Shown here: positions 1-64,000 of the stretch, in pieces
Position numbering within the stretch: the stretch's first letter is position 1
Layout of the letters: each line of letters opens with the position of its first letter
Assembly (NCBI GenBank): GCA_007449985.2
Contig: VIIQ02000027.1
Coordinates: 212,554 to 276,553, forward strand
DNA from: Desmodesmus armatus
Lineage: Eukaryota; Chlorophyta; Chlorophyceae; Sphaeropleales; Scenedesmaceae
Direction: 5' to 3'
DNA: 64,000 bases
Translations under genes and position numbers: made by a program
The notes under the pieces: model-generated
What the model was told of the DNA's origin: nothing
Database searches by the model: none
Seen by the model: the letters and a program-made list of their open reading frames with translations, nothing else

Positions 1-2874
1 CAGGTGGTAGTCCCTCAGGCCCCGCAGGTCCGCATTGCACCCGTCCACCTGGCACACGCCCTTGGCATGGTTGCGCCCGCTGCTCATGTAGCCCGGCATC
101 ATACCCATCATCCCAGGGCCCATCATGCCCCCCATCCCATCATGGCCATGCTTGGCACAAAGGCACCAGGCATGCCGCCCATGCCCATACCACCCATGCC
201 CATGCCGCCCATCTGAGCCATGTTCATCTGCGCCATACCCCCGCTCCAGCTGCCCATCTTGCCGGGGGAGTTGGGCACATCTGCACCGCTGGCGCTGCCG
301 TCAGCAGCTCCGGCAGGTGCAGCGGCGCCGCCGTTGGCGTACATCGCCGCGTACTGCTGCGCATCCATCTGGCCCGCCGCCGCCATGGCTGCTGGGTCGA
401 GCCCTGCTGCAGCCGCTGCTGCAGCAGCTGCTGCCGCCATGTCCGGTGCTGCCCCGCCTGCTCCTCCAAACATGCCGGACTCCAGGGGCCCCGTGAGGGC
501 TTTGCTGGTGGGGGTGGGCTGGCCTGACAGAGGGTCAAAGCTGCTGAGAGTGCCCTGGGGAGCTGCACTAGTGTTGTGGGCGGAGGACACGCCCTGCTCC
601 TGCTTGACCGCTGCACCGACATCAACCAGCAGCGCACTGCCGCCGCTCGCCCCGCCCGCGCCTGCCGCTGCGTCAGCGCTTGCCGGCCGTTGGCTGCCAG
701 TGGCTGCCTGCTGCTGCTGGGAGCCGTCCTTCGCAGCACCAGCGTCACCGCTGCCTGCCTGCTCGGTCCTGCTGGTGGGGTCGCCACCCCCTTGGCTTGA
801 CGGCCCCCGCCGATGGTCACCCTGCGTGGCTGCTGCCTGCAGCAGCGTGGCGACGGCACCCATGCCGCCCACGCCCTGGGGGTCTGAGGAGTCTATGAGC
901 TCCTTCACGCTGAGGGTTGGGGGGATGGGCACGATCTTGAGGCACGCGTCAAACACTGATGAGCGGGAGGGCTCGCTGAGCGTCCACTTCCACGCTGCCC
1001 TGAACAGCTCCTCCTCAGAAGCACCCTTGGTGTCCTGCATACACGAACACACGCATGCACGTGACCGTTGAGTGTGCACACCAGGCGTCAGAACAGCAAT
1101 TACACTATCTGTGTGTGTGGAATTGTCATTGCACTGCATTTGGAAAGCTTATGCTGGGTGGTCAACTGCTGATGAAGTGTCTGGAGAGCTCTGAACCATG
1201 ATGCAAGCCGTACTGGCTTCAAAGCAGCAGTCCATGCGCTATGTAGCAGCCTCACTGCAGCTTTGGGTAGCTGCCCTCACCTGCATGTGTGTGAGGATGC
1301 GCTTCAGTGTGTCAAAGCCAGCCCCTGCGAAATCCTTGGTGCCAGCCACTGTGCTGAACCTGCAAGGGTTGGTGGGAATGCCAGCGAGCGACGAGCGGCA
1401 ACTTGGTATAATTGACTCATCAAGCTACAGGACAGCATGCACATCAACACCACTGCTCACTGTAGTGTTGCTGGCAACTGCAGGCCCTGACAACTGCAGC
1501 ATGGATCAATCAGGTCACAACAAGTCGCTGCCTCGACCTTTTCGCTGCCATGCAAACATCACATGAGAGCACAGCACAGCACACAGCACGACAGCGCAGC
1601 GCGTGCCGCCCTCCTTACTTGTCATGGATGACAGTCAGGCAGCTGCTGGCCAGGTCTGACAGCTTGAATTGCAGGGCATGGCCCAGGATTGTGCTGGCAG
1701 TGTTGACTGACAGCGCCTCCCGCACAAAGCTGTTGGCTGCGGATGAGAGGCTGGGGACGTCCAGCCTGTTGGCTGCATCCATCACTGCCACTGCACTGGG
1801 GAAGGTCAGGTTGCACTGGCCAGAGTAGAAGAACTCGATGATGGCCTGCAGAGCATCGCTGTCAACGCCCCACACTGGGAGCTCCTCATTTGCGAGGTTG
1901 CCTGGGTGGCAGGAAAGACAGGGACGTGGGTCACATGCTTGGAAAATGAAGGGTTTGAGCAGGACGGCTGCTTCGCTTTTGCTGGATATATGTGTGTGCA
2001 TGGAGAATGGGGTCGACTGCTGCTGCTGATGTGGGGTGGGAAGACCCAGCTGCATCTGCCACATTTCAACTGCAGAGGTATGAACCACATCAAACCCAAT
2101 AAGCTGCTGCTGATGCCGGCTGACTGGTCTGCGTGCTGCGGTTCCAGGGGGTGCGCACCTTGTTCCAACATGTTGGCAAAGCGCTTGCTGCCAGCAGACA
2201 GGACCACTTGGTGGCACAGCAGCTTCCTGCCATCTGGCCCGATGACTGTGATATCTGAGAAAAGTGGCTTGTTGAAGTATTTGCTGAGCGAGGTTTGAAG
2301 CAGGCGCGTGTGGTCCACGAACAGGAAAGGCTGCAGCGCAGACGTAGCAGATGCAGGCATGAGGTCATGTGGCTGCTGCTGCGGCAATTTTTGTGCAGAA
2401 AGCCAGCCTCTTGGTGCAAGGAAAGATGCAGAAGTATACGTCTGGGGTCTGGGCACCCAGCGCACCGACGTCCTGGGTGCCTGTGTGCACTGCTGCAGTG
2501 GGTGTCTCCTGCACTGCTGTTGTACAAGTGGCTGGAACCCATGCTGCTGCCAGCGTGACCGCAAGCCCTCACGAACTCGAATAAGCCGCCCGTGACCAAA
2601 ACAATAAGGCTGGCCCAGAACGGCGCTGAGCATTTTGTCCTGCCTCCTGCCCGATGCATGAAGGACTGCAGGACGGGATCCGTGCCCGACGGGCTGGAGG
2701 GCACATCAATTCATGCATCTAATGTCGTTTATCCCTTTCGTTGTGAACCAACGTCAATAGCCCTTTCCTGAGGACTATCTGCTCTTTCGGCTCTCCCCAG
2801 CCCGCGCGCACTCAGCAGCACACCCCGCTCACCTTGACGTCTGTGGAAAGGTCCGTGTCTTCAAGTGACGCCAT
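1..2874 (-). CDS. BTB-BACK-SBP domain transcription factor, C-terminus cut by window edge
   Basis: Spliced model on the minus strand: exons 2833-2874 (ATG at 2874), 2159-2330, 1619-1901, 1281-1359 and from 1034 leftwards; all junctions are GT-AG and keep phase. Exons 2-3 encode a BTB/POZ domain (SDITV, CHQVVLSAGS, FFYSGQ). Exons 3-5 continue as a BACK-like helical region (FKLSDLASSCL, FRAAWKW, LSVKEL). A long Ala/Gly/Gln/Met-rich linker follows, and the last 90 bases encode the start of an SBP zinc finger (VCQVDGCNADL, then RDYH). BTB domains mediate dimerisation or Cullin-3 recruitment; SBP domains bind GTAC-core DNA in green-lineage nuclei. The linker and SBP part are separated by an apparent one-base frameshift in a C6 tract at 128-133, where one extra base would join them. 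The exon 2 start is inferred. BTB identity is firm; membership of the SBP piece in the same protein is very likely, not proven. Confidence 0.8.
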
Positions 2875-4580
2875 CTGGTGAGAGTGTGCTGGTTCTGCTG
2901 GGAGGGCAGCAGCTGCTGATGCTAGGTGGCGTGCATAGGAGAGGAAAACTGGGCGTCCAAGAGGATTGTTGTCGCGTGAGAATTGCAAATTGAATGGCGT
3001 CCTGCTTGGAGCACTACGTCCTTGTCCTGGACGGGTACTGCGTGTATAGAACCCTCATATGTCATAGGCTCAAGGCACATGTCGTGGGGGTTGCTTGGTT
3101 TTACTGAGCGTAACAGTGATTCTGAAGCCAACAGCACGTCGCAAGCCCCCTGCCAGAGGCCGAACCAAGCAGTTTGCAAACCTGCGGGGGGAGGGGGCCC
3201 CCATGTGGCCACAGTGAGGCTCAGGGAGGGAGGGTGTTTCGGCTGCCAACCAGTCCACGTACATTTTCAATGCCTACAGCCATACATCAGCAGCTTTCCT
3301 GCCACACAGGCACCCAACAGAGCCCAGCAAGTCCCATGCATGGCGCACATGTGTGTTGCCAGGTGCAAGCAACGCGCAGTGTGCCGCCAGCAAGGTGTTG
3401 GCAAAGCGTGTGTCATACAGGGCCATCTACTGCGCAAACGACGGTATGCATGTGTGGCAGAGCTGCAGAACTGCAACCTCCACAGGAGCCAGAAGATCCA
3501 ACATAAGGAGGTCTCCTTACCTGCCGCTGGGCAAGGCATTGGTGAAGCCGTATGAACCTGTATGCAGCTCTTGGACACTGTCCAATGTGTCCTCTGCTGC
3601 TGGGGTAAAACCAGTCTGCACAAGAGTGTGAATACACCACAGCACAGCTGCTTTGTGCTTGAAAGATGCTTACGCATGCATGAGTGCTTCGCTCAACTGC
3701 AGTATTCCAACCACTGTTGGTGTCTCAAAGTGGCATGGTCACAGCATGCATTAATCAGAAATGTGTTCTCCGCAGCTTGTTCAAACAGCAGATTCATACG
3801 CACTGTGCTTCAGTGCACAATGCAGAATGCCAAGGCTCGTTGCATTGTATTGGTAGTTCCAAGGCAACAAAACTACTACTATTGAGAGGAGGTCCACTGA
3901 ACTGAGGGCACGGTCCACTTGCGACCAGATGGGTGTAAGCTTGTCAGGCAAGGCCTGTGTAGTTACTGTGGCACATGTGGGGCATTTCGAAACAACAAAA
4001 CAGCCAGTAGTTGCACACAGCCAGCATCATCACCACAGTAGCATGAGCCCCCCAGGCCAGCATCACACACTGAGGGGATAGAAAGGCCCGGCAAGGCCTG
4101 CCGCCAGCAGTGGTGCACTGGCTGTGTGGGGCTCGTCCCTCCCGCATCACACGGTGCATCCCGTCACACATGCCCCACGAACAGACATGACAAGCCCGAA
4201 CGTTGAACGGCGGCCAATTCACCACCCAATGCCTCCTTATGACATGCAACTGTATGCTAAGATGCACGGACAAACAACAACAAGACCCAAGTGTAGGCAC
4301 GCTGCAGATATTGTACACCTTTCACACCACACGAGCGGCAAAAGTCGCTGCTGATCCGGTCAAGATGTTGAACCCACACAATGGAAAGCATACACAGCCC
4401 CTGCGACGCGGCAACACACCCCGAGTCCTGGGTGAGCTGCTCGGCCAGCAACTGTCCACCCCACCAGGCACATGCATTGCCTTCACACACACTGTGACTG
4501 TCACAGTGTCAGCACAGTGCTGAAAGGCAAGCAGCTGCAGCACCAGCTGCATGAGATCTACTGACAGCAACCGCCGGCTG
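2875..4580. other. Intergenic region, no supported gene
   Basis: This stretch lies between the start of the BTB-SBP gene and the stop codon of the D2HGDH gene, both on the minus strand. Only short, compositionally random open frames occur and none has recognisable motifs or a coherent exon chain. It should contain the promoter of the BTB-SBP gene and the 3' UTR of the dehydrogenase gene. Confidence 0.5.
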
Positions 4581-7500
4581 TCAGTAGCGCTCAACCTCTC
4601 CCAAGTGCCTGGCATCCGGCAGCACCTTGTAAGGGTTCAAGATCCTGTGCGGATCCAACAGCAGCTTCAGCCGCTGCATGAAATCTACAGCCTCGCCGCT
4701 CTTGCTGTACTGCAGCGCGGCCGCCTTCATAAGCCCTATACCATGCTCTGCACTGATACTGCCAGCCTGACGTGCAGTCCACTCATACACGAACGGTTCC
4801 AGCTGCTGTTCGAGCTCTTCGTTGTAACCGCTAGGGGATGAGACGTTGAGGTGGAGGTTGCCGTCGCCTACGTGGCCGTATCCGACGACCATGACGTCTG
4901 GGAAGTGCCGTACACGCTGCCGTACGGCCTCGACAAGCTCGTACATCTTGGGGGTGGGCATGCTGAGGTCGTACTTGTAGGTGGCACCTGCAGGGGGCGA
5001 AGTGAGGGACACACTTTTTCGGGTTTGAAGTTCACAATTCCACACGCTGAGCTGAGCATTGCATGATACACCCAGAACAGAAGCATGTGTGCAGTCAGAG
5101 GAGTGGAGTATGCAGACTGTAAAGAGGTGGGCAAGCTCAGGGCGCACTTTCCAAGGGTAGGCGGCAGCTGCAGATCCAGGCAAGCCATGCAATGGACCAG
5201 TGTGAGGAACTCTACTCTGAGTCGAGTCAACGCTGTAAATACACCCACAAGACTTCATTCTTCATTCAAACCCTCAAAGGATGCAAGAGAAAGGAGGATG
5301 CACGTGCTGAGGCACAACCACAGCAGCCTCTGCATCACCCACCTCTGCGCTGCAGAGCCTCAGTGACCCCCTCCCTGACCCTCCAGATGGCCGCTGCCTG
5401 CGCCTGACTGTCAGCAAGTGTCCCGTTGTCAACACTGCCCTCCTCCATCACGGCCTGGAGTCATGCATTGAATCAACAGCCAACAAGGTCAGCACACAAC
5501 TCAACACCAAGCCCCATGTCAAGTTTGTCGACAAGGTACCACGAAATGAGGGAGTCAGAGGCTCAGAGGTTTCCTTGCGTGTGTTTGTACCCAGCATATG
5601 CATGTTGTGGTGCATCATCCACCTCCAGGCAGGTCTTGCTCACTCTCTTACTCACTCCCTTACTCACTCCCTCACATCTCACTCACTCACTCACTCACTC
5701 AACCGTCACTTATCATTCACTTTTGAGCCTACTCAGTCACCCACCCACCTCCAGGAAGGTCTCCAACTTCTCCTTGTCATGCCTCTCATTGCTACCTTGC
5801 GTCTCAATAACCATGTACATAGGACCAGACCCCCCACTGCCTCCTCCTCCTGCTGTTCCTGCTGCATCTTGTGCTGGTGCTGCTGCTGCTGTGCCTGTGT
5901 GGCCTAAAGGGTTAGACACTCCTGGTAGCAAGGAGGTGGCTAGAGACAGCGAACCGGTGTCCAGAAACTCCACTGCAGAGAGGATCTCTCCTAGCTGCCG
6001 CTTGGCTGTTGCCAGCACCTGCTGTACTGCTGCAAAGCTGGGGCACTGAAGGAAAGCCACCTGGACAGAGGAGGGCTTTGGGGCACACTGGATTGCTACA
6101 GCTGTTACGACACCTGCAGTCATGCGGCAGTCAGCAAGCAGCACATACATGTGGGTTTCGTCAGTATGTGTGAACACTCTGTGAGTGTGGTGTGGTGTGG
6201 TGCAGAAAGCAGACAACAGGGCTACACCAAGAATGACCAAGGCACCCCTCAAAGCAATTGCAGCTGCTTGAGGCCGTACCCAGACCCCCCTTGGGCGCAG
6301 CTGCACATCAGCCACACATAACATCTAAAAACACATATCACAATTAACAGTCATGTGCAACCACCCACCCAGGCAGCCTTCAGAGCCTATGAAGAGCTGC
6401 TTGAGGTCGTAGCCTGTGTTGTCCTTGTGCAGCTGCGAAGCCAGAACAGTCACAAATAACACCCACACATAACAAACCACCAGCCACACATAACAACCCA
6501 CCCAGGCACCCTTCAGAGCCGATGAACAGCTGCTTGAGATCGTAGCCTGTGTTGTCCTTGCGCAGCTGCCTCAGCAGGTCCAGCACAGTGCCGTCAGGCA
6601 ACACCACCTCCAGCCCCAGCACAGTCCCGTGCAGCGACCCGTACCGCAACAGCCGCAGACCGCCTGCAGGGACACATCACAGCACAGCACAGCAATATCA
6701 CATCGCAACAGTTGGGGGACAGATACAGATCATTGCTGCTGAGCAGTGGGCGCATCTCTGTTGATGAGCAGAGAGATAAGCAGCTGGGCTTGCATGCGCA
6801 ACACAATTGCAACTTTGTGCACTGTTTGAAGCAGTGCACCTATGAGAATGTAAAGCATTATGCAGCCCAAAGCCTCAACAGCTTTGCTGGATTAGACGCT
6901 GCGCAGAAAACAACGCCATGCTGTGCTGTGCTGTGCTGTGCTGTGCTGTTCTGTGCTGTGCTGACCTGCGTTTGTGGACACGTTGCCACCAATCTGGCAG
7001 CTGCCCTTGCTGCCCAGGTCGAGTGGCATGGTGTAGCCGCGTTCTGACACATGCTCCTCCAGGTTCTGCAGGATGCAGCCGGCCTGTGCCACCAGCACAC
7101 CTGACACCTGCGGCACAAAACAGATTGCAGGGTGGTGGTGATGGTGGTGGTGGTGGTGGTGGTGGTGTGAAAGTGGGTGTGGAAGTGGTGTGTATTAGTG
7201 GTGGTAGTGTTCGACGTTGGGGCCGCAATCTGTGCACGGCACTGAATGGGGAGTGCCGACTGAGCAACTTTGCAGTAACTGACTAACCAACCAACCAATC
7301 AAACAACACACCAACCTCATCAAAGGAGATGATCTTGTTCAGGTTGCTGAGGTTCATGATGACTTCATCAAACACGGGAATACTGCCCCCCACTAGGCCT
7401 GTATTGCCTGACTGAGGTACCACAGCCAGCCGCCGCAGGGAGCAGTACGCCAGCAGCTGGGACACCTCATCTGTCTTGCTGGGCTTTAGGGCAAGCTTGC

Positions 7501-8141
7501 TGCTGCCTTGGTACTTGCCCATCCAGTCCCTGCATTGCCATGGCAGGAGGGTGTTCACACACCTCACATGTAAGCTGAGGGGGGGGGGGGGGTGCATGCA
7601 ATAGTGCTGGGGACGCTGGGGTGAGATTGACATGTTAAATTTGATGCATAGAATGGGCTGCTGAAGATGTTGCATGGATGCGGAACTACTGCAGATGCAT
7701 GCTGCTGTGCGGCGGATGTAACCGGTCAGCAGCAGCGACCCTCGTCCTGTCCACGCCCATTGCACACTGCACAGGTTATGAAGATTTATGAGTGGTCCAG
7801 AACACCAGTCAGCCAAGTAGATCATGTCCACCACAGGATGCATCATCACAGCTGCAAGCCTGGTGCTCAGTTGCTGGGGCACAGTGACACACAAGCAATA
7901 CAATGGCACCCAACCTGTTCATGGGCTCTAGTGCTGCAGCATCCTCAACAACTCCTCTGCCACCGAGCACATTCTTGAAGAATTCTACATCGTCCTCATT
8001 GTGTACACTGTACGCAGGGTCTCTGCTGACACTGCTGTGCAGTAGGTGCCAATGCTGCAGGATCCCGGTGGAGGGTCTGAGGTGCTGGAACAAAGCTTGA
8101 CCAAGACCAGATGTAGTGGTTGCAGCCAAAGCGCGGAGCAT
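4581..8141 (-). CDS. D2HGDH: D-2-hydroxyglutarate dehydrogenase, mitochondrial FAD enzyme
   Basis: Seven exons: 7915-8141, 7316-7529, 6966-7107, 6502-6663, 5749-6113, 5343-5454 and 4581-4987. Together they give 1629 nt, exactly 543 codons (542 aa), with GT-AG junctions in phase. The N-terminus (ATG at 8141) is a Ser/Thr/Arg-containing presequence typical of mitochondrial targeting. The FAD-binding PCMH-type domain shows [38 protein letters not shown] and [17 protein letters not shown]. The C-terminal cap has [23 protein letters not shown] and [12 protein letters not shown]. These match the D2HGDH branch rather than glycolate or D-lactate dehydrogenases. The enzyme oxidises D-2-hydroxyglutarate to 2-oxoglutarate and passes electrons to the ETF pathway. 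A Gly/Ala-rich insert of about 30 residues in exon 5 is unusual. A partial copy of exon 4 lies in the following intron. Confidence 0.95.
5640..5706. repeat. CTCA/CTTA microsatellite in D2HGDH intron
   Basis: Imperfect tetranucleotide repeat (CTCA on plus, TGAG on the gene strand) starting about 45 nt after the exon 5 donor. A similar GTGA repeat follows a donor in two of the MED27 copies further right. Confidence 0.85.
6369..6565 (-). repeat. Tandem duplication of the 3' part of D2HGDH exon 4
   Basis: The last 64 nt of exon 4 (6502-6565) recur at 6369-6432 with few changes, preceded by an AG acceptor (CTTCGCAG) and followed by the same G|GTGGGT donor. The spacer between them also resembles intron sequence. 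If the second copy were spliced in after exon 4, phase would shift and a TGA would appear within about 18 codons. It is therefore either a dead remnant or a poison exon. The normal exon 4 to exon 5 join keeps the conserved frame. Confidence 0.85.
6917..6963. repeat. TGCTG/TGTGC pentanucleotide repeat in D2HGDH intron
   Basis: Tandem 5-bp repeat on the plus strand immediately downstream (gene strand) of the exon 3 donor. No coding role is seen. Confidence 0.8.
7134..7167. repeat. GGT/TGG trinucleotide repeat in D2HGDH intron
   Basis: Run of GGT units on the plus strand within the intron between exons 2 and 3. Simple-sequence repeat only. Confidence 0.85.
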
Positions 8142-8911
8142 TGCGCGAGTGCACTGATGCTAGTGAGTGCAGTGATCTGCAGTGTGCTGATGTCACTTCT
8201 AAGTCGTTCGAACAGGACAGGGACAAAATCCACTTTGCTGTGAGCATTTTTGAAAACTTTGACGGCCACGTTTCATCGCCTTCGCACACCACAATTCAAA
8301 TCTGTGAAGATCACACAGATCCAAAAGTCTGCTCACCCCTCAGGCACCAGGTGTATGAGAAGCAACAATACGCCAGCAAAAAATGCTTGTGGGGCGCACA
8401 TGGACCCTGGCACTATGTCAACCTGCTAGCCAGCTCATGTGATGCTGTACACAATGATGCTGCAAGCTGTAGGAGCAGACTGTAGAGCATATAGAGGGCC
8501 AACAGCCACAACCTTGCTCGTCCATCGCATACACCAACACCTCTGGCGCAAGCAGCAAAGATACCATGCAGCCTGACACAGCATGCTGGCGCTTGCCCCA
8601 AGCAGACTCCCCACACGGCTGCTGCGCGGTGCCTGGCAGCGGTTAGCAGCTGCTAGAACTGCATAGCACAAGAATAGATCCGTAACAAACCCCTGATGTC
8701 CGGTCCCTGACGCAAGGAGGCAAGCAAGGCATAGCTGCCTGCATCACGCCTTGCCTTGCCGCACGCACAGCAGCATTGCACCCAGTACTTGCCTCAAACC
8801 AAGTCCCAACCCCACCCACACCCTCAACCCTGCACTACTACGGACTTGTACAGCTGCACATGCACAGGCAGTCCCAACAAACTGCCTGCACAACACACTC
8901 TCAAATGCCGC
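8142..8911. other. Intergenic region between D2HGDH and the EDPR-motif gene
   Basis: About 0.8 kb between the D2HGDH start codon and the stop codon of the next minus-strand gene. No coherent exon or RNA gene was found. It should hold the D2HGDH promoter and the 3' UTR of the upstream gene; no clear TATA box was seen. Confidence 0.5.
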
Positions 8912-11900
8912 TCACACACTCCCCCAACTACTACCGCTGCTGCTGCTGCTCCTGCTCCCACTGCTGCCACTGCCTGGTAGCCGTAACAAGCTCCGCAGGT
9001 GCTTCAGAGCTGCTAGACTCTTCCAGGTCCCCACCGCCTCTTCCCTCGGCACAGGGAACAGCTTTGCCACATCCTCCCAAGGCATCATCTTCACCCGTGG
9101 GATCTGATCCCCGCTGCCATACCCAATCATGACCTGGTTGCTTTCGGGAATCAGCTCCAGGGACATGGGGAAGGAGACATGCTCCCAGACGGGGTTGCGC
9201 GGGTGTTTGCTGTTGATGATGGGCATGGGCTTGGAGCGCGCGTAGATCCGAAAGGGAGGGTGCGCCTGCAGGGCATTGGGGTGGGGTGAGTGTGGGTAAA
9301 AGGGGTGTGGACATGTTTGCAGGTTTGAGGCCGACATGAGGCCCAAGTAAGACACAAACTTAGTTCTTGGGCAAAGCTGTACATGGGGAAGGCAGTGGGC
9401 GGCAGGCAGCAAGAGTCAAGGTGTGGCTGCAACACCACCGCTCGTTTGACTGGCTGATCGGCACAAAGCATGACAAGACAGCGCTGCCAGGATACATTCA
9501 CCAAGAGCGCCCTGTAGCAAGCGCCCCTCAGGTGTGCGGCTGACATGTTGAGGGCACTTCAGCACAGCCTGAGTAACAACAGGGCCAACAACTCACCTGC
9601 ATTTTGTAGAAGTAGTTTTGGTATGCACGGTTGGACTCTGCATGCACCACCCCCATGTAAAAGTCCCTGGGCTCCCCGCTGAATGTGCTGGGCACAAACA
9701 CAGCCTGCAGGACATACGACGCACACATGCTGCTGTCGAGATTGGCGGCCGCCACAGCATATGGTGGCAAGTGAAGCGGACACACCAAAGTGACTTTGCC
9801 GATATCCATGATGAGTTGCTGGCCTATGTGGTTGCATGGATCGTGTGAAACATCCACCAACAGGGTTGGAGAGGCAACTTTTACGCTGACAGATATGCTG
9901 CGGAGCCTGGTTTTCCACCAGCAGCTGCTGCCACCCTGCCTTGCTGCAGGGTTGACCCCCCCACCCCAGCAACGAACTATGGTGTCAGCCATGCATGCGA
10001 TGCTGCACACAGCTAGCCCCCCCCCCTCAGAAGGTACCCTACGTTGGTCCAAAACCTCTCCTAGACAGAAAAGGACGGGGGCGAAAACCCTGGTGAGCAA
10101 CCAGCAAGGGACCAACCTGGGTGTTGCCACGCGGCTTGCTTGTCAAGTTCCTGAACACCCTGCTGTGTGTCTCAAACAGCTTGACACATGTCCCGTTTGA
10201 CATCGGCTGGATCACGACATGTGGGTCAAATTGCTGCAGGGCAAGCAGTGTCACACATAACACACAGTGAGAAGACCACTCGATGGGATGACAGGTGCGC
10301 AAGGGGGTAAGCAGGCACGCGCATATCAGCTGGCATGTGTGCCAAGCAAGGAGGGCAGCTTGACTGCATGAACCATATACATGCCTCACACTGCTGGTTG
10401 AATGACCTGTGACCAGCTCATGCTGCATTGACAGCAGAACCCTCTCCCAAAAATAGGCCAAAGCTCAAGGGCCTGCCAGCGTTGTGACGACTGCTGCTCA
10501 ACAGCTTTGACTGACACACAACTGTCCCACTACAAACCCCACACCGTCACACACCTGCGAGAACAGCAGCTTGCCCTTGTATATGAATGGGTTCCAGTTC
10601 TTCTCCTTGACTAAATCACCAGGCTTCAATTCCTCCCCAGAAAGGTACTGCAACCGAATGATACCCTTGCTCCAAGGGTCATTTGGGTCCGGCTGTGGGC
10701 CATAGGGCTGCAACTGGATCAACCAAGGCTGGAAGGCCCAGGGGCCCTCACATGCTGTCTGCTCGGGTAAAACCCCATTGACGTCCTTGGGCCAGGGTTT
10801 ACTGCCAAACATCATGAACAGACCCTTGCCGGGCCAGACAATCAGGCGGGGGTCTTCCGGGCCTGTGCAAGCGGGCAGAAACAGCAGGCGTGTGTGTGTG
10901 TGGGGGGGGGGGGGCAAGGGGTTTGAACGAGGGACGAAGCGATGTGTGCAGTTGCAAGGTACCACAAGAGGACGGGCCTGTGGGTCACACCCCAGCAGGT
11001 CAACTGCTGCTGCTACTGCTGCCATCAAGCAACACACAGCTGGAGCACGCCCACATTCTGGTGCTGACTGTTTGTTGCTTGCTTTCCACCTCAACCATGT
11101 CATGCTTTCAGCCTCATGCCTACCTTCTCCTTCAAAGCCCAAGCTCCATTCACACTCCTTCCAGCTGCGAGGGTCGTAGTCTTCGCACGCTACTGGCTGC
11201 AGCGTGTGACTATCAACTGAGCACACTGCCAATTTGCTGCTCCACCAACTGATGTACTCCTGGTCTGCAGGCAGGGCAGGAGAGCAGGAAGGATGCAGCG
11301 CAGAAGCAGTCAACAAACAACATCAGCCACAGATACCACTGCCGCAGCATGAACAAGGTGCAGGAGGCAAGAGCCATTGCTGCTTGCAGCCTCTTGGCTA
11401 GTTTGGGCGACATGCTGGTGACTTCAGCACCTTCAGCAGCTAAGCCAGCTGCTGACTGTGTAGGAAAGATTGAAACACATCGCAGAACGCTACGTGATGT
11501 GCAATCCTACGCAGACTGCTTCATTGCCACGTCACACCACCTCCATGCAGGACTAGTTGCTGCAAAGAGGTGCATGTGGCATGTCCACTGCTGCATCCTG
11601 TGCTGGCCACAGCACTAGCATACTCCAAGTGTAGTGTTGGTGACCCCAGCCAGGTCTTCTGCTAAGCTGTGCTTCTTCCCCCCGCCTCCCCCCCCCCCCC
11701 CCCTGCCCCCCTGTTGTGCTGTCACTGCTAGTCCTATCAGCTGCTGGAGCGGCTGCATGCATGAAGGGTGCCTGCCCTGCTTCTATTAACAACATCCACA
11801 TGCACCCTGTCCACCATGATGGTCTGCCTCTGACCCACCCACTATGCTAACCACCCCACACACCTTTCTTGTCTGATAGTGGGTATCCCTCCAGGTCTGA

Positions 11901-12251
11901 CCGCAACGTCTTGTAAAAGTGCATCTTGCGCACTGCCAGCACAAACTTGCTGCCAAACCGAACGATAGCCACGTTGCCGTGGTAGTAACCTATGTGGAAG
12001 TTGACTTTCATGGGCTTGCCACGGACAGCTACAACCCCCAGTGATGGGTGCTTGTAGTTTGGGTCTGCTTTGTGGAAGTCCAGCACAATGTCAGCTGATC
12101 TGTCGCGCATCCACAACGGCTGATCACCCAGGACAGCTGTGGAGAGCTGCTTGACGTCTGCTGTAACTGTATACGCCAGTAGAGCAAGTGCAAGCACCAC
12201 CAGCGCTGGCCGCTGCTCCTGTCGCTGCTGGTGGTAGCACAGCAGCTGCAT
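8912..12251 (-). CDS. Putative secretory-pathway glycosyltransferase/glycosidase-like protein with EDPR and NWNPF motifs
   Basis: Minus-strand exons 11864-12251 (ATG 12251), 11124-11264, 10555-10862, 10117-10233, about 9900 to 9597, and 8912-9265. All junctions close in phase except the fifth exon's acceptor, which is unresolved. The N-terminus has a hydrophobic stretch (ALVVLALALLAYTV, about residues 16-30) after a basic/Gln-rich tail, as in a signal anchor or signal peptide. Later motifs are GPEDPRLIVWPGKG, EKNWNPFIYKGKLLFSQ and a repeated-strand pattern. EDPR plus KNW-PF occurs in propeller-type carbohydrate-active proteins (the GH130-like and fungal beta-1,2-mannosyltransferase type), but I cannot fix the family by eye. 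The C-terminus ends in a Gly/Ser tract. Likely a Golgi or secreted carbohydrate enzyme; the substrate is unknown. Confidence 0.6.
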
Positions 12252-13130
12252 GGCTGCCTGGAAAGCTCCACTACAGGTCTAAGTGTGTGAAGTCCCTATC
12301 CAGCATGCCTCACAGCTTGCCGGGTGGCTCCATGAATCAAAGCTCTGACAACAGCAGCAGGGGGCAACTGCCCCAACCTCCTGCCTGACAGACTGACCTC
12401 GAAGGACGGGCTCAACAGACTACGAAGAAGTAAGATATTAGAGATCAGATAAGGTCAGAACGTCGAAGATCGAGTTGCTTCACAGTTGCCTAGAGAGCTG
12501 CAGAGCGGGCCCGTGGGTGGCAAAGTTGTGTTTTGACGATGCGCTGCAGAGGCTTTCACACAACGTTATGTTTGATCAGCAATCAGATGGACACGTCAGA
12601 TGGACCTGTCATCACATATCGGTGCAAGTCCCAGTTCAGTCATCGCTGTAGCCGACACAGACAGAGCCCACAGAATGGCCTACAGTGTGCTTCAATGAGA
12701 ATTTATTCCTTTCAGAGGGTTTCAGGTTTTTTGCTAAGGACATGCCCTTCCTTCACTTACACCTGGGGCCAGCTGACGGCCAGGCTGGCCCAGTAAGTGC
12801 ATGGTGGTGTCAACTCTGCACCAGAGAGCCAGGGTGCAGTATGCGGACCGGTCCTAATCTTGGTGGCTGCTGCTTTTGGCAGCCTGGCGGCCGCCGCAAC
12901 AGCACACCACACACGCATCTGTCATCCGTGAATTCATCCGTGCCGTTGCATGTGGACCCTGTGACAGGCGGTTCACGAGCAAGCAGTCCGGATCATGCGA
13001 TGCGCTTGTGCTGCATACTGTCATGCCCATCATGCTGCAGCGCAAGCCAGGCCCACAACGTCCTTGAAAATGCACAAATGTGATTCTGGCAACAAGCACC
13101 ACCACACAGGCACTCGCTCCAAAGAAACAA
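12252..13130. other. Intergenic region, no supported gene
   Basis: Upstream of the EDPR-motif gene and before the left edge of the first MED27/partner repeat unit. Only short random frames are present. It probably carries the promoter of the gene to its left. Confidence 0.5.
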
Positions 13131-13774
13131 CACAGACACTGACAAGAGTGCTCACACCTTTGACCACCAAAGAGGAAAAAGCAGGTTGAACACACAGCTC
13201 GGATGCATTTCATCACATCAACATGCTGCCACACGCTCTGCATTGACACTAAAATCCGAGTCTTGATCCAACCAACAGCTTACCCCCCTACAATTCAATC
13301 CTGTACTCCTCTGCAGCAGAGTTGTATTCTAAGACATGCTGCGGTACCACTGTCTGAGACAGCAGGAGCAGAGGCTCACTGCAGATTGGAGGCTACGCAG
13401 TGGTGTCCAGCCAGTTCTAAATGGCCACCGAGCTTCTCAACCCTGGCCCCTAGAAGCAGGGTGGATCAACCAACACCTTCGCGGCAGGATACATCATGTG
13501 CACAAAAAACGCTAATCACAAAAGCAGGCTTTGACTCAGTCAACAAGCAGAGCTCCTGCACAAGCCACTTTGCTAACACACACAGCGGGGCCCTTGTCTC
13601 CCATGAGTGCCCCAAAACCCCACCCTAGCCGCACTGCAGGATCCACCACACAAGCCCTAGGGCGATGACATCCGTACAACACGCCCTGATGCAGTCCACC
13701 CACAGCAGCCTCCCACTGCCGCGGTCCCCACAATGTCACTCATTGAATTGAAGGGGAAAAACCAGCACAGCCGC

Positions 13775-15661
13775 TCAGTGCATGGCAGCGTCAGCAGCCT
13801 GCCCCTGAGGGGCCTTACGCTGCTTGAGCTCCCAGAAGCCCTTCAGCATGCGCAACTGAGCATTGGTGTTGAGCATGGCAAAGGGTACATGTGTATCACC
13901 TGTGGTTGCTGGCCCTGCACTTGACTGCACCCAAGCCTTCCACAGAGCGAGGCTGGTGCCGGCGCCTGGGCCACCACCTGTATACACACCTGGCACCACA
14001 CCGCCCTCAGCACGGCTGCTGCACGATGCCGCAAACATGGCGATGCCCTTGCTGTTCAACTGGGAGACAGGCACGTTGCGTAGCTTTGCGCTGGCCATGG
14101 TGAGCTCAAATTCTGCGGGCCAAGGCTTGGAGTGAGCGTGCTGCTGCTGCTGCTTCGGAAGGTTCTTCATAGCGGATGCTGCAGCTGCTGTGGCATGGAT
14201 GGCTGTGCTGAGGCCTGGAAAGCTGCCTGCCTTCATGGATGTTCCGGTGCCTGCTGCAGCTGGACCACCCCTGCTGATCTGCTGGTCCAGTGCTGTCAGC
14301 AACACCATCCGGGGTGTCATTGTGCTGCGCGCTGCGTACCCAGGCTGCTGCACTGTACCCAGCTTTGCCTGCTGTCCTGCACACACACTGCCCTGCTTGG
14401 CCCTGCCTGGCCCCACCTGTTCATCCAACTGTCCCACCAGTTGAGTCAGTTGGCCGTTCAGCTCACGCAGTCCTGAATGTTGGTCTGCTGTCAGGCTGGA
14501 GGCATGCATGGACTGGGTGGAAGCCACCAACAGCTGGGCTGCTGCTGCCAGATGGTGCAGGAGCTGCTCAAGGGGGCCTGCAGTTGTTGTGGATGCTGTA
14601 GGTGCGCCTGACCTTGGAGCTGGTGCTGGTGCTGATGTTGGTGCTGATGCTGGTGCTGATGTTGGTGCCGATGCTGGTGCTGACGTTTTCGGCACGGGTG
14701 ACTGGTCAACATCATGTCCTGATCCTGTGAAGGGCTCCTGGGGCTGTTCAGGGTGTCCTGTGGGGGCACCCATGTCTGCCTGGCATACTGTAGGGTTGGT
14801 GCAACCACCCTGCACGGCACCAACAGGCAGACAATGCCTCACACGCAGCACACCCCCTGCAGCAGCATGCTTGATTGGCACACTAGTACTATGGCTCGTC
14901 ATGTTGGCTACATGCGCATGCAGAGTGTGGCATTCACCTCATGACAGCGCCGCAACAATGAACTGTAGCCACTCATCACAAACATGCACAACACTACTTG
15001 CACAACTACCCCATTGCAGGTAATTACATTACAACCCGCCAGGAAAAAACCAGTAGAGCCGGGCAAAGTTCATGCGTACAGCAGGGCGTGCTGACCAGTG
15101 ACCTGCAGAGGCTGCTGGCAGTATTCGCTGCATCATGGTTGGCAACCACACCTGAGGAGCTCCTGCAGTGTCCAACTCTGTTGGTGCCTCAGCACGGGCC
15201 TTCTTGGCTGCAGGAGACCCAAGGGCCGCTTCAAGGGCCCCGTCAATGAAGGCTGTCACCTCAACATCATCCTGCAATCACAGTCAGCACAGGCAGACAC
15301 ATGGGTGACGAGTGTTGTGCTCTTTCCGCACTGCGGCACAATTCTGGCCTTGGCCATGACCTGACTGTGGGCAGCACTGATATCTGCACACAGTGTCAGA
15401 GCAACAAGACAAGTGAGCTGGGCTATAGCCATAATATGAATGCGTTCTATGAGCAGCAACAACAGCTTCTTGGATGTTGCAGCGATGGCATTCCATGGTT
15501 GGCAATTTGGTTGGCAGTTAAGCTGATTGTTGTGCTGCGTGCTGGCGGTCTTGTTGCTGTTGCAGCAAGCCCAGTACCTGCTGGACCACGTCTCCTTGTT
15601 CAGTGATGTCAACAGCAACTTCGTGTTGTCGCTTTCTTTTGTGAGGGGCGGGGGACGTCAT
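13775..15661 (-). CDS. MED27-partner gene, copy 1 (intact, function unknown)
   Basis: Three exons, 15578-15661 (ATG 15661), 15080-15271 and 13775-14809, give 28+64+345 codons (436 aa plus stop) with GT-AG borders and no internal stop. Residues about 7-13 (HKRKRQH) and a later AAKKARAE look like nuclear localisation signals. A conserved piece (APQVWLPTMMQ) sits in exon 2. Exon 3 begins with Pro/Ala/Ser low-complexity sequence containing an Ala-Pro-Thr-Ser repeat, then a helical Gln/Leu-rich region (LEQLLHHLAAAAQLLVAS). It ends in a conserved C-terminal block (VPVSQLNSKGIAMFAA, LWKAWVQSS, LRMLKGFWELKQRK). I do not recognise the family. It is divergent to MED27 in all three units, so the pair may share regulation. 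This is the only copy that still reads through to the conserved C-terminus. Confidence 0.7.
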
Positions 15662-16344
15662 GCTGTATTCAAGGTCAGCAGTAGCCCACTTTGCTGTGTC
15701 ACCGCCTGTGCCTGGCCCTTGGAACTGGCTTAGCTGTCAAGATGCGTCGTGCTGGGAACTTTAGATGCCAGTATGACGTCCAGGCAGCCTTGTTCTGTCT
15801 TGGGGCGAGTGGACTGCACACCAGCAAAACTGAGCAGCACTGCTGTGATGTGCAACTGACAACCCGTGTCTCAGGTGCCCACGTCGCTGTGAGTAAAAAG
15901 TGTGATACAAGAGTGTGTATCGACTGATTCGGATGCCAAGCCGTCGTGGGGAGCAGCACTGGACACCTGTCAGTGTGTTTGTAACACAGGGTGTAAGCAA
16001 GACCCTTGAACACGTTTGAAGAAGCCACAATCACAACGTCGGTGCTTGTGTATGGAGCTTGAATTTTGAGTGACGCACATCGACGGCAGCAGGATGGATG
16101 CCATCACCATCTTGGACAGTGCCTTGGATCAGACTGTCTTTCCTCCTGGGAAACTTTCCTCCTGGAAACTTTGCAGCAGTCGATTCGCTTTAACGGGCGC
16201 ATTTGTTTTCAGTACTATTACGCTCTATAAGTTAAGTAATAACTTGTTTTCAGTACTATTACGCTCTGTAGTCAATCTAACAGTCAACCTCTAACTGTCA
16301 GGGTCGTCTTTGACAAGTTGACCCTGCTGCAGGTGTGTCCTCTG

Positions 16345-17260
16345 CTATACTCCATATGACTTCATATGACTCTGCCACAGTGTTACACAAGACCCAGGTA
16401 GCAGCAACTCTTCTGCCACAGCACCCACTGCACCCCTGCCACTGCACAGGGCGACTTTCCGTGCATCAACCTCTGCGCACAGTTCGTGAGCTTGGGTGGA
16501 GCACTGGCAAGCAACCACCGCCATTGCTGCTGCTGCTGCTGCTTCTGCTCTGGCTGCTCTGGCTGCGTTTTCTCTCTGGATTGCTGCTGCTGCAGCGGCA
16601 GCTGCTGGTGGTGGGAATGCTGCTGTTGCTCTTGCCGCTCTCTGGACTGCTGCTGCTCCAGCGGCAGCTGCTGGTGCTGGCAATGGACGTGCTGCTGGGG
16701 GTGCGAATACTGCTGCGCTGGCTGCTGCGGCTGCGTGTGATGGTGCTGGTGGGGGTGGTGGGGGTGGTTGCGGCACGACTTGCGTGTTGACGGTTGTGTA
16801 CAGCTGAAAACTGCTGTTTCCCTTCCGGTACCGTTCTGGGCACCACTTCACATTGACTTCTGTCACCGTGACAGTGGTACCATCCTGCAGCAAGAATGCC
16901 GTTTTCTGTTTAGGTCCTGCAAGTATGTTGTTCCAACCAACTGTCGACGAGGTTACAATGCACTGGTATGCTTGTGCATTTCACCCACCTGCAGACTTGC
17001 TTTCAAGTTGTCCACCTTGGCAGCATCAAAGCAGAACAAGCCTCTCGTGCAGCTGTCATCCATGCAGTCAGCCACTTCCACCACCAAAAATGTGCTTGGC
17101 GATGTGAATTTACGGCTGGATACAACGTTGCATAGCACACTGCAGCTCCGTTCCCAATTGTTCACGTCAGCGACATTGAGATGCATGGTGTACGCTGTTG
17201 ATGCACTTGTTGTGGTTGTGAGGATGTCAGGCCTTGCAGCATGTCGCAATTTGCATGTAG
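16345..17260 (-). CDS. OB-fold / RPA-like protein encoded antisense in the Fanzor element
   Basis: Two exons are visible: the 3' exon 16345-16884 (stop at 16345) and an upstream exon from about 17250 to 16989, joined in phase by CAG|GTGGGT and CTGCAG|GATGG. The joined product reads as a single OB fold of the RPA70 kind: a W-then-beta strand (VNNWERSCSVL), FLVVEVADCMD, GLFCFDAAKVDNLKASL, then DGTTVTVTEVNVKWCPERY and SSFQLYTTVNTQVV. In RPA folds these are the strand 1, strand 2-3, linker and strand 4-5 positions. A Pro/Ala-rich tail of about 120 residues follows. The true start is not resolved; no in-frame ATG was placed. It would bind single-stranded DNA. RPA-like proteins are common passengers of some eukaryotic transposons. 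Confidence 0.5.
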
Positions 17261-18042
17261 ACTCGCGTGTCTGACTAGCACGTCAGCATGTCGGACTGCG
17301 ACGGTGGAATGCTGTCGGAACGTCACTTCAGGACCACAGAATGCAGCACTATGGCGACGCAGCTCTCTTATCGCCAATTGTCATTGTATTCCATCAAAAT
17401 AAGCAGTTCTCGCTTACATTCACCAAAATGCCAGCGTGATACGCTCAGCGCGTGTCTTGACAGCAAGTCGATCGCACAATAATCAAGCACCGTGTTGAAA
17501 CGAACAGCCGCTGGTTCTGTTGAACAATCGGTGCCGTTTTTGCACGCGTTGAGTGAGTGTGCGGTGAGTTGCATGGCAGCAGTGGTGTGGCAGTCTGAAT
17601 GCACTAGTTTAACTGCAGTGCAACAGGAGACACAACTTCAACCTGTATACAGCTGATGCCCCGAGTAGCGCAATACACTCAATTACACTGTCTACTCTCG
17701 TTGCCCCTGCAGGACCTTTACTGTCCCAAGAGAGCGCGAGAACATGGCCTGGTGTTCATTTGCATTTGGCCATGCGCCGCAGCAAGCACTGCATGCAGGT
17801 GGGGTGGATAAGACCATTGATTCCGTAAGGGAGGGAAAGCCATGCGATTGGATCAGAAGTGACCATGGAGGGCTGGAGAGGGTGTGGGTTGTTTGGATTG
17901 GCTTGACGGGTTGTGCGGTGCTCGTAGCCTGTTGCCCCCCCCCCTTCCCCACCACACCACTGGTGATGGCATCCCCAAGGGGGCCTGTGGGACACCGTCA
18001 TCAACCAGACAACTCCACCCGCTATAGTGAGAATGTAAACAG

Positions 18043-18357
18043 ATGCTCAGAATGCACCCCTGCTTGTTGGATGCTCTGTGTGCCTCACCCTCCCGCGCAC
18101 AGGTTTTACCTCCAGATGGCAAGCATTGCATTGCTGCTGAGGAGGCATACCTCATGCATCCGCCGCCCATAGGCAAGTCCAGGGCAACTGGAGAAGCCAA
18201 GTCTAGGGACAATGGCAAGCCCCTGCCCATGCGCCAGCGTGGACGCCACGGCACTACTGCGCGCTACTGTGGTGTGTGCAGTGAGCCGTGGCTGTTCACC
18301 CCACGTGCTAACCTGCGGCAAGTGCAGCAGCAGCATTGTGTCCTTGCTGACCACACC

Positions 18358-18389
<32 letters not shown>

Positions 18390-19788
18390 AAAGTGGCCCA
18401 GTTTGGGGCCAGCACAGCCCGTGGCAGTGCTACCCCCGTGTGTGCCTAGCAGTAACGGAGACTTGGCACAGCAGCGCTACTCTAGACTGGCGGCATCTGC
18501 TGACAGTCCAAAGCTGTCTGCAGCGAAGGCACTGCTGCATCAGAAGGAGGATCAGTCTCATTGCAGGCAGCGTCCTCGTGTGCGTCAGCCAGCAGTAGTA
18601 GTACCAGCAACAGCCAGCCGGGTGTCAGCGGCGCCCACAAAGCCAGCAGCAGCAGAAGCACACACCATCGTGTCGTCAAATCGCTTCTCTGTGCTGCTGC
18701 ATGATGCGCCAGCAGACGAGGAGGCGATGGACACTGCAGACGCCTCCGCATGTCCGGCACAGCAGTGCAGCACACCCAAGCAGCAGCAACAGCAGCAGGC
18801 ACCCCGGCAAAAAACACCGGCAGCCGGCAGGTTGCAGCGGTCACGTCCTGCCCAGAGTAACCCTTCTGCTTGCAGTGGTGACCCCACCACAGCTGTGCAT
18901 GGGCGATGTTGCCACAGGAAGCCAACCTGCGGCTGTCCCGTGGCGCAGCAGTCTGCCAGCACTGGGCGCCAACTGGGAATGGTTGTGGCGCTGTTGCTGC
19001 TTGTGGCTGGCCTAGGGGTGTTTGCTTCTACTACAGCAGCTTCAGCAGACATCGCTTTTACAGGCTATTACACCGTGCCAGGTTTTGGTGTTTTGGTGGT
19101 TGGCAACAGCAATGCAAGCCACGACTGGTACTGGTGTGTCACAGCTTGTGTTATATGTTCTGTGGTGTTTGCATGGGTTGCAATAGGCCCGTGCAAACGG
19201 CCTCTGGCGTGTGCTCTCTGCATGCGTCAGTGGCGTCGTGCAAGGCACCTTGGCCGTGGCCTCATGCGTCGGTTGCAGCAGCTCTGTATGCGTGGTTTTG
19301 TGTGCATTGTGTTGATACGCGGTTTATTGGGTGTGGTTGCTGGGCTTGATTGTTTGGTACAAAATGGACTGCGTTCTGTGCATCTTGCTGTGTTGATGGG
19401 CGGCCCTGCAGCTTGTGCAATCGTTCTGCTTATATTTGCATGTTTGAGGGCTGCCTGTATTCATTTGAAACATAGTCATGTGGTGTTGCTCTATAACTGC
19501 ATCATACTCTGTTTGACGTGCATGGGTGGTGGCATCCTGTACGGTTGTTGTGTGCGGGCATTAGAACTTGTCGTAGTTGGATACTGCTTGTGGCAGTGGT
19601 CAGACAGACCTGCACTCTTTGCACTGGTCAGCTGCTGGAGGACTTGGGACACGCCCAACAGCCGTTGTGCTTCCATGCACGGCTCCTGGCCAATGGCTAT
19701 ATGCAGTGGGGCTTCGAGTGAGTGTGTAGGCTCCTATGCTTTGCCTGCCACAGCTGGATTGCAACCCAGCCTGATTGCCCAAAATTAG
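18043..19788 (+). CDS. Unknown element ORF: Gln-rich N-terminus with Cys motif, multi-pass membrane C-terminus
   Basis: Open for 581 codons from an ATG at 18043; an AG acceptor at 18103 suggests an upstream exon. Features in order: a Cys motif (RYCGVCSEPW followed by HC about 20 residues on), a poly-Gln run from a CAG repeat (about 18361-18389), a disordered Gln/Pro/Ala region with NRFSVLLHD, a second Cys cluster (RCCHRKPTCGCP), and about six hydrophobic segments between 18970 and 19620 such as MVVALLLLVAGLGVF and ACAIVLLIFACL. The membrane half is T/G-rich, so it could instead be a fortuitously open intron that links the N-terminal half to the Fanzor exon, whose acceptor is at 19889. No family was recognised. 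Confidence 0.5.
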
Positions 19789-19889
19789 ATGACACATGAG
19801 CACATCAGCATACAGTGTGCGTTGATGCCAGCGCCATGCACTTCTCCACTCACAATTTGTGACTGCCGTCTGCTGCCTGTTGCCGCAGG

Positions 19890-22800
19890 ATCTGGTCTGG
19901 CCGCAGGACACCCCCACCCGGCTTGTCTACACAAGATGTCGTCGGCGAACTGACAGAGTTGCTGACGCCTACAAGAAGGAAGCCACGCACCGTGGATACC
20001 GAGAGCGAACACCTTTTCTTTGCGGCACTGAAGGCCGTGACAGTTGTGCCAGGGGCGCAGGCTCCACTGCGGTATAAACTGCCAGAAGCCTTCGAATTCT
20101 ACGTGCGTGAGGTGTGGCAGGTCGAACACCGCTGTGTGTTGCCGCATTGTGTGTCGGGCCGTGTTGCTAATGCATGGTTGACTGCATTGGCACAGTCCAT
20201 GGCACAAAACCATGGCCAGCATGTGCTCAACCTGCCATTGCGCATCAAACGCCTGGTCAAGGCTGTGGTCTTGTGTGCATTCTGCACGGCTGGCCTGCCA
20301 AGGCCAGGCCGCAAGCAGTTTGGTGTGTTGGCTCGTGGCATGTCGGATGGGTTGCTCAAGGGTGATGCACTGTCCGTGTTTGCAGCACATGTTTTTGAGC
20401 AGCAGCCTGGCCAGCAGCAAGCTGACGAGCAGCGTGTTGTGCTTGCTGCTTCTTTGCTTAGTGCTCCTGTGCACCATTGCATCAGCAGGCTGCAGCAGCA
20501 ACGCCTTGCACAACAGCCTGCTCAGCAGACAGACCAGGATTACCTACTGCCTGTGCAGCAAGGCACAAACACCATGAACTATATGCATGCACGCATCATA
20601 GAACTTGTGCAGGCTTGCAGTGTCATGCGGGCATCAGTGATGTTGCTGAAGGACACACTCTTTGCTGTTCAGCCATGCTCCACACAGGAGATGGTTGCAG
20701 TTGCAATGCAAGCGTCTCAAACAGCTCACCGCATCTGCGACTGGGCCGCGCACTTGCATGGCATGGCAGCACATCTTGTACCGAGCACACCAGACAATGT
20801 AGCCATTGTGTCACACCTGTTGGCTGTTAGCAGGCAGTCTCTTGGCGTATACAACCAGCTACAGCGCATTCAGCTCGTGGGTCATGTGACGGGGCCTGTG
20901 TCCCATGCTGGTATTTTGCACGCCCGTTCGGCGTCTGCTTTTGCACTAGAAGGCAGCAACAATGCATGCCTGCATGTCAGCACCGCATGTGCCTACATCA
21001 ACAGCCTTGCAACAGCAACGACAGTGGCAGATGCGGCAGTGGCAGGAGAGGCAGTAGCAGCAGCACAGGCTGCTGCACCGCCCCCAAACACAGCCGCCAT
21101 ACCTATCGTATGCGGTCCTGCCACGCTTCCTATCAACACCCCAACACGCCGCGACCCAGAAACAACAGCAGCACGCACCTTCACCAGCGCGTTGGTGCGT
21201 GATGTAGGGTGTGGGTTGCAGGCCACGCAACATGCCTTGCGCTGTGCTGTTGACCGCCGCAAGCTGGCGGCGGTTGCAGAGTGTGTGCGGAGTGAGGAAC
21301 TGGCAGGTCAGCTCCACGCAACCCTGACTTCTACTTCCTCCGGCGATGCTGCAGCTGCCCTGCTGGCCCCCTTGGCCAGGCTTTGCAGCAGCGTGTTGAA
21401 CCATAGTATGCTGCGGCGTGGGCATGTCGTGCTACAGTATGCGGACCTACTGACGAAGCGGGACAGGCTGCATGCAGCACTTCAGCAGCGTCCACAGGGC
21501 CGTCCGCCACCCCCGAAGCAGGCGCAGACCCGGCAGCAGCAGCGACAGCAGCGGCAGAGAAGGGGGCAGGGGCAGGCTGGTGTAACTACTGTGGTGCTGC
21601 CGCCTTTGGCACGCGCACACCGCCAATCGCGGTGTGCTGCAGACAAGGCCAGCGCTGCAAGGAAGTACAGCGCGGCACAGACGGCCAGGAATGACTTGCA
21701 GCGTGTCCAGGATGCCTTGTTTGCGCGACTGCGCCAGCTGGCTGCCCCCTCTAACCTGCCCTTGCCAACCTCTTTGCAGCTGCGGCAGTGCTTAACGCAG
21801 TTGCGCCGTGCTGTGTGCCTCCTGGACACATGTGAGGCAAAGCTAGTCGAGGCAGCAGTGACAGCAGAGCGCTTGCGCGGCGAGGCGGCTGCAGTTGTTG
21901 CTGGCCAACCACACAGTCAGCAGGGACATCAGCCGAGCGAGGCGGCAGTGAGGGAGGCATGTGCATCTGCGCGTTTGTGCATGAGGTTGGCTTTGGATCA
22001 CGCCCGTTTGGTGGTGCCCGTGTTAGGTGCGTGCCCGGATGCGCCAGTTGTGCCTGGGTTTGGAGTGTGGGCTACCACCCCTGACACGCAACTGAACGAG
22101 TGCGGTGACGAGGCCCGTAGTGTGTGGCAGTGGGTTATGGGCATGTGTCTGCAATTGCTATTGTTACTGGCTGTAGACGCCGATGCCGGGAGTGCAGCTG
22201 CAAGTGCTCCATCCCGCGCGCCAGCACCGGGATTGTTGAAAGGCGTGTTGCAGCAAGTCAACAAGATAGAGGCTCAGTGGCGCTCTTGTCGCACTGCATT
22301 GCAACGCCTCCCACATAGCATGACGCCGCATCCTCATTATGGTTTTACACATTTGCACTTGACACCCACACTATTGGGTTTCCTCAGAAAACATCTGTCC
22401 GGCATGAGTCCCGAGGCACGCAATGATTGGCGGGTGTGGCGGCGGCAACAGCGTGGTGTTGACCCACTACCCGTGCCTGGTGTTGACACTGTTGATGTCA
22501 TCTGCGATGGTGCTGTAGAGGACATCCTCGAGAACAAGGATTTATTTAGTTTGTTGTTTGACCTTGACCGCTTGAGGGTCTTGTGTGGGGAGGGAAGGCC
22601 CAGTGGGAGACGCAGCTTTGCAAACCACCTTAGCACTGACTGTGTGTCGTTGCATGTGCATGCGACACACAACAAAGACGAGCGTGCCACCAGAAGCGCG
22701 GTCAGGTCTCTTGATGGACAGCAAAAGGCTCGCAGGGCCCGGCAGCGCGTGGCCGAGGCAGCTGCCCTGGACCATGCCCGGCAGGCCGTGGGCAGGGCAA

Positions 22801-24281
22801 TTAAGTTGCCAACACCAGGCACAACCCCTGCGTATGTATTTGGCGGGGGTGATGATGACTGCAGCACTGTTTGTAGCACTGTGGCCGCTGCATCTAGATC
22901 TAGGTCAGACCATGTACGGGTACTGGACGGTGACTGGCGTGTCCTTGTGGCCCGCAATGCTAGAGACGGCCCTGTAGTCACGCACGTGCCCGCACAGGCC
23001 CTGCCCAAGCAGGTCAAGACAAAGCCGGAAGGCTTGGCACAGCATTGGGTTGACTCCCATGCATCTGACCCAGCAGAGGGTGCTTCGGTGGAAGAGTGGG
23101 ACTTGGCAAGTGATTACAGTGTGGACAGGACTAGCTACGACTTTTCTGACTCTGACTCAATTGACAGTAGCTTTTGTGTGGAGTCCAAATGTGACAGTTG
23201 TGCGCCTACTGTTGGACAGCCGGCTCTGGTACATGGCAGATGTGTGACTGTTGAGGCAGGATGTGGGCTGCGGGTGACTGGAGTTGACCCAGGTGTGACC
23301 AGCATCGTGACTGCGGTCACTGCAAACCATGGCGTGCGGGGCGACGGCACTGATGGAGGGGATGGCTGGGTGTATGCTGTTAATGGGAGGGAATACCGGT
23401 CTGCATGTGGGCTAGATAGGCAGCGCCATTGGCTGCATGGGCGTATCAAGCGTGCTGGTGTGGCACTGCTGCTCAAGCACTTGCAGAGAACCGGCGAGAA
23501 GCATGGCCAGCATGACGCCTTTGTTTTGCATGCACGTAAGGCCATTCATGGTTTTCCTCAGTTGCATGCTGTGTACGGTTGCAGGTCTGCCCGGCATCAC
23601 CGGTTTAGAATTGGCATGCTGCAGGACCGGCAAATGCACAGGATGTGCCAGTGCTTGGCATTGGGGCACACGGGGGTGCAAGGGCGCAAGTGGCAGAAGC
23701 CGATGGGTTGCAATGCAGGCCCGTGTGTCCCCCGGCCAAGTGTTGCTGTTGTTTGCATGGGGGATGCATCAGCAGGTTGGGGCGGGCCAGTGTCTCGGTC
23801 CATCAGTGCCCCTGTCATGAAGCTGAGGAACTTTTTTAGGGCACAATATGGGTCGGCAGACGGCGTGACTCGTGGTGGGCGCACAGACATGCATTGGGTG
23901 TCTGTGCACGAGTACCGGACCAGCCAGACCTGCTCTCGCTGCTATGACGAACGTGGGCTGAAACAGCACCGCAGGGGACGTTTCAAGCTCAAGCAGTGTG
24001 TGCATGGCGAGGCTGTGTCGACACCTGACAGGTTGCGGGAACAACTGCATCATGTTGTGGTTGGAGAGGATAATCACTCGCGGCGTGTACCATTGGTCCT
24101 GGACAGGGATATCAACGCTGCCCGTGTGTTGACAGCCAGGGGGGTGGCACAACTGGTGCCTGCCATGTGTGTACACCAGGGGCAACTACAGCAGCTGGGA
24201 CGCTGTGTTGACCGTGTGGTGCGCAAGGACTGGTTAAACCGGCAGCGGCGGCCACGACAAGAAGAGGGGGCAGCAGTGTAA
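19890..24281 (+). CDS. Giant Fanzor: eukaryotic TnpB-like RuvC nuclease, about 1460 aa
   Basis: One exon, open from 19863 to the TAA at 24279-24281. There is no in-frame ATG before 20199, and an AG acceptor at 19889 suggests an upstream exon. Counting from codon 19923, the C-terminal 390 residues have the Fanzor/TnpB layout: a beta strand block (FANHLSTDCVSLHV), RuvC-I VTGVDPGVTSIVTAV (Asp1122), a degenerate RuvC-II strand VVCMGDA lacking the usual Glu, the alternative Glu1330 in HEYRTSQTCSRC with Cys1337/Cys1340, a second metal pair that seems to be Cys1359/His1361 (QCVHG), and RuvC-III LDRDINAARVL (Asp1394/Asp1396). Fanzors use RNA guides to cut DNA; here the active-site residues are all present. 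The N-terminal 1000 residues are extra compared with usual Fanzors (roughly 500-800 aa), are Ala/Gln/Arg-rich and helical, and match nothing I know. No stop or frameshift interrupts the ORF, so the gene may be active or recently so. Confidence 0.85.
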   Translation: MWSGRRTPPPGLSTQDVVGELTELLTPTRRKPRTVDTESEHLFFAALKAVTVVPGAQAPLRYKLPEAFEFYVREVWQVEHRCVLPHCVSGRVANAWLTALAQSMAQNHGQHVLNLPLRIKRLVKAVVLCAFCTAGLPRPGRKQFGVLARGMSDGLLKGDALSVFAAHVFEQQPGQQQADEQRVVLAASLLSAPVHHCISRLQQQRLAQQPAQQTDQDYLLPVQQGTNTMNYMHARIIELVQACSVMRASVMLLKDTLFAVQPCSTQEMVAVAMQASQTAHRICDWAAHLHGMAAHLVPSTPDNVAIVSHLLAVSRQSLGVYNQLQRIQLVGHVTGPVSHAGILHARSASAFALEGSNNACLHVSTACAYINSLATATTVADAAVAGEAVAAAQAAAPPPNTAAIPIVCGPATLPINTPTRRDPETTAARTFTSALVRDVGCGLQATQHALRCAVDRRKLAAVAECVRSEELAGQLHATLTSTSSGDAAAALLAPLARLCSSVLNHSMLRRGHVVLQYADLLTKRDRLHAALQQRPQGRPPPPKQAQTRQQQRQQRQRRGQGQAGVTTVVLPPLARAHRQSRCAADKASAARKYSAAQTARNDLQRVQDALFARLRQLAAPSNLPLPTSLQLRQCLTQLRRAVCLLDTCEAKLVEAAVTAERLRGEAAAVVAGQPHSQQGHQPSEAAVREACASARLCMRLALDHARLVVPVLGACPDAPVVPGFGVWATTPDTQLNECGDEARSVWQWVMGMCLQLLLLLAVDADAGSAAASAPSRAPAPGLLKGVLQQVNKIEAQWRSCRTALQRLPHSMTPHPHYGFTHLHLTPTLLGFLRKHLSGMSPEARNDWRVWRRQQRGVDPLPVPGVDTVDVICDGAVEDILENKDLFSLLFDLDRLRVLCGEGRPSGRRSFANHLSTDCVSLHVHATHNKDERATRSAVRSLDGQQKARRARQRVAEAAALDHARQAVGRAIKLPTPGTTPAYVFGGGDDDCSTVCSTVAAASRSRSDHVRVLDGDWRVLVARNARDGPVVTHVPAQALPKQVKTKPEGLAQHWVDSHASDPAEGASVEEWDLASDYSVDRTSYDFSDSDSIDSSFCVESKCDSCAPTVGQPALVHGRCVTVEAGCGLRVTGVDPGVTSIVTAVTANHGVRGDGTDGGDGWVYAVNGREYRSACGLDRQRHWLHGRIKRAGVALLLKHLQRTGEKHGQHDAFVLHARKAIHGFPQLHAVYGCRSARHHRFRIGMLQDRQMHRMCQCLALGHTGVQGRKWQKPMGCNAGPCVPRPSVAVVCMGDASAGWGGPVSRSISAPVMKLRNFFRAQYGSADGVTRGGRTDMHWVSVHEYRTSQTCSRCYDERGLKQHRRGRFKLKQCVHGEAVSTPDRLREQLHHVVVGEDNHSRRVPLVLDRDINAARVLTARGVAQLVPAMCVHQGQLQQLGRCVDRVVRKDWLNRQRRPRQEEGAAV

Positions 24282-24433
24282 GCAGCGGCTGTGGCAGCAG
24301 CAGGGGTGTCGGCGGGGTGGCAGTGCACCATCAGCCAATCCCCGGTGGTGCCAGGGCTAGATGTGTGGGATCGTTTAGCAGTGCCTATTGGTTTACAATG
24401 TCGCTGAACTGCCCCGCGGGGCTTGGAGGTCCC

Positions 24434-24645
24434 CAGCAGAGGGGAGACCCTCTGCTGAGTGGGGGTGGGGTGTTTGGGGGGGGAGGGGGGGGGGGGGAGT
24501 GTTTTAGTTTTGGCCTTACCATCGGTGTGCCGGGCAAGATTTGCAGCATTGTACAATTAGCATTGTCTGCAAGACTTTCAGTTGCATCCCTGCAAAGGGA
24601 TTGCTTGCTCTGCGAAAGCAGGCAAGTTGCGCGTCAACTGCGCAA
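24434..24645 (+). ncRNA. Cluster of three strong hairpins after the Fanzor stop codon: candidate guide (fRNA/omegaRNA) region
   Basis: Hairpin 1, 24434-24457, has a perfect 10-bp stem closed by a GAGA (GNRA) tetraloop. Hairpin 2, 24604-24626, has 5+4 bp with one bulged T and a GAAA tetraloop. Hairpin 3, 24627-24645, has a perfect 6-bp stem TTGCGC/GCGCAA with a 7-nt loop and abuts hairpin 2. All lie between the Fanzor stop codon and the right end of the element, which is where TnpB and Fanzor guide RNAs are usually encoded. The RNA assignment is inference; hairpin 1 could also act in 3'-end formation. Confidence 0.45.
24471..24501. repeat. G-rich tract between the Fanzor gene and element end
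   Basis: Nearly pure G run with a few A/T interruptions, between hairpins 1 and 2. G-quadruplex potential on the plus strand. Homopolymer length may be unreliable in the assembly. Confidence 0.8.
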
Positions 24646-27250
24646 AAACCGGCCTGTGCATCACTGGCTCGGTGGGCAGCCATTTTTTCTTTATGGGTCG
24701 AGTTTCTCCCCAGCTGCCCATGAAGAACACACCAGGATACTTTGAAAGTTCCTGGTGTGACTATTCAGCTACCGGTGTGATCATGCAGGCAACAACTCCA
24801 GTGATCATGCAGGCAAGAAAAGCAGTGGACACAGTTAGCACGCAAAGTCTTACATTATGGTACCACGTCCTGCAGGAGAATGTGGCGTCTGGCCGTGAAG
24901 CAGTCACTTTAGGTGAGTTGCTGCTGCACCACCACCTGGCTGTCACCTGCATACATCGACAAGCTACATCAGCTGGCTGCACAGCAGCAGATTCTCGGAC
25001 CAGCAGGCTGAGCAGAACGCAACGCCATCATTTGAACAGCCAGGCAGGGGATATAGGCCTTGGGGCTGCAGGAGCAAGCCAGGCAAGCAGAAACAGCTCC
25101 GCAGGAGCAGGTGGCAGCGGCGCTGAGCGGCCTCAGTGCTGGCATGAATTTCACTGTGCAGCAGTCACCCCATCATGTCCACACGCAGCCGCTGAATGGT
25201 ACAGGTGCCTGTCAATTGGGGCGCCTGTGCCAACACTCACGCAGCAGTAGCCACATGCGGCGGAAGAAGTTGGGCTTGCTCTGTACAGACCAACGTGAAA
25301 CACCCAGCTTAGATCTAGCAAGACAGCATGGCTCCCTGTCACCTTGTCAACGTCTTTTTGTCAACAGCGATTCACTCCATGGCACTGCGCCTGCTGCCTA
25401 TGTTATGTCCGACACGCTGTCTGTTCACTCAACTGGCCCCTTTCTGCCACAGGCCCCCGCATCCTGTGGCAGCTGCTGCAAAAGGGGCGAGCTGCCGCAC
25501 CCCAGCTAGCCCGTCACCTGCTGCGCGGTACCTCAAACCGCATGGTCGGCTACTTTGACAGCAGCAGCCGGCCATACCACCCTGATTAGTCAAGAGGCAG
25601 GGAGCCATGGACGTTGCAGCTGTAGCACACATCAGTGCCTATGCGTATGAGGTAAGTATGAGGGTTGGGGCCTGCTGCTGGTGGTGTTGTCAGGGGTTGG
25701 CTTGCACAGCTGGCATTGTTGTCCACAAGTGTTGTCATCTGTCGACAATGCATGACGCTCTTGTTGGAACAGCCTGGCAGCGCTGGGTGCTGGTGTGCGG
25801 TTGTGAGTTGACCAAAGGTTGACTATATGACAGTTGATGGCTGGTTTTGGCGCGCCCGTATTGTTCATGTTGCTGGGCTTCTGCATTCGCGTGTTGCTGC
25901 TGCTGGATCACCACACTATGGCGGCATGACCACTCAAATCGGCGCCATCATAATTTGTACTGCTGGTGCTGCTGTTTCCAGGTGCGCATGGCAGGCCAAG
26001 GTGCCTTAGTGGCGTCTGTAGCCATCTCCCCGCAGCTGTGTGTGTGGACAGTGCAGAAGGCCATGACAGTGGACCATAGGACTGTCAGCAGACACTAGGT
26101 GAGCCTTGACTGTGTGATTGAGTGAGTGATTTGTAGTGCAGCACATCATGCCAAGCCACCCTGTTGAGGGCTGGATTGAGCTGTTGGAATACGCCAGCGC
26201 CCGGCTGAACTGAACTGAGTTCCTGAAGCAGACCTTGTGATCAGGAGAGTCCTACGGCACAAGTACGTGCCCTTGCATCAAAGCGCCCCTTCCCTCTTTG
26301 CTGCAACGCTGTGTCTGCGTCAGGTATTCAAGCGCATTCAAACCCTGGCAGCAGCCCATGCCACGCTGGCAATATCACCAAGCAGCACCAGCATCAGCAA
26401 AAATGGCAGCAGCCGCCGAAGCAGTGGTGTAGATGGGAGTGGCACTTGAGGCGCTGTTGTTGTGGCCTGCGTCTTATGATGACCTACTTCCCAGGCTGTG
26501 TGATGTGAGTGGCAAGGTGTTCACTTGGGCCCCTGGGACTGCCACGCCGCTGCCGCCATATGTGCGCCCTTACTGGTGAGCCGCACGGGGCTGCCTGGAG
26601 GTACCAATGTGGCGGTTTCAGTGGGTCTGTGCTGAGTGTGTCTGTTAGTGGTGACAGCAACAACTTCGAGGGGTTGAACTAAGGGCGTACCGCCAACCTG
26701 TAGAACCCAACGCGCTGCTCGATTGTATCTCATGTTCCTGTTAGTCCATAATATGCCTCCGTGTGCAGCCTGGCACTGTTTCAGCATCTTATGGCTGACC
26801 TACAGCAGCACTACTAGCTGGTAACACAAACCAGGAATGCGCAAAAGTCCGAAAAACTGCTCCCTAAAGTGTGGTGCTCTCTGCCTTGTGTGCGGTGCCG
26901 TCTGTTTATCTTCTTTCAGGTTGTTTGAATGAGCTGCGCAAGGCTGTCAGCAACAAAGCTGCTGGTAAAGCATGCCATGCACACCTCATGGCCTTGCCCA
27001 TCAGACAAGCCCCCAGCAGCAGCACTAGCGGCAGCACTGACCGTCAGTGCTGGCAGCGGTTGCCAAGAAGGCCGACAGTCTGGCAAGCGGCAGTGAAGCA
27101 ACAACTGCAGATGCAGAAACTGCAGCTGCAGATCCTTGCAGTTGGCAATGCAGGCAGCACTGCAGCTGGGCTGTGCCCTCACTCCATGGGATGCTCAAGC
27201 CTGCACATTTGAGGGAGCAGCTGAGGCATGTGGTTGGGGGCGTGTGTTGA

Positions 27251-28657
27251 CTGTGAAATTGTTTGCAATATGGTAACTGTCGTTAGGGTTTGGGTGTTGT
27301 TCAAGGTGGAGTCTCTGCTGCTGCTGTGTTGACAGCTGGTTGTAAGTCCATGTCACTTCAGGCGATCACATTGTGCAACTGAAGCATTGTTGCATTGCTT
27401 GCTCAAGCCATTGACAAGGCATACCTACATGTGATCAGCATCAACAAGAACTGGTGTTTGAATTGCTATTGCAGAAAGCGGTTCATGCGGTCACGGCCAG
27501 CCTGGCGTAAATGGTGTGTAGTGCCCTGCCCCTGTGGGCAGCTGCCCTGTGCAGGCATGACCTGCCAGCACGCAAGCACTGTCATGTGGCTTGTGGAACT
27601 GCACGTAACAATCAGCAGCCCCTGCAGCCGTTGAAACAGCAAATCATATAAAGATTGTCATCCATACCATTGCGTGTGGACTGTGTCAAGATGATTCTTG
27701 GCCGTGCATAGCCAACTTGCCTCATCCAGTGCAGATGCTCTGCAACAAGCCAATCAACGCTGCTACGCAGGCCTGGCCCATCTGATTCACCTAGTTCATG
27801 CTTTGCATAGCATGCCGATGCATGCCAGCATCTGCTATTACAAGTGGTACAAAGACATAGACAAGGAACCAAACCCTAGTCATGAGCAAGGGCATGGCCT
27901 GAGCTGGTCAGGTGTGAACCGGCCTGAATCAGGGCTGCCGCATCTACAGCCCACATCGGCACTTGACGCTTGAAACTGCAGATTTGCTTTTGTAAACAAG
28001 GCTTGACACGCGTATCCAAGGGCCAACACAGACAGTGACAAGAGTGCACACATTTTTGACTACCCAAGAGGACACAGCGGGCTGAACAAACACACCACAT
28101 GCTGCCAAATGCTCTGCATTGATCCCGAAATGGGCCATGGGGGCGCCCCACACAACCACCATGCCCCCCCCCCCTCATGGACCCTTCTCTGCCTTTTGGA
28201 AGACATGCACCGGTGCAGACAGCAGGAGCAGTGGCTCAATGCAAAAAGATGCTGCGCAGTGCCAATGAGCCAGTCTTCTGTCAAAGAGGCCAGCTGTGTT
28301 TCTCAAGCCCGGCCTCTGAAAGCTGGGCGGATGGTGAACCATGATGACACCATCGCATCAGGATTCAACATGTGCGCGCAACCAGAAGATCACAAAAGCA
28401 GCCTGAGGCTAGGATTCAGTCAACAAGCTGAGCTCCTGCATGAGCCACTGTGGGGCACATTGAGGGCCCTTGTCTCCCATGAGTGCCCCGACACCCCCAC
28501 CCTGATGAGTACAATGCACCTCAGGCGCGGCGGCCGCGCTGCAGTAACCACCACACAAGGGGAACGACACTCGTACAACACGCCCCGATGCAGCCACTCA
28601 ATGCCGCAGACCCCACATTTTCACTCAAATGGAAAAGAGAAGACTCACCGCAGCCAT
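27251..28657. other. Spacer between unit 1 and unit 2, no gene
   Basis: Contains the decayed 3' flank of MED27 copy 1 (about 27251-27660) and the downstream flank of partner gene copy 2 (about 28030-28657), which aligns with 13140-13760. A plus-strand open frame at 28109-29047 is mostly antisense to the partner pseudogene and is not supported as a gene. Confidence 0.6.
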
Positions 28658-30525
28658 TCAGTTCATGTCAACATCAGCAGCCTGGCCCTGAGCGATGTTG
28701 TGCTGCTTGAGCTCCCAAGACTCCTTCAGCATGCGCAACTGAGCTTTGGTGCTGAGCATAGCAAAGGGCACCTGTGTTTCACCTGTGGTTGCTGGCGCTG
28801 CACTGGACTGCAACCAAGCCTTCCACTTAGCGAGGCTTGCGCCGGCCCCTGGGCCTCCTGGAAACACAGCGCCCTGCTCAGCACGGCTGCTGCATGCCGC
28901 CGCAAACATGGCGATGCCCTTGTTCTTCAGCTGGGAGACAGGCACGTCGCGCACCTCTGTGCTGAACATGGTATCCTCAAAGTCTTGGGGCCAAGTCTTG
29001 GGGTGATCGTAAAACCGCTGCTTCTGTGGATTCTTCTTAGTGGATGATGATGAGGCAGGGGGGGCTGTGCTGGGGCCTGAGGAACTGCCTGCCTTCATGA
29101 AGGCACCCATGATCATGGGTGTAAAGAGGCCATCTTAGGCTGCTGCAGCTGGACCCCCCCTGCCACTCTGCTGCTCTGACGCTGCCAGCAACTCCACCTG
29201 GGGTGGTGTGGTGCTGCGCTCTGCATGCCCAGGCTGTGGCATTGTGCCTAGCCTTGCCTGCTGTCCTGCACACATCCCGCCCTGCTTGGCCGGGTCTGCC
29301 AGCTGCTTGGCCCTGTCTGCCACCACCTGCTCATCCAACTGTCCGACCAGTTGAGTCAGCTGGCCGTTCAGCTCACGCAGTCCTGATTGTTGCTCTGCTG
29401 TCAGGCTGGAGGCAGGCGTGGACTGGGTGGCATTCACCAACAGCTGGGCTGCTGCTGCCAGATGGTGCAGGAGTTGCTCCACAGGGCCTGCAGCTGTTGT
29501 GATTCCTGCAGGTGCCCCTGGACCTGGCGCTGGAGCTGGTGCTGATGCTGGTGCTGATGGTTCAGGCGCTGCTGACTGCCCAGCATCGTGTCCTGATCCT
29601 GCAAATGGCTCCTGGGGCTGTTTTGGGTGTCCTGTGGGGGCGTCCACTTTTGCCTGGCCTACTGTAGGGTTGGTGGACCCGTCCTGCACAGCATCACGAC
29701 ACAGACACACTTTGAGCGGCTCTCAGCACACCTCCTGCAGCAGTGTGCTTGATTGGCACACCAGCGCTACTGATCATGTTGGCTACACGTGCATGCAGAG
29801 TATGTCAATCACTGAACTCATGACAGCACCGCAGCTTTCAAGTGAGCTACTCTTCACTGAACATGCTCCACACAACCCCACTGCAGGTCGGCCGTCAAAT
29901 GGCATGCCAGCTCACTCATTCTGGCAACAATCAACAGTCGAGCTGAGCAATCTCCATGCGTACAGCAGGGCGTGCTGAGCAGTGACCTGCAGGGCTGCCG
30001 GCAGTAATTGCTGCATCATGGATGGCAACCACACCTGAGGAGCTCCTACAGTGTCCAACTCTGTTGGTGCCTCAGCACGGGCCTTCTTGGCTGCAGGAGA
30101 GCCACGGGCCACTTTGCAGGCCATGTCAACATCATCCTGCAATGACAGTCAGCACAGGCAGACACATGGGCGAAGAGTGCCGTGCTCTGTTTGCAGTACG
30201 GCATGGTTGCAGTCTTGGCAGATGAAGCAGTGACTGCGATGAACTGAGTGTGGACAATTGAGTAGCTGATACCTCCATCGTCAGAGCAACAACACAGGTT
30301 CGGTTGGCTATCATAGACATAGTATGCCTGCACAAGCTGGGCAGCAGCAACAGCTTCATGGATGTTTCAGCGATGTAACCCTATGGTTGGCAGTTGTGCT
30401 GCGTGCTGGCGGTCGTATTGCTCTTTTGGCAAGCCCATTACCTGCTGGCCCACGTCTCCGTGTTCAATGAAATCAGCACCGACTTCTTGTTGTCGCTTTC
30501 TTTTGTGGGGTGCGAGGGACGTCAT
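28658..30525 (-). pseudogene. MED27-partner gene, copy 2 (broken)
   Basis: Exon 1 (ATG at 30525, with the basic HKRKRQQ signal) and its donor survive. The exon 2 equivalent (about 30140-29950) has an internal deletion and a one-base loss that shift the frame. The exon 3 equivalent runs to a stop at 29135. The conserved C-terminal block (VPVSQLKNKGIAMF, KAWLQSS, LRMLKESWELKQ) is still well preserved but out of reach in the next open segment, 28658-29116. The preservation of that block suggests recent death or a shortened product. Confidence 0.75.
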
Positions 30526-30944
30526 GCTGTGTTTGATGTCAGCAGTAGCCCAGTGTGATGCTGTGTCACAGCCTGTGCCTGGCCCTTGGAACTGGATGAG
30601 CTGTCAAAATGCGTAGTATTGGGAGCTGTAGATGTGACTGTGATGTCCAGGCAGCCTTGCTCTGTCTTGGGACGAGTGGACTGCACACCAGCAAGACAAG
30701 TGATGCGCAACTGACACCCGTGTCTCAGGTGTCCATATGACTGTGAGTCAGAAATCGTGATGTCAGAAGATGCTGATGAAATTGGAATGCCAAACAGTCG
30801 TGAGGAGCAGTGCTGGTTGCCTGTCAGTGCGTTCGTAGCGCAGGGTGTAAGCAAAACCCTTGAACAAGCTTGAAGAAGCCACAACATCTACGTCGATGCC
30901 TGTTTATGAAGCTTAATTTAAAGTGCCGCATAGACGGCAGCAGG

Positions 30945-33660
30945 ATGGATGCCATGACCATCTTGGACAGTGCAGTGCCTTGGATCTGCTAGATCAGGTA
31001 CCATTGTGGAGTCCACACTGTGGACCATGTGACCAGGCAAGGTGCCAGTGGACACAGTCGACACACAGATCATGACAGTTGAGCACCATGCCTTGCAGGT
31101 TACACGTCCTCAAGAGAATGTCAGCCATGCGGTGTTGCCGGGCATCTGGCCTTGAAGCAGTGCAGTCCCTTGGGGTGAGTTGCTGCTGCTGCACAACAGC
31201 CTTGCTGCTCCTGCTTCACAATCGATAAGCTACAGCAGTGGCTGCACAGCTGCAGAAGCCTTGCAGCAGCATCAGCAGCAGCAGTGCAGGGCGCAACACC
31301 ATCAGTTGTCCAGCCAAGCAGCTTCAGCCTCTGCGATCTTACTACAACCAAGCAGGGACATGGTCCTCAGGGCCGCAGGAAGAAACCAAGCAAGCAGCAG
31401 CAGCTCTGCAGCAGCAGGCGGCGGCGGTGCTGAGCGGCCTCAGTCCTGAACTGATGTTTCCTGTGCAGCTGTCACCCTAGCATGCACACATGCAGCCGCG
31501 GGGAAATACATGTGCCTGTCGATCTGGGTGCCTGGCCATCACACACGCAGAAATAGCAAAGTGTGGCAGCCAACCTTCAACGACCCAGCTTAGACCCAGC
31601 AAGACAGCCTGACTCCCTGTCACCATGTCAATGACCCCATTGATTGTGAACAGCAACCCACTCCATGGTACCGCGCCTGCTGCCTTCGTCTGTGTTGCCG
31701 AACACACCGTTTGTGCATTTAACTGGCCCCCTGTTGTCACAGGTCCCCACGATTTGTGGCAGCTGCTGCAGAAAGCGCGAGCTACCGCGCCCTGGCTAGC
31801 CCTTCACCTGTTGCGCAGTGCCTCAGACTGCATGGCATGCTTCTTCAACAGCAGCAACAGCAGCAGCAGCTGGCCATATGACCTTGACAAACGACAGGAA
31901 CATGGGGCGGTGGATGCTGCTGCATGCATCAGTGCCTATGTGAATTGGGTAAGTGTGAGGCTCGGGGCCTGCTGCTGCTGTTGCTGTTGATGCTGAGGGT
32001 TTGCTGGCACAGTCGGCATTGTGTCCTTTGTGGACAATCCAGGAACTCTCATCTGAACAGCCTGACAACTCTGGGTGTGAGAGTGTGTGTGTGTTTTGGG
32101 GAGGAGGGTGGGACACGTGGTCGTGAGCTACACCAAGCTTGACCAAGTGACAAATGTTGGCGGCTTTTGGTGCGTTGGTACTGTAAACATTGATGGGCTT
32201 CTGCATCCGCGTTGTATGCCTGCTGCTTGATCACCACACCATGACGGTCATGACCACTCAAAAACGCGCCGTCATGATATGTGCTGCTTGGTCCTGCTTT
32301 GTCCAGGGGCGTGTGGTGAGCCAAGGTGTGTTTGAGGCAGCTACAGCCACCTCCCCGCCTGGCAGCTGGTGTGCGTGTGTGCTGACAATACAGACAGGAC
32401 GAGACACCGGACTCTTGGACTGACAGCAAATACCAGGTGAGCTTGACTGTGTAAGTGAGTGAGTGAGTGAGTGAGTGAGTGAGTGAGTGAGTTGTCGACG
32501 GGGTGAAGAGTCAGCATGCTATGCTGCTTTGTTGTTGGGGTGTGAATGAGCTGTTTGATCAGGGCAGTGCAGCAAAGCCCTTTCAAGCCACCCTGTCGAG
32601 GGCGAAAGTGAGCTGTTCCACCAACTTGCAAGTGCCTGTACCTGCAACAAACTCGAAATATTTCCTGAAGAACTCCTCTTGACATGGAGGGTCCTACTGT
32701 CATGCCGCCCTGCACCCTTTACTGCAGCACTGTGGCTGCGTCACGTGTTCAAGCGCATCAGCAGCCTGTCGATAAGGGCCCTCCAACACCTTTACACCCT
32801 GGCAGCAGCCCATGCCATGTTGGCAACACCACCAAGCAGCAGCAACAGCAGCATCAGCACCAACGGCAGCCGCCGCCGAAGTAATGGTGCAGGGACAGTG
32901 GCACAGGCGCTGCTGCCTATGGCTGGCGTCCTATGATGACCTGGTCTCAAGCCTAGGCCGGGCCATGTGATGTGAGCGGCAAGGTGGCGACCTGGGCCCC
33001 TGGGACTGCCACGCCGCTGCCGCCATATGTTCGCCCTTACTGGTGAGTTGCATGGGGCTGCTTGTGGGTACCAGTGACGGTGTCAGTGGGTCTGTGCTGA
33101 GCGTATGGGGCTGATACAACAAGCTGCAGGGCCTGTGTACCGTCAACCTACTGCGCTCAGCCTGGTTCCTGACAGGCCAGGAATATGCCTATGTGTGCAG
33201 TATGACACTGTCTCAGCATGTCTTTGGCTGACCTAGTAGCAGAACTGCTAGCTAGTGACACAAATCGGAAATGTGCGCACGATGAAACTGCTCCCAAAGT
33301 GTGGTGCTCACTGCCTCATGTGTGGTGCCGGGTCGTTTGTTCTTGCGCAGGTTTTGTCACTGGATAAGCTGCGCAAGGCTGCCAGCAGCAGGGCCGCTTG
33401 TACGGCATACTACGCACACCTCACCCCATGGCCCCACCCATCAGACAACTCCTGAGCAGCAGCACTGGCGGCTGCACTGACTGCTGCCACAAATCGTGAC
33501 AGCCTGACAATCGGCGTTGAAGCACAGCTGCAGATGCAGAAACTGCGGCCGCAGGTCGTGCAGTTGGGAATGCAAGCAGCACTGCCGCTGGGGGCTGTGC
33601 CCTCACTCCATGGGATGCTCAGACCTTCACAGACGACGAGTGGAGAGAATTGAGGCATGT
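30945..33660 (+). pseudogene. MED27: MED27 copy 2 (broken)
   Basis: The start region (ATG 30945) aligns with exon 1 of copy 3, but a 5-bp duplication puts TAG after 15 codons. Exon 2 (about 31099-31175), exon 3 (about 31240-31490), exon 4 (about 31741-31949), exon 5 (about 32308-32433), exon 6 (about 32741-33043) and exon 7 (about 33360-33660) are all recognisable with indels and stops; for example, exon 7 stops after the Pro-Ser-Asp-Asn-Ser stretch. No insertion is present, which makes it a useful empty-site control for copy 1. Confidence 0.85.
32454..32493. repeat. GTGA microsatellite after the exon 5 donor of MED27 copy 2
   Basis: About ten GTGA/AGTG units begin roughly 20 nt after the exon 5 donor. 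The same repeat occurs at the same place in copy 3. Confidence 0.9.
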
Positions 33661-34295
33661 GATTGGGGTTGAGATTGTCTATGAAGATGTATTCTGAAAT
33701 TGTGAATGTGGTTGGGGTCTGGGGTTTTGTTTGGTGGGGGCCTCTGCTGCTGTTTGTGTTGGTCACTGCTGACAGCTGGTTCTTGCAACCCAGTCACTTT
33801 GGGCGATCACATTGTGCGATTGAAGCATTATTGGCAGTGCTAGCTCAGTCCATTCTCAGCGACACAGAACCCCACAGATGAGCACTATGAACAAGAATGG
33901 GTGATGAAGAGCAGTTGTCGAAAGTTGCTTTTGTTGATCACTCCCCTTGTGGGCAGCTGCCCTGTGCAGGCATGACCTGCATGGAGGAAAGCACTGTCAA
34001 GGTGTCTTTTGAAACTGCATGAAACAGTCAACATCTCACTGGATCAGGGCTATGCCTGATCGCTCTTTCAGGAGCCAAACAAGGCTCATAGGGCATGACG
34101 CACTCCTCAGGAGACACACGAACAGGGCAAACACAGGGCCACCTGCAAATCAATCTGTTACATTGGTGGCCGCCCTGACGTGGCCACTACACTCTCACTC
34201 ACGGAACAAACCTCCATGCAGTGCTTGACAGCAGCAGCAGGAGGGGCCTTGCGCTGCTTCAGCTCTCATGACAAAAGCCTCTTGTCAGACGCCCT

Positions 34296-36804
34296 TCAAC
34301 ATACGCAGCTGGCGTGAGCATGGCAAAGGCCACTTGTGAGTCGCATTTGGTTGCTGGCGCTGTGCTGGACTGCACCCAAACCTTCCACAGCGCGGGTGGT
34401 GCCGGCCCTTGGGACACCTGGAATCACACCACCCTGCTCAGCACGGCTGCTGCAAGATGCCGCAAAGGTGGTGCTGCCCTTGCTGCTCAGCTCTGAGACG
34501 GGCACGTCACGTAGCTAGCTGGCCCAGGAAGGCTGTTGGCCAGCCACTCTCTGGCATGTCGTCAAAGCTCCAAGCACACCCTGTCAAGACAAGGGCAGGG
34601 GCGTTGTGCAGCACGCCACTGAGTTGCACTGGGATGTCAAACTTTCTGCAGCTGCCAGCCCAGACAGCTTTCCCAGCAGCAACTGCTGCTAGGCAGTCTG
34701 CAGGACGAAAAAGTAAGCCTTAGCAGTGGAATGGCATTCCACTGCGCAAGAGCACCATCATGCCCTCCACCGCAAACACACTCACCACCAAACTCCACGC
34801 CCACCTAACTCTCCAGGCTTCAGGTCAGTCTGCTGCTCAAAGTGGCTAATTCAGTGCATGCCCCCTTGAAAACACAAGCGCCAACAGCATATAGCTTCAC
34901 CACTCCCCCAAAAGGGATACACCCGTACTCACCTGCGGCCTATGATCCTGTCATAGGGACCAAGTCCGTATCCAGCCCATGCATGCGGCATCTCAGGCGG
35001 GTCGCTATCCCACTTCCCCGCATTCATCTCTGGCGGGCGCAGGACAATTAAAGGACGCAGCGTCTTCATGAAGTCGGTTGTGTACCGCACAGGCCCGCCT
35101 GCTGCCGCTGCTGCAGCCCCGTCCACAAAGGGATTGCTACCACCTGCAGCAGCTGCTGCCCCGTCCGCAAAGGGATTGCTTCCACCTGCTGCTGCTGCTG
35201 CCCCGTGCGCAAGGGGATTGCTTCCACCTGCTGCCGCTGCTGCCCCGTCCGCAAAGGGATTGCTTCCACCTGCTGCTGCTGTGCCGCTGCTGGTGCCTGC
35301 TGCTGGTGCCTCCACCTTGCCCCTCTGTGCCTTGCCAAGGCCAAGGGAGTCAGTAACTCCCCAAAACTCATCAGCATCATACTTGGTGCCCTGGCGCTGT
35401 GGAGCGGAGGGAACAGTTCCTGCTGCAGCTGACCGCCCTTTGCCATGCTGCTGCTGCAATCCTGCCATCAGCACCACCCGGGGTCTCATCATGCTGTGTG
35501 CTGCATGCTTAGGCTGTGGCACTGTACCCAAGTTTGCCTGCTGTCCTGCACACATCTTGCCCTGCTTGGCCCTGTCTGCCCCCACCTTCCCATCCAGCTG
35601 CGCCGCCAGTTGGGTTAGCTGGTCGTTCAGCTGACGCAGTCGTGATAGCTGCTCTGCTGTCAGGCTGGAGGCATGCATGCACTGGGTGGAAGCCACCAAC
35701 AGCTGGGCTGCTGCTGCCAGATGATGCGAGAGCTGCTCGAGGGGGCCTGCAGCTGGTGTGGATGCTGTAGGTGCGCCTGGTGCTGAAGCTGGTGCTGGTG
35801 CTGATGTTGGTGCTGGTGCTGATGTTCCAGGCACATATGACTGTCCAGCAACATACCCTGATCCAGTGGAAGGCTCTTGGAACGGCTCTGGGTGTCCTGT
35901 GGGGGTGTTCAAGGGACCGTCTGCCATTACCTGGTCTGCTGTAGGGTTGCTGCTATCATCCTGCACAGAATCAGCAAGTACTACTCAGTCTAGCTTCTCC
36001 TCAGCAGTGTGCTTGACTGGCACACCAGCACTAATACTAATACCACTGGTCACGCAACACATGCAAGCAGAGTGTATCACTCACGGAAGACATGACAGTG
36101 CTAGCAAGCCTAAGCTACAGCATCCCATCACACACACGCCCAACACAACACCACTCCACGTGCTTACGGCGTTTAAGCCACCAGGTGGCATGCCAGCACA
36201 CCCATAATGGGAACAAACAACAGTAGGGCTGAGCAAAGCTCATGTGGACAGCAGTGCGTGCTGACCAGTGACGTGCAGAGGCTGCTGGCAGTATTTGCTG
36301 CATCATGGTTGGCAACCACACCTGAGGAGCTCCTGCAGTGTCAAACTCTGTTGGTGCCTCAGCACGGGCCTTCTTGGCTGCAGGAGAGCCAAGGGCCCCT
36401 TCAAGAGCCCCGTCAGTGAAGGCTGTCACCTCAACCTCATCCTGTGGTGAAAGTCATCACAGGCAGACGAATGGGTAGTGGAGATGTCCTGTTCGCACAG
36501 CGGCATGTTGGCACTCCTGGCAGGTAGAAGCATTGACAGCCTTCAATTCAAATTGGCAACACTTGATGGCTGATGCAGTAACAAAATGTTACAGCCAAGC
36601 ATCAAGGGCTGCTGACTGCGGCTGCACAAGCTGGCCTGCAGCAGTATCAAAAGCTGCAGCTGGCAGTTGCAGGTAGCACTGTGGCTGGTCATGTTGCTCT
36701 TTTAGCAAAGTCATTACCTGGCCCGGGTCTCCTTGGTTGTTGACGTCAGATACAACAGCGACTTCGTGGCGCCGCTTTCTGTTGTGGGGGGTCAGGGAGG
36801 TCAT
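34296..36804 (-). pseudogene. MED27-partner gene, copy 3 (altered; long NPF-repeat variant)
   Basis: Exon 1 (36718-36804, ATG 36804, HNRKRRH), exon 2 (36250-36441, again 64 codons) and most of exon 3 (from 35960) are open and in phase. Unlike copies 1 and 2, exon 3 then runs into a different sequence: four tandem 14-residue units of the form GGSNPFADGAAAAA and a tail with YTTDFMKTLRPL, ending at a good donor (AG|GTGAGT) at 34933. The conserved C-terminal block at 34296-34560 is broken by stops and indels. Either this copy makes a different protein with an untraced last exon, or it is dying. YTTDF-M resembles the YxxxxL-phi eIF4E-binding pattern, but this is only a resemblance. Confidence 0.55.
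35117..35281 (-). repeat. 42-bp tandem repeat coding NPF motifs
   Basis: Four near-identical 42-bp units (last one slightly short) in the reading frame of partner gene copy 3, each coding Gly-Gly-Ser-Asn-Pro-Phe/Leu plus an Ala run. NPF tripeptides are ligands of EH domains. The repeats are absent from copies 1 and 2. Confidence 0.85.
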
Positions 36805-37219
36805 GCTGCCAGCAGTAGCTAAAGATGATGCTGTGTCACAGCCTGTGTCTGGCCCTTGCAAAACTGATTTAGCTGTAAAGATGCGTCGTCGGCCCTGAGA
36901 TGTACGTATCCAGCATGCCTTGCTCTTGGGACCAGGATCCGGTCTCCTGCTGTGCCACAGCAGCACAGTACTAGTTTAGTGCAGTTGGAACTGCACCCGA
37001 TGTCCACGTACACGTGTATGACAAGCCAGAAACTGGGATGATGCTGGGCGTGCGTCAAACAGTCCGACTGAGTCGTGGCCAGCAGTGCTGAGTTCCTGTC
37101 AGTGTGTTCGTAAGACAGGGTGTAAGCAAAACCCTTGAACAAGCCTGAACAAGCCACAGTTTCACGTCTGAGGTTGCGTATGCAGCGTGCCATTGATCGA
37201 CGAAATTGGTGGCAGCAGG
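36805..37219. promoter_or_regulatory. Divergent promoter region between partner gene and MED27 (copy 3)
   Basis: The 415 bp between the two ATGs must drive both genes. The equivalent stretches of unit 1 (15662-16093) and unit 2 (30526-30944) are similar. The most conserved piece is GGTGTAAGCAAAACCCTTGA at about 37119-37138, kept in all three units with one or two changes. No TATA box is evident. The functional element is inferred from conservation alone. Confidence 0.5.
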
Positions 37220-39926
37220 ATGGATGCCATCACCATCTTGGACACTGCCTTGGAACAGGTGTGATCACGATCAGGCAAAAAGAGTCAGAGGCAACAAAGG
37301 CTGACATCAAAGCGCCATGCCTTGCAGGTCACACGGCTTCAGGGAAATGTCAGCCAGGCGGTCTTGCCGGCGTCTGCTGGCCTTGAGGCAGTGCAGTCCC
37401 TTGGGGTGAGTCGCTGCTACTACTGCTCAACAACTCGTCTGCCTCCTTCAGACTTAACAAACCCGCTAACCCGCTCAGTATCCCATCTGCAGGATGCACA
37501 GCAAAACATCGACAGGCTACAGCAGCTGGCTGCACAGCTGCAGAAGCTTGCAGCAGCAGTGCAGAGCGCGACCCCACCAGTTGCTCAGCCAGGCAGGGGG
37601 CAGCAAGAGGCATGGGCCTCTGGCCTGCAGGAGCAAGCCAAGCAAGCAGCAGCAGCTCTGCAGCAGCAGGTGGCAGCGGCGCTGAGCGGCCCCAGCCCTG
37701 GACTGATGTGTCCTGTGCAGCAGTCGCCTCAGCATGCGCACATGCAGCAGCTGGATAACACAGGTGCCCGTTGTTGAGGAGGCTGTTCTGACACGCACAA
37801 AGAACTAGCAACATGCGGCAGCAAAGCTCAGGGGTCAGCTTTGAACACACCATCCTCTCCAGATCCAGCAAGACAGCCTGGCTTCGGATGGATCCATGTC
37901 ACCGTGCCAGCCTGTCACCCTGTCAGCAACCCCTTGTCAACAGCAACCCGCTCCATGGCACTGCGCCTGCTGCCATTTTTTGTTGTCTCTGACACATTGT
38001 CTGTACACCCCGACTGGCTCCCTGTTGCTGCCACAGGCCCTCACATCCTGTGGCAGCTGCTGCACAGGGTGCGAGCTGCCGCACCCCGGCTAGCCCTGCA
38101 CCTGTGGCGCAGTGCCTCAGACCGTATGGTCTGCTCCTTTGACAGAAGCAGCAGCAAGCCGTATGACCCAGACAAGCCAAGGGGGCACGGGGAGATGGAC
38201 GCTGCTGCTGTGGCACACATCAGTGCCTATGTGGATGAGGTAATTGTGAAATTGTGAAGGTTGGGACCTGCTGGTGATATTGTCGTCGGTGGCTGGGAAC
38301 AGACGGCAATGTGTTCCTTTTGGACAATGCATGACGCTCTGGTCTGGACAGCCTGGCAATGCTGCGTATTGAGGGTGTCTTTAGCGATGTGATTTCATGT
38401 TTGGTGGTGTGGCATTGTTGGTGTTGGTGTGGCATTGCTGGATTGCTGGGAAGCATTCCTTCATCCACTTGCTTCTGCTGCCTGGCCACCACGCCATCTT
38501 ACAGTGACAGTCCACATTCACACGCCGTCGCACAAACGCGCTGCTTGGCCGCTGTCATGTTCTGTGATGTTGCCTGTGCAGGTGCGTGTGGTGAGCCACG
38601 GTGTGTTTGTGGCAGCTATAGCCATCTCCCCGCCAGGCAGCCTGCAGCCGGTGCGTGTCTGTGTGGACAGCGTAGACAAAGCCGCCACAGTGGACCCCTG
38701 GACAGGCAGCAAACACCAGGTGAGGTGACTGTCTCAGTGAGTGAGTGAGTGAGTGAGTGAGTGAGTGAAGCAACAAGTTGCGAAGTGCCTGAATGAATTG
38801 GGAAGGAGTACTGCCGTAGTGTCGAGGTCTGAAAGGGCTGTTTGCTTAGGGCAGTGCAGCAAAGAAACGCCAGCCAACCTGTTGAGGGCGGGAGTGAGCT
38901 GTTGCACAAGCGTGCAAGCGCCTGTACTTGAAACAAGTCACCTCTTGATGTGCAGAGTCCCTTGCAACAATCGCGTGCTCACTGCCAAGCATCATACCGC
39001 CTTATCTTACCCTTTGCTGCGCGACGCTGTGGCTGCGTCAGGTGTTCAAGCGCATCAGCAGCCTGTCGATAAAGGCCCTCCAGCACTTCCAAACCCTGGC
39101 AGCAGCCCACGCCATGCTGGCAACACCACCAGGTAGCAACAGCGGCAGCAGCAGCCGAAGCAGTGGTGCAGAGGGAGTGGCACTTGAGGCGCTGCTGCTG
39201 TGGCTGGCGTCCTATGATGACCTGTTTTCAAGGCCGTGTGATGTGAGCGGCAAGGTTGTCACTTGGGCGCCTGGGACTGCCACGCCGCTGCCGCCATATG
39301 TGCGCCCTTACTGGTGAGCCGCCGAGGCTGCTTGGAAGGATGCAGACTGTGCTGAGTGTCTGCTGGAGGTTACAGCAAACATATCGGAGGATGGGTGCAC
39401 TCACTGTTCTGTCCCAGTTCCAGGCGGTCCAGGACTATGCCTCTGTGTGCAGCATAGCACTGTCTCAGCATCTCTTGGCTGACCTACTAGAAGCACTACT
39501 AGCTGCTACAACACAAATAAGAGTAGTGGCAGCAGAACTCTCAAAGGTTTGGTGCTGTCTGCCTTGTTGATTTTATATCACAGGATGTCACTGGATGAGC
39601 TGCGCAAGGCTGCCAGCAACAGGGCTGCTCGTAAGGCCTACCATGCACACCTCACCCCATGGCCCCGCCCTTCAGACAATCCCCCAGCAGCAGCGCTGTC
39701 GGCAGCACTGACTGCTGCCAGCAAGCCCGACAGCCTAGCAAACGGCAATGCCACAACAGCTGCAGGTGCTGCAGCTGTTGTGACGGCAGCAGCTGCAGGA
39801 GGTGCAGTTGGGAATGCAGGCGGTACAGCAGCTGGGGGCTGTGCCCTCACTCCATGGGATGCTCAGGAGTTTACAGATGACGAATTGAGGGAGCAGCTGC
39901 GACATGTGATCGGGGACGTGTTTTGA
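37220..39926 (+). CDS. MED27: Mediator complex subunit 27 (intact copy)
   Basis: Seven exons: 37220-37258, 37328-37405, 37493-37763, 38037-38239, 38582-38719, 39042-39313 and 39584-39926. They give 1344 nt (447 aa plus stop) with every GT-AG junction in phase. The C-terminal half follows the Med27 family: a beta-hairpin region (VVSHGVFVAAIAIS, VRVCVDSVDK), VFKRISSLSIKALQHF, then LLLWLASYDDLFSRPC and LPPYVRPYW, which correspond to the metazoan WLxSYxxLF-PC and LPPxxR motifs. The family's second Cys after the PC motif is not obvious. The N-terminal half is coiled-coil-like and Gln/Ala-rich. After the usual Med27 end there is an algal extension of about 113 residues ending in DDELREQLRHVIGDVF. 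MED27 belongs to the Mediator tail and links activators to RNA polymerase II. This is the only functional copy in the window. Confidence 0.9.
38736..38768. repeat. GTGA microsatellite after the exon 5 donor of MED27 copy 3
   Basis: Eight GTGA units start 17 nt after the donor at 38719|38720, at the homologous place to the repeat in copy 2. Confidence 0.9.
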
Positions 39927-40503
39927 GGGCGTGGAGTGCACGGTGGTGTGATTGTGTGAGTCTTTTTTGGTGTGGGGGTATGGGCCCATATCCCGGGGTT
40001 TTTGTCGAGCTGTTAACCTCTGCTTGCTTAGGTCAATGTGAACAGCTGGTGCAAGTCACGTCGATCATCTTGATCTGGCTTTCAGAACCGCAAACAAACG
40101 TTCAACAGCTGCAGCAGTCTGTGCATGCAATCAACCACACTCATTCAAGATGAGTATGCCGTTGAACAGTGCAAGGGTATCAGAAGATTGTCACAAGAGC
40201 ACTCATCAACTACTGCCCTGCTCTGCTTGATGCGCATACTGTTTGCGGAAACAACACGTCTGGCTAAAACGGCTGCACAGAGGCACAAGGAGCTAAACCT
40301 GCCAGCAAATGAGGTGAATTAATTGACACACACAGTTGTAGAACTTGCTATCACAAGCACATGTGACACACTGCAAGGTGCCACGCCACCCTCAACTTGC
40401 GTAGGTCACGCTCATCAATGCTGTGAAACTTGTAACAGCTCACGCACACATGCACAAGAGCAAAGGGCATGCATGCTTAACCCTGTCACTGGACTACTTG
40501 CCG
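39927..40503. other. Convergent 3' region between MED27 and the Cys-rich gene
   Basis: About 0.6 kb holding the 3' UTRs of MED27 (plus) and the secreted protein gene (minus). No further coding sequence was supported. Confidence 0.5.
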
Positions 40504-40977
40504 TCAACAACCACTCTTTTGGCGGCACCATGCAGCCAACATGGTGCCAGCACCAAATGAATCGTCGCACTTCAGTACACATGGATCAACGGGCGGCACA
40601 CATCCAGCCTGGCACTTCTGTGCCTCAGGCATCTGCAAATCACGGCACTTTGACTCTGCCATTTGGAAGGCAGTCTGTGTTGGGCGGACATACTCCTGTG
40701 CGGGGGCGCTGAGGGCACTGCCAATGGGCCCACTGGTTGCCTTCATTGCCATTACAGGGGGCTCGCCCATGTGTGTGTCTGCGATGCACTTCCGCACATT
40801 GTCTTCATACTCAGTCTCGCATTGTGCCATGCATGCGTCCTGCTGAGATTGCAATTGCGGCGGGACGGGGAAGGTGGCGGTGGCCAGCAGGCGCCGGGGA
40901 ATGGGAGCTGCAGTGGAAAAGGATGTGCATGCCAGCACAACCAGGACAACAGCAAGGAAGGCAGGTGTCTGCTTCAT
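40504..40977 (-). CDS. Small secreted cysteine-rich protein, 157 aa
   Basis: ATG at 40977, uninterrupted to the stop at 40504. Residues 1-23 form a classic signal peptide (basic start, AFLAVVLVVLACTSF core, Ala-rich cleavage zone). The mature part has eight Cys, in CMAQC, VRKC, KC-RDL, QKCQAGC, PCVLKC and a final AWCRQKSGC, and carries CxxxC spacing repeats. The open frame extends upstream of this ATG, but that part lacks a signal peptide. No family was recognised. The N-terminal signal and disulfide-type spacing suggest an extracellular or cell-wall protein. Confidence 0.65.
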   Translation of the reverse strand: MKQTPAFLAVVLVVLACTSFSTAAPIPRRLLATATFPVPPQLQSQQDACMAQCETEYEDNVRKCIADTHMGEPPVMAMKATSGPIGSALSAPAQEYVRPTQTAFQMAESKCRDLQMPEAQKCQAGCVPPVDPCVLKCDDSFGAGTMLAAWCRQKSGC

Positions 40978-41205
40978 GGTCCACAGGAGCCGGGGAAATA
41001 GACCTGCAGCATGAGGTGACAAACAGTGTGATAGCACAGTGTAAGCAGTTGTCACGATTTGCGGTGTTGGAATCGCCCATGCACGGTCCAGTGGTCGAAA
41101 ACAGTCCCCATCAGGGCAGCATGGCCATGGTGCGCCGCAACTGTGGCAATTGACTCCGTGCATCGCTGCCCTGCACCAACGTGACGCAGACAAGAAACAC
41201 TGCAC

Positions 41206-41839
41206 TCACCGGACACAGAAGAAAGGGCTGGACTTGTCTTGGTAGGCGGAACTTCGGATCGGCACGGAATGGGGCGGAGTGCAACAACTCGACTCTTTTG
41301 GCCACGGTTACGGTAATACGAGGTTTGTGTATACCAGTAGTTTTCTGTGCACTACATATAGCCGAGCGCACGGGCGTAACCCCAAGTTCTGGCGTAATCG
41401 CAACGGCGTAATCCCTGCAGGCCGCCCCGCGGGCGGGCGTCATGCTGGCAGGCCACAGCGGTGACCTGTTTGATTGCTATTGGGCACATAAATTTTGTCA
41501 AACAAAACACACAAACAGCAGAGTATGTCAGGTCGTCACACTGAGGCAGCATCCGGTCAGTTCTGCCTGGAGCAGCAGTAATGTGGAAGGCTATGCCTGG
41601 ACTCCCTGTGTCTGGACGCCCTATTACTTTGTAATGGCACTATACCACAAAAGCGTGCTGTTGCAGTAAGATCGCAGAGGCTGAAGCTGTAATGTTTGTC
41701 AACGCAGAGAAATGGTTAACTGATGCATGTGCATGTGCAAATGCGGCTAGACGAGCTTCGGGGCCCCCCAAACCCTTGGCTCACTGCAAAAGCGTGCTGT
41801 CTAGGTCCTGCCTAGCCTCCGCCCCAGCTGCTTGAGCTG
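41206..41839. other. Intergenic region, no supported gene
   Basis: Upstream region of the Cys-rich gene. A TATA-like ACATATA occurs near 41352-41359, but its relation to any start is unclear. No coding exon chain was found. Confidence 0.4.
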
Positions 41840-42860
41840 TCACAGGAGGCAGACCAGCAAGTCCAAAGCATCACCATAGATTATTGTCACAGCATCACGG
41901 CTCGACTTGGTTCCCAAGCAAGGCCAGAAAGGCCAAGCAATCCCACAGGCTGCTTGAATGTACACAGTATGATCTGAATTACAAAGAGACCCAGAGTCCT
42001 TGCAAGACACAAGCAGCGTCACCAGCGGCTGTCAATACGTGCATGACCGTGCAAAGGTCACCGACACAATGCTGACAGCTCTAGTTGTTGGCATACCACC
42101 ATGCTGTGCAACCATGTGGCACAGCCTCAATGCAGGCACGCATGGCGGTGACTCCCAGCACCATCTCAACGACGTCACCAGAACAGAAACGTCATTGAAA
42201 GTCACTGAAAGTTCCACTGGCACAGTGACTAAACAAGTACTACAATACTTGATGGTCTTTCAAGCATGCTGTGCACCTCAAAGTACAGGACTTTGCAGCC
42301 CTCAAGGGCTTGACTGCCAACACAGACCACGTCAATCTGCTGTGAAGAAGGGGGCACAACCTGTCTACAAACAACCTCTGTCACACATCTCACCATGAGT
42401 TCCACACACATTGTAATACATGTGGGGTCACGCCTGAGTCTCAAGACAATATCACAGAAGGGATGTATTCCCTTGAAGAGACATCAAATGTGAGCAACCA
42501 GCCTGCCAGACCACATCAGCAGGTATGCCAGTGTCGCTGCGTAAACTGCAAAGCTGGGGCATTGTGGTGACATTGCCAATGATTGCATCACAAACTGCTG
42601 ACCAGTCTGCACAGCCAGACCACCACTCGGGGCCCCACACCAGCTACCACAAACCGCTCAAAACCCTGTACAATGCCACTTTCGGCATAGCTGAACACCA
42701 CCACATCAGCTGTCGCCTTGCCCTGACAGCTACTGGTGTGGTCAATACCGCTACTCTGCCAACCCGCCGCTGCGGGTGCAGAGAAGCAAGGACAAGACAG
42801 CCAATCCAAGCGCACACACAGCACACCCAGCGCAAGACAGCAATCATATACCCCCCCCCC
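41840..42860 (-). other. Possible unrecognised or decayed gene
   Basis: Several minus-strand open pieces have protein-like composition and could be exons: around 42810-42600 (ADVVVFSYAESGIVQGF, then GPRVVVWLC), around 42560-42400, around 42360-42229 (IDVVCVGSQALEGCKVLYFE), around 42170-42070 (LGVTAMRACIEAVPHGC) and around 41990-41840 (DAVTIIYGDALDLLVCLL). I could not join them into a phase-consistent model and do not recognise a family. Either a fast-evolving gene or a pseudogene lying just downstream of SMC6 in the same orientation. Confidence 0.3.
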
Positions 42861-43176
42861 ATCGTGTGGCCCTGACTGCTCTCAGGCGACCTTCACTGGC
42901 GTGCACACGCTGCTGCAACCTCCGCCAGTGTGTGCCAGCCCCCGCTGCAGCAAAGGGAGTTGAGGCAACTCCCGCCTGTCACCACCAGTGCTGCTGTTGC
43001 ATGCCCGCCAGCGAGCCGAGGACAACCCCCTGAGTATGACCTGCGGCACTCTCGGCCCGTCACTAGCGCTGCTGCCGCCGCTGCTGCCTGCCCACCATGC
43101 CCACCAACCAGCCAAGGACACCCCCCTGGGTGTGCGCTGCAGCACACAGCGCCCAGCCGCCCCCGGGCCTTGCCCT

Positions 43177-43226
43177 AGTGGTGCTGTAACCACTAGCATT
43201 AGTGGTGCTGTAACCACTAGCATTAG
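43177..43226. repeat. 24-bp tandem repeat at the SMC6 stop codon
   Basis: Two and a partial unit of TAGTGGTGCTGTAACCACTA plus CAT. Each unit is internally palindromic (GTGGT...ACCAC), and the SMC6 TAA lies at its right edge. Confidence 0.85.
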
Positions 43227-46200
43227 TGGTGCTGCTGGCCTCCCTCCCTGGCTGGCCGCATCTGCACCACCTTCACAAAGCCCTCAGGGATGGCCTGGCC
43301 CTTGCTGGTGGCCAGGTGCTGCTTGGCATCCTCCACAGCTTGAAGGTCCTGCACACACAGCAGCACAGTGAGAGGGATGTCATTGCCAGACATGACAGAC
43401 ATGATGGGACTTGAGGCAGCCTGACAATGGCACCAACCCAGCTGTATTCGCACGCGCAAGGCACGCGGGCCTGATTCAGGGCCGCTGTCACATTGCCAGT
43501 AACTCAACTCCCCGCACACGCCATATCAGGTCATGTCATGTCAAATCATATCAAGTCACGAGCTAAATGACCCCCACAACCCAGATATGAGGAAGGGATC
43601 CGTCACCATAACTGTGCTGTCGTGTAACATCAACAACCAGTCCTCGCACCTGAGGTGTCAGCAGCACAAACTGCAGGCCGTCCTCCTCCAGGGCAAACTC
43701 CAGCAGCGTCTGTGTGGCGATGCGGCGGTTGACGGCGTCCATGAACACGTCATACTCGTCCATGGCGCGGAAGGGGCTCTCCGTCCACTTCCCAAGGGCC
43801 AGGATGAAGGCCACTGTTGTGAAGGAGCGCTCGCCACCTGAAGAGCAGTATCACACATGTTGGCCCTTTGGTAACCTACATGTTCCTTACCCAACTTCAC
43901 TCTCCTTACCCGAACTCACCACTACTTGCCTTGCACATGTTACATGCCAAGCAAGAGGGCTGACTGCTGGCAATGGGGGTTGGAACAGTAGGTGAATTTG
44001 CACCAGCGCCCGATGTAGTAGACATTGCAAACATGCACCTGCTCGGAAAGCGCTGATCGCAACAAGCGCCTCCTGTGCAAACCTTGGCGTGCGCTGTTCA
44101 GCATATCAGGTGCTACAAGCAACTTCTCTATTGCTTTGGCCTCCATCTGGCAGACGGACGCTGAGGTAGTAGCTACGTTGCGCAACATTTCAGTCCGTTC
44201 GTCCAACGCCTTGGTTGTAAGGCTGACCTACCTGACAGCTGCTTGAGGTCCTTGACCGCCTTGCTCTTCTTTGCCTCCGCCCCCTGGGCCTTGGCATTGA
44301 TCTTCACCAGCAGCTTCAGCTCACCCGTCTCCTGGTTCACCAACACCTGGCCCTGCAGGCGCAGAGAAAACAGCACAGAACACCAGTACAGATGTCACAA
44401 TCATGTGCAGTGTGCGAGGACCTTGGGACCTCAGATAAGGGCAGCATGCAAGGCGGTCGTCTTGTGTGGCTGCTGGCGTGATGACTCCTGTTACTGTTCA
44501 TTACTGTTCATAACTGATGACGCGCCTGAACGCTTCACAGGAGCCAAGAATGCTCAGGAGGGTACTTGAGAGACAGGAGCACACAAACTGCAAGAACGCC
44601 CCTGAACAACTGGTCCCTTCAGGGCTTGTGACTGTATCACCAAGTTTTGCACTGCACCACAATAGTGAAAGAGTTCCACGCTGCACTATACCACAGGTAC
44701 TTGTTACTAGTTGCCCACCTGGTGACCGCGCCTGTACATATAGCCCATGAACTTGGATGAGACCGTCCGCAGCACGTTCTCAAACAGCGAGTCGTACTTC
44801 CGCCAGCGGTCGTCGACAGACCTGGCGCACATGCCGACCACCGTGCGCATGTTGTAGACAGCCGTGTCGTTGCGGTTGTACTCCGCCTCAGCCTGCAGCA
44901 AAGGAACATCGCGGTATGGACACCATCAGTATAGCCAAGACGCAACAAGCATGACATGACATGCACAAGATGGTTGTAACTCATGTCTTTAATACACGTA
45001 GACACAGATTGAAATCGGTCTGTCATGTATTCCTGCACATTGACGGGCAGACCGCCAGCAGAGATCTTACCCGCCGCAGGTTGAGCTCCAGTTCGTCCTT
45101 GTTTCCTCCTGCCTCCCTCTCTGCCTCGGCCACCTGCTTCTCCAGGAGGTCTGCCCTCTTCTGGAACAGGGCTGCTCCTCCATCCTGCACAACAGAACAT
45201 GTATCGTCACACATGTGCCACAGCAGAAAAGCATCAGTGCATGTGGCTGCAAGTGCTGCTGCCCAGAGTGCATGTTTGGTTGATGTAGATTCGTGAAGTG
45301 CGCAATACACTTGTGGACGTGCAGCACCGTATGTGTACCTGTTGACACACAGCGCCCAGAAGGGCATGCAGGATTGTTACATCCAATGATTGTAGCCGTG
45401 GACACTGCATTATAGCGGTTCCGGCATGTACGAGGCAAGCCCAGAAGATGCTGATGAGTGGCAGAGCACGCAGTCCACCCTCCCGTCCCATGACATCATA
45501 CCTCTCTTTGCACGATGCCATCAAAGTTCTCCTGTGTAGCCGTCTGCACAGCCGCCTCGAAGGCTGCATCGTCGCCAAAGCGAGCCACCCCACGCCGGCT
45601 CTGCTCCTTCATCTTCTTCCTCAGCTGCAAAACACAACAGGGTGACAGATTTGGACGCTTGCTTGGAGTTCATTTTGGAGCTACTGCAAGGTGTATATCT
45701 GCAGTGTTTACAGTTAGCTGCTGGGCTGCATGCAAAGATGCATGTGGTGTATCCGGCAGCTTCTGGCTGCATGCAGTTGACTAATGCCGATTTGTCAGGC
45801 TTAGTCATGGGCTGTGCTTTGCCCTATATATGGTCAGTAGTACCCCTTGCGATGCACTCATTGCATGTGTGTGTGTCGTGTGTTTTTCAAGGGCACTGAT
45901 GAGACCCCGTGGCTGGGGTCGAAACCGGTCTGCCTTGCCCGTGTTCCACAGCGCCTGTTGGCTGTGTGGCACGTATTCACCAGTCGTTTGCTGGTCAACA
46001 AGTTACGTTTGTAGCGTACTCTGCAGAGATCCGCCCAAGCTTGGCGACGCCTGCTATACGATATCGACCTACTTGTCGATCGATCAACAAGGGGATGTAC
46101 TATATGTGTGTGTATGCTGCTGACCCAGTAGTTCACTTTGGAGCTACTGCATGGTGTATATCTGCAGTGTTTACAGTTAGCTGCTGGGCTGCATGCAAAG

Positions 46201-49200
46201 ATGCATGTGGTGTATCCGGCAGCTTCTGGCTGCATGCAGTTGACTAATGCCGATTTGTCAGGCTTAGTCATGGGCTGTGCTTTGCCCTATATATGGTCAG
46301 TAGTACCCCTTGCGATGCACTCATTGCATGTGTGTGTGTGTCGTGTGTTTTTCAAGGGCACTGATGAGACCCCGTGGCTGGGGTCGAAACCGGTCTGCCT
46401 TGCCCGTGTTCCACAGCGCCTGTTGGCTGTGTGGCACGTATTCACCAGTCGTTTGCTGGTCAACAAGTTACGTTTGTAGACGCTTGCAACACAGATACTG
46501 TTCATTTGTCCAGCTGTTACCGATATATGTTGCCAGCAGTGTACTACAGGGACTGAAGCCCTTTGCCAGCAACATGTGTACGCATGGGCCTTCATAAAAA
46601 ATTGAGCATTAGTTGGTGCCGCTTGATTACAGCCAGCTGGCCTGGGTGCCAACAGCCTGGAAAACCACGACATGGCTCACTGCGCCATACTTTGACGATA
46701 TACATGTAAGCAGATCTCTGTAGAACATCATATTTTGCCAGAACCAGCATAATGAACAAGATGAGCCTTACCTTTGTCTCAATCTCTGTCTTGATCCCAT
46801 CACACGCCTTCTCCAGTGCAACCCAGCCCTGCTCCTCTGTACACCCCTGTACAATCAATTTGCAAATGCAACCAATGTCAGCAACACAGTGCAGTTGTTT
46901 GTGTTTAGGGGTTGCACTGTTCACAAAAGACAGAAAAGCCCACTTGACGGGACTCATGGGGACAGAGGGTGTGCTGGGAGACACCAATACCGACTGTGTT
47001 TTGCGTGATCAGGCCAGCAGCAAATGCATGACCAGGGTTGGTTCAGGAATCACAACCGGTGACCAGCAACACTGGCACAACCTGTGGTTTGATGGTGACA
47101 CCGCAGCCTGCCTACATCAACAACAACCTCAGAAAGAAGGTGCCACCCCCTGTTCAGCCCACCCACCTTGAGCCCTGCCTCTTTGTAGGCGTCCAAGACC
47201 TGCTCCACCTTTGCTGCTCCAGCCTGCAGCTGGGCCATCTGCTGCGCAAGGTGCTGCAACACCAACACAATTGACAGTAGCAGCAGCAGCAGACACGGCC
47301 GATGACTGGTGGTGGTTCTGGTGACCAGCCATGACAGCACAGGAAATGACAGAGCCCAACACTGACACCAAGTCAGCACTTGCACCCCCCTTTGGAGACA
47401 AAAATAAACCAAGTCAGCACTCTGGTAAGGGCCTCGGGCCAAGGAACAAGGCTCGGCAAAATTACTTGCTGCCGACACAATTTGAATGCCGTTTCAAACA
47501 GCTAATTGAGTGAGAGTGTATCGATTTTGACTCCAAGACGGGGCACAAAATGTGCCTCGGTGTGTTGGTAGAATACGCAGCCAGACTCCCTGCACCCACA
47601 CAGCCCACTTATACAAGTTGGTGGACAGAAGGCACCTACCGCCAGCCTCTTCTCTGCATCAGCCTTAGCCTTGCTTGCTGCCTCCTTCTGCGTTGCCAGT
47701 CGGTCCAGCGCCTCAGTCCGCTCACCCATCTGAGACAGTGTCTGCTGCATCTCAACCTGCCGGTCCTCGTGGAGCTTCTTGGCCCTGCAACATGCGCAGT
47801 AACACGATCAGCACACACCGCTGTGAAGATGGCGCAGGAGCAGACATGGACACTGCAGGTGTTTAGAGAGCCATCAAAGTGCACCTTCATAAAGTCCAAT
47901 AACATGCGCGGCCAGCCAAGCACTACTGCACACGCCCGCCGCCACCTTGTGAGGGCTGAAAGTCTGTAAGGTTTGGACGTTAACATATAAGCAACTTACT
48001 TCTCCTCGTTCAGGCGCGCCTCGTTCAGCTCCATCTCTGCCTTGTCATACTTCAGCTGCACTGCATCGAGTTGCTCCTGCAGCTCCCGCAGCTGGCCAGC
48101 CACCATGTCCTCACCATCGTCCTCATCCAAATCAAGCCTGGGAGCCTGGGCCTGCAGGGACGGGGGACACCCACACACAGGCGCGCACATGTTTATGAGC
48201 GGCTTGAATGCGTGTACCATCATGCATCCTTACTGTCCAACACACACAGGAGTAACATCAATAGCTGTGAAGCGGGACTGTGCAGTAACATGAACACGCT
48301 ATGCAGGGCAAATGGACATCACAGCACAGTAGGACAAACCACAGCAAACAAACAGCACAACAGCAGTACAGTACAGTACAGTCACTGTACTGGCAGAGTA
48401 CAGAACAAAGGAGGCTGTCAGTCTCTCAGAGCAGTTCAGAGTGATTTGGCAGCAACACTGGACCCCCTGGACGTTCACATAAAGGCTAGCCCCCACCTGC
48501 AGCTGCTGCACTTTGTGTGCTGCGCGTCCCTTGATGCCCAGCGCCACCTTCTCCTGGTGAGCGACGGAGTTGCTGCTCCTCTGCAGCTCCTGCCGCTCCG
48601 CACCAGCAGCCCTCAGCTTCTCCTGTGCCTCCCGCAAGCGACCCTGCAGTCCAAAAAAATGGAAATGAGCGCCCTTCTCATGTGCTAGAGGTGCTGTACA
48701 GCACATGTGAGGGCACCTCCGAACCCACAGCCCTTTCAGACTGCGTCTGCCCACATACCAAGGGGTAGGTGCATCGATCAAGGGCTAGGTGCATCTGTGG
48801 CAGCGCTGTTTTGCCCGGCCCGATACACAGCAGGCATAAGGTTGACCAACATGAGCACACTGCGCAACAGTGTGCTCGCAGCACACTGTCGCAGCCAACA
48901 CCCTGCTACCATGATGCCTACACTTCCACAAGGAGCTGCATTGCTGCAGCCGCTGCACCCCAACACCACAGCTATGGGGTGCATCCACAGCCCTTAGCCA
49001 TGCTACGGGCTGTGGATGCACCACATGGCTGTGGTTTTGGGGTGCAGCGGCTGCAGCAGTGCAGCTCCTTGTGGAAGTTGAATGGCTTACTGTACCGCCA
49101 GCTTACCTGCGACGCCTGTAGCAGCTGCTGCGTCTGCGCGTAGTCGTCCTCATAGCTCGCACCAATGCGCGTGGGCCTGCACGGCATCACACACATGACT

Positions 49201-52200
49201 AGTCTGTCATCATCACAACTGGTGAACATGGAACGTACCTTCTGGATGCAACTCATGTGTCAACACATGTCTCCCATGTCATCGATGGATACAGAACACA
49301 CAACTCTTCTTTTAAAACATGTTTATCAAACATGTCAGCAGCACTACAAGATTTCCCTGTTTGTTTTTGCAACAGACACGGCCATGCAAAACAATACGCC
49401 CACAAGCCAAATCAAGGCGTCTCTGGCCGCTTACCCCCGTTGGAAAAATCGAGCAGCCGTGATGGTGTTGTTCTTGCCCCTGCTCCAGCTTTGGCCATTG
49501 GCATGCACTACTTTCGCCACGCTGTTGCCTGCTGCGTTGTTGTACATGGCGTCACGGCACCTCTCCTCCTCGTCGTGCACCACCACCACCTCGAACCTTG
49601 TCTACACAGCACAGCATACATCAGCACAGCACACCATGCACCACAGGGCAGCAAGGCACACGAGTATCAGGTGAAACAATTCCAATGTGATAAACACATT
49701 TACCACTATGTGCATGTCGCAACGCACTGTCGCCATGACATGCACTTGGAGGTTGGAGGTCATGTGTTCAACGCACAACGAAAGTCACGGCTGAGGATTT
49801 GTCCCTCCAGCACACTCGAAGTCACCCACAACCTCAGCGCAGCCTCTGAAGCAGGCGAGCACAGATATCATTCGTGTTATGACAACACCAGGACCACAAC
49901 AAGGGCACCTAAGGATCCTAAACACCCCACGCCTGAAACCAAAACCCTAAACCCTAAAACCCACCTCGTCCATGAGCTTGTTATCGATGATGACCTTGGC
50001 CTGCGGGTCCGGGTGGTCGATCTTGATGAACTCACGCAGATTGTGCCAGCCGGGCCGCAGCCGCTTGCTGTCTGGGATCGTGTACTGCGGCCGGTTGAAG
50101 CCTGACACCAGGGTGTTGAGCTTGTAGAGGCCCCCCACACTCTTAGCTAAGCCTCGTAGGGTCTGTCGGGCGAAGCCAGGGAGTGCAAAAGCAGTGCAAA
50201 GCAAGTTCATTTCAACGTTGGGGGGTAAAAAATCATGTGCAAGACGCGCAGTGTACATGCTGAAAGGCAGCAAAGCAATGATAGTGATTGATAGCAAAAC
50301 CTACAGGTTGTCACACTCCAATCGGCTTAGGAGGGTGGTGTTTGGCAGTCGAACCAGGTTCAAGAGGTGCCGCATGGCTCTGCATGTCCTTTGCCAATGG
50401 GGCCGATCAAGGCTGCCTTGACGCCGGGTGAACACATCAACAGTTTGGGTTCCCAGTGATCACTCAAGAGCAATGTGTGGATTGTCAGACATGCACTGCA
50501 GCGCAACAAACCAGGCTCTTACATTGTTGTCCCTGGCGTTGTTCAAGATCCACAGCTCCAAGGTGCTCCCGAGCACAACCTCCCCAGCTGTAGCCCATTT
50601 GGTGTCAGTGAGGGTGAGGTGGGCACCCACTGGGCCGATGGGCGGCTTGCTGAACTTGCGGCTGCGGGCACGAACAGGTTTGCAGGTGGCAGAGTGAGCG
50701 GGCTATGGACATATTGGATTAGCGGGTGACTGGGACAGATAGCACAAGGTTGGGGACCACTGTCTGGTGGGAAGGAGCGCATTGTGCAAGCTGCGCTGTG
50801 CTGACAGGCAGTTGAGCATGGTGATGAAGGTTGCAGTACTTCCACACACCCAAAAACAACGCATCAGACCCTGTGCTAACACAGATGCATGAGGCAGGCA
50901 TCATGGATGCTAGAGAGCTGATGGCCTTTGCAGCAGAGCTGATGGTTGGCGATGCAGTGAGCAACTGTAAGTGTCTGCAGGGTTGCTGCTGCAGGGACAA
51001 TGTCTGTACATCTCTGTCAGCACTGGCAGTCCGGTACTGTCAGCAGCCACTGCAGCTCACATGTTCTGGTCCACCAGCCTCCTCAGTCCTGCGTGCTTCC
51101 CAAACATGGCCAGCTTCTGTCCCTTGGCCTGCTGCAGCTGCTGCAGGTGCTGCTGCAGGTTGGTAAGGGTCTGCTGCTCTGACTGCACCCTGCAGGCCAG
51201 CACAGCACAGCACACATCAGCATGCAGCTGCAACTGACCAACCCATCAGGTGTTGAGCTCCCATGAGCTTGCCCAGCAATGCAGCACCCGTGCATCATAC
51301 AGCGGCAGCATGCTGCTAGTGAAAGCTGCTTCGAGCGACCCCACCGTTTATCAGCTGTCCATTTGCCTGTCACACTGCTGCTGTGGTTGTCATGACTCAT
51401 CACGCACCATCAGAAGAGCTGGAGGTGACTGCTGCCCAAAACCAACAGCCCATCAGGTTTCACGGGTCCCGCCACCATGATATGGGCCAGTTTAGCACAG
51501 GTCTCACCATGGTCGCATGCACACTTTGGTGCATGGTGCTAGTCACCTGTCAACAACCTGGCATGCCCAACACCATGCATGCTGCCACTCTGAGACCTCC
51601 GCTCGTACAGACATCACCAAACAAGACGCACAAGCCATCCCACTGCATGCATGTCAGGGTCAGCAGCTGAAGCCTTCCTGTCCTGGACAGACGGCCGTCT
51701 CCCTAGCACCCTGAAACCCATTGAGTTGGGACCATAGTAGGCACCTACCCCCTCTGTAGCTGCTTGACCTCCTCATCCTTGTCCTGTATGGCGTTCCGCA
51801 TGCCCTCCCTCTGCTCCTGGCAGGAGCTCAGCTGCGCCTCAGCAGCGGAGAGGGCCTCCCGCGCCCGTGCCATCTCGGCCTGGTGCTTCTGCAGCCTCTC
51901 CTCATACTCCCGCTGCCTGTCGTCGTTGGTTTCACGCTTCGCCTGCAAGCCACACATGCATGCAATGTGTTTGATTTTGATCTCCATCACGGACTTGAGC
52001 GCAAAGCCACCCACACATGCACGACACGCGATGCTTGGGGTTGTGTGTGCATCAGACAGCAGGGCTGAACGCAGTGAACGGTATGCAGCTTTGCCTCCAA
52101 CAGGACCAGGAGACAGAAGGGTGAAATACCACCCTAGGCGGCATGTGTGGCGCGATGGACACAACATCAGCAAGACTAACAGCCATGTAGCAACAACCCG

Positions 52201-55200
52201 TGCTCACCTCCATGATGTTCTTCATGTCAGCCTGCAGCTGCTGCAGCTTGGTCTCCAGCTTCTTAGCTGCTGCCTGCCTGCCCCTGGTGGCAGCCTTGGC
52301 CTGCTTCAGCTCAGCTGCAAGCGCCTGGGAGGACAACAACACCATCCAACCAGGTCAGTGCAGTCAGTGCTAGGCCCTCAAACACAACTTGTGTTTGCTT
52401 GAAGCTGTGGCCACCAAAAGCATGCAGGACACCAGGCACCGCAGCTCAGCACACCAGGCCAGCTGTTGTGGCATGAGGCGGCTGTCCTACCGACCGCAGG
52501 CAGCCTCAATCGAGCATGCTTTCATTGAAGGCCTGAGCGGCGATGCGAACAAGCATGTATAGGCTCTGTCGAGGTGCTCACCGACATGGCATCAGTGAAG
52601 GTGCGTGTCTCCTCCTGCTCGGCCGCCTGGGCAGCCATCTGCACAGCGCAGCACGACACAGCACACATCACATTCTATCTTCATCCGCAGATGAATTGAA
52701 AAGTGTGCCACATTCTCTTCAAGACCAGCAACATGCCGCATTTCTGCCATGGCAGGCCAGCACCCAACAGACAGCCACTAAAACAGCCCCTCCAGCACAG
52801 CCGTAACACACTGTAGCATTGGCAACCCCAGCTGAAGTGAGCCCACCTCCTCCTGCTCCTTCCTCCTGATCTCCTCCAGCTCTGTGTTGGCGGCAGCCAG
52901 TGCAGCCTCGTGCTTGGCTTGAAACTCGGGGGCCTTCACCTGAACACCACAACACAGTACAATCCTGCATCCTCAGAATGACCATATAATGTTGACTGCC
53001 GTGCTGGCATGAACGACCATAAGATTGTTGACTTTTGAGATCCTGGAAGGTGAAACATCCTGTTGGTGTTGGCATCAGCACAACCCCAAGGCTTTCAGAT
53101 CATCACGGCTGCATACACCATGCCGTACATGTCCTATGCATGCATAGGACATACAGCACAAGGCACGTGTGCAGCTGCAGACAGCTCGTAACAATTCAGA
53201 ACTGTTTGGCTGGATTTAGGGTATAGGGCACCCTGAACTCTAACCCTAAATTCAAACCCTAGGCATCTCACCTCCAACTTGAACTTGATGCCGTCGAGGT
53301 CAGCCTGCTGCTTCTTGACCTGCGCCCACAGCGCAGCGCGTTCGTACAGGGTGCACTGCTCCACCAGGCTCGCCGACTCCTGCAGCTTCTGCAGCTTGCT
53401 GCGCAGGTCGTCCACCTTTGCCTTGCGGGCACTGCATGTGACACAGCATGGCACAGCACGGCACAGCGTGATGCCTAGGTGCCTTAGAGGTGGTGTACAT
53501 GTGGGCCAGCGCCATGTGTGTGACCCACAACACAGTATGCCACATACTGCAACAATCCCAGCAGCATGACACTGCTGCGCAGGATTACCCATGACCACAA
53601 TGGTAACAGCATTATGCAAGCTGCACAGTTGTGTACATTTGAGCCGCAATGTCCAGCTAGCATGATATGTGGTTGGCCCATGGCTGGCTGTGTGCACCAC
53701 GCAGTGTGGTCATGCACATGAACATGAAACTTATGCCAGCCCGGCCGCTCACTCGTGCTCCTCCCGGACTCCCTTGAAGGCCACCTTCATCTCCTCCACT
53801 GTGCCTGATGCCTTGACAAGGTTATCATACATGGTCTGCAGGCAGGTGGCCTGAAACAAAACATACACAGTCAGCACCAGTGGCCACCACATGAGCGGCG
53901 CAGACAAATGCAGCACACCATTCTTGAGAAGAGCGGCGCAGCTTGGTGCGGTGGATGCCATGCATGCACATGCAACCATATGATTGGATGCTTGGAGTAG
54001 CGCAACAAGAAGCTTGGGCAGAAACCGTCATAGCACAGCACTCCCAGCTTGTGCTGCTCTCACTATCGGTTGCAATGCAGACGAACAACCACACGCTTCA
54101 ACATGCACAACCCTCCAGCCTCCTTCCCCACAGTACCCTGAACCCTTCACAAACGCTACAAGTTGCAGCTGAATCCGTCCACGCACCTTCATGAAGATCT
54201 CATACTTCTTCTTGTCAGCCACCGTGCCGCACAGGAAGTTACGTGCAGTGTCCTGCAGCCAACAGCAGAGCCAAGCAACATGCGGAGCCCTTGGTGTCTG
54301 CAACGCTGCTCTTCACCCTAGATTGTACTGGTGGTGCCTTGCTTGTTGCAGAGCAACAGCTGGCTTGCTGTGCTGCTGTTTCAGCGCTGACTGCATCCCT
54401 CTCAGCAGCTATGTCTACTTTTGACAAGTGCCAAGCTGCGCCTCAACTGAGTGATGAAGAAGAAACGGAGCCGCAGGCTGTGGCAGGGCCGCATAAGTTC
54501 AGCATGCAAGGTTGTGCTTGTGCATGTGACACACCTGTGTCAGCACCGCCAGTGGGTTTGATGCGTCCACGTTGAGGTGGTCCAGCAGGGCGGCAACGTT
54601 CTTGAAGCCCTCAGACACCTGCACAGCAGACACACAACAACGCTGCGGCACCATGCACCCCCACCAGCAACTTGTGTGCAGACACCAAGTCCTGCTGCTG
54701 GCTGCTGCAGATATCCAAGAGACTCATATGTACACTTGCTGTCCCTCATGACCCCAGTGACCTACCTTTCTGCCAGCGCTGTTGAGGATCTTGTACTGCG
54801 TGCCGCCTGCCGTCTTGATGACGCGCTCAATGGTGATCCAGTCGCCATAGGTGTGGTGCTGGAAGGCATCCTCACCCGTGTTCCACAGTGTGACCTGCAG
54901 CAGCAGACAGCGGCCGCAGCAAGATATACTAATTCACCCTGTGTTGTTGATTACCCAAAGGGCTTTCCCCCCAAGAAGGGAAATGCCAAGACTAGAGGGA
55001 GTGTGGCACAGGCCGCAGCATGCTGCAGCGGCAGTTGCGGCTACCCTATGAACCCTTGAACAATTTGAGCACACAAGGGTACATGGGGTTGCTGTCGGCA
55101 TCCTGCAGCACGAACAGAAGCCCAGCTGTGCCACAGCAGCACCCAGACTGCTGCGCTGGAAATATTCTCTGCTTCACACTGCGCTCTCCTATGCCCTGCT

Positions 55201-57814
55201 CACCTTGACGCGCGCCTCGTGGCAGCCAGTGCGCACCAGCTCCCGGAAGTTGTCACCCCGCCCTGTGTCCTTGGCTTTTGAGCCCAGCGCGGCCTGCATG
55301 GCCTGCAGGACAGCCGACTTGCCGCTGCCGTTGCGCCCGCTGATCACGTTCACGTGCGTCCTGCAGCACACACAGGCGGCAGCACCACAGCAGCAGACGT
55401 CAATATGCCGCAACACCAAGACCCTGCACAGTCATGCCACCTGATGGTTGCACTGCTTGACACAACAAACAGTCTGTGTGGCTGTCAAGAAAGGGCAGTC
55501 CCGCATTCTGTGTAGAGTAAGTTGGCCAGGGGCCCCTTGTTGCTAGCATGGACGTACCAACCGACTGCCTAACCATCATGCGCTTTCTGGTATTTGCAAT
55601 TCTGACTGCCATCACCTGCATACAATTCTGACAACAGTGACAGCGGCTGCTATGGAACAAGCTGCATACAAGATGGCAGCTGTGGCCGCTGTGTTGCCTC
55701 ACCCGAAGTCCATGGCGAAGTTGTGGTGGCACATGAAGTTGATGACCTGCACATGCTTGATGTGCCCTGCCAGGCCTTCCCGCCGCACGACAAACTGCTT
55801 GTGCCGCGCCTGCTGCGCCTCCCATGCTGCATGGTCCCTCAGCACCTCACGCTCCAACTCCTGCAGATGGTACACGCAGTACAAATACAGTTGATAATAC
55901 TGTACAGTAGAAACAGTACTGTGGAGCCACAGCCATTTCAGCAGCAGGCCGCCCAACCTGGCTATCTCTGTGGGCACCCCTACAATGCGTCTACTACCCT
56001 GACCACTGGCCGAGGCTGCACCTGTATGTGAAGATCCTCCTCGTGCACATGCACAAATGGCCCTGCCAGCACCATCCGAACAACTCCCCCCGGCGTCTCT
56101 CCCGTGCCATTTCAACGCACTGTAACCCCTGTCGGATGCTGGACTGCTTTCAGGGCCACTCATGGTTCCACCTTTGCACTGCCACCATTATCACTGTCCG
56201 CAACCCCCTGTTGCACACCTAAAAACACTCCATCTGCTGCAACTGAAATGATGCATCATCCCCGCTTCTCAAAAGAACTTAACACGCTCAACATACCTCG
56301 TCCTCGGCGGCCTCCTCCTGCTCGCCCTGCTCCTCTGCTGCTTCTGCATCCTCCAAGTCAGCATCGCCCTCAGCCGCCTGCCGTTGCCGCTGCTCACTGC
56401 CCCGCGCTTTCTTGCTGGCCTGCTGCTGCTTCTGCTGCTTGCGGTGCTGCTGCTGCTGCTGTGGTGCATAGTCCTCGCTGCCACCAGCCTCATCGTCTCC
56501 CACAGCATCCTCCTCCTCCTGCTCCTCTTCCTCCTGTTCGCTGTCTGCTGCTGCTGCCTTGGCTTGCCGCCGCTGCCGCTTCTGCTGCGGCTGCGTCTGC
56601 TGCTGCTCCTGCTGGGGTGACATGACCGCCATGCGCGGCTTGGCTGACTTGCGGGGGGTCCTCCGCAGAGAGCCTGGGGCTGCTGCAGGCACAGGGACAG
56701 GCGACTCCTCATCTTCAGGCTTGACATCGTGCTGCTGCTGGGTGGCACCTGCTCGGCGCCGTTTGCTGCCTGCCGCCTGACGGCCTGCTCCTGAGCTCGG
56801 CTGCTCGTACTGCTCTGAATCTGCTGCTCCTGTGCCCTGCTGCTGCTGTGCTGGGGTGGTGTCTAGGTGGTGCTCAGAGGCTGCTGAGCGCCGCTGACGT
56901 TTGTTGCTGGTGCGGTCATTGACTGCTGCAACGTCTGCAGCGCCAGACCCTGCTGCCTTGTGGCCAGCAGCACCTGAAGCACAGCATGGCAGGCAGCAGC
57001 ACCATGCAACACACGCACCACATCACACGCCGGCATGGCTTTCAAGAGTGACCATAAACCCAGGTACTGCATGGTGCAGGTTGGCAAACACAGCCCCCTG
57101 CCCATGCTGTCGCGACTGCATGCTGCTTTGCAAGTCAGGCTGGCGCTCCACCACACAAGGAACACACACTATGAGCTTTCTGTAGCTCAGCCCGCAGCGG
57201 CACTAGACAGCATACCTTGTCCCTTGAGCTTCTTTTTGGCATTAGCTAGCCACTTGGAGAGCTCCTCCCAACCCAAGTGCTCCTCATCATCGTCCTCATA
57301 ACTGCAGGACACATGTGCACGGCCAGCAGCCTTGGTTTCACAGTGGACATGTTGTCGAGTGCTACAGGCTTGGGAGCTGCTCTCCATACAGGCTCACTCA
57401 GCCCTATGAGCTGATTGGATGTTGTGGACCAAGTAAGTATGCTTCTAGTCAGCTGCTGGAACCCTAGATGCTGCATGAAGGAGCTCGGCCACTTACTGAA
57501 CCTTGTAGAACAGCCCCGGAATCACCCCATCGCCAGTGACAAGGTCTTCGTCAACGTCCTGGATTGTGCCCTTATACTCCTTGTTATCGTATTCAAAAGC
57601 TTCAAGATGGTCCTGCGAGGTGTGCAGAAGCACCAACCAAGAAACAGCCCCAAGGCAACATCAACGCATGCAACAGCATGGTGTGCAACAGCATCTGCTG
57701 CCCCAGCAGACAGGGGCTCAGCTAGTCAAAGTACAGAACCTACAGCAAGCCAAGCACATATACTCACTGTCCAATGAGCTTTTGAGCCTCCTGCAGCGTG
57801 GCAGGCTGTCTCAT
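43223..57814 (-). CDS. SMC6: Structural maintenance of chromosomes protein 6, with N-terminal Tudor-like extension
   Basis: About 30 exons over 14.6 kb. N-terminal head: exon 55703-55860 ([12 protein letters not shown]) and exon 55204-55360 with Walker [13 protein letters not shown], then the SMC6-type run [26 protein letters not shown]. Long coiled coils follow (exons between 54.2 and 51.7 kb), the hinge (about 51.2-49.4 kb), and the returning coil (49.2-44.7 kb). C-terminal head: [15 protein letters not shown], split by the intron between 44232 and 43837, and Walker [18 protein letters not shown] in exon 43650-43837. Last exon 43223-43348. SMC6 pairs with SMC5 for recombinational repair. 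Upstream in-frame exons (57497-57612, 57216-57301, 56297-56973) code a Tudor-like fold ([29 protein letters not shown]) and an acidic/Gln-rich, NLS-bearing stretch. They join the head exon in phase, but a first exon 57768-57814 (LIGQ) does not, so the exact start is open. Many inner exon borders are approximate. Confidence 0.9.
45888..45937 (+). ncRNA. Hammerhead ribozyme, copy 1
   Basis: Core CUGAUGA at 45896-45902. Stem II is 6 bp (GACCCC/GGGGTC) with a hexaloop GTGGCT. GAAA is at 45921-45924. A self-complementary stem III ACCGGT runs directly into the GUC cleavage triplet, predicting a cut after C45930. Stem I, CAAGGGCA with TGCCTTG, pairs over 7 bp with one bulged G. Stem III has no loop of its own, so efficient folding may need a dimer (double hammerhead). 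Confidence 0.9.
46353..46402 (+). ncRNA. Hammerhead ribozyme, copy 2
   Basis: Identical in core, stems and loops to the first copy. CUGAUGA starts at 46361 and the cut is predicted after C46395, 465 nt downstream of the first site. Confidence 0.9.
48922..49078. repeat. Near-perfect inverted repeat, 72-bp arms, 13-nt loop
   Basis: Left arm 48922-48993 and right arm 49007-49078 pair with only four mismatches in 72. It lies in an SMC6 intron just downstream (gene strand) of the exon around 49107-49174. A transcript of either strand would fold into a long hairpin. It could be a microRNA or small-RNA precursor, a palindromic MITE remnant, or a replication-born palindrome. Confidence 0.9.
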
Positions 57815-58415
57815 CCTGCACCCTGCTGTGCGTGCTGTCTTCGCTGAGCAGCTCAGTCAGTGCCTCTGTTCAGAACAGCGCTCGCTTCGAAGAAACTTCA
57901 TGCCGAGGCGACTGCTTCCTTCTCAGACGGCGCACTGGAGAACGATTCACTGGCCAAAAGAGAACCTTGATCGACTGTTGGGTATTTGCGGTCAGACAAG
58001 CTCACAACGGCAGTGCAAACAGGATAGAACACCCACCGGAATTGCATTCTAACTCAGCTGCACTCATTGGGAGGTCCCTCCTCGTGGTGTTACAAAATGG
58101 TTTGAGTTGTGTTTGAAATTTGAAAAGGTGGCCAGCCTGTCAGTGTGCCCAGCACATGGAGAGGTCTAGCCACTGACCCAAGGCCTCTTCTGGCGCTACA
58201 CAGACCCCCCCTTTCTCCCCAGGCACACACATCCGTCCAAACAAGGGGCGCTCATCTGCAACCACCACCTTGGATGGACAAGGGCAGCTCTGCCTCTAGG
58301 GGAGTGCATGACCAGCGTTGGATGCGACGCAAAAATTGACCAGCACAAGATGACCGAGGGCCCCACAGTGGACTTACAGGCGCGCAACGCAGAATCAACG
58401 ACAGATGCTGCCAAG
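57815..58415. other. Intergenic region between SMC6 and the EngB-type gene
   Basis: About 0.6 kb upstream of the SMC6 model and downstream of the GTPase stop codon. No gene was supported. It should contain the SMC6 promoter and possibly an untraced first exon. Confidence 0.5.
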
Positions 58416-60195
58416 CTATTCCTCTTCGTCTGCTGCTGGCTGCTTCGCTCGCTGCCGCTTCGACCGCTTCTGCTGCTGCTCGTACATCACTCTCAACGAC
58501 GCAACGAAGTTCAACAGCTGCTGCTTCCCCATGCCGCTCGACGCACTGGTCACCAGGCTAGGAGGCACAAGGGAGAACCCCTGCTTCTCCAGCAGAGCCT
58601 GCTTGAAAGCAGCCACATTGTGCTGGTGCCGCGGCTGCCCCTTTTTCCGCTTGTCTGCTTTCGTGAACACGATACTGAAGGGCAGACCCTGCTGCCCCAG
58701 CCATGCGGCATACTCCAGGTCCCCATCTTGTGGAGCTATGCTGCAGTCCACCAGCAGCAGCACCATCGCCAGCGTGGTCCGCTGCTTGAAGTACTGCCGC
58801 GTGAACTGGTCGAAGCCCTTCCGCATGTCTTTGCCCGTGCGGGCATACCTGGAGCAGCAGTGCACACACAAGTGTACTCATACGGTTGCAGCTACCAAAA
58901 GGTGACTCCGTCCAAGGTTCCACATTTGAAACCAGGGTCCACCTGCATCAAAACATGCTGAAGAGTGTAACAGAACACACGCACAAATAGTGAGGAGTCA
59001 CGACAGTGTCAAGTACCCCTGCACGCAGGCAACTTGGCCACAATTGCGGTCCGACAGCTGTGGTGCCACCGCCCCTGCTGCCGTAAGCCCTGCATCAGCG
59101 GCCGCCGGCTCTCACACAAGAAACCGCTGGCTGAGCGGGTAGCTCAGGCAACAACGGCATAGCATCTTTGAAACCGCCTGTACATCTGGTCACTGCTGTT
59201 GCTGCTGCTGCAAAGTGAGGTACGACAGCGGCTGCTGTTGGCACAAAACTGGTGCCCACCCACTGCTGCTAGCAGCGCTGTGCATGCCAGCCTGCAACGT
59301 TGCTCACCCATAGCCAGGTAGGTCCACAAGGTACCAGCTGTCATTGATGATGAAGTGATTGATGCAGCGCGTCTTGCCTGCATACACACAACATGCATGC
59401 AGCACAACCAATCTCAATCAGCATCCGTGTCAGTCTTCAGCAAAGCAGTGATGCCTGACGGCATTGCTTCAATTGACGATGACACAGCGGGCATAAGTGC
59501 AATTAGTACTGCTGCATGGGACACGCCCGGACAACACAAGCCTTTGAAAGGCTGGTGTGACACAAAAACCGGCTTACAAAGCCACTGCTGCTGTTTCCAG
59601 GAGGAAGCTTCACAGCGACTGCTGTCCCAAAAGTGCCTTCCTTTAGTGGCAGCTGCTGCCATGTAACACTGGTTGTGCCGTCCAGGTTTTGTCGACACAC
59701 AACCTGCTCTGGCCCTTTGAGAAACGTACCTGGCTGCTTTGACACCATGGCCAAGCTTTTGCGGTTTGTGAGCAGGTTGATAAGTGAGGACTTGCCCACA
59801 TTTGACCGGCCGATGACAGCAAACTCTGGGTACTTGGGCGGGGGGCAGCCAGCAACGTCCACGCTGCTTTTCACGAACTCGGCTGTCTTGATTTGCGAGT
59901 GTGTAGGGTCTGGTAGAACGAGCTGCATCTCTGGAAACTCTGGGAGCTCTTCCATGCTGTCACTGCTGCTGCTGTGGGTGGTGTCTTCTGAGCTGTGATC
60001 CGGTGCTGCTGCTGCAGCTGCTGTTTCTGCAGTCAGTATGTCAGCCTCCAAGCTGCCATCTACATCTGCTGCTGCTCTGCTCCTAGTGCTGCAGCTGCGT
60101 GATGTCCACTGCCTGCAGCGCTGCACCTGTGGCAGCAGCAGTCCAGGCTGGCATCTGATGCTGCCCAGGCAGCGGCTGCCATGCTGCAGGAGCAT
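58416..60195 (-). CDS. EngB/YihA-type GTP-binding protein, probably organellar
   Basis: Three exons, 59730-60195 (ATG 60195), 59308-59377 and 58416-58848, give 969 nt (322 aa) in phase. The first roughly 100 residues are a Ser/Arg/Ala-rich transit-type region followed by an acidic patch. The GTPase domain has G1 [11 protein letters not shown]3 DLPGYG (with YARTGK after the splice) and G4 TKADK, and a G5 candidate SAS. These are hallmarks of the EngB (YihA/YsxC) family, which helps assemble the large ribosomal subunit in bacteria, chloroplasts and mitochondria. The domain is full length (about 200 aa). The C-terminus is a basic Gln/Lys/Arg tail ending in acidic residues. Confidence 0.92.
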
Positions 60196-61044
60196 GTTTG
60201 AAGATGTTTATGTTGTTTTGTTGCGTTGTGGTAGTGCCCTTGCTGGTGTTTTTCAGTGGGATGATGTTGCGGGTGTGCTACTGCTGTCGATGCTGTGCAC
60301 AGTTGGCAACAGCGCGTCTCGCAGGGGTATATGAGACAAATAGGTCATTCGTGATGATGATAAAAGTGGCAACCATGGACCGGAAGGTAGACGCAGCAAA
60401 CGAACATCGTTGTCACAGTCAAACAAGTTACTCATTATTAGGGTGGTGGGTGGAACGCCTCATCCCAGTAAATGGGTGGCATACAGAACGCCTTGTCATA
60501 AGAGTGTTTACCGAGAAAGGCGTTCTGAAGCCCGTTCTGAGCTATTTACATGTATACAAAGCGCGTGGCAGCCTTTTTGCGGCCAGCGCGCAAGGCGAAG
60601 AGGACCTTCACGTTTCAAAATATAGTCAGGCCAGCTTCACAACAGACGATCTGAGCCACGCAAGGACCAAGCTACGTGCCATCTGCTCTTTCCAGCACCC
60701 TGCTGCTTCAACCACCAACCCGAGCCATTGAGGCAAGACGAGACAGGCGGTTGAGGTGAGTGCCTTCTGCAGCAACGTTGTTGAGCAGCATGTTCTAGCA
60801 CAGGTAGCTGTGCACCAGCAGTTCCTGAGCAACACGAGAACAGCAACCCACAGCAACAGCAGCACAGCACAAGGCAGGCAGTATGCTTGCAACAAAGTTG
60901 CAAGACTGCTTTGTGAGCAGGCAGCAAGGCACTGATCTGCACAGTTTGTAGACAGATCAGGCAGATCACAGCCAACCCAGCATGTGGATCCCCCATTTCT
61001 GCACATGCTGCTGCTGTCTGCTGCTGCTGTTGCTACCAGGTGGC
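60196..61044. promoter_or_regulatory. Divergent promoter region between the GTPase gene and the gene at 61045
   Basis: Both neighbouring genes start here and read away from each other, so about 850 bp hold both promoters and 5' UTRs. A TATA-like GGTATATGAG lies near 60326, but its use is unproven. An inverted pair AGGCGTT...AACGCC occurs around 60450-60520. Confidence 0.4.
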
Positions 61045-64000
61045 ATGGCTGACTCTGACTTTGATGTCAGCTCCCAGCTTGACCCCGATGACGTGGACAG
61101 CAGTGATGATGAGACTGAAGTGCAGGATCAGCCACAGAAGGGCAAGCGGAAAAGAGGAAGAAGCCACAGCAGCAGAGGCCCCGTAAGCGCTGTCCTGGAG
61201 GTCTCCAGGAGGTCGGGAGCGAGGGGGAGCTGCGCAGCTTGGGGAAGTATGGCGTTGGCATGCTGCAGAAGTGCAAGGATTGTGGCGGCGGGCCCCATCA
61301 GGCCTCCATGCAGGTTCCTGACACTCAGCTGAAGGAGTTCTTGGCCAGCACCTTACAGCTGGAAGGCACTGAACTTGAGCAGAAGATCAAGTCGTTCCTT
61401 GGTGAGCTGTAAACAATTCAGGACCCCAGCAAACGGCCCTCTCACACACAGGCATTAGCTGCAGCCACCAGTACACGCAAACTTGCTTGCAAGCACTGTG
61501 GGCCTTTCCTCAGCAGATTCAGGACACCCTACAGCGTGATGCCAATGTCCCCTGAACAAGATAGTGCTGTCAACATGTTGCTGTGCTGCCTTTGCTGTTC
61601 CTGCGTGTTGCTGTGCACTATGCAGGTGACCTGAACGTCAGCCAGCACCTGCAGAAGAACCTGAAGCACTCTATGCTGCAAGGCGTGTGGTACATGAAGC
61701 TGCAGCCATACCAGCTGGCACTGCAGGTACACCAAACCAGTCGAGTCTGGGGTTACCTGCTTTGCGCACAGCCAGACCAGTTTGGCAGTGGTGACTGTAA
61801 CTGAATGGCCATTCCACCAACCGCAGTTGTCAAATACCGCAATGCACGTCTGGACTTTGCGTGCTTGTGTGTTTGACAAAACAACATGGGAGGGCGGCAC
61901 AGCACAGCAGCCGGGTTGGTTTTCTTTTTCATGTGTCTGCTTGCTGACAGGTTTGCTTGTCTATATGTCATGCTCCTCCTTCACCTGTGCGCAGGTGGGC
62001 TACGCTGTGTTTGGCAAGAAGCTGCCCTACGACGATGACCTCTTCAAGCAGCTGGCCCAAGACTTCTTCCACATGGTGGCTCCGCCAGAAGGCATCGCCA
62101 AGGCTGCTGATCTGCCCAGCTCAGACACAGCAGGCCGGCCTGTATGGTGGGACAAGCTGAAGCCCGACGCAGACCCTGGCAAGGTCCACAGTGAAGCTGT
62201 CGCCTCCACCTCAAGGTGAGGTTTGCGGAGTGAACACCCTGAGTGTGACTGTGGCAGCTGGTGCTGCTCTGCTCGCATCAGTAACGCTACATGGGCAGCT
62301 TCAAGGGCAACAGTGCCAACAACAATGGATTTTCCAGCTGACGGTGCTGATACCCATGCACAAGCGGTGCTTGTCATCTTGTAACACATGCTGTGCTGTG
62401 CTGTGTCATGCTTTGATGTGCTGCTGCAGCACCCTGAAGGACTGGTATGAGAAGCACAAGATGTGGACGTTCTTTGGCCCAACACCCCCCACAGGCGTGC
62501 AGCAGCAGCAGGGCGCCAGGCGTCGCAAGGTGTACCGCAGGCAGTCTAAGGGCAGCAGCGAAGCAGCGGCAGCAGCAGCGGCAGCTGATGAGGAGCCCCC
62601 TGATGACAGCGAGCCCACCTTTGCAGCCTTCACCGCTGAATACGGCCCCAAGGAGTACATTGCAGCTGCAGCAAGCCAGCACTTGAACCTCATGCCCCAC
62701 ATGGCCCGGTTTGAGGACAAAGACTGGGCAGTAGCAATCCGTGCAGCTCTGGCTGTGGACTCGCATGGCTACGTTGGTGTGAAGAAGCTGATGGCGGTGA
62801 GCACGCTTGAAAGACCTGGGACAATGGGGTTTGCTGACACAGGGACGCACATCTAGTTTGCCAGACCTCCCACCATACTACCCTGGCTGTGACAAGTATC
62901 CTGTCTTTCAGGGTGTGGGCTACTACACACATGCATGCGGTCTCAAGTCGTGTCCATACTGTTGAGTGAACCTCTTGTGTGTGTCGCACTGCAGGCGGTG
63001 AAGGCTGTGGGGGAAACAGCCAACCCAGCACATGTGCTGCCTAGGGTGTGGGAAAGCACCTTTGGCAGCAGTGGCAGCAGTGCTGGGGGTGGCAGTGCAG
63101 CTGCGCAGGCACGCCCAGCAGGGTTAGCTGGGTCAGGGTTGGCTGGCAGGCGCCCAACTAACCCTGACCAGTCGCTCACAGAGCAGATGAGGTGGGTCAC
63201 ACTTGCTGCAACCGTTGTACTGCTGATGCTGTCAGGGCAGCCACCCTGTGCTGAAGTGCTGCCGCTAGAATATGCTGTTGGAAGGCTTCCTCGAAGCCGC
63301 AAAGTGTAGTGGCAGCCACCGCGGCTGCCAATCATGTTTGGTCTCATCTCTGTGTGTGTTGCCTCCCTCCCTGCTGCAGGCTGTCCCTGCAGAAGCAGTG
63401 CATCCCGGCGGTGCAGGCGACACTCTCACACCCAGCAACACCTACTGGCAGGCCGTGGAAGAGCACCTGGAGGCACAGCGCCCACTGGATGGCCTGCCAG
63501 CGTTGCCTGACGGCGAGGCACTAGGCATCGTGCTGCGAGCTGCGGCCATTGTGCTGAACTGCCCCATCCACTTGGCTCGTCTGGACCAGCCTGTGCCAGA
63601 CCTGATGGTGTATGCTGCAACACCAGGTGAGAATAACAGACTTGGGCCCATATTGGGATGCACCTGCTGCAGTCATGGTTTTGTGAGTGTCTTACCACTG
63701 GGTTGCACCTGGGTGGTGTTTTGCATGTTCGCTTGCCTACTTGTTGCTGACTAGTTGGTACGTGTGCGGCCTTTGTTGTCTTGCCACCGGCCCGCCTGTC
63801 CTTCTCACTATCTCCGCGCTGCGGGCATGTCTTGTTGTTTCAGGAGCTTTCAGGTGCAATCGGAACAACCTGATGGCGCCATCAAGGACCGGCGAAGCAA
63901 GGCTTTGAAGGCTTGGTTTCCGCCTTGTGCTGGGTCAAGACCTACTTCCAAGCACGCTGCAGACAGGTATGCTGCTGTGTTGCCATGCAGCCAGCATTAA
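61045..64000 (+). CDS. Unknown nuclear-type protein, 5' part (runs off right edge)
   Basis: Exons: 61045-61401, 61626-61726, 61995-62215, 62430-62796, 62995-63191, 63380-63626 and probably one near 63850-63966. The first exon starts with a strongly acidic stretch (DDVDSSDDETE), then a Lys/Arg-rich NLS-like cluster and a Cys-containing motif (KCKDCGGGPHQ). Exons 2-5 read as an unbroken protein with LKDWYEKHKMWTFFGP, AEYGPKEYI and ANPAHVLPRVW. Exon 6 ends with SNTYWQAVEEHLE and ALGIVLRAAAIVLNCPIHL, which faintly recalls an OTU-type fold but lacks visible catalytic residues. An apparent one-base loss in an A4 run near 61150 and another frame change inside exon 6 break the frame; one extra base at each would be needed. 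No family is assigned. Confidence 0.6.

Follow-up and report, generated by a model that had tools for sequence, protein, structure and literature searches.

The window, a stretch of 64,000 nucleotides from the Desmodesmus armatus contig VIIQ02000027.1, carries on its forward strand a long reading frame for an apparently Fanzor-type protein. The frame runs from a TTG codon at 19923 to a stop ending at 24281, its product is 1,452 aa long, and it lies inside an insertion that splits one of three paralogous host units. The features of the locus are as follows.

13128 to 16132, no strand assigned: host unit 1, left half; self-BLAST and local alignments show homology with 28024-30986 and with parts of 34286-37258
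16133 to 24774, plus strand: insertion carrying the Fanzor-type gene, 8,642 bp, absent from paralogous units 2 and 3
19923 to 24281, plus strand: ORF of the Fanzor-type protein, 1,452 codons, first codon TTG, with P0001 as end-to-end homologue
24775 to 27617, no strand assigned: host unit 1, right half; self-BLAST and local alignments show homology with 31141-34033 and with parts of 37506-39926
37252 to 37266, plus strand: empty counterpart of the insertion site, in paralogous unit 3, GGAACAG followed by GTGTGATC

The ORF is a real reading frame, since the relative P0001 (1,552 aa) matches its product from end to end with 1,117 of 1,445 aligned residues identical (77%), and since neutral simulations run down to this identity gained at least 4 stops in 200 of 200 cases (mean 15.1). 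A preliminary description had read the lack of a stop over 4.4 kb as a sign of youth or selection; the simulations are taken here as evidence of selection. It had placed the gene at 19890; the frame is open as far up as that position, but the first codon is the TTG at 19923, which aligns with the Met of P0001 and from which the residues are numbered here. The family consists of the window protein and the relatives P0001 to P0005 (six proteins). Identity to P0001 is highest in the catalytic third (266 of 311 residues, 85.5%) and about 75% elsewhere, and P0005 ends at the same place as the window protein (EDGAAV). Upstream of the ORF, codon usage at 18350-18799 looks weakly coding-like in the frame used by a 581-aa ORF (18043-19788); no Pfam domain was found in that region, which may or may not be a 5' exon of the Fanzor-type gene. 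Searches with two peptide patterns each recovered 121 stretches from IMG/VR and 132 from prokaryote genomes, none of them a relative.

Along the protein the following segments are distinguished, all on the plus strand.

19923 to 22232, plus strand: N-terminal ~770 residues, no known domain (no Pfam or PHROG match; helical in a low-confidence AF2 model)
22233 to 24242, plus strand: conserved Fanzor-type core with RuvC and zinc ribbon and, putatively, the end of REC/WED, aligned over its full length to P0001 and P0002
22632 to 22658, plus strand: STDCVSLHV, putatively at the position of the TDG motif of the Fanzor1 WED domain (motif described in PMC10711439)
23088 to 23165, plus strand: acidic Ser/Asp-rich linker VEEWDLASDYSVDRTSYDFSDSDSID before RuvC-I, from the family alignment
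23277 to 23294, plus strand: RuvC-I TGVDPG with Asp1122 and the DPG signature, in 6 of 6 family proteins
23748 to 23765, plus strand: VVCMGD, the strand of RuvC-II, canonical Glu absent (IVGLGS in P0002)
23907 to 23942, plus strand: HEYRTSQTCSRC with Glu1330, the catalytic Glu in its displaced position six residues ahead of CxxC, shared by all six family proteins (rule from PMC10711439)
23997 to 24008, plus strand: C-V-H-G with the third zinc-ribbon Cys, the fourth missing (E and D enclose three Cys in all six proteins)
24102 to 24122, plus strand: RuvC-III DRDINAA with Asp1396, in 6 of 6 family proteins, placed by hhalign on the RuvC-III of TnpB

The core is 80% identical to P0001 and 39% to P0002. 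Judged by Fanzor criteria from the available parts of PMC10711439 and PMC3627910, the three catalytic acids (D1122, E1330 and D1396) are invariant in all six proteins, as are the published signatures DPG, E-x6-CxxC and RD-NAA. The relaxed motif DPG...E x6 CxxC...C...RD[VI]NAA is not due to chance: every one of the six family proteins has it, whereas shuffling the window protein after residue 780 produced it 0 times in 20,000. The strict published pattern fails in all six; its D-E spacing is 120-160, against 208 in the window protein. The E-to-D spacing is 66 in five proteins and 53 in P0002, with a value of 65 (E541-D606) given for SpuFz1 in the available part of PMC10432273. RuvC-III RD follows the zinc ribbon within 5-50 residues, with a spacer of ~35 residues from the third Cys. 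In the zinc ribbon, CSRC is followed by C1359-V-H1361-G; a C4 ribbon of two CxxC pairs occurs in none of the six proteins, which have three Cys only. The TD motif, ~200 residues before RuvC-I, reads TDC in the window protein and P0001, so that the TDG of Fanzor1 is lacking there, and TDG in P0002; P0003 to P0005 do not extend to the region. The acidic linker is kept in P0001, P0003 and P0004 and absent from P0002, and P0005 does not extend to it. An earlier DPG is present in P0002 at residue 493, outside the aligned RuvC; the motif of that protein begins at 796.

Asp1122, the Glu1330 of HEYRTS and DRDINAA had been correctly located beforehand, and the RuvC-II strand described as Glu-less is indeed VVCMGD, preceded by no Glu. 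The second metal pair had been given as Cys-x-His, which holds for the window protein; the His is found in only five of the six proteins (CQQG in P0002), leaving a single Cys as the family-wide feature. The phrase "complete Fanzor active site" is accurate for the D-E-D residues by motif but does not extend to the zinc ribbon, where the fourth Cys is missing.

Comparison by hhalign of the family profile with 42 non-redundant TnpBs gave P 2.7e-6 (reversed control 0.31), the C-terminal zinc ribbon/RuvC-III region being the part that aligns; a previous set of 7, overlapping with this one, had given P 9.9e-5. The Pfam family Cas12f1-like_TNB (PF07282) scores 26.9 bits in P0002, above the cut-off of 26.3, and falls below it in the window protein (20.4 bits) and P0001 (14.3 bits). 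A PHROG match was obtained to phrog_506 transposase (E 4.9e-4). The preliminary description had named a search against Fanzor and TnpB profiles as its check; the matches to TnpB-type profiles support the relationship, with Pfam passing its cut-off in P0002 only. NCBIfam gave no match for the window core or P0001, and no PDB chain matched the family profile even at E 10. The AF2 model of the C-terminal core, from too shallow an alignment (6 sequences), has a mean pLDDT of 29.5 and lists just two strands that are at least three residues long; the model is uninformative, and no RNase H fold is seen in it. TnpBs served as comparators in place of Fanzors. A DNA pattern for DE[FY..]RT...CxxC had picked out 11 IMG/VR stretches as possible Fanzor comparators, 6 of them with the peptide motif, but in stop-to-stop frames of only 17-31 aa, so that they were left unused.

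For the N-terminal ~770 residues there is no match in Pfam or PHROG and no credible one in the PDB (best E 0.48). The part is rich in Ala, Leu and Gln, and 573 of 762 aligned residues (75%) are identical to P0001. Its AF2 model, uninformative like that of the core, is all helix at pLDDT 36.8, from too shallow an alignment (3 sequences). An uncharacterised N-terminal half of about 1,000 residues had been reported; the lack of a domain match stands, but the length is nearer 770, because similarity to the shorter relative P0002 starts near residue 771. The last ~50 residues of P0001 match the IAP-type RING of cIAP1 (E 2.1e-7), a domain predicted to attach ubiquitin to other proteins; Pfam finds no BIR domain in P0001. 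The window protein ends before the position of this RING, and the pattern C..C...C.[HC]..[CH]..C...C..C occurs in no frame of the window. The RING of P0001 suggests gain and loss of partner modules within the family.

The ends of the insertion are defined by its empty site. The joined flanks, TTGGATCAG+GTGTGATCA, align without a gap across the junction to TTGGAACAGGTGTGATCA of unit 3; unit 2 is more diverged there. The junction is explained without a target-site duplication (1-bp ambiguity), and a TCAG duplication (16129-16132 and 24765-24768) was set aside, as the empty site requires none. No Pfam domain was found in the six frames of 15000-19900 and 24282-29182, hence no transposase, and no inverted match of at least 10 bp with at most 1 mismatch links 16120-16200 with 24660-24775. 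A comparison of 16501-19889 with 24282-28000, set before the edges were known and not reaching the insertion ends, scored 33 for inverted matches (controls 26-32) and 39 for direct ones (controls 25-30); the direct excess probably reflects CAG repeats. The insertion is a probable mobile element. Its definable edges and structured right end are new relative to the preliminary description. The structures at its ends, and the sequence beyond, are these.

16139 to 16168, plus strand: left end, pair of small tandem hairpins TTTCC...GGAAA; weak signal (16128-16220 folded as DNA, z -1.70; 9 of 200 shuffles folded as well)
24541 to 24760, plus strand: candidate right-end guide RNA scaffold, a hairpin chain up to the insertion edge (z -7.35)
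24728 to 24759, plus strand: terminal hairpin CACACCAGGA...TCCTGGTGTG (24700-24785 folded as DNA, z -3.88; 0 of 200 shuffles folded as well)
24775 to 24789, plus strand: host DNA directly past the right end, predicted guide by analogy with SpuFz1 (PMC10432273, available part)

The candidate scaffold is the second strongest non-overlapping folding peak on a grid of 1,063 positions, and its place corresponds to that of the guide RNA in SpuFz1. By start position, z changes from -0.75 at 24481 to -7.35 at 24541, then to -4.67, -2.19 and -1.06, and to +0.94 at 24781, outside the insertion. No Rfam family reaches its gathering score in the window. Of 5 sub-threshold Rfam matches around the right end, the best is SCARNA16 at 24672-24824, with 25.8 bits where 65 are required (E 0.0017); it runs across the edge of the insertion and was taken as chance.

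The reading preferred here, with a probability of roughly 70%, is that the window encodes a divergent, double-sized Fanzor-type RNA-guided nuclease within a mobile element. The structured right end would be transcribed as the guide-RNA scaffold, and GTGTGATCATGCAGG, the adjoining 14-15 nt of host sequence, would become the guide, as the 14-15 nt beyond the right end do for SpuFz1 in the available part of PMC10432273. The predicted guide is identical to unit 3 over its first 9 nt and at 10 of 15 positions overall. The core would bind the guide RNA and cut unoccupied copies of the same site, such as an allele without the insertion, beside a motif drawn from the left flank and ending in CAG; repair would then copy the element in. 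In this way the nuclease would likely help the probable mobile element to persist. The N-terminal part may enlarge the REC lobe or dock a host partner, given its conservation, composition and predicted helices.

Cutting guided by RNA may have been lost, leaving a DNA-binding protein or regulator, either domesticated or encoded by the element, in which the RuvC residues persist while the N-terminal part does the main job. This would suit the fourth zinc Cys missing family-wide, the long stretches flanking RuvC-I and RuvC-III (~200 residues from TDC, ~35 from the third Cys) and a conserved N-terminal part making up more than half of the protein; it is nonetheless improbable, as the catalytic acids are invariant and no part of the protein is better conserved against P0001 than the catalytic third. 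Only slightly less unlikely is decay of the window copy, with the start codon lost and the protein made by sister copies only. The TTG in place of Met and the C-terminus short of a RING that no window frame contains point that way, whereas 1,452 codons without a stop, the short end common to P0005 and a start that could come from a 5' exon point the other.

The right end could also be a DNA structure, because the minus strand folds almost as well (250-nt fold, z -4.91 on plus and -4.68 on minus). It would then serve a Helitron-type or other hairpin-recognising transposase, with the guide of the protein encoded elsewhere. The hairpin at 24728-24759 fits this, and three Chlamydomonas Fanzor1 families are described in the available part of PMC3627910 as non-autonomous members of Helitron2, a group whose two ends both carry hairpins. 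One hairpin is enough for a Helitron end, however, and here ~220 nt hold about seven; this reading is possible but doubtful. As an extension of the guided-nuclease reading, the family might couple RNA-guided DNA targeting to ubiquitination, the helical half docking partners and the RING of the P0001 lineage letting the guide RNA bring a ubiquitin ligase to cut or occupied DNA, the window lineage having the same machine without the RING; this is unlikely and is put forward as speculation.

Among known systems, Fanzor1 (SpuFz1, GtFz1, PpFz1; Chlamydomonas CRe-1/2/3) shares DPG, the Glu six residues before CxxC, RD-NAA and a TD motif before RuvC, and is likewise borne on insertions; the candidate RNA here would lie, as there, downstream of the stop codon and up to the right end. 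The proteins here measure 1,452-1,552 aa against 600-800 aa and differ in the extra ~770-aa N-terminal part, the three-Cys zinc ribbon, the long spacer to RuvC-III, TDC for TDG, the absence of a detected TIR, and a D-to-E spacing of 208 against 158 in SpuFz1. Most Fanzor1s are given as 600-700 aa, with an upper end near 800, in the available parts of the sources, so that the earlier estimate of twice the usual size is apt. IS607/IS605 TnpBs (e.g. E. coli InsQ), whose zinc ribbon/RuvC-III region aligns to the family, are bacterial and ~400 aa long, and by the available part of PMC10711439 keep the Glu at its canonical place, ~50 residues ahead of the zinc ribbon, with a residue of hydrophobic type within the D-x-G of RuvC-I. 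In a Helitron2 carrier a T at the 5' end, hairpins at both ends, asymmetric terminal inverted repeats and a Rep/Helicase protein or an autonomous partner are expected. The 5' end is A or G here; the 3' hairpin is clear and the 5' hairpins are weak, and Rep/Helicase, for which no Pfam domain appears in the frames searched, is lacking from non-autonomous elements anyway. IAP-type RING E3 ligases (cIAP1, XIAP) share the C-terminal RING with P0001 and not with the window protein. A Fanzor-encoding repeat, known here by description, is the most abundant one in Auxenochlorella according to the available part of PMC12633428. Fanzors, eukaryotic relatives of the CRISPR nucleases, attract interest as compact eukaryotic genome editors. 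With the empty site of the insertion preserved in units next to it, direct tests of a named right end, predicted guide and predicted target motif become possible. A conserved lineage of 1,450-1,550 aa with an unmatched ~770-residue part and a RING in one member would show that Fanzors can take up large regulatory or partner-binding modules. The precedent, likened by description from the available part of PMC11423790, is the FRI domain of PpFz1, a cyclophilin-binding insertion of ~100 aa inside RuvC, whereas the addition here is N-terminal and ~770 aa long.

The reading frame of the Fanzor-type gene is open at 19890, as the preliminary description had it, and its stop codon ends at 24281. With the TTG at 19923 taken as the first codon (residue 1 in the numbering used here), the window protein has 1,452 residues. 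The last third of the protein was compared with a database of about 5.8 billion proteins; scoring of the 7,982 candidates that had most words in common with it returned two relatives, P0001 (1,552 aa) and P0002 (1,114 aa; 44% identity to the window protein over the matched part of P0002). A profile built from the core of these three proteins (7,994 candidates scored) added P0003, P0004 and P0005, which are fragments with 76-89% identity; the window protein and its five relatives are referred to below as the family. When residues from the N-terminus of the frame (780 in all) served as the query (7,994 candidates scored), P0001 was the sole match, so that in that database and at that sensitivity the N-terminal half was detected in P0001 alone.

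The window protein is almost certainly of Fanzor/TnpB ancestry, and it is equally close to certain that an insertion surrounds its gene. Fanzors are told from TnpBs by a DPG in RuvC-I and by the relocation of the catalytic Glu, which lies six residues ahead of the zinc ribbon; Fanzor1s are described as additionally marked by a TDG in their WED domain (PMC10711439). All six family proteins carry DPG, E-x6-CxxC and RD[VI]NAA in this order, an arrangement that occurred in none of 20,000 shuffles of the window protein after residue 780. All six lack the fourth zinc-ribbon Cys. The "complete Fanzor active site" of the preliminary description therefore holds for the three ordered motifs and fails at the zinc ribbon. 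For Fanzors, PMC3627910 describes the pattern D-X(125,275)-[TS][TS]-xx-[C4 zinc finger]-X(5,50)-RD. The strict published pattern matches none of the six, and the D-E and Cys-D spacings are also off. At the TDG position the window protein and P0001 have TDC and P0002 has TDG; P0003-P0005 do not extend to this region. Because of the missing fourth Cys, the failing strict pattern and TDC in place of TDG, the protein is, judged by its sequence, better called Fanzor-type and divergent than a strict member of Fanzor1.

Similarity to TnpB was also seen independently of these motifs. The Pfam domain PF07282 (Cas12f1-like TNB) was found above the cut-off of 26.3 bits in P0002 (26.9 bits); the scores of 20.4 bits for the window protein (E 5.6e-4) and 14.3 bits for P0001 (E 0.048) lie below it. 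PHROG 506 (transposase) matched the core of the window protein (E 4.9e-4) and P0002 (E 3e-4). Neither the window core nor P0001 had an NCBIfam match; in P0002 the guided_TnpB model of NCBIfam scored 13.6 bits, far under the cut-off of 100. A profile of 42 non-redundant TnpBs, drawn from 109 ORFs in 124 loci, gave an alignment to the family profile (probability 88.5, P 2.7e-6) that spans RuvC-III and the zinc ribbon, against a best P of 0.31 for the reversed family alignment, which bears out the Fanzor/TnpB likeness first proposed; a prior comparison with seven TnpBs, a subset of the same pool, had given P 9.9e-5. A second, insignificant alignment (P 0.15) places TGVDPG on the RuvC-I of TnpB. 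Guided DNA cutting by the window protein may be inferred. In the PDB, neither the family profile (up to E 10) nor the full-length window protein (E 1) retrieved a chain, and the AlphaFold2 models of the two halves (pLDDT 29.5 and 36.8) are too low in confidence to use and do not confirm an RNase H fold.

The alignment of the window protein with P0002 starts at about residue 771, and a tblastn match of P0002 to the window begins at 22236 (E 8e-9). From this starting point, the unexplained N-terminal part comprises about 770 residues, not the roughly 1000 originally proposed; the reported lack of a known domain stood, there being no Pfam, PHROG or credible PDB match. Ala, Leu, Val and Gln abound in this part, which is helical throughout in its low-confidence model (pLDDT 36.8) and presumably has a role in the protein. 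P0001 is identical to the window protein at 1,117 of 1,445 aligned residues (573/762 in the N-terminal region, 260/349 in the middle and 266/311 in the catalytic third). Random mutation of the ORF down to 77% self-identity introduced at least four in-frame stops in 200 of 200 runs (mean 15.1). Set against these stop-ridden simulations, the stop-free agreement with P0001 suggests that selection maintains the ORF as a gene, one of the options first put forward.

P0001 runs about 74 residues beyond the end of the window protein and carries a C-terminal RING at residues 1503-1544 (Pfam zf-C3HC4_3, 28.2 bits, cut-off 27) that is closest to cIAP1 (E 2.1e-7; IAP-type) and for which a function may be presumed. 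The RING pattern does not occur in any frame of the window, and P0005 has the same C-terminal endpoint as the window protein. In the titles and abstract openings of the papers retrieved on Fanzors together with RING fingers or ubiquitin ligases, such a fusion was not met; it is not claimed to be unpublished.

The insertion (8,642 bp, 16133-24774) interrupts the first of three diverged tandem host units (13128-39926), whose larger pieces are 68-76% identical in self-comparison. The left and right halves are contiguous in units 2 and 3 and separated by the 8,642 bp in unit 1 (16132, 24775). The joined flanks of unit 1 read TTGGATCAG to the left and GTGTGATCA to the right of the junction, and the unit 3 counterpart reads TTGGAACAGGTGTGATCA; unit 2 is more diverged than unit 3 at this point. 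The site appears to resemble a CAG/GT exon-intron border. There is no evident target duplication at the edges, and no inverted match of at least 10 bp with at most one mismatch was found between the ends. Hairpins are present at both ends (right strong, z -3.88; left weak, z -1.70). Six-frame translations of 15000-19900 and 24282-29182 contained no Pfam domains, and in the region of the repeated host units those of 24282-34000 gave no Pfam match with an E of 0.1 or lower. Upstream of the Fanzor-type gene, the insertion contains an ORF of 581 aa (18043-19788; polyQ, then apparently hydrophobic) with a weak coding signal at 18350-18799 and no Pfam domain. Directly outside the right edge, a 24-bp unit occurs twice in tandem (24777-24824, 83% alike).

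The right end of the insertion likely encodes a guide RNA and is regarded as a candidate. Among 1,063 windows of 220 nt spaced on a regular grid, 24541-24760 ranks second in strength of the non-overlapping folding peaks (z -7.35), behind a long palindrome at 48901-49120. One grid step to the left the signal is gone (24481, z -0.75); to the right it declines step by step (24601, -4.67; 24661, -2.19; 24721, -1.06; 24781, outside the insertion, +0.94). A coarser prior scan (403 windows, four hand-placed) also ranked the hand-placed 24535-24774 second (z -6.82). The fold of the 250-nt right end (z -4.91) was equaled by none of 200 shuffles, and the opposite strand is nearly the same (z -4.68). Judged from SpuFz1, whose guide lies 14-15 nt past the right end (PMC10432273), the candidate guide would be GTGTGATCATGCAGG, which shares its first nine bases with unit 3 and matches it at 10 of 15 overall.

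Elsewhere in the window, the near-perfect palindrome (48922-49078, 157 bp, 92% self-complementary) has a z of -23.09, which no other fold on the grid approaches. A direct repeat of about 350 bp (45667-46014 and 46130-46479) is probably recent, given its 98.9% identity. Three short ORFs contain partial domains, as expected of intron-split eukaryotic genes:
1809-2633, minus strand, partial BTB
4584-5258, minus strand, partial FAD-oxidase_C
59506-60195, minus strand, partial MMR_HSR1 GTPase

The hairpin-bearing ends of the insertion are reminiscent of the Helitron2 elements that carry Fanzor1 genes in Chlamydomonas, but neither the 5' T nor the asymmetric repeats of such elements turned up. The distance from E to D is 66 residues in five of the six family proteins and 53 in P0002, compared with 65 in SpuFz1 (E541 to D606; PMC10432273). 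Most Fanzor1s are reported to have 600-700 aa (PMC11423790), with sizes up to about 800 aa (PMC10711439), and it is in its size, relative to these known Fanzor1s, that the window protein is novel.
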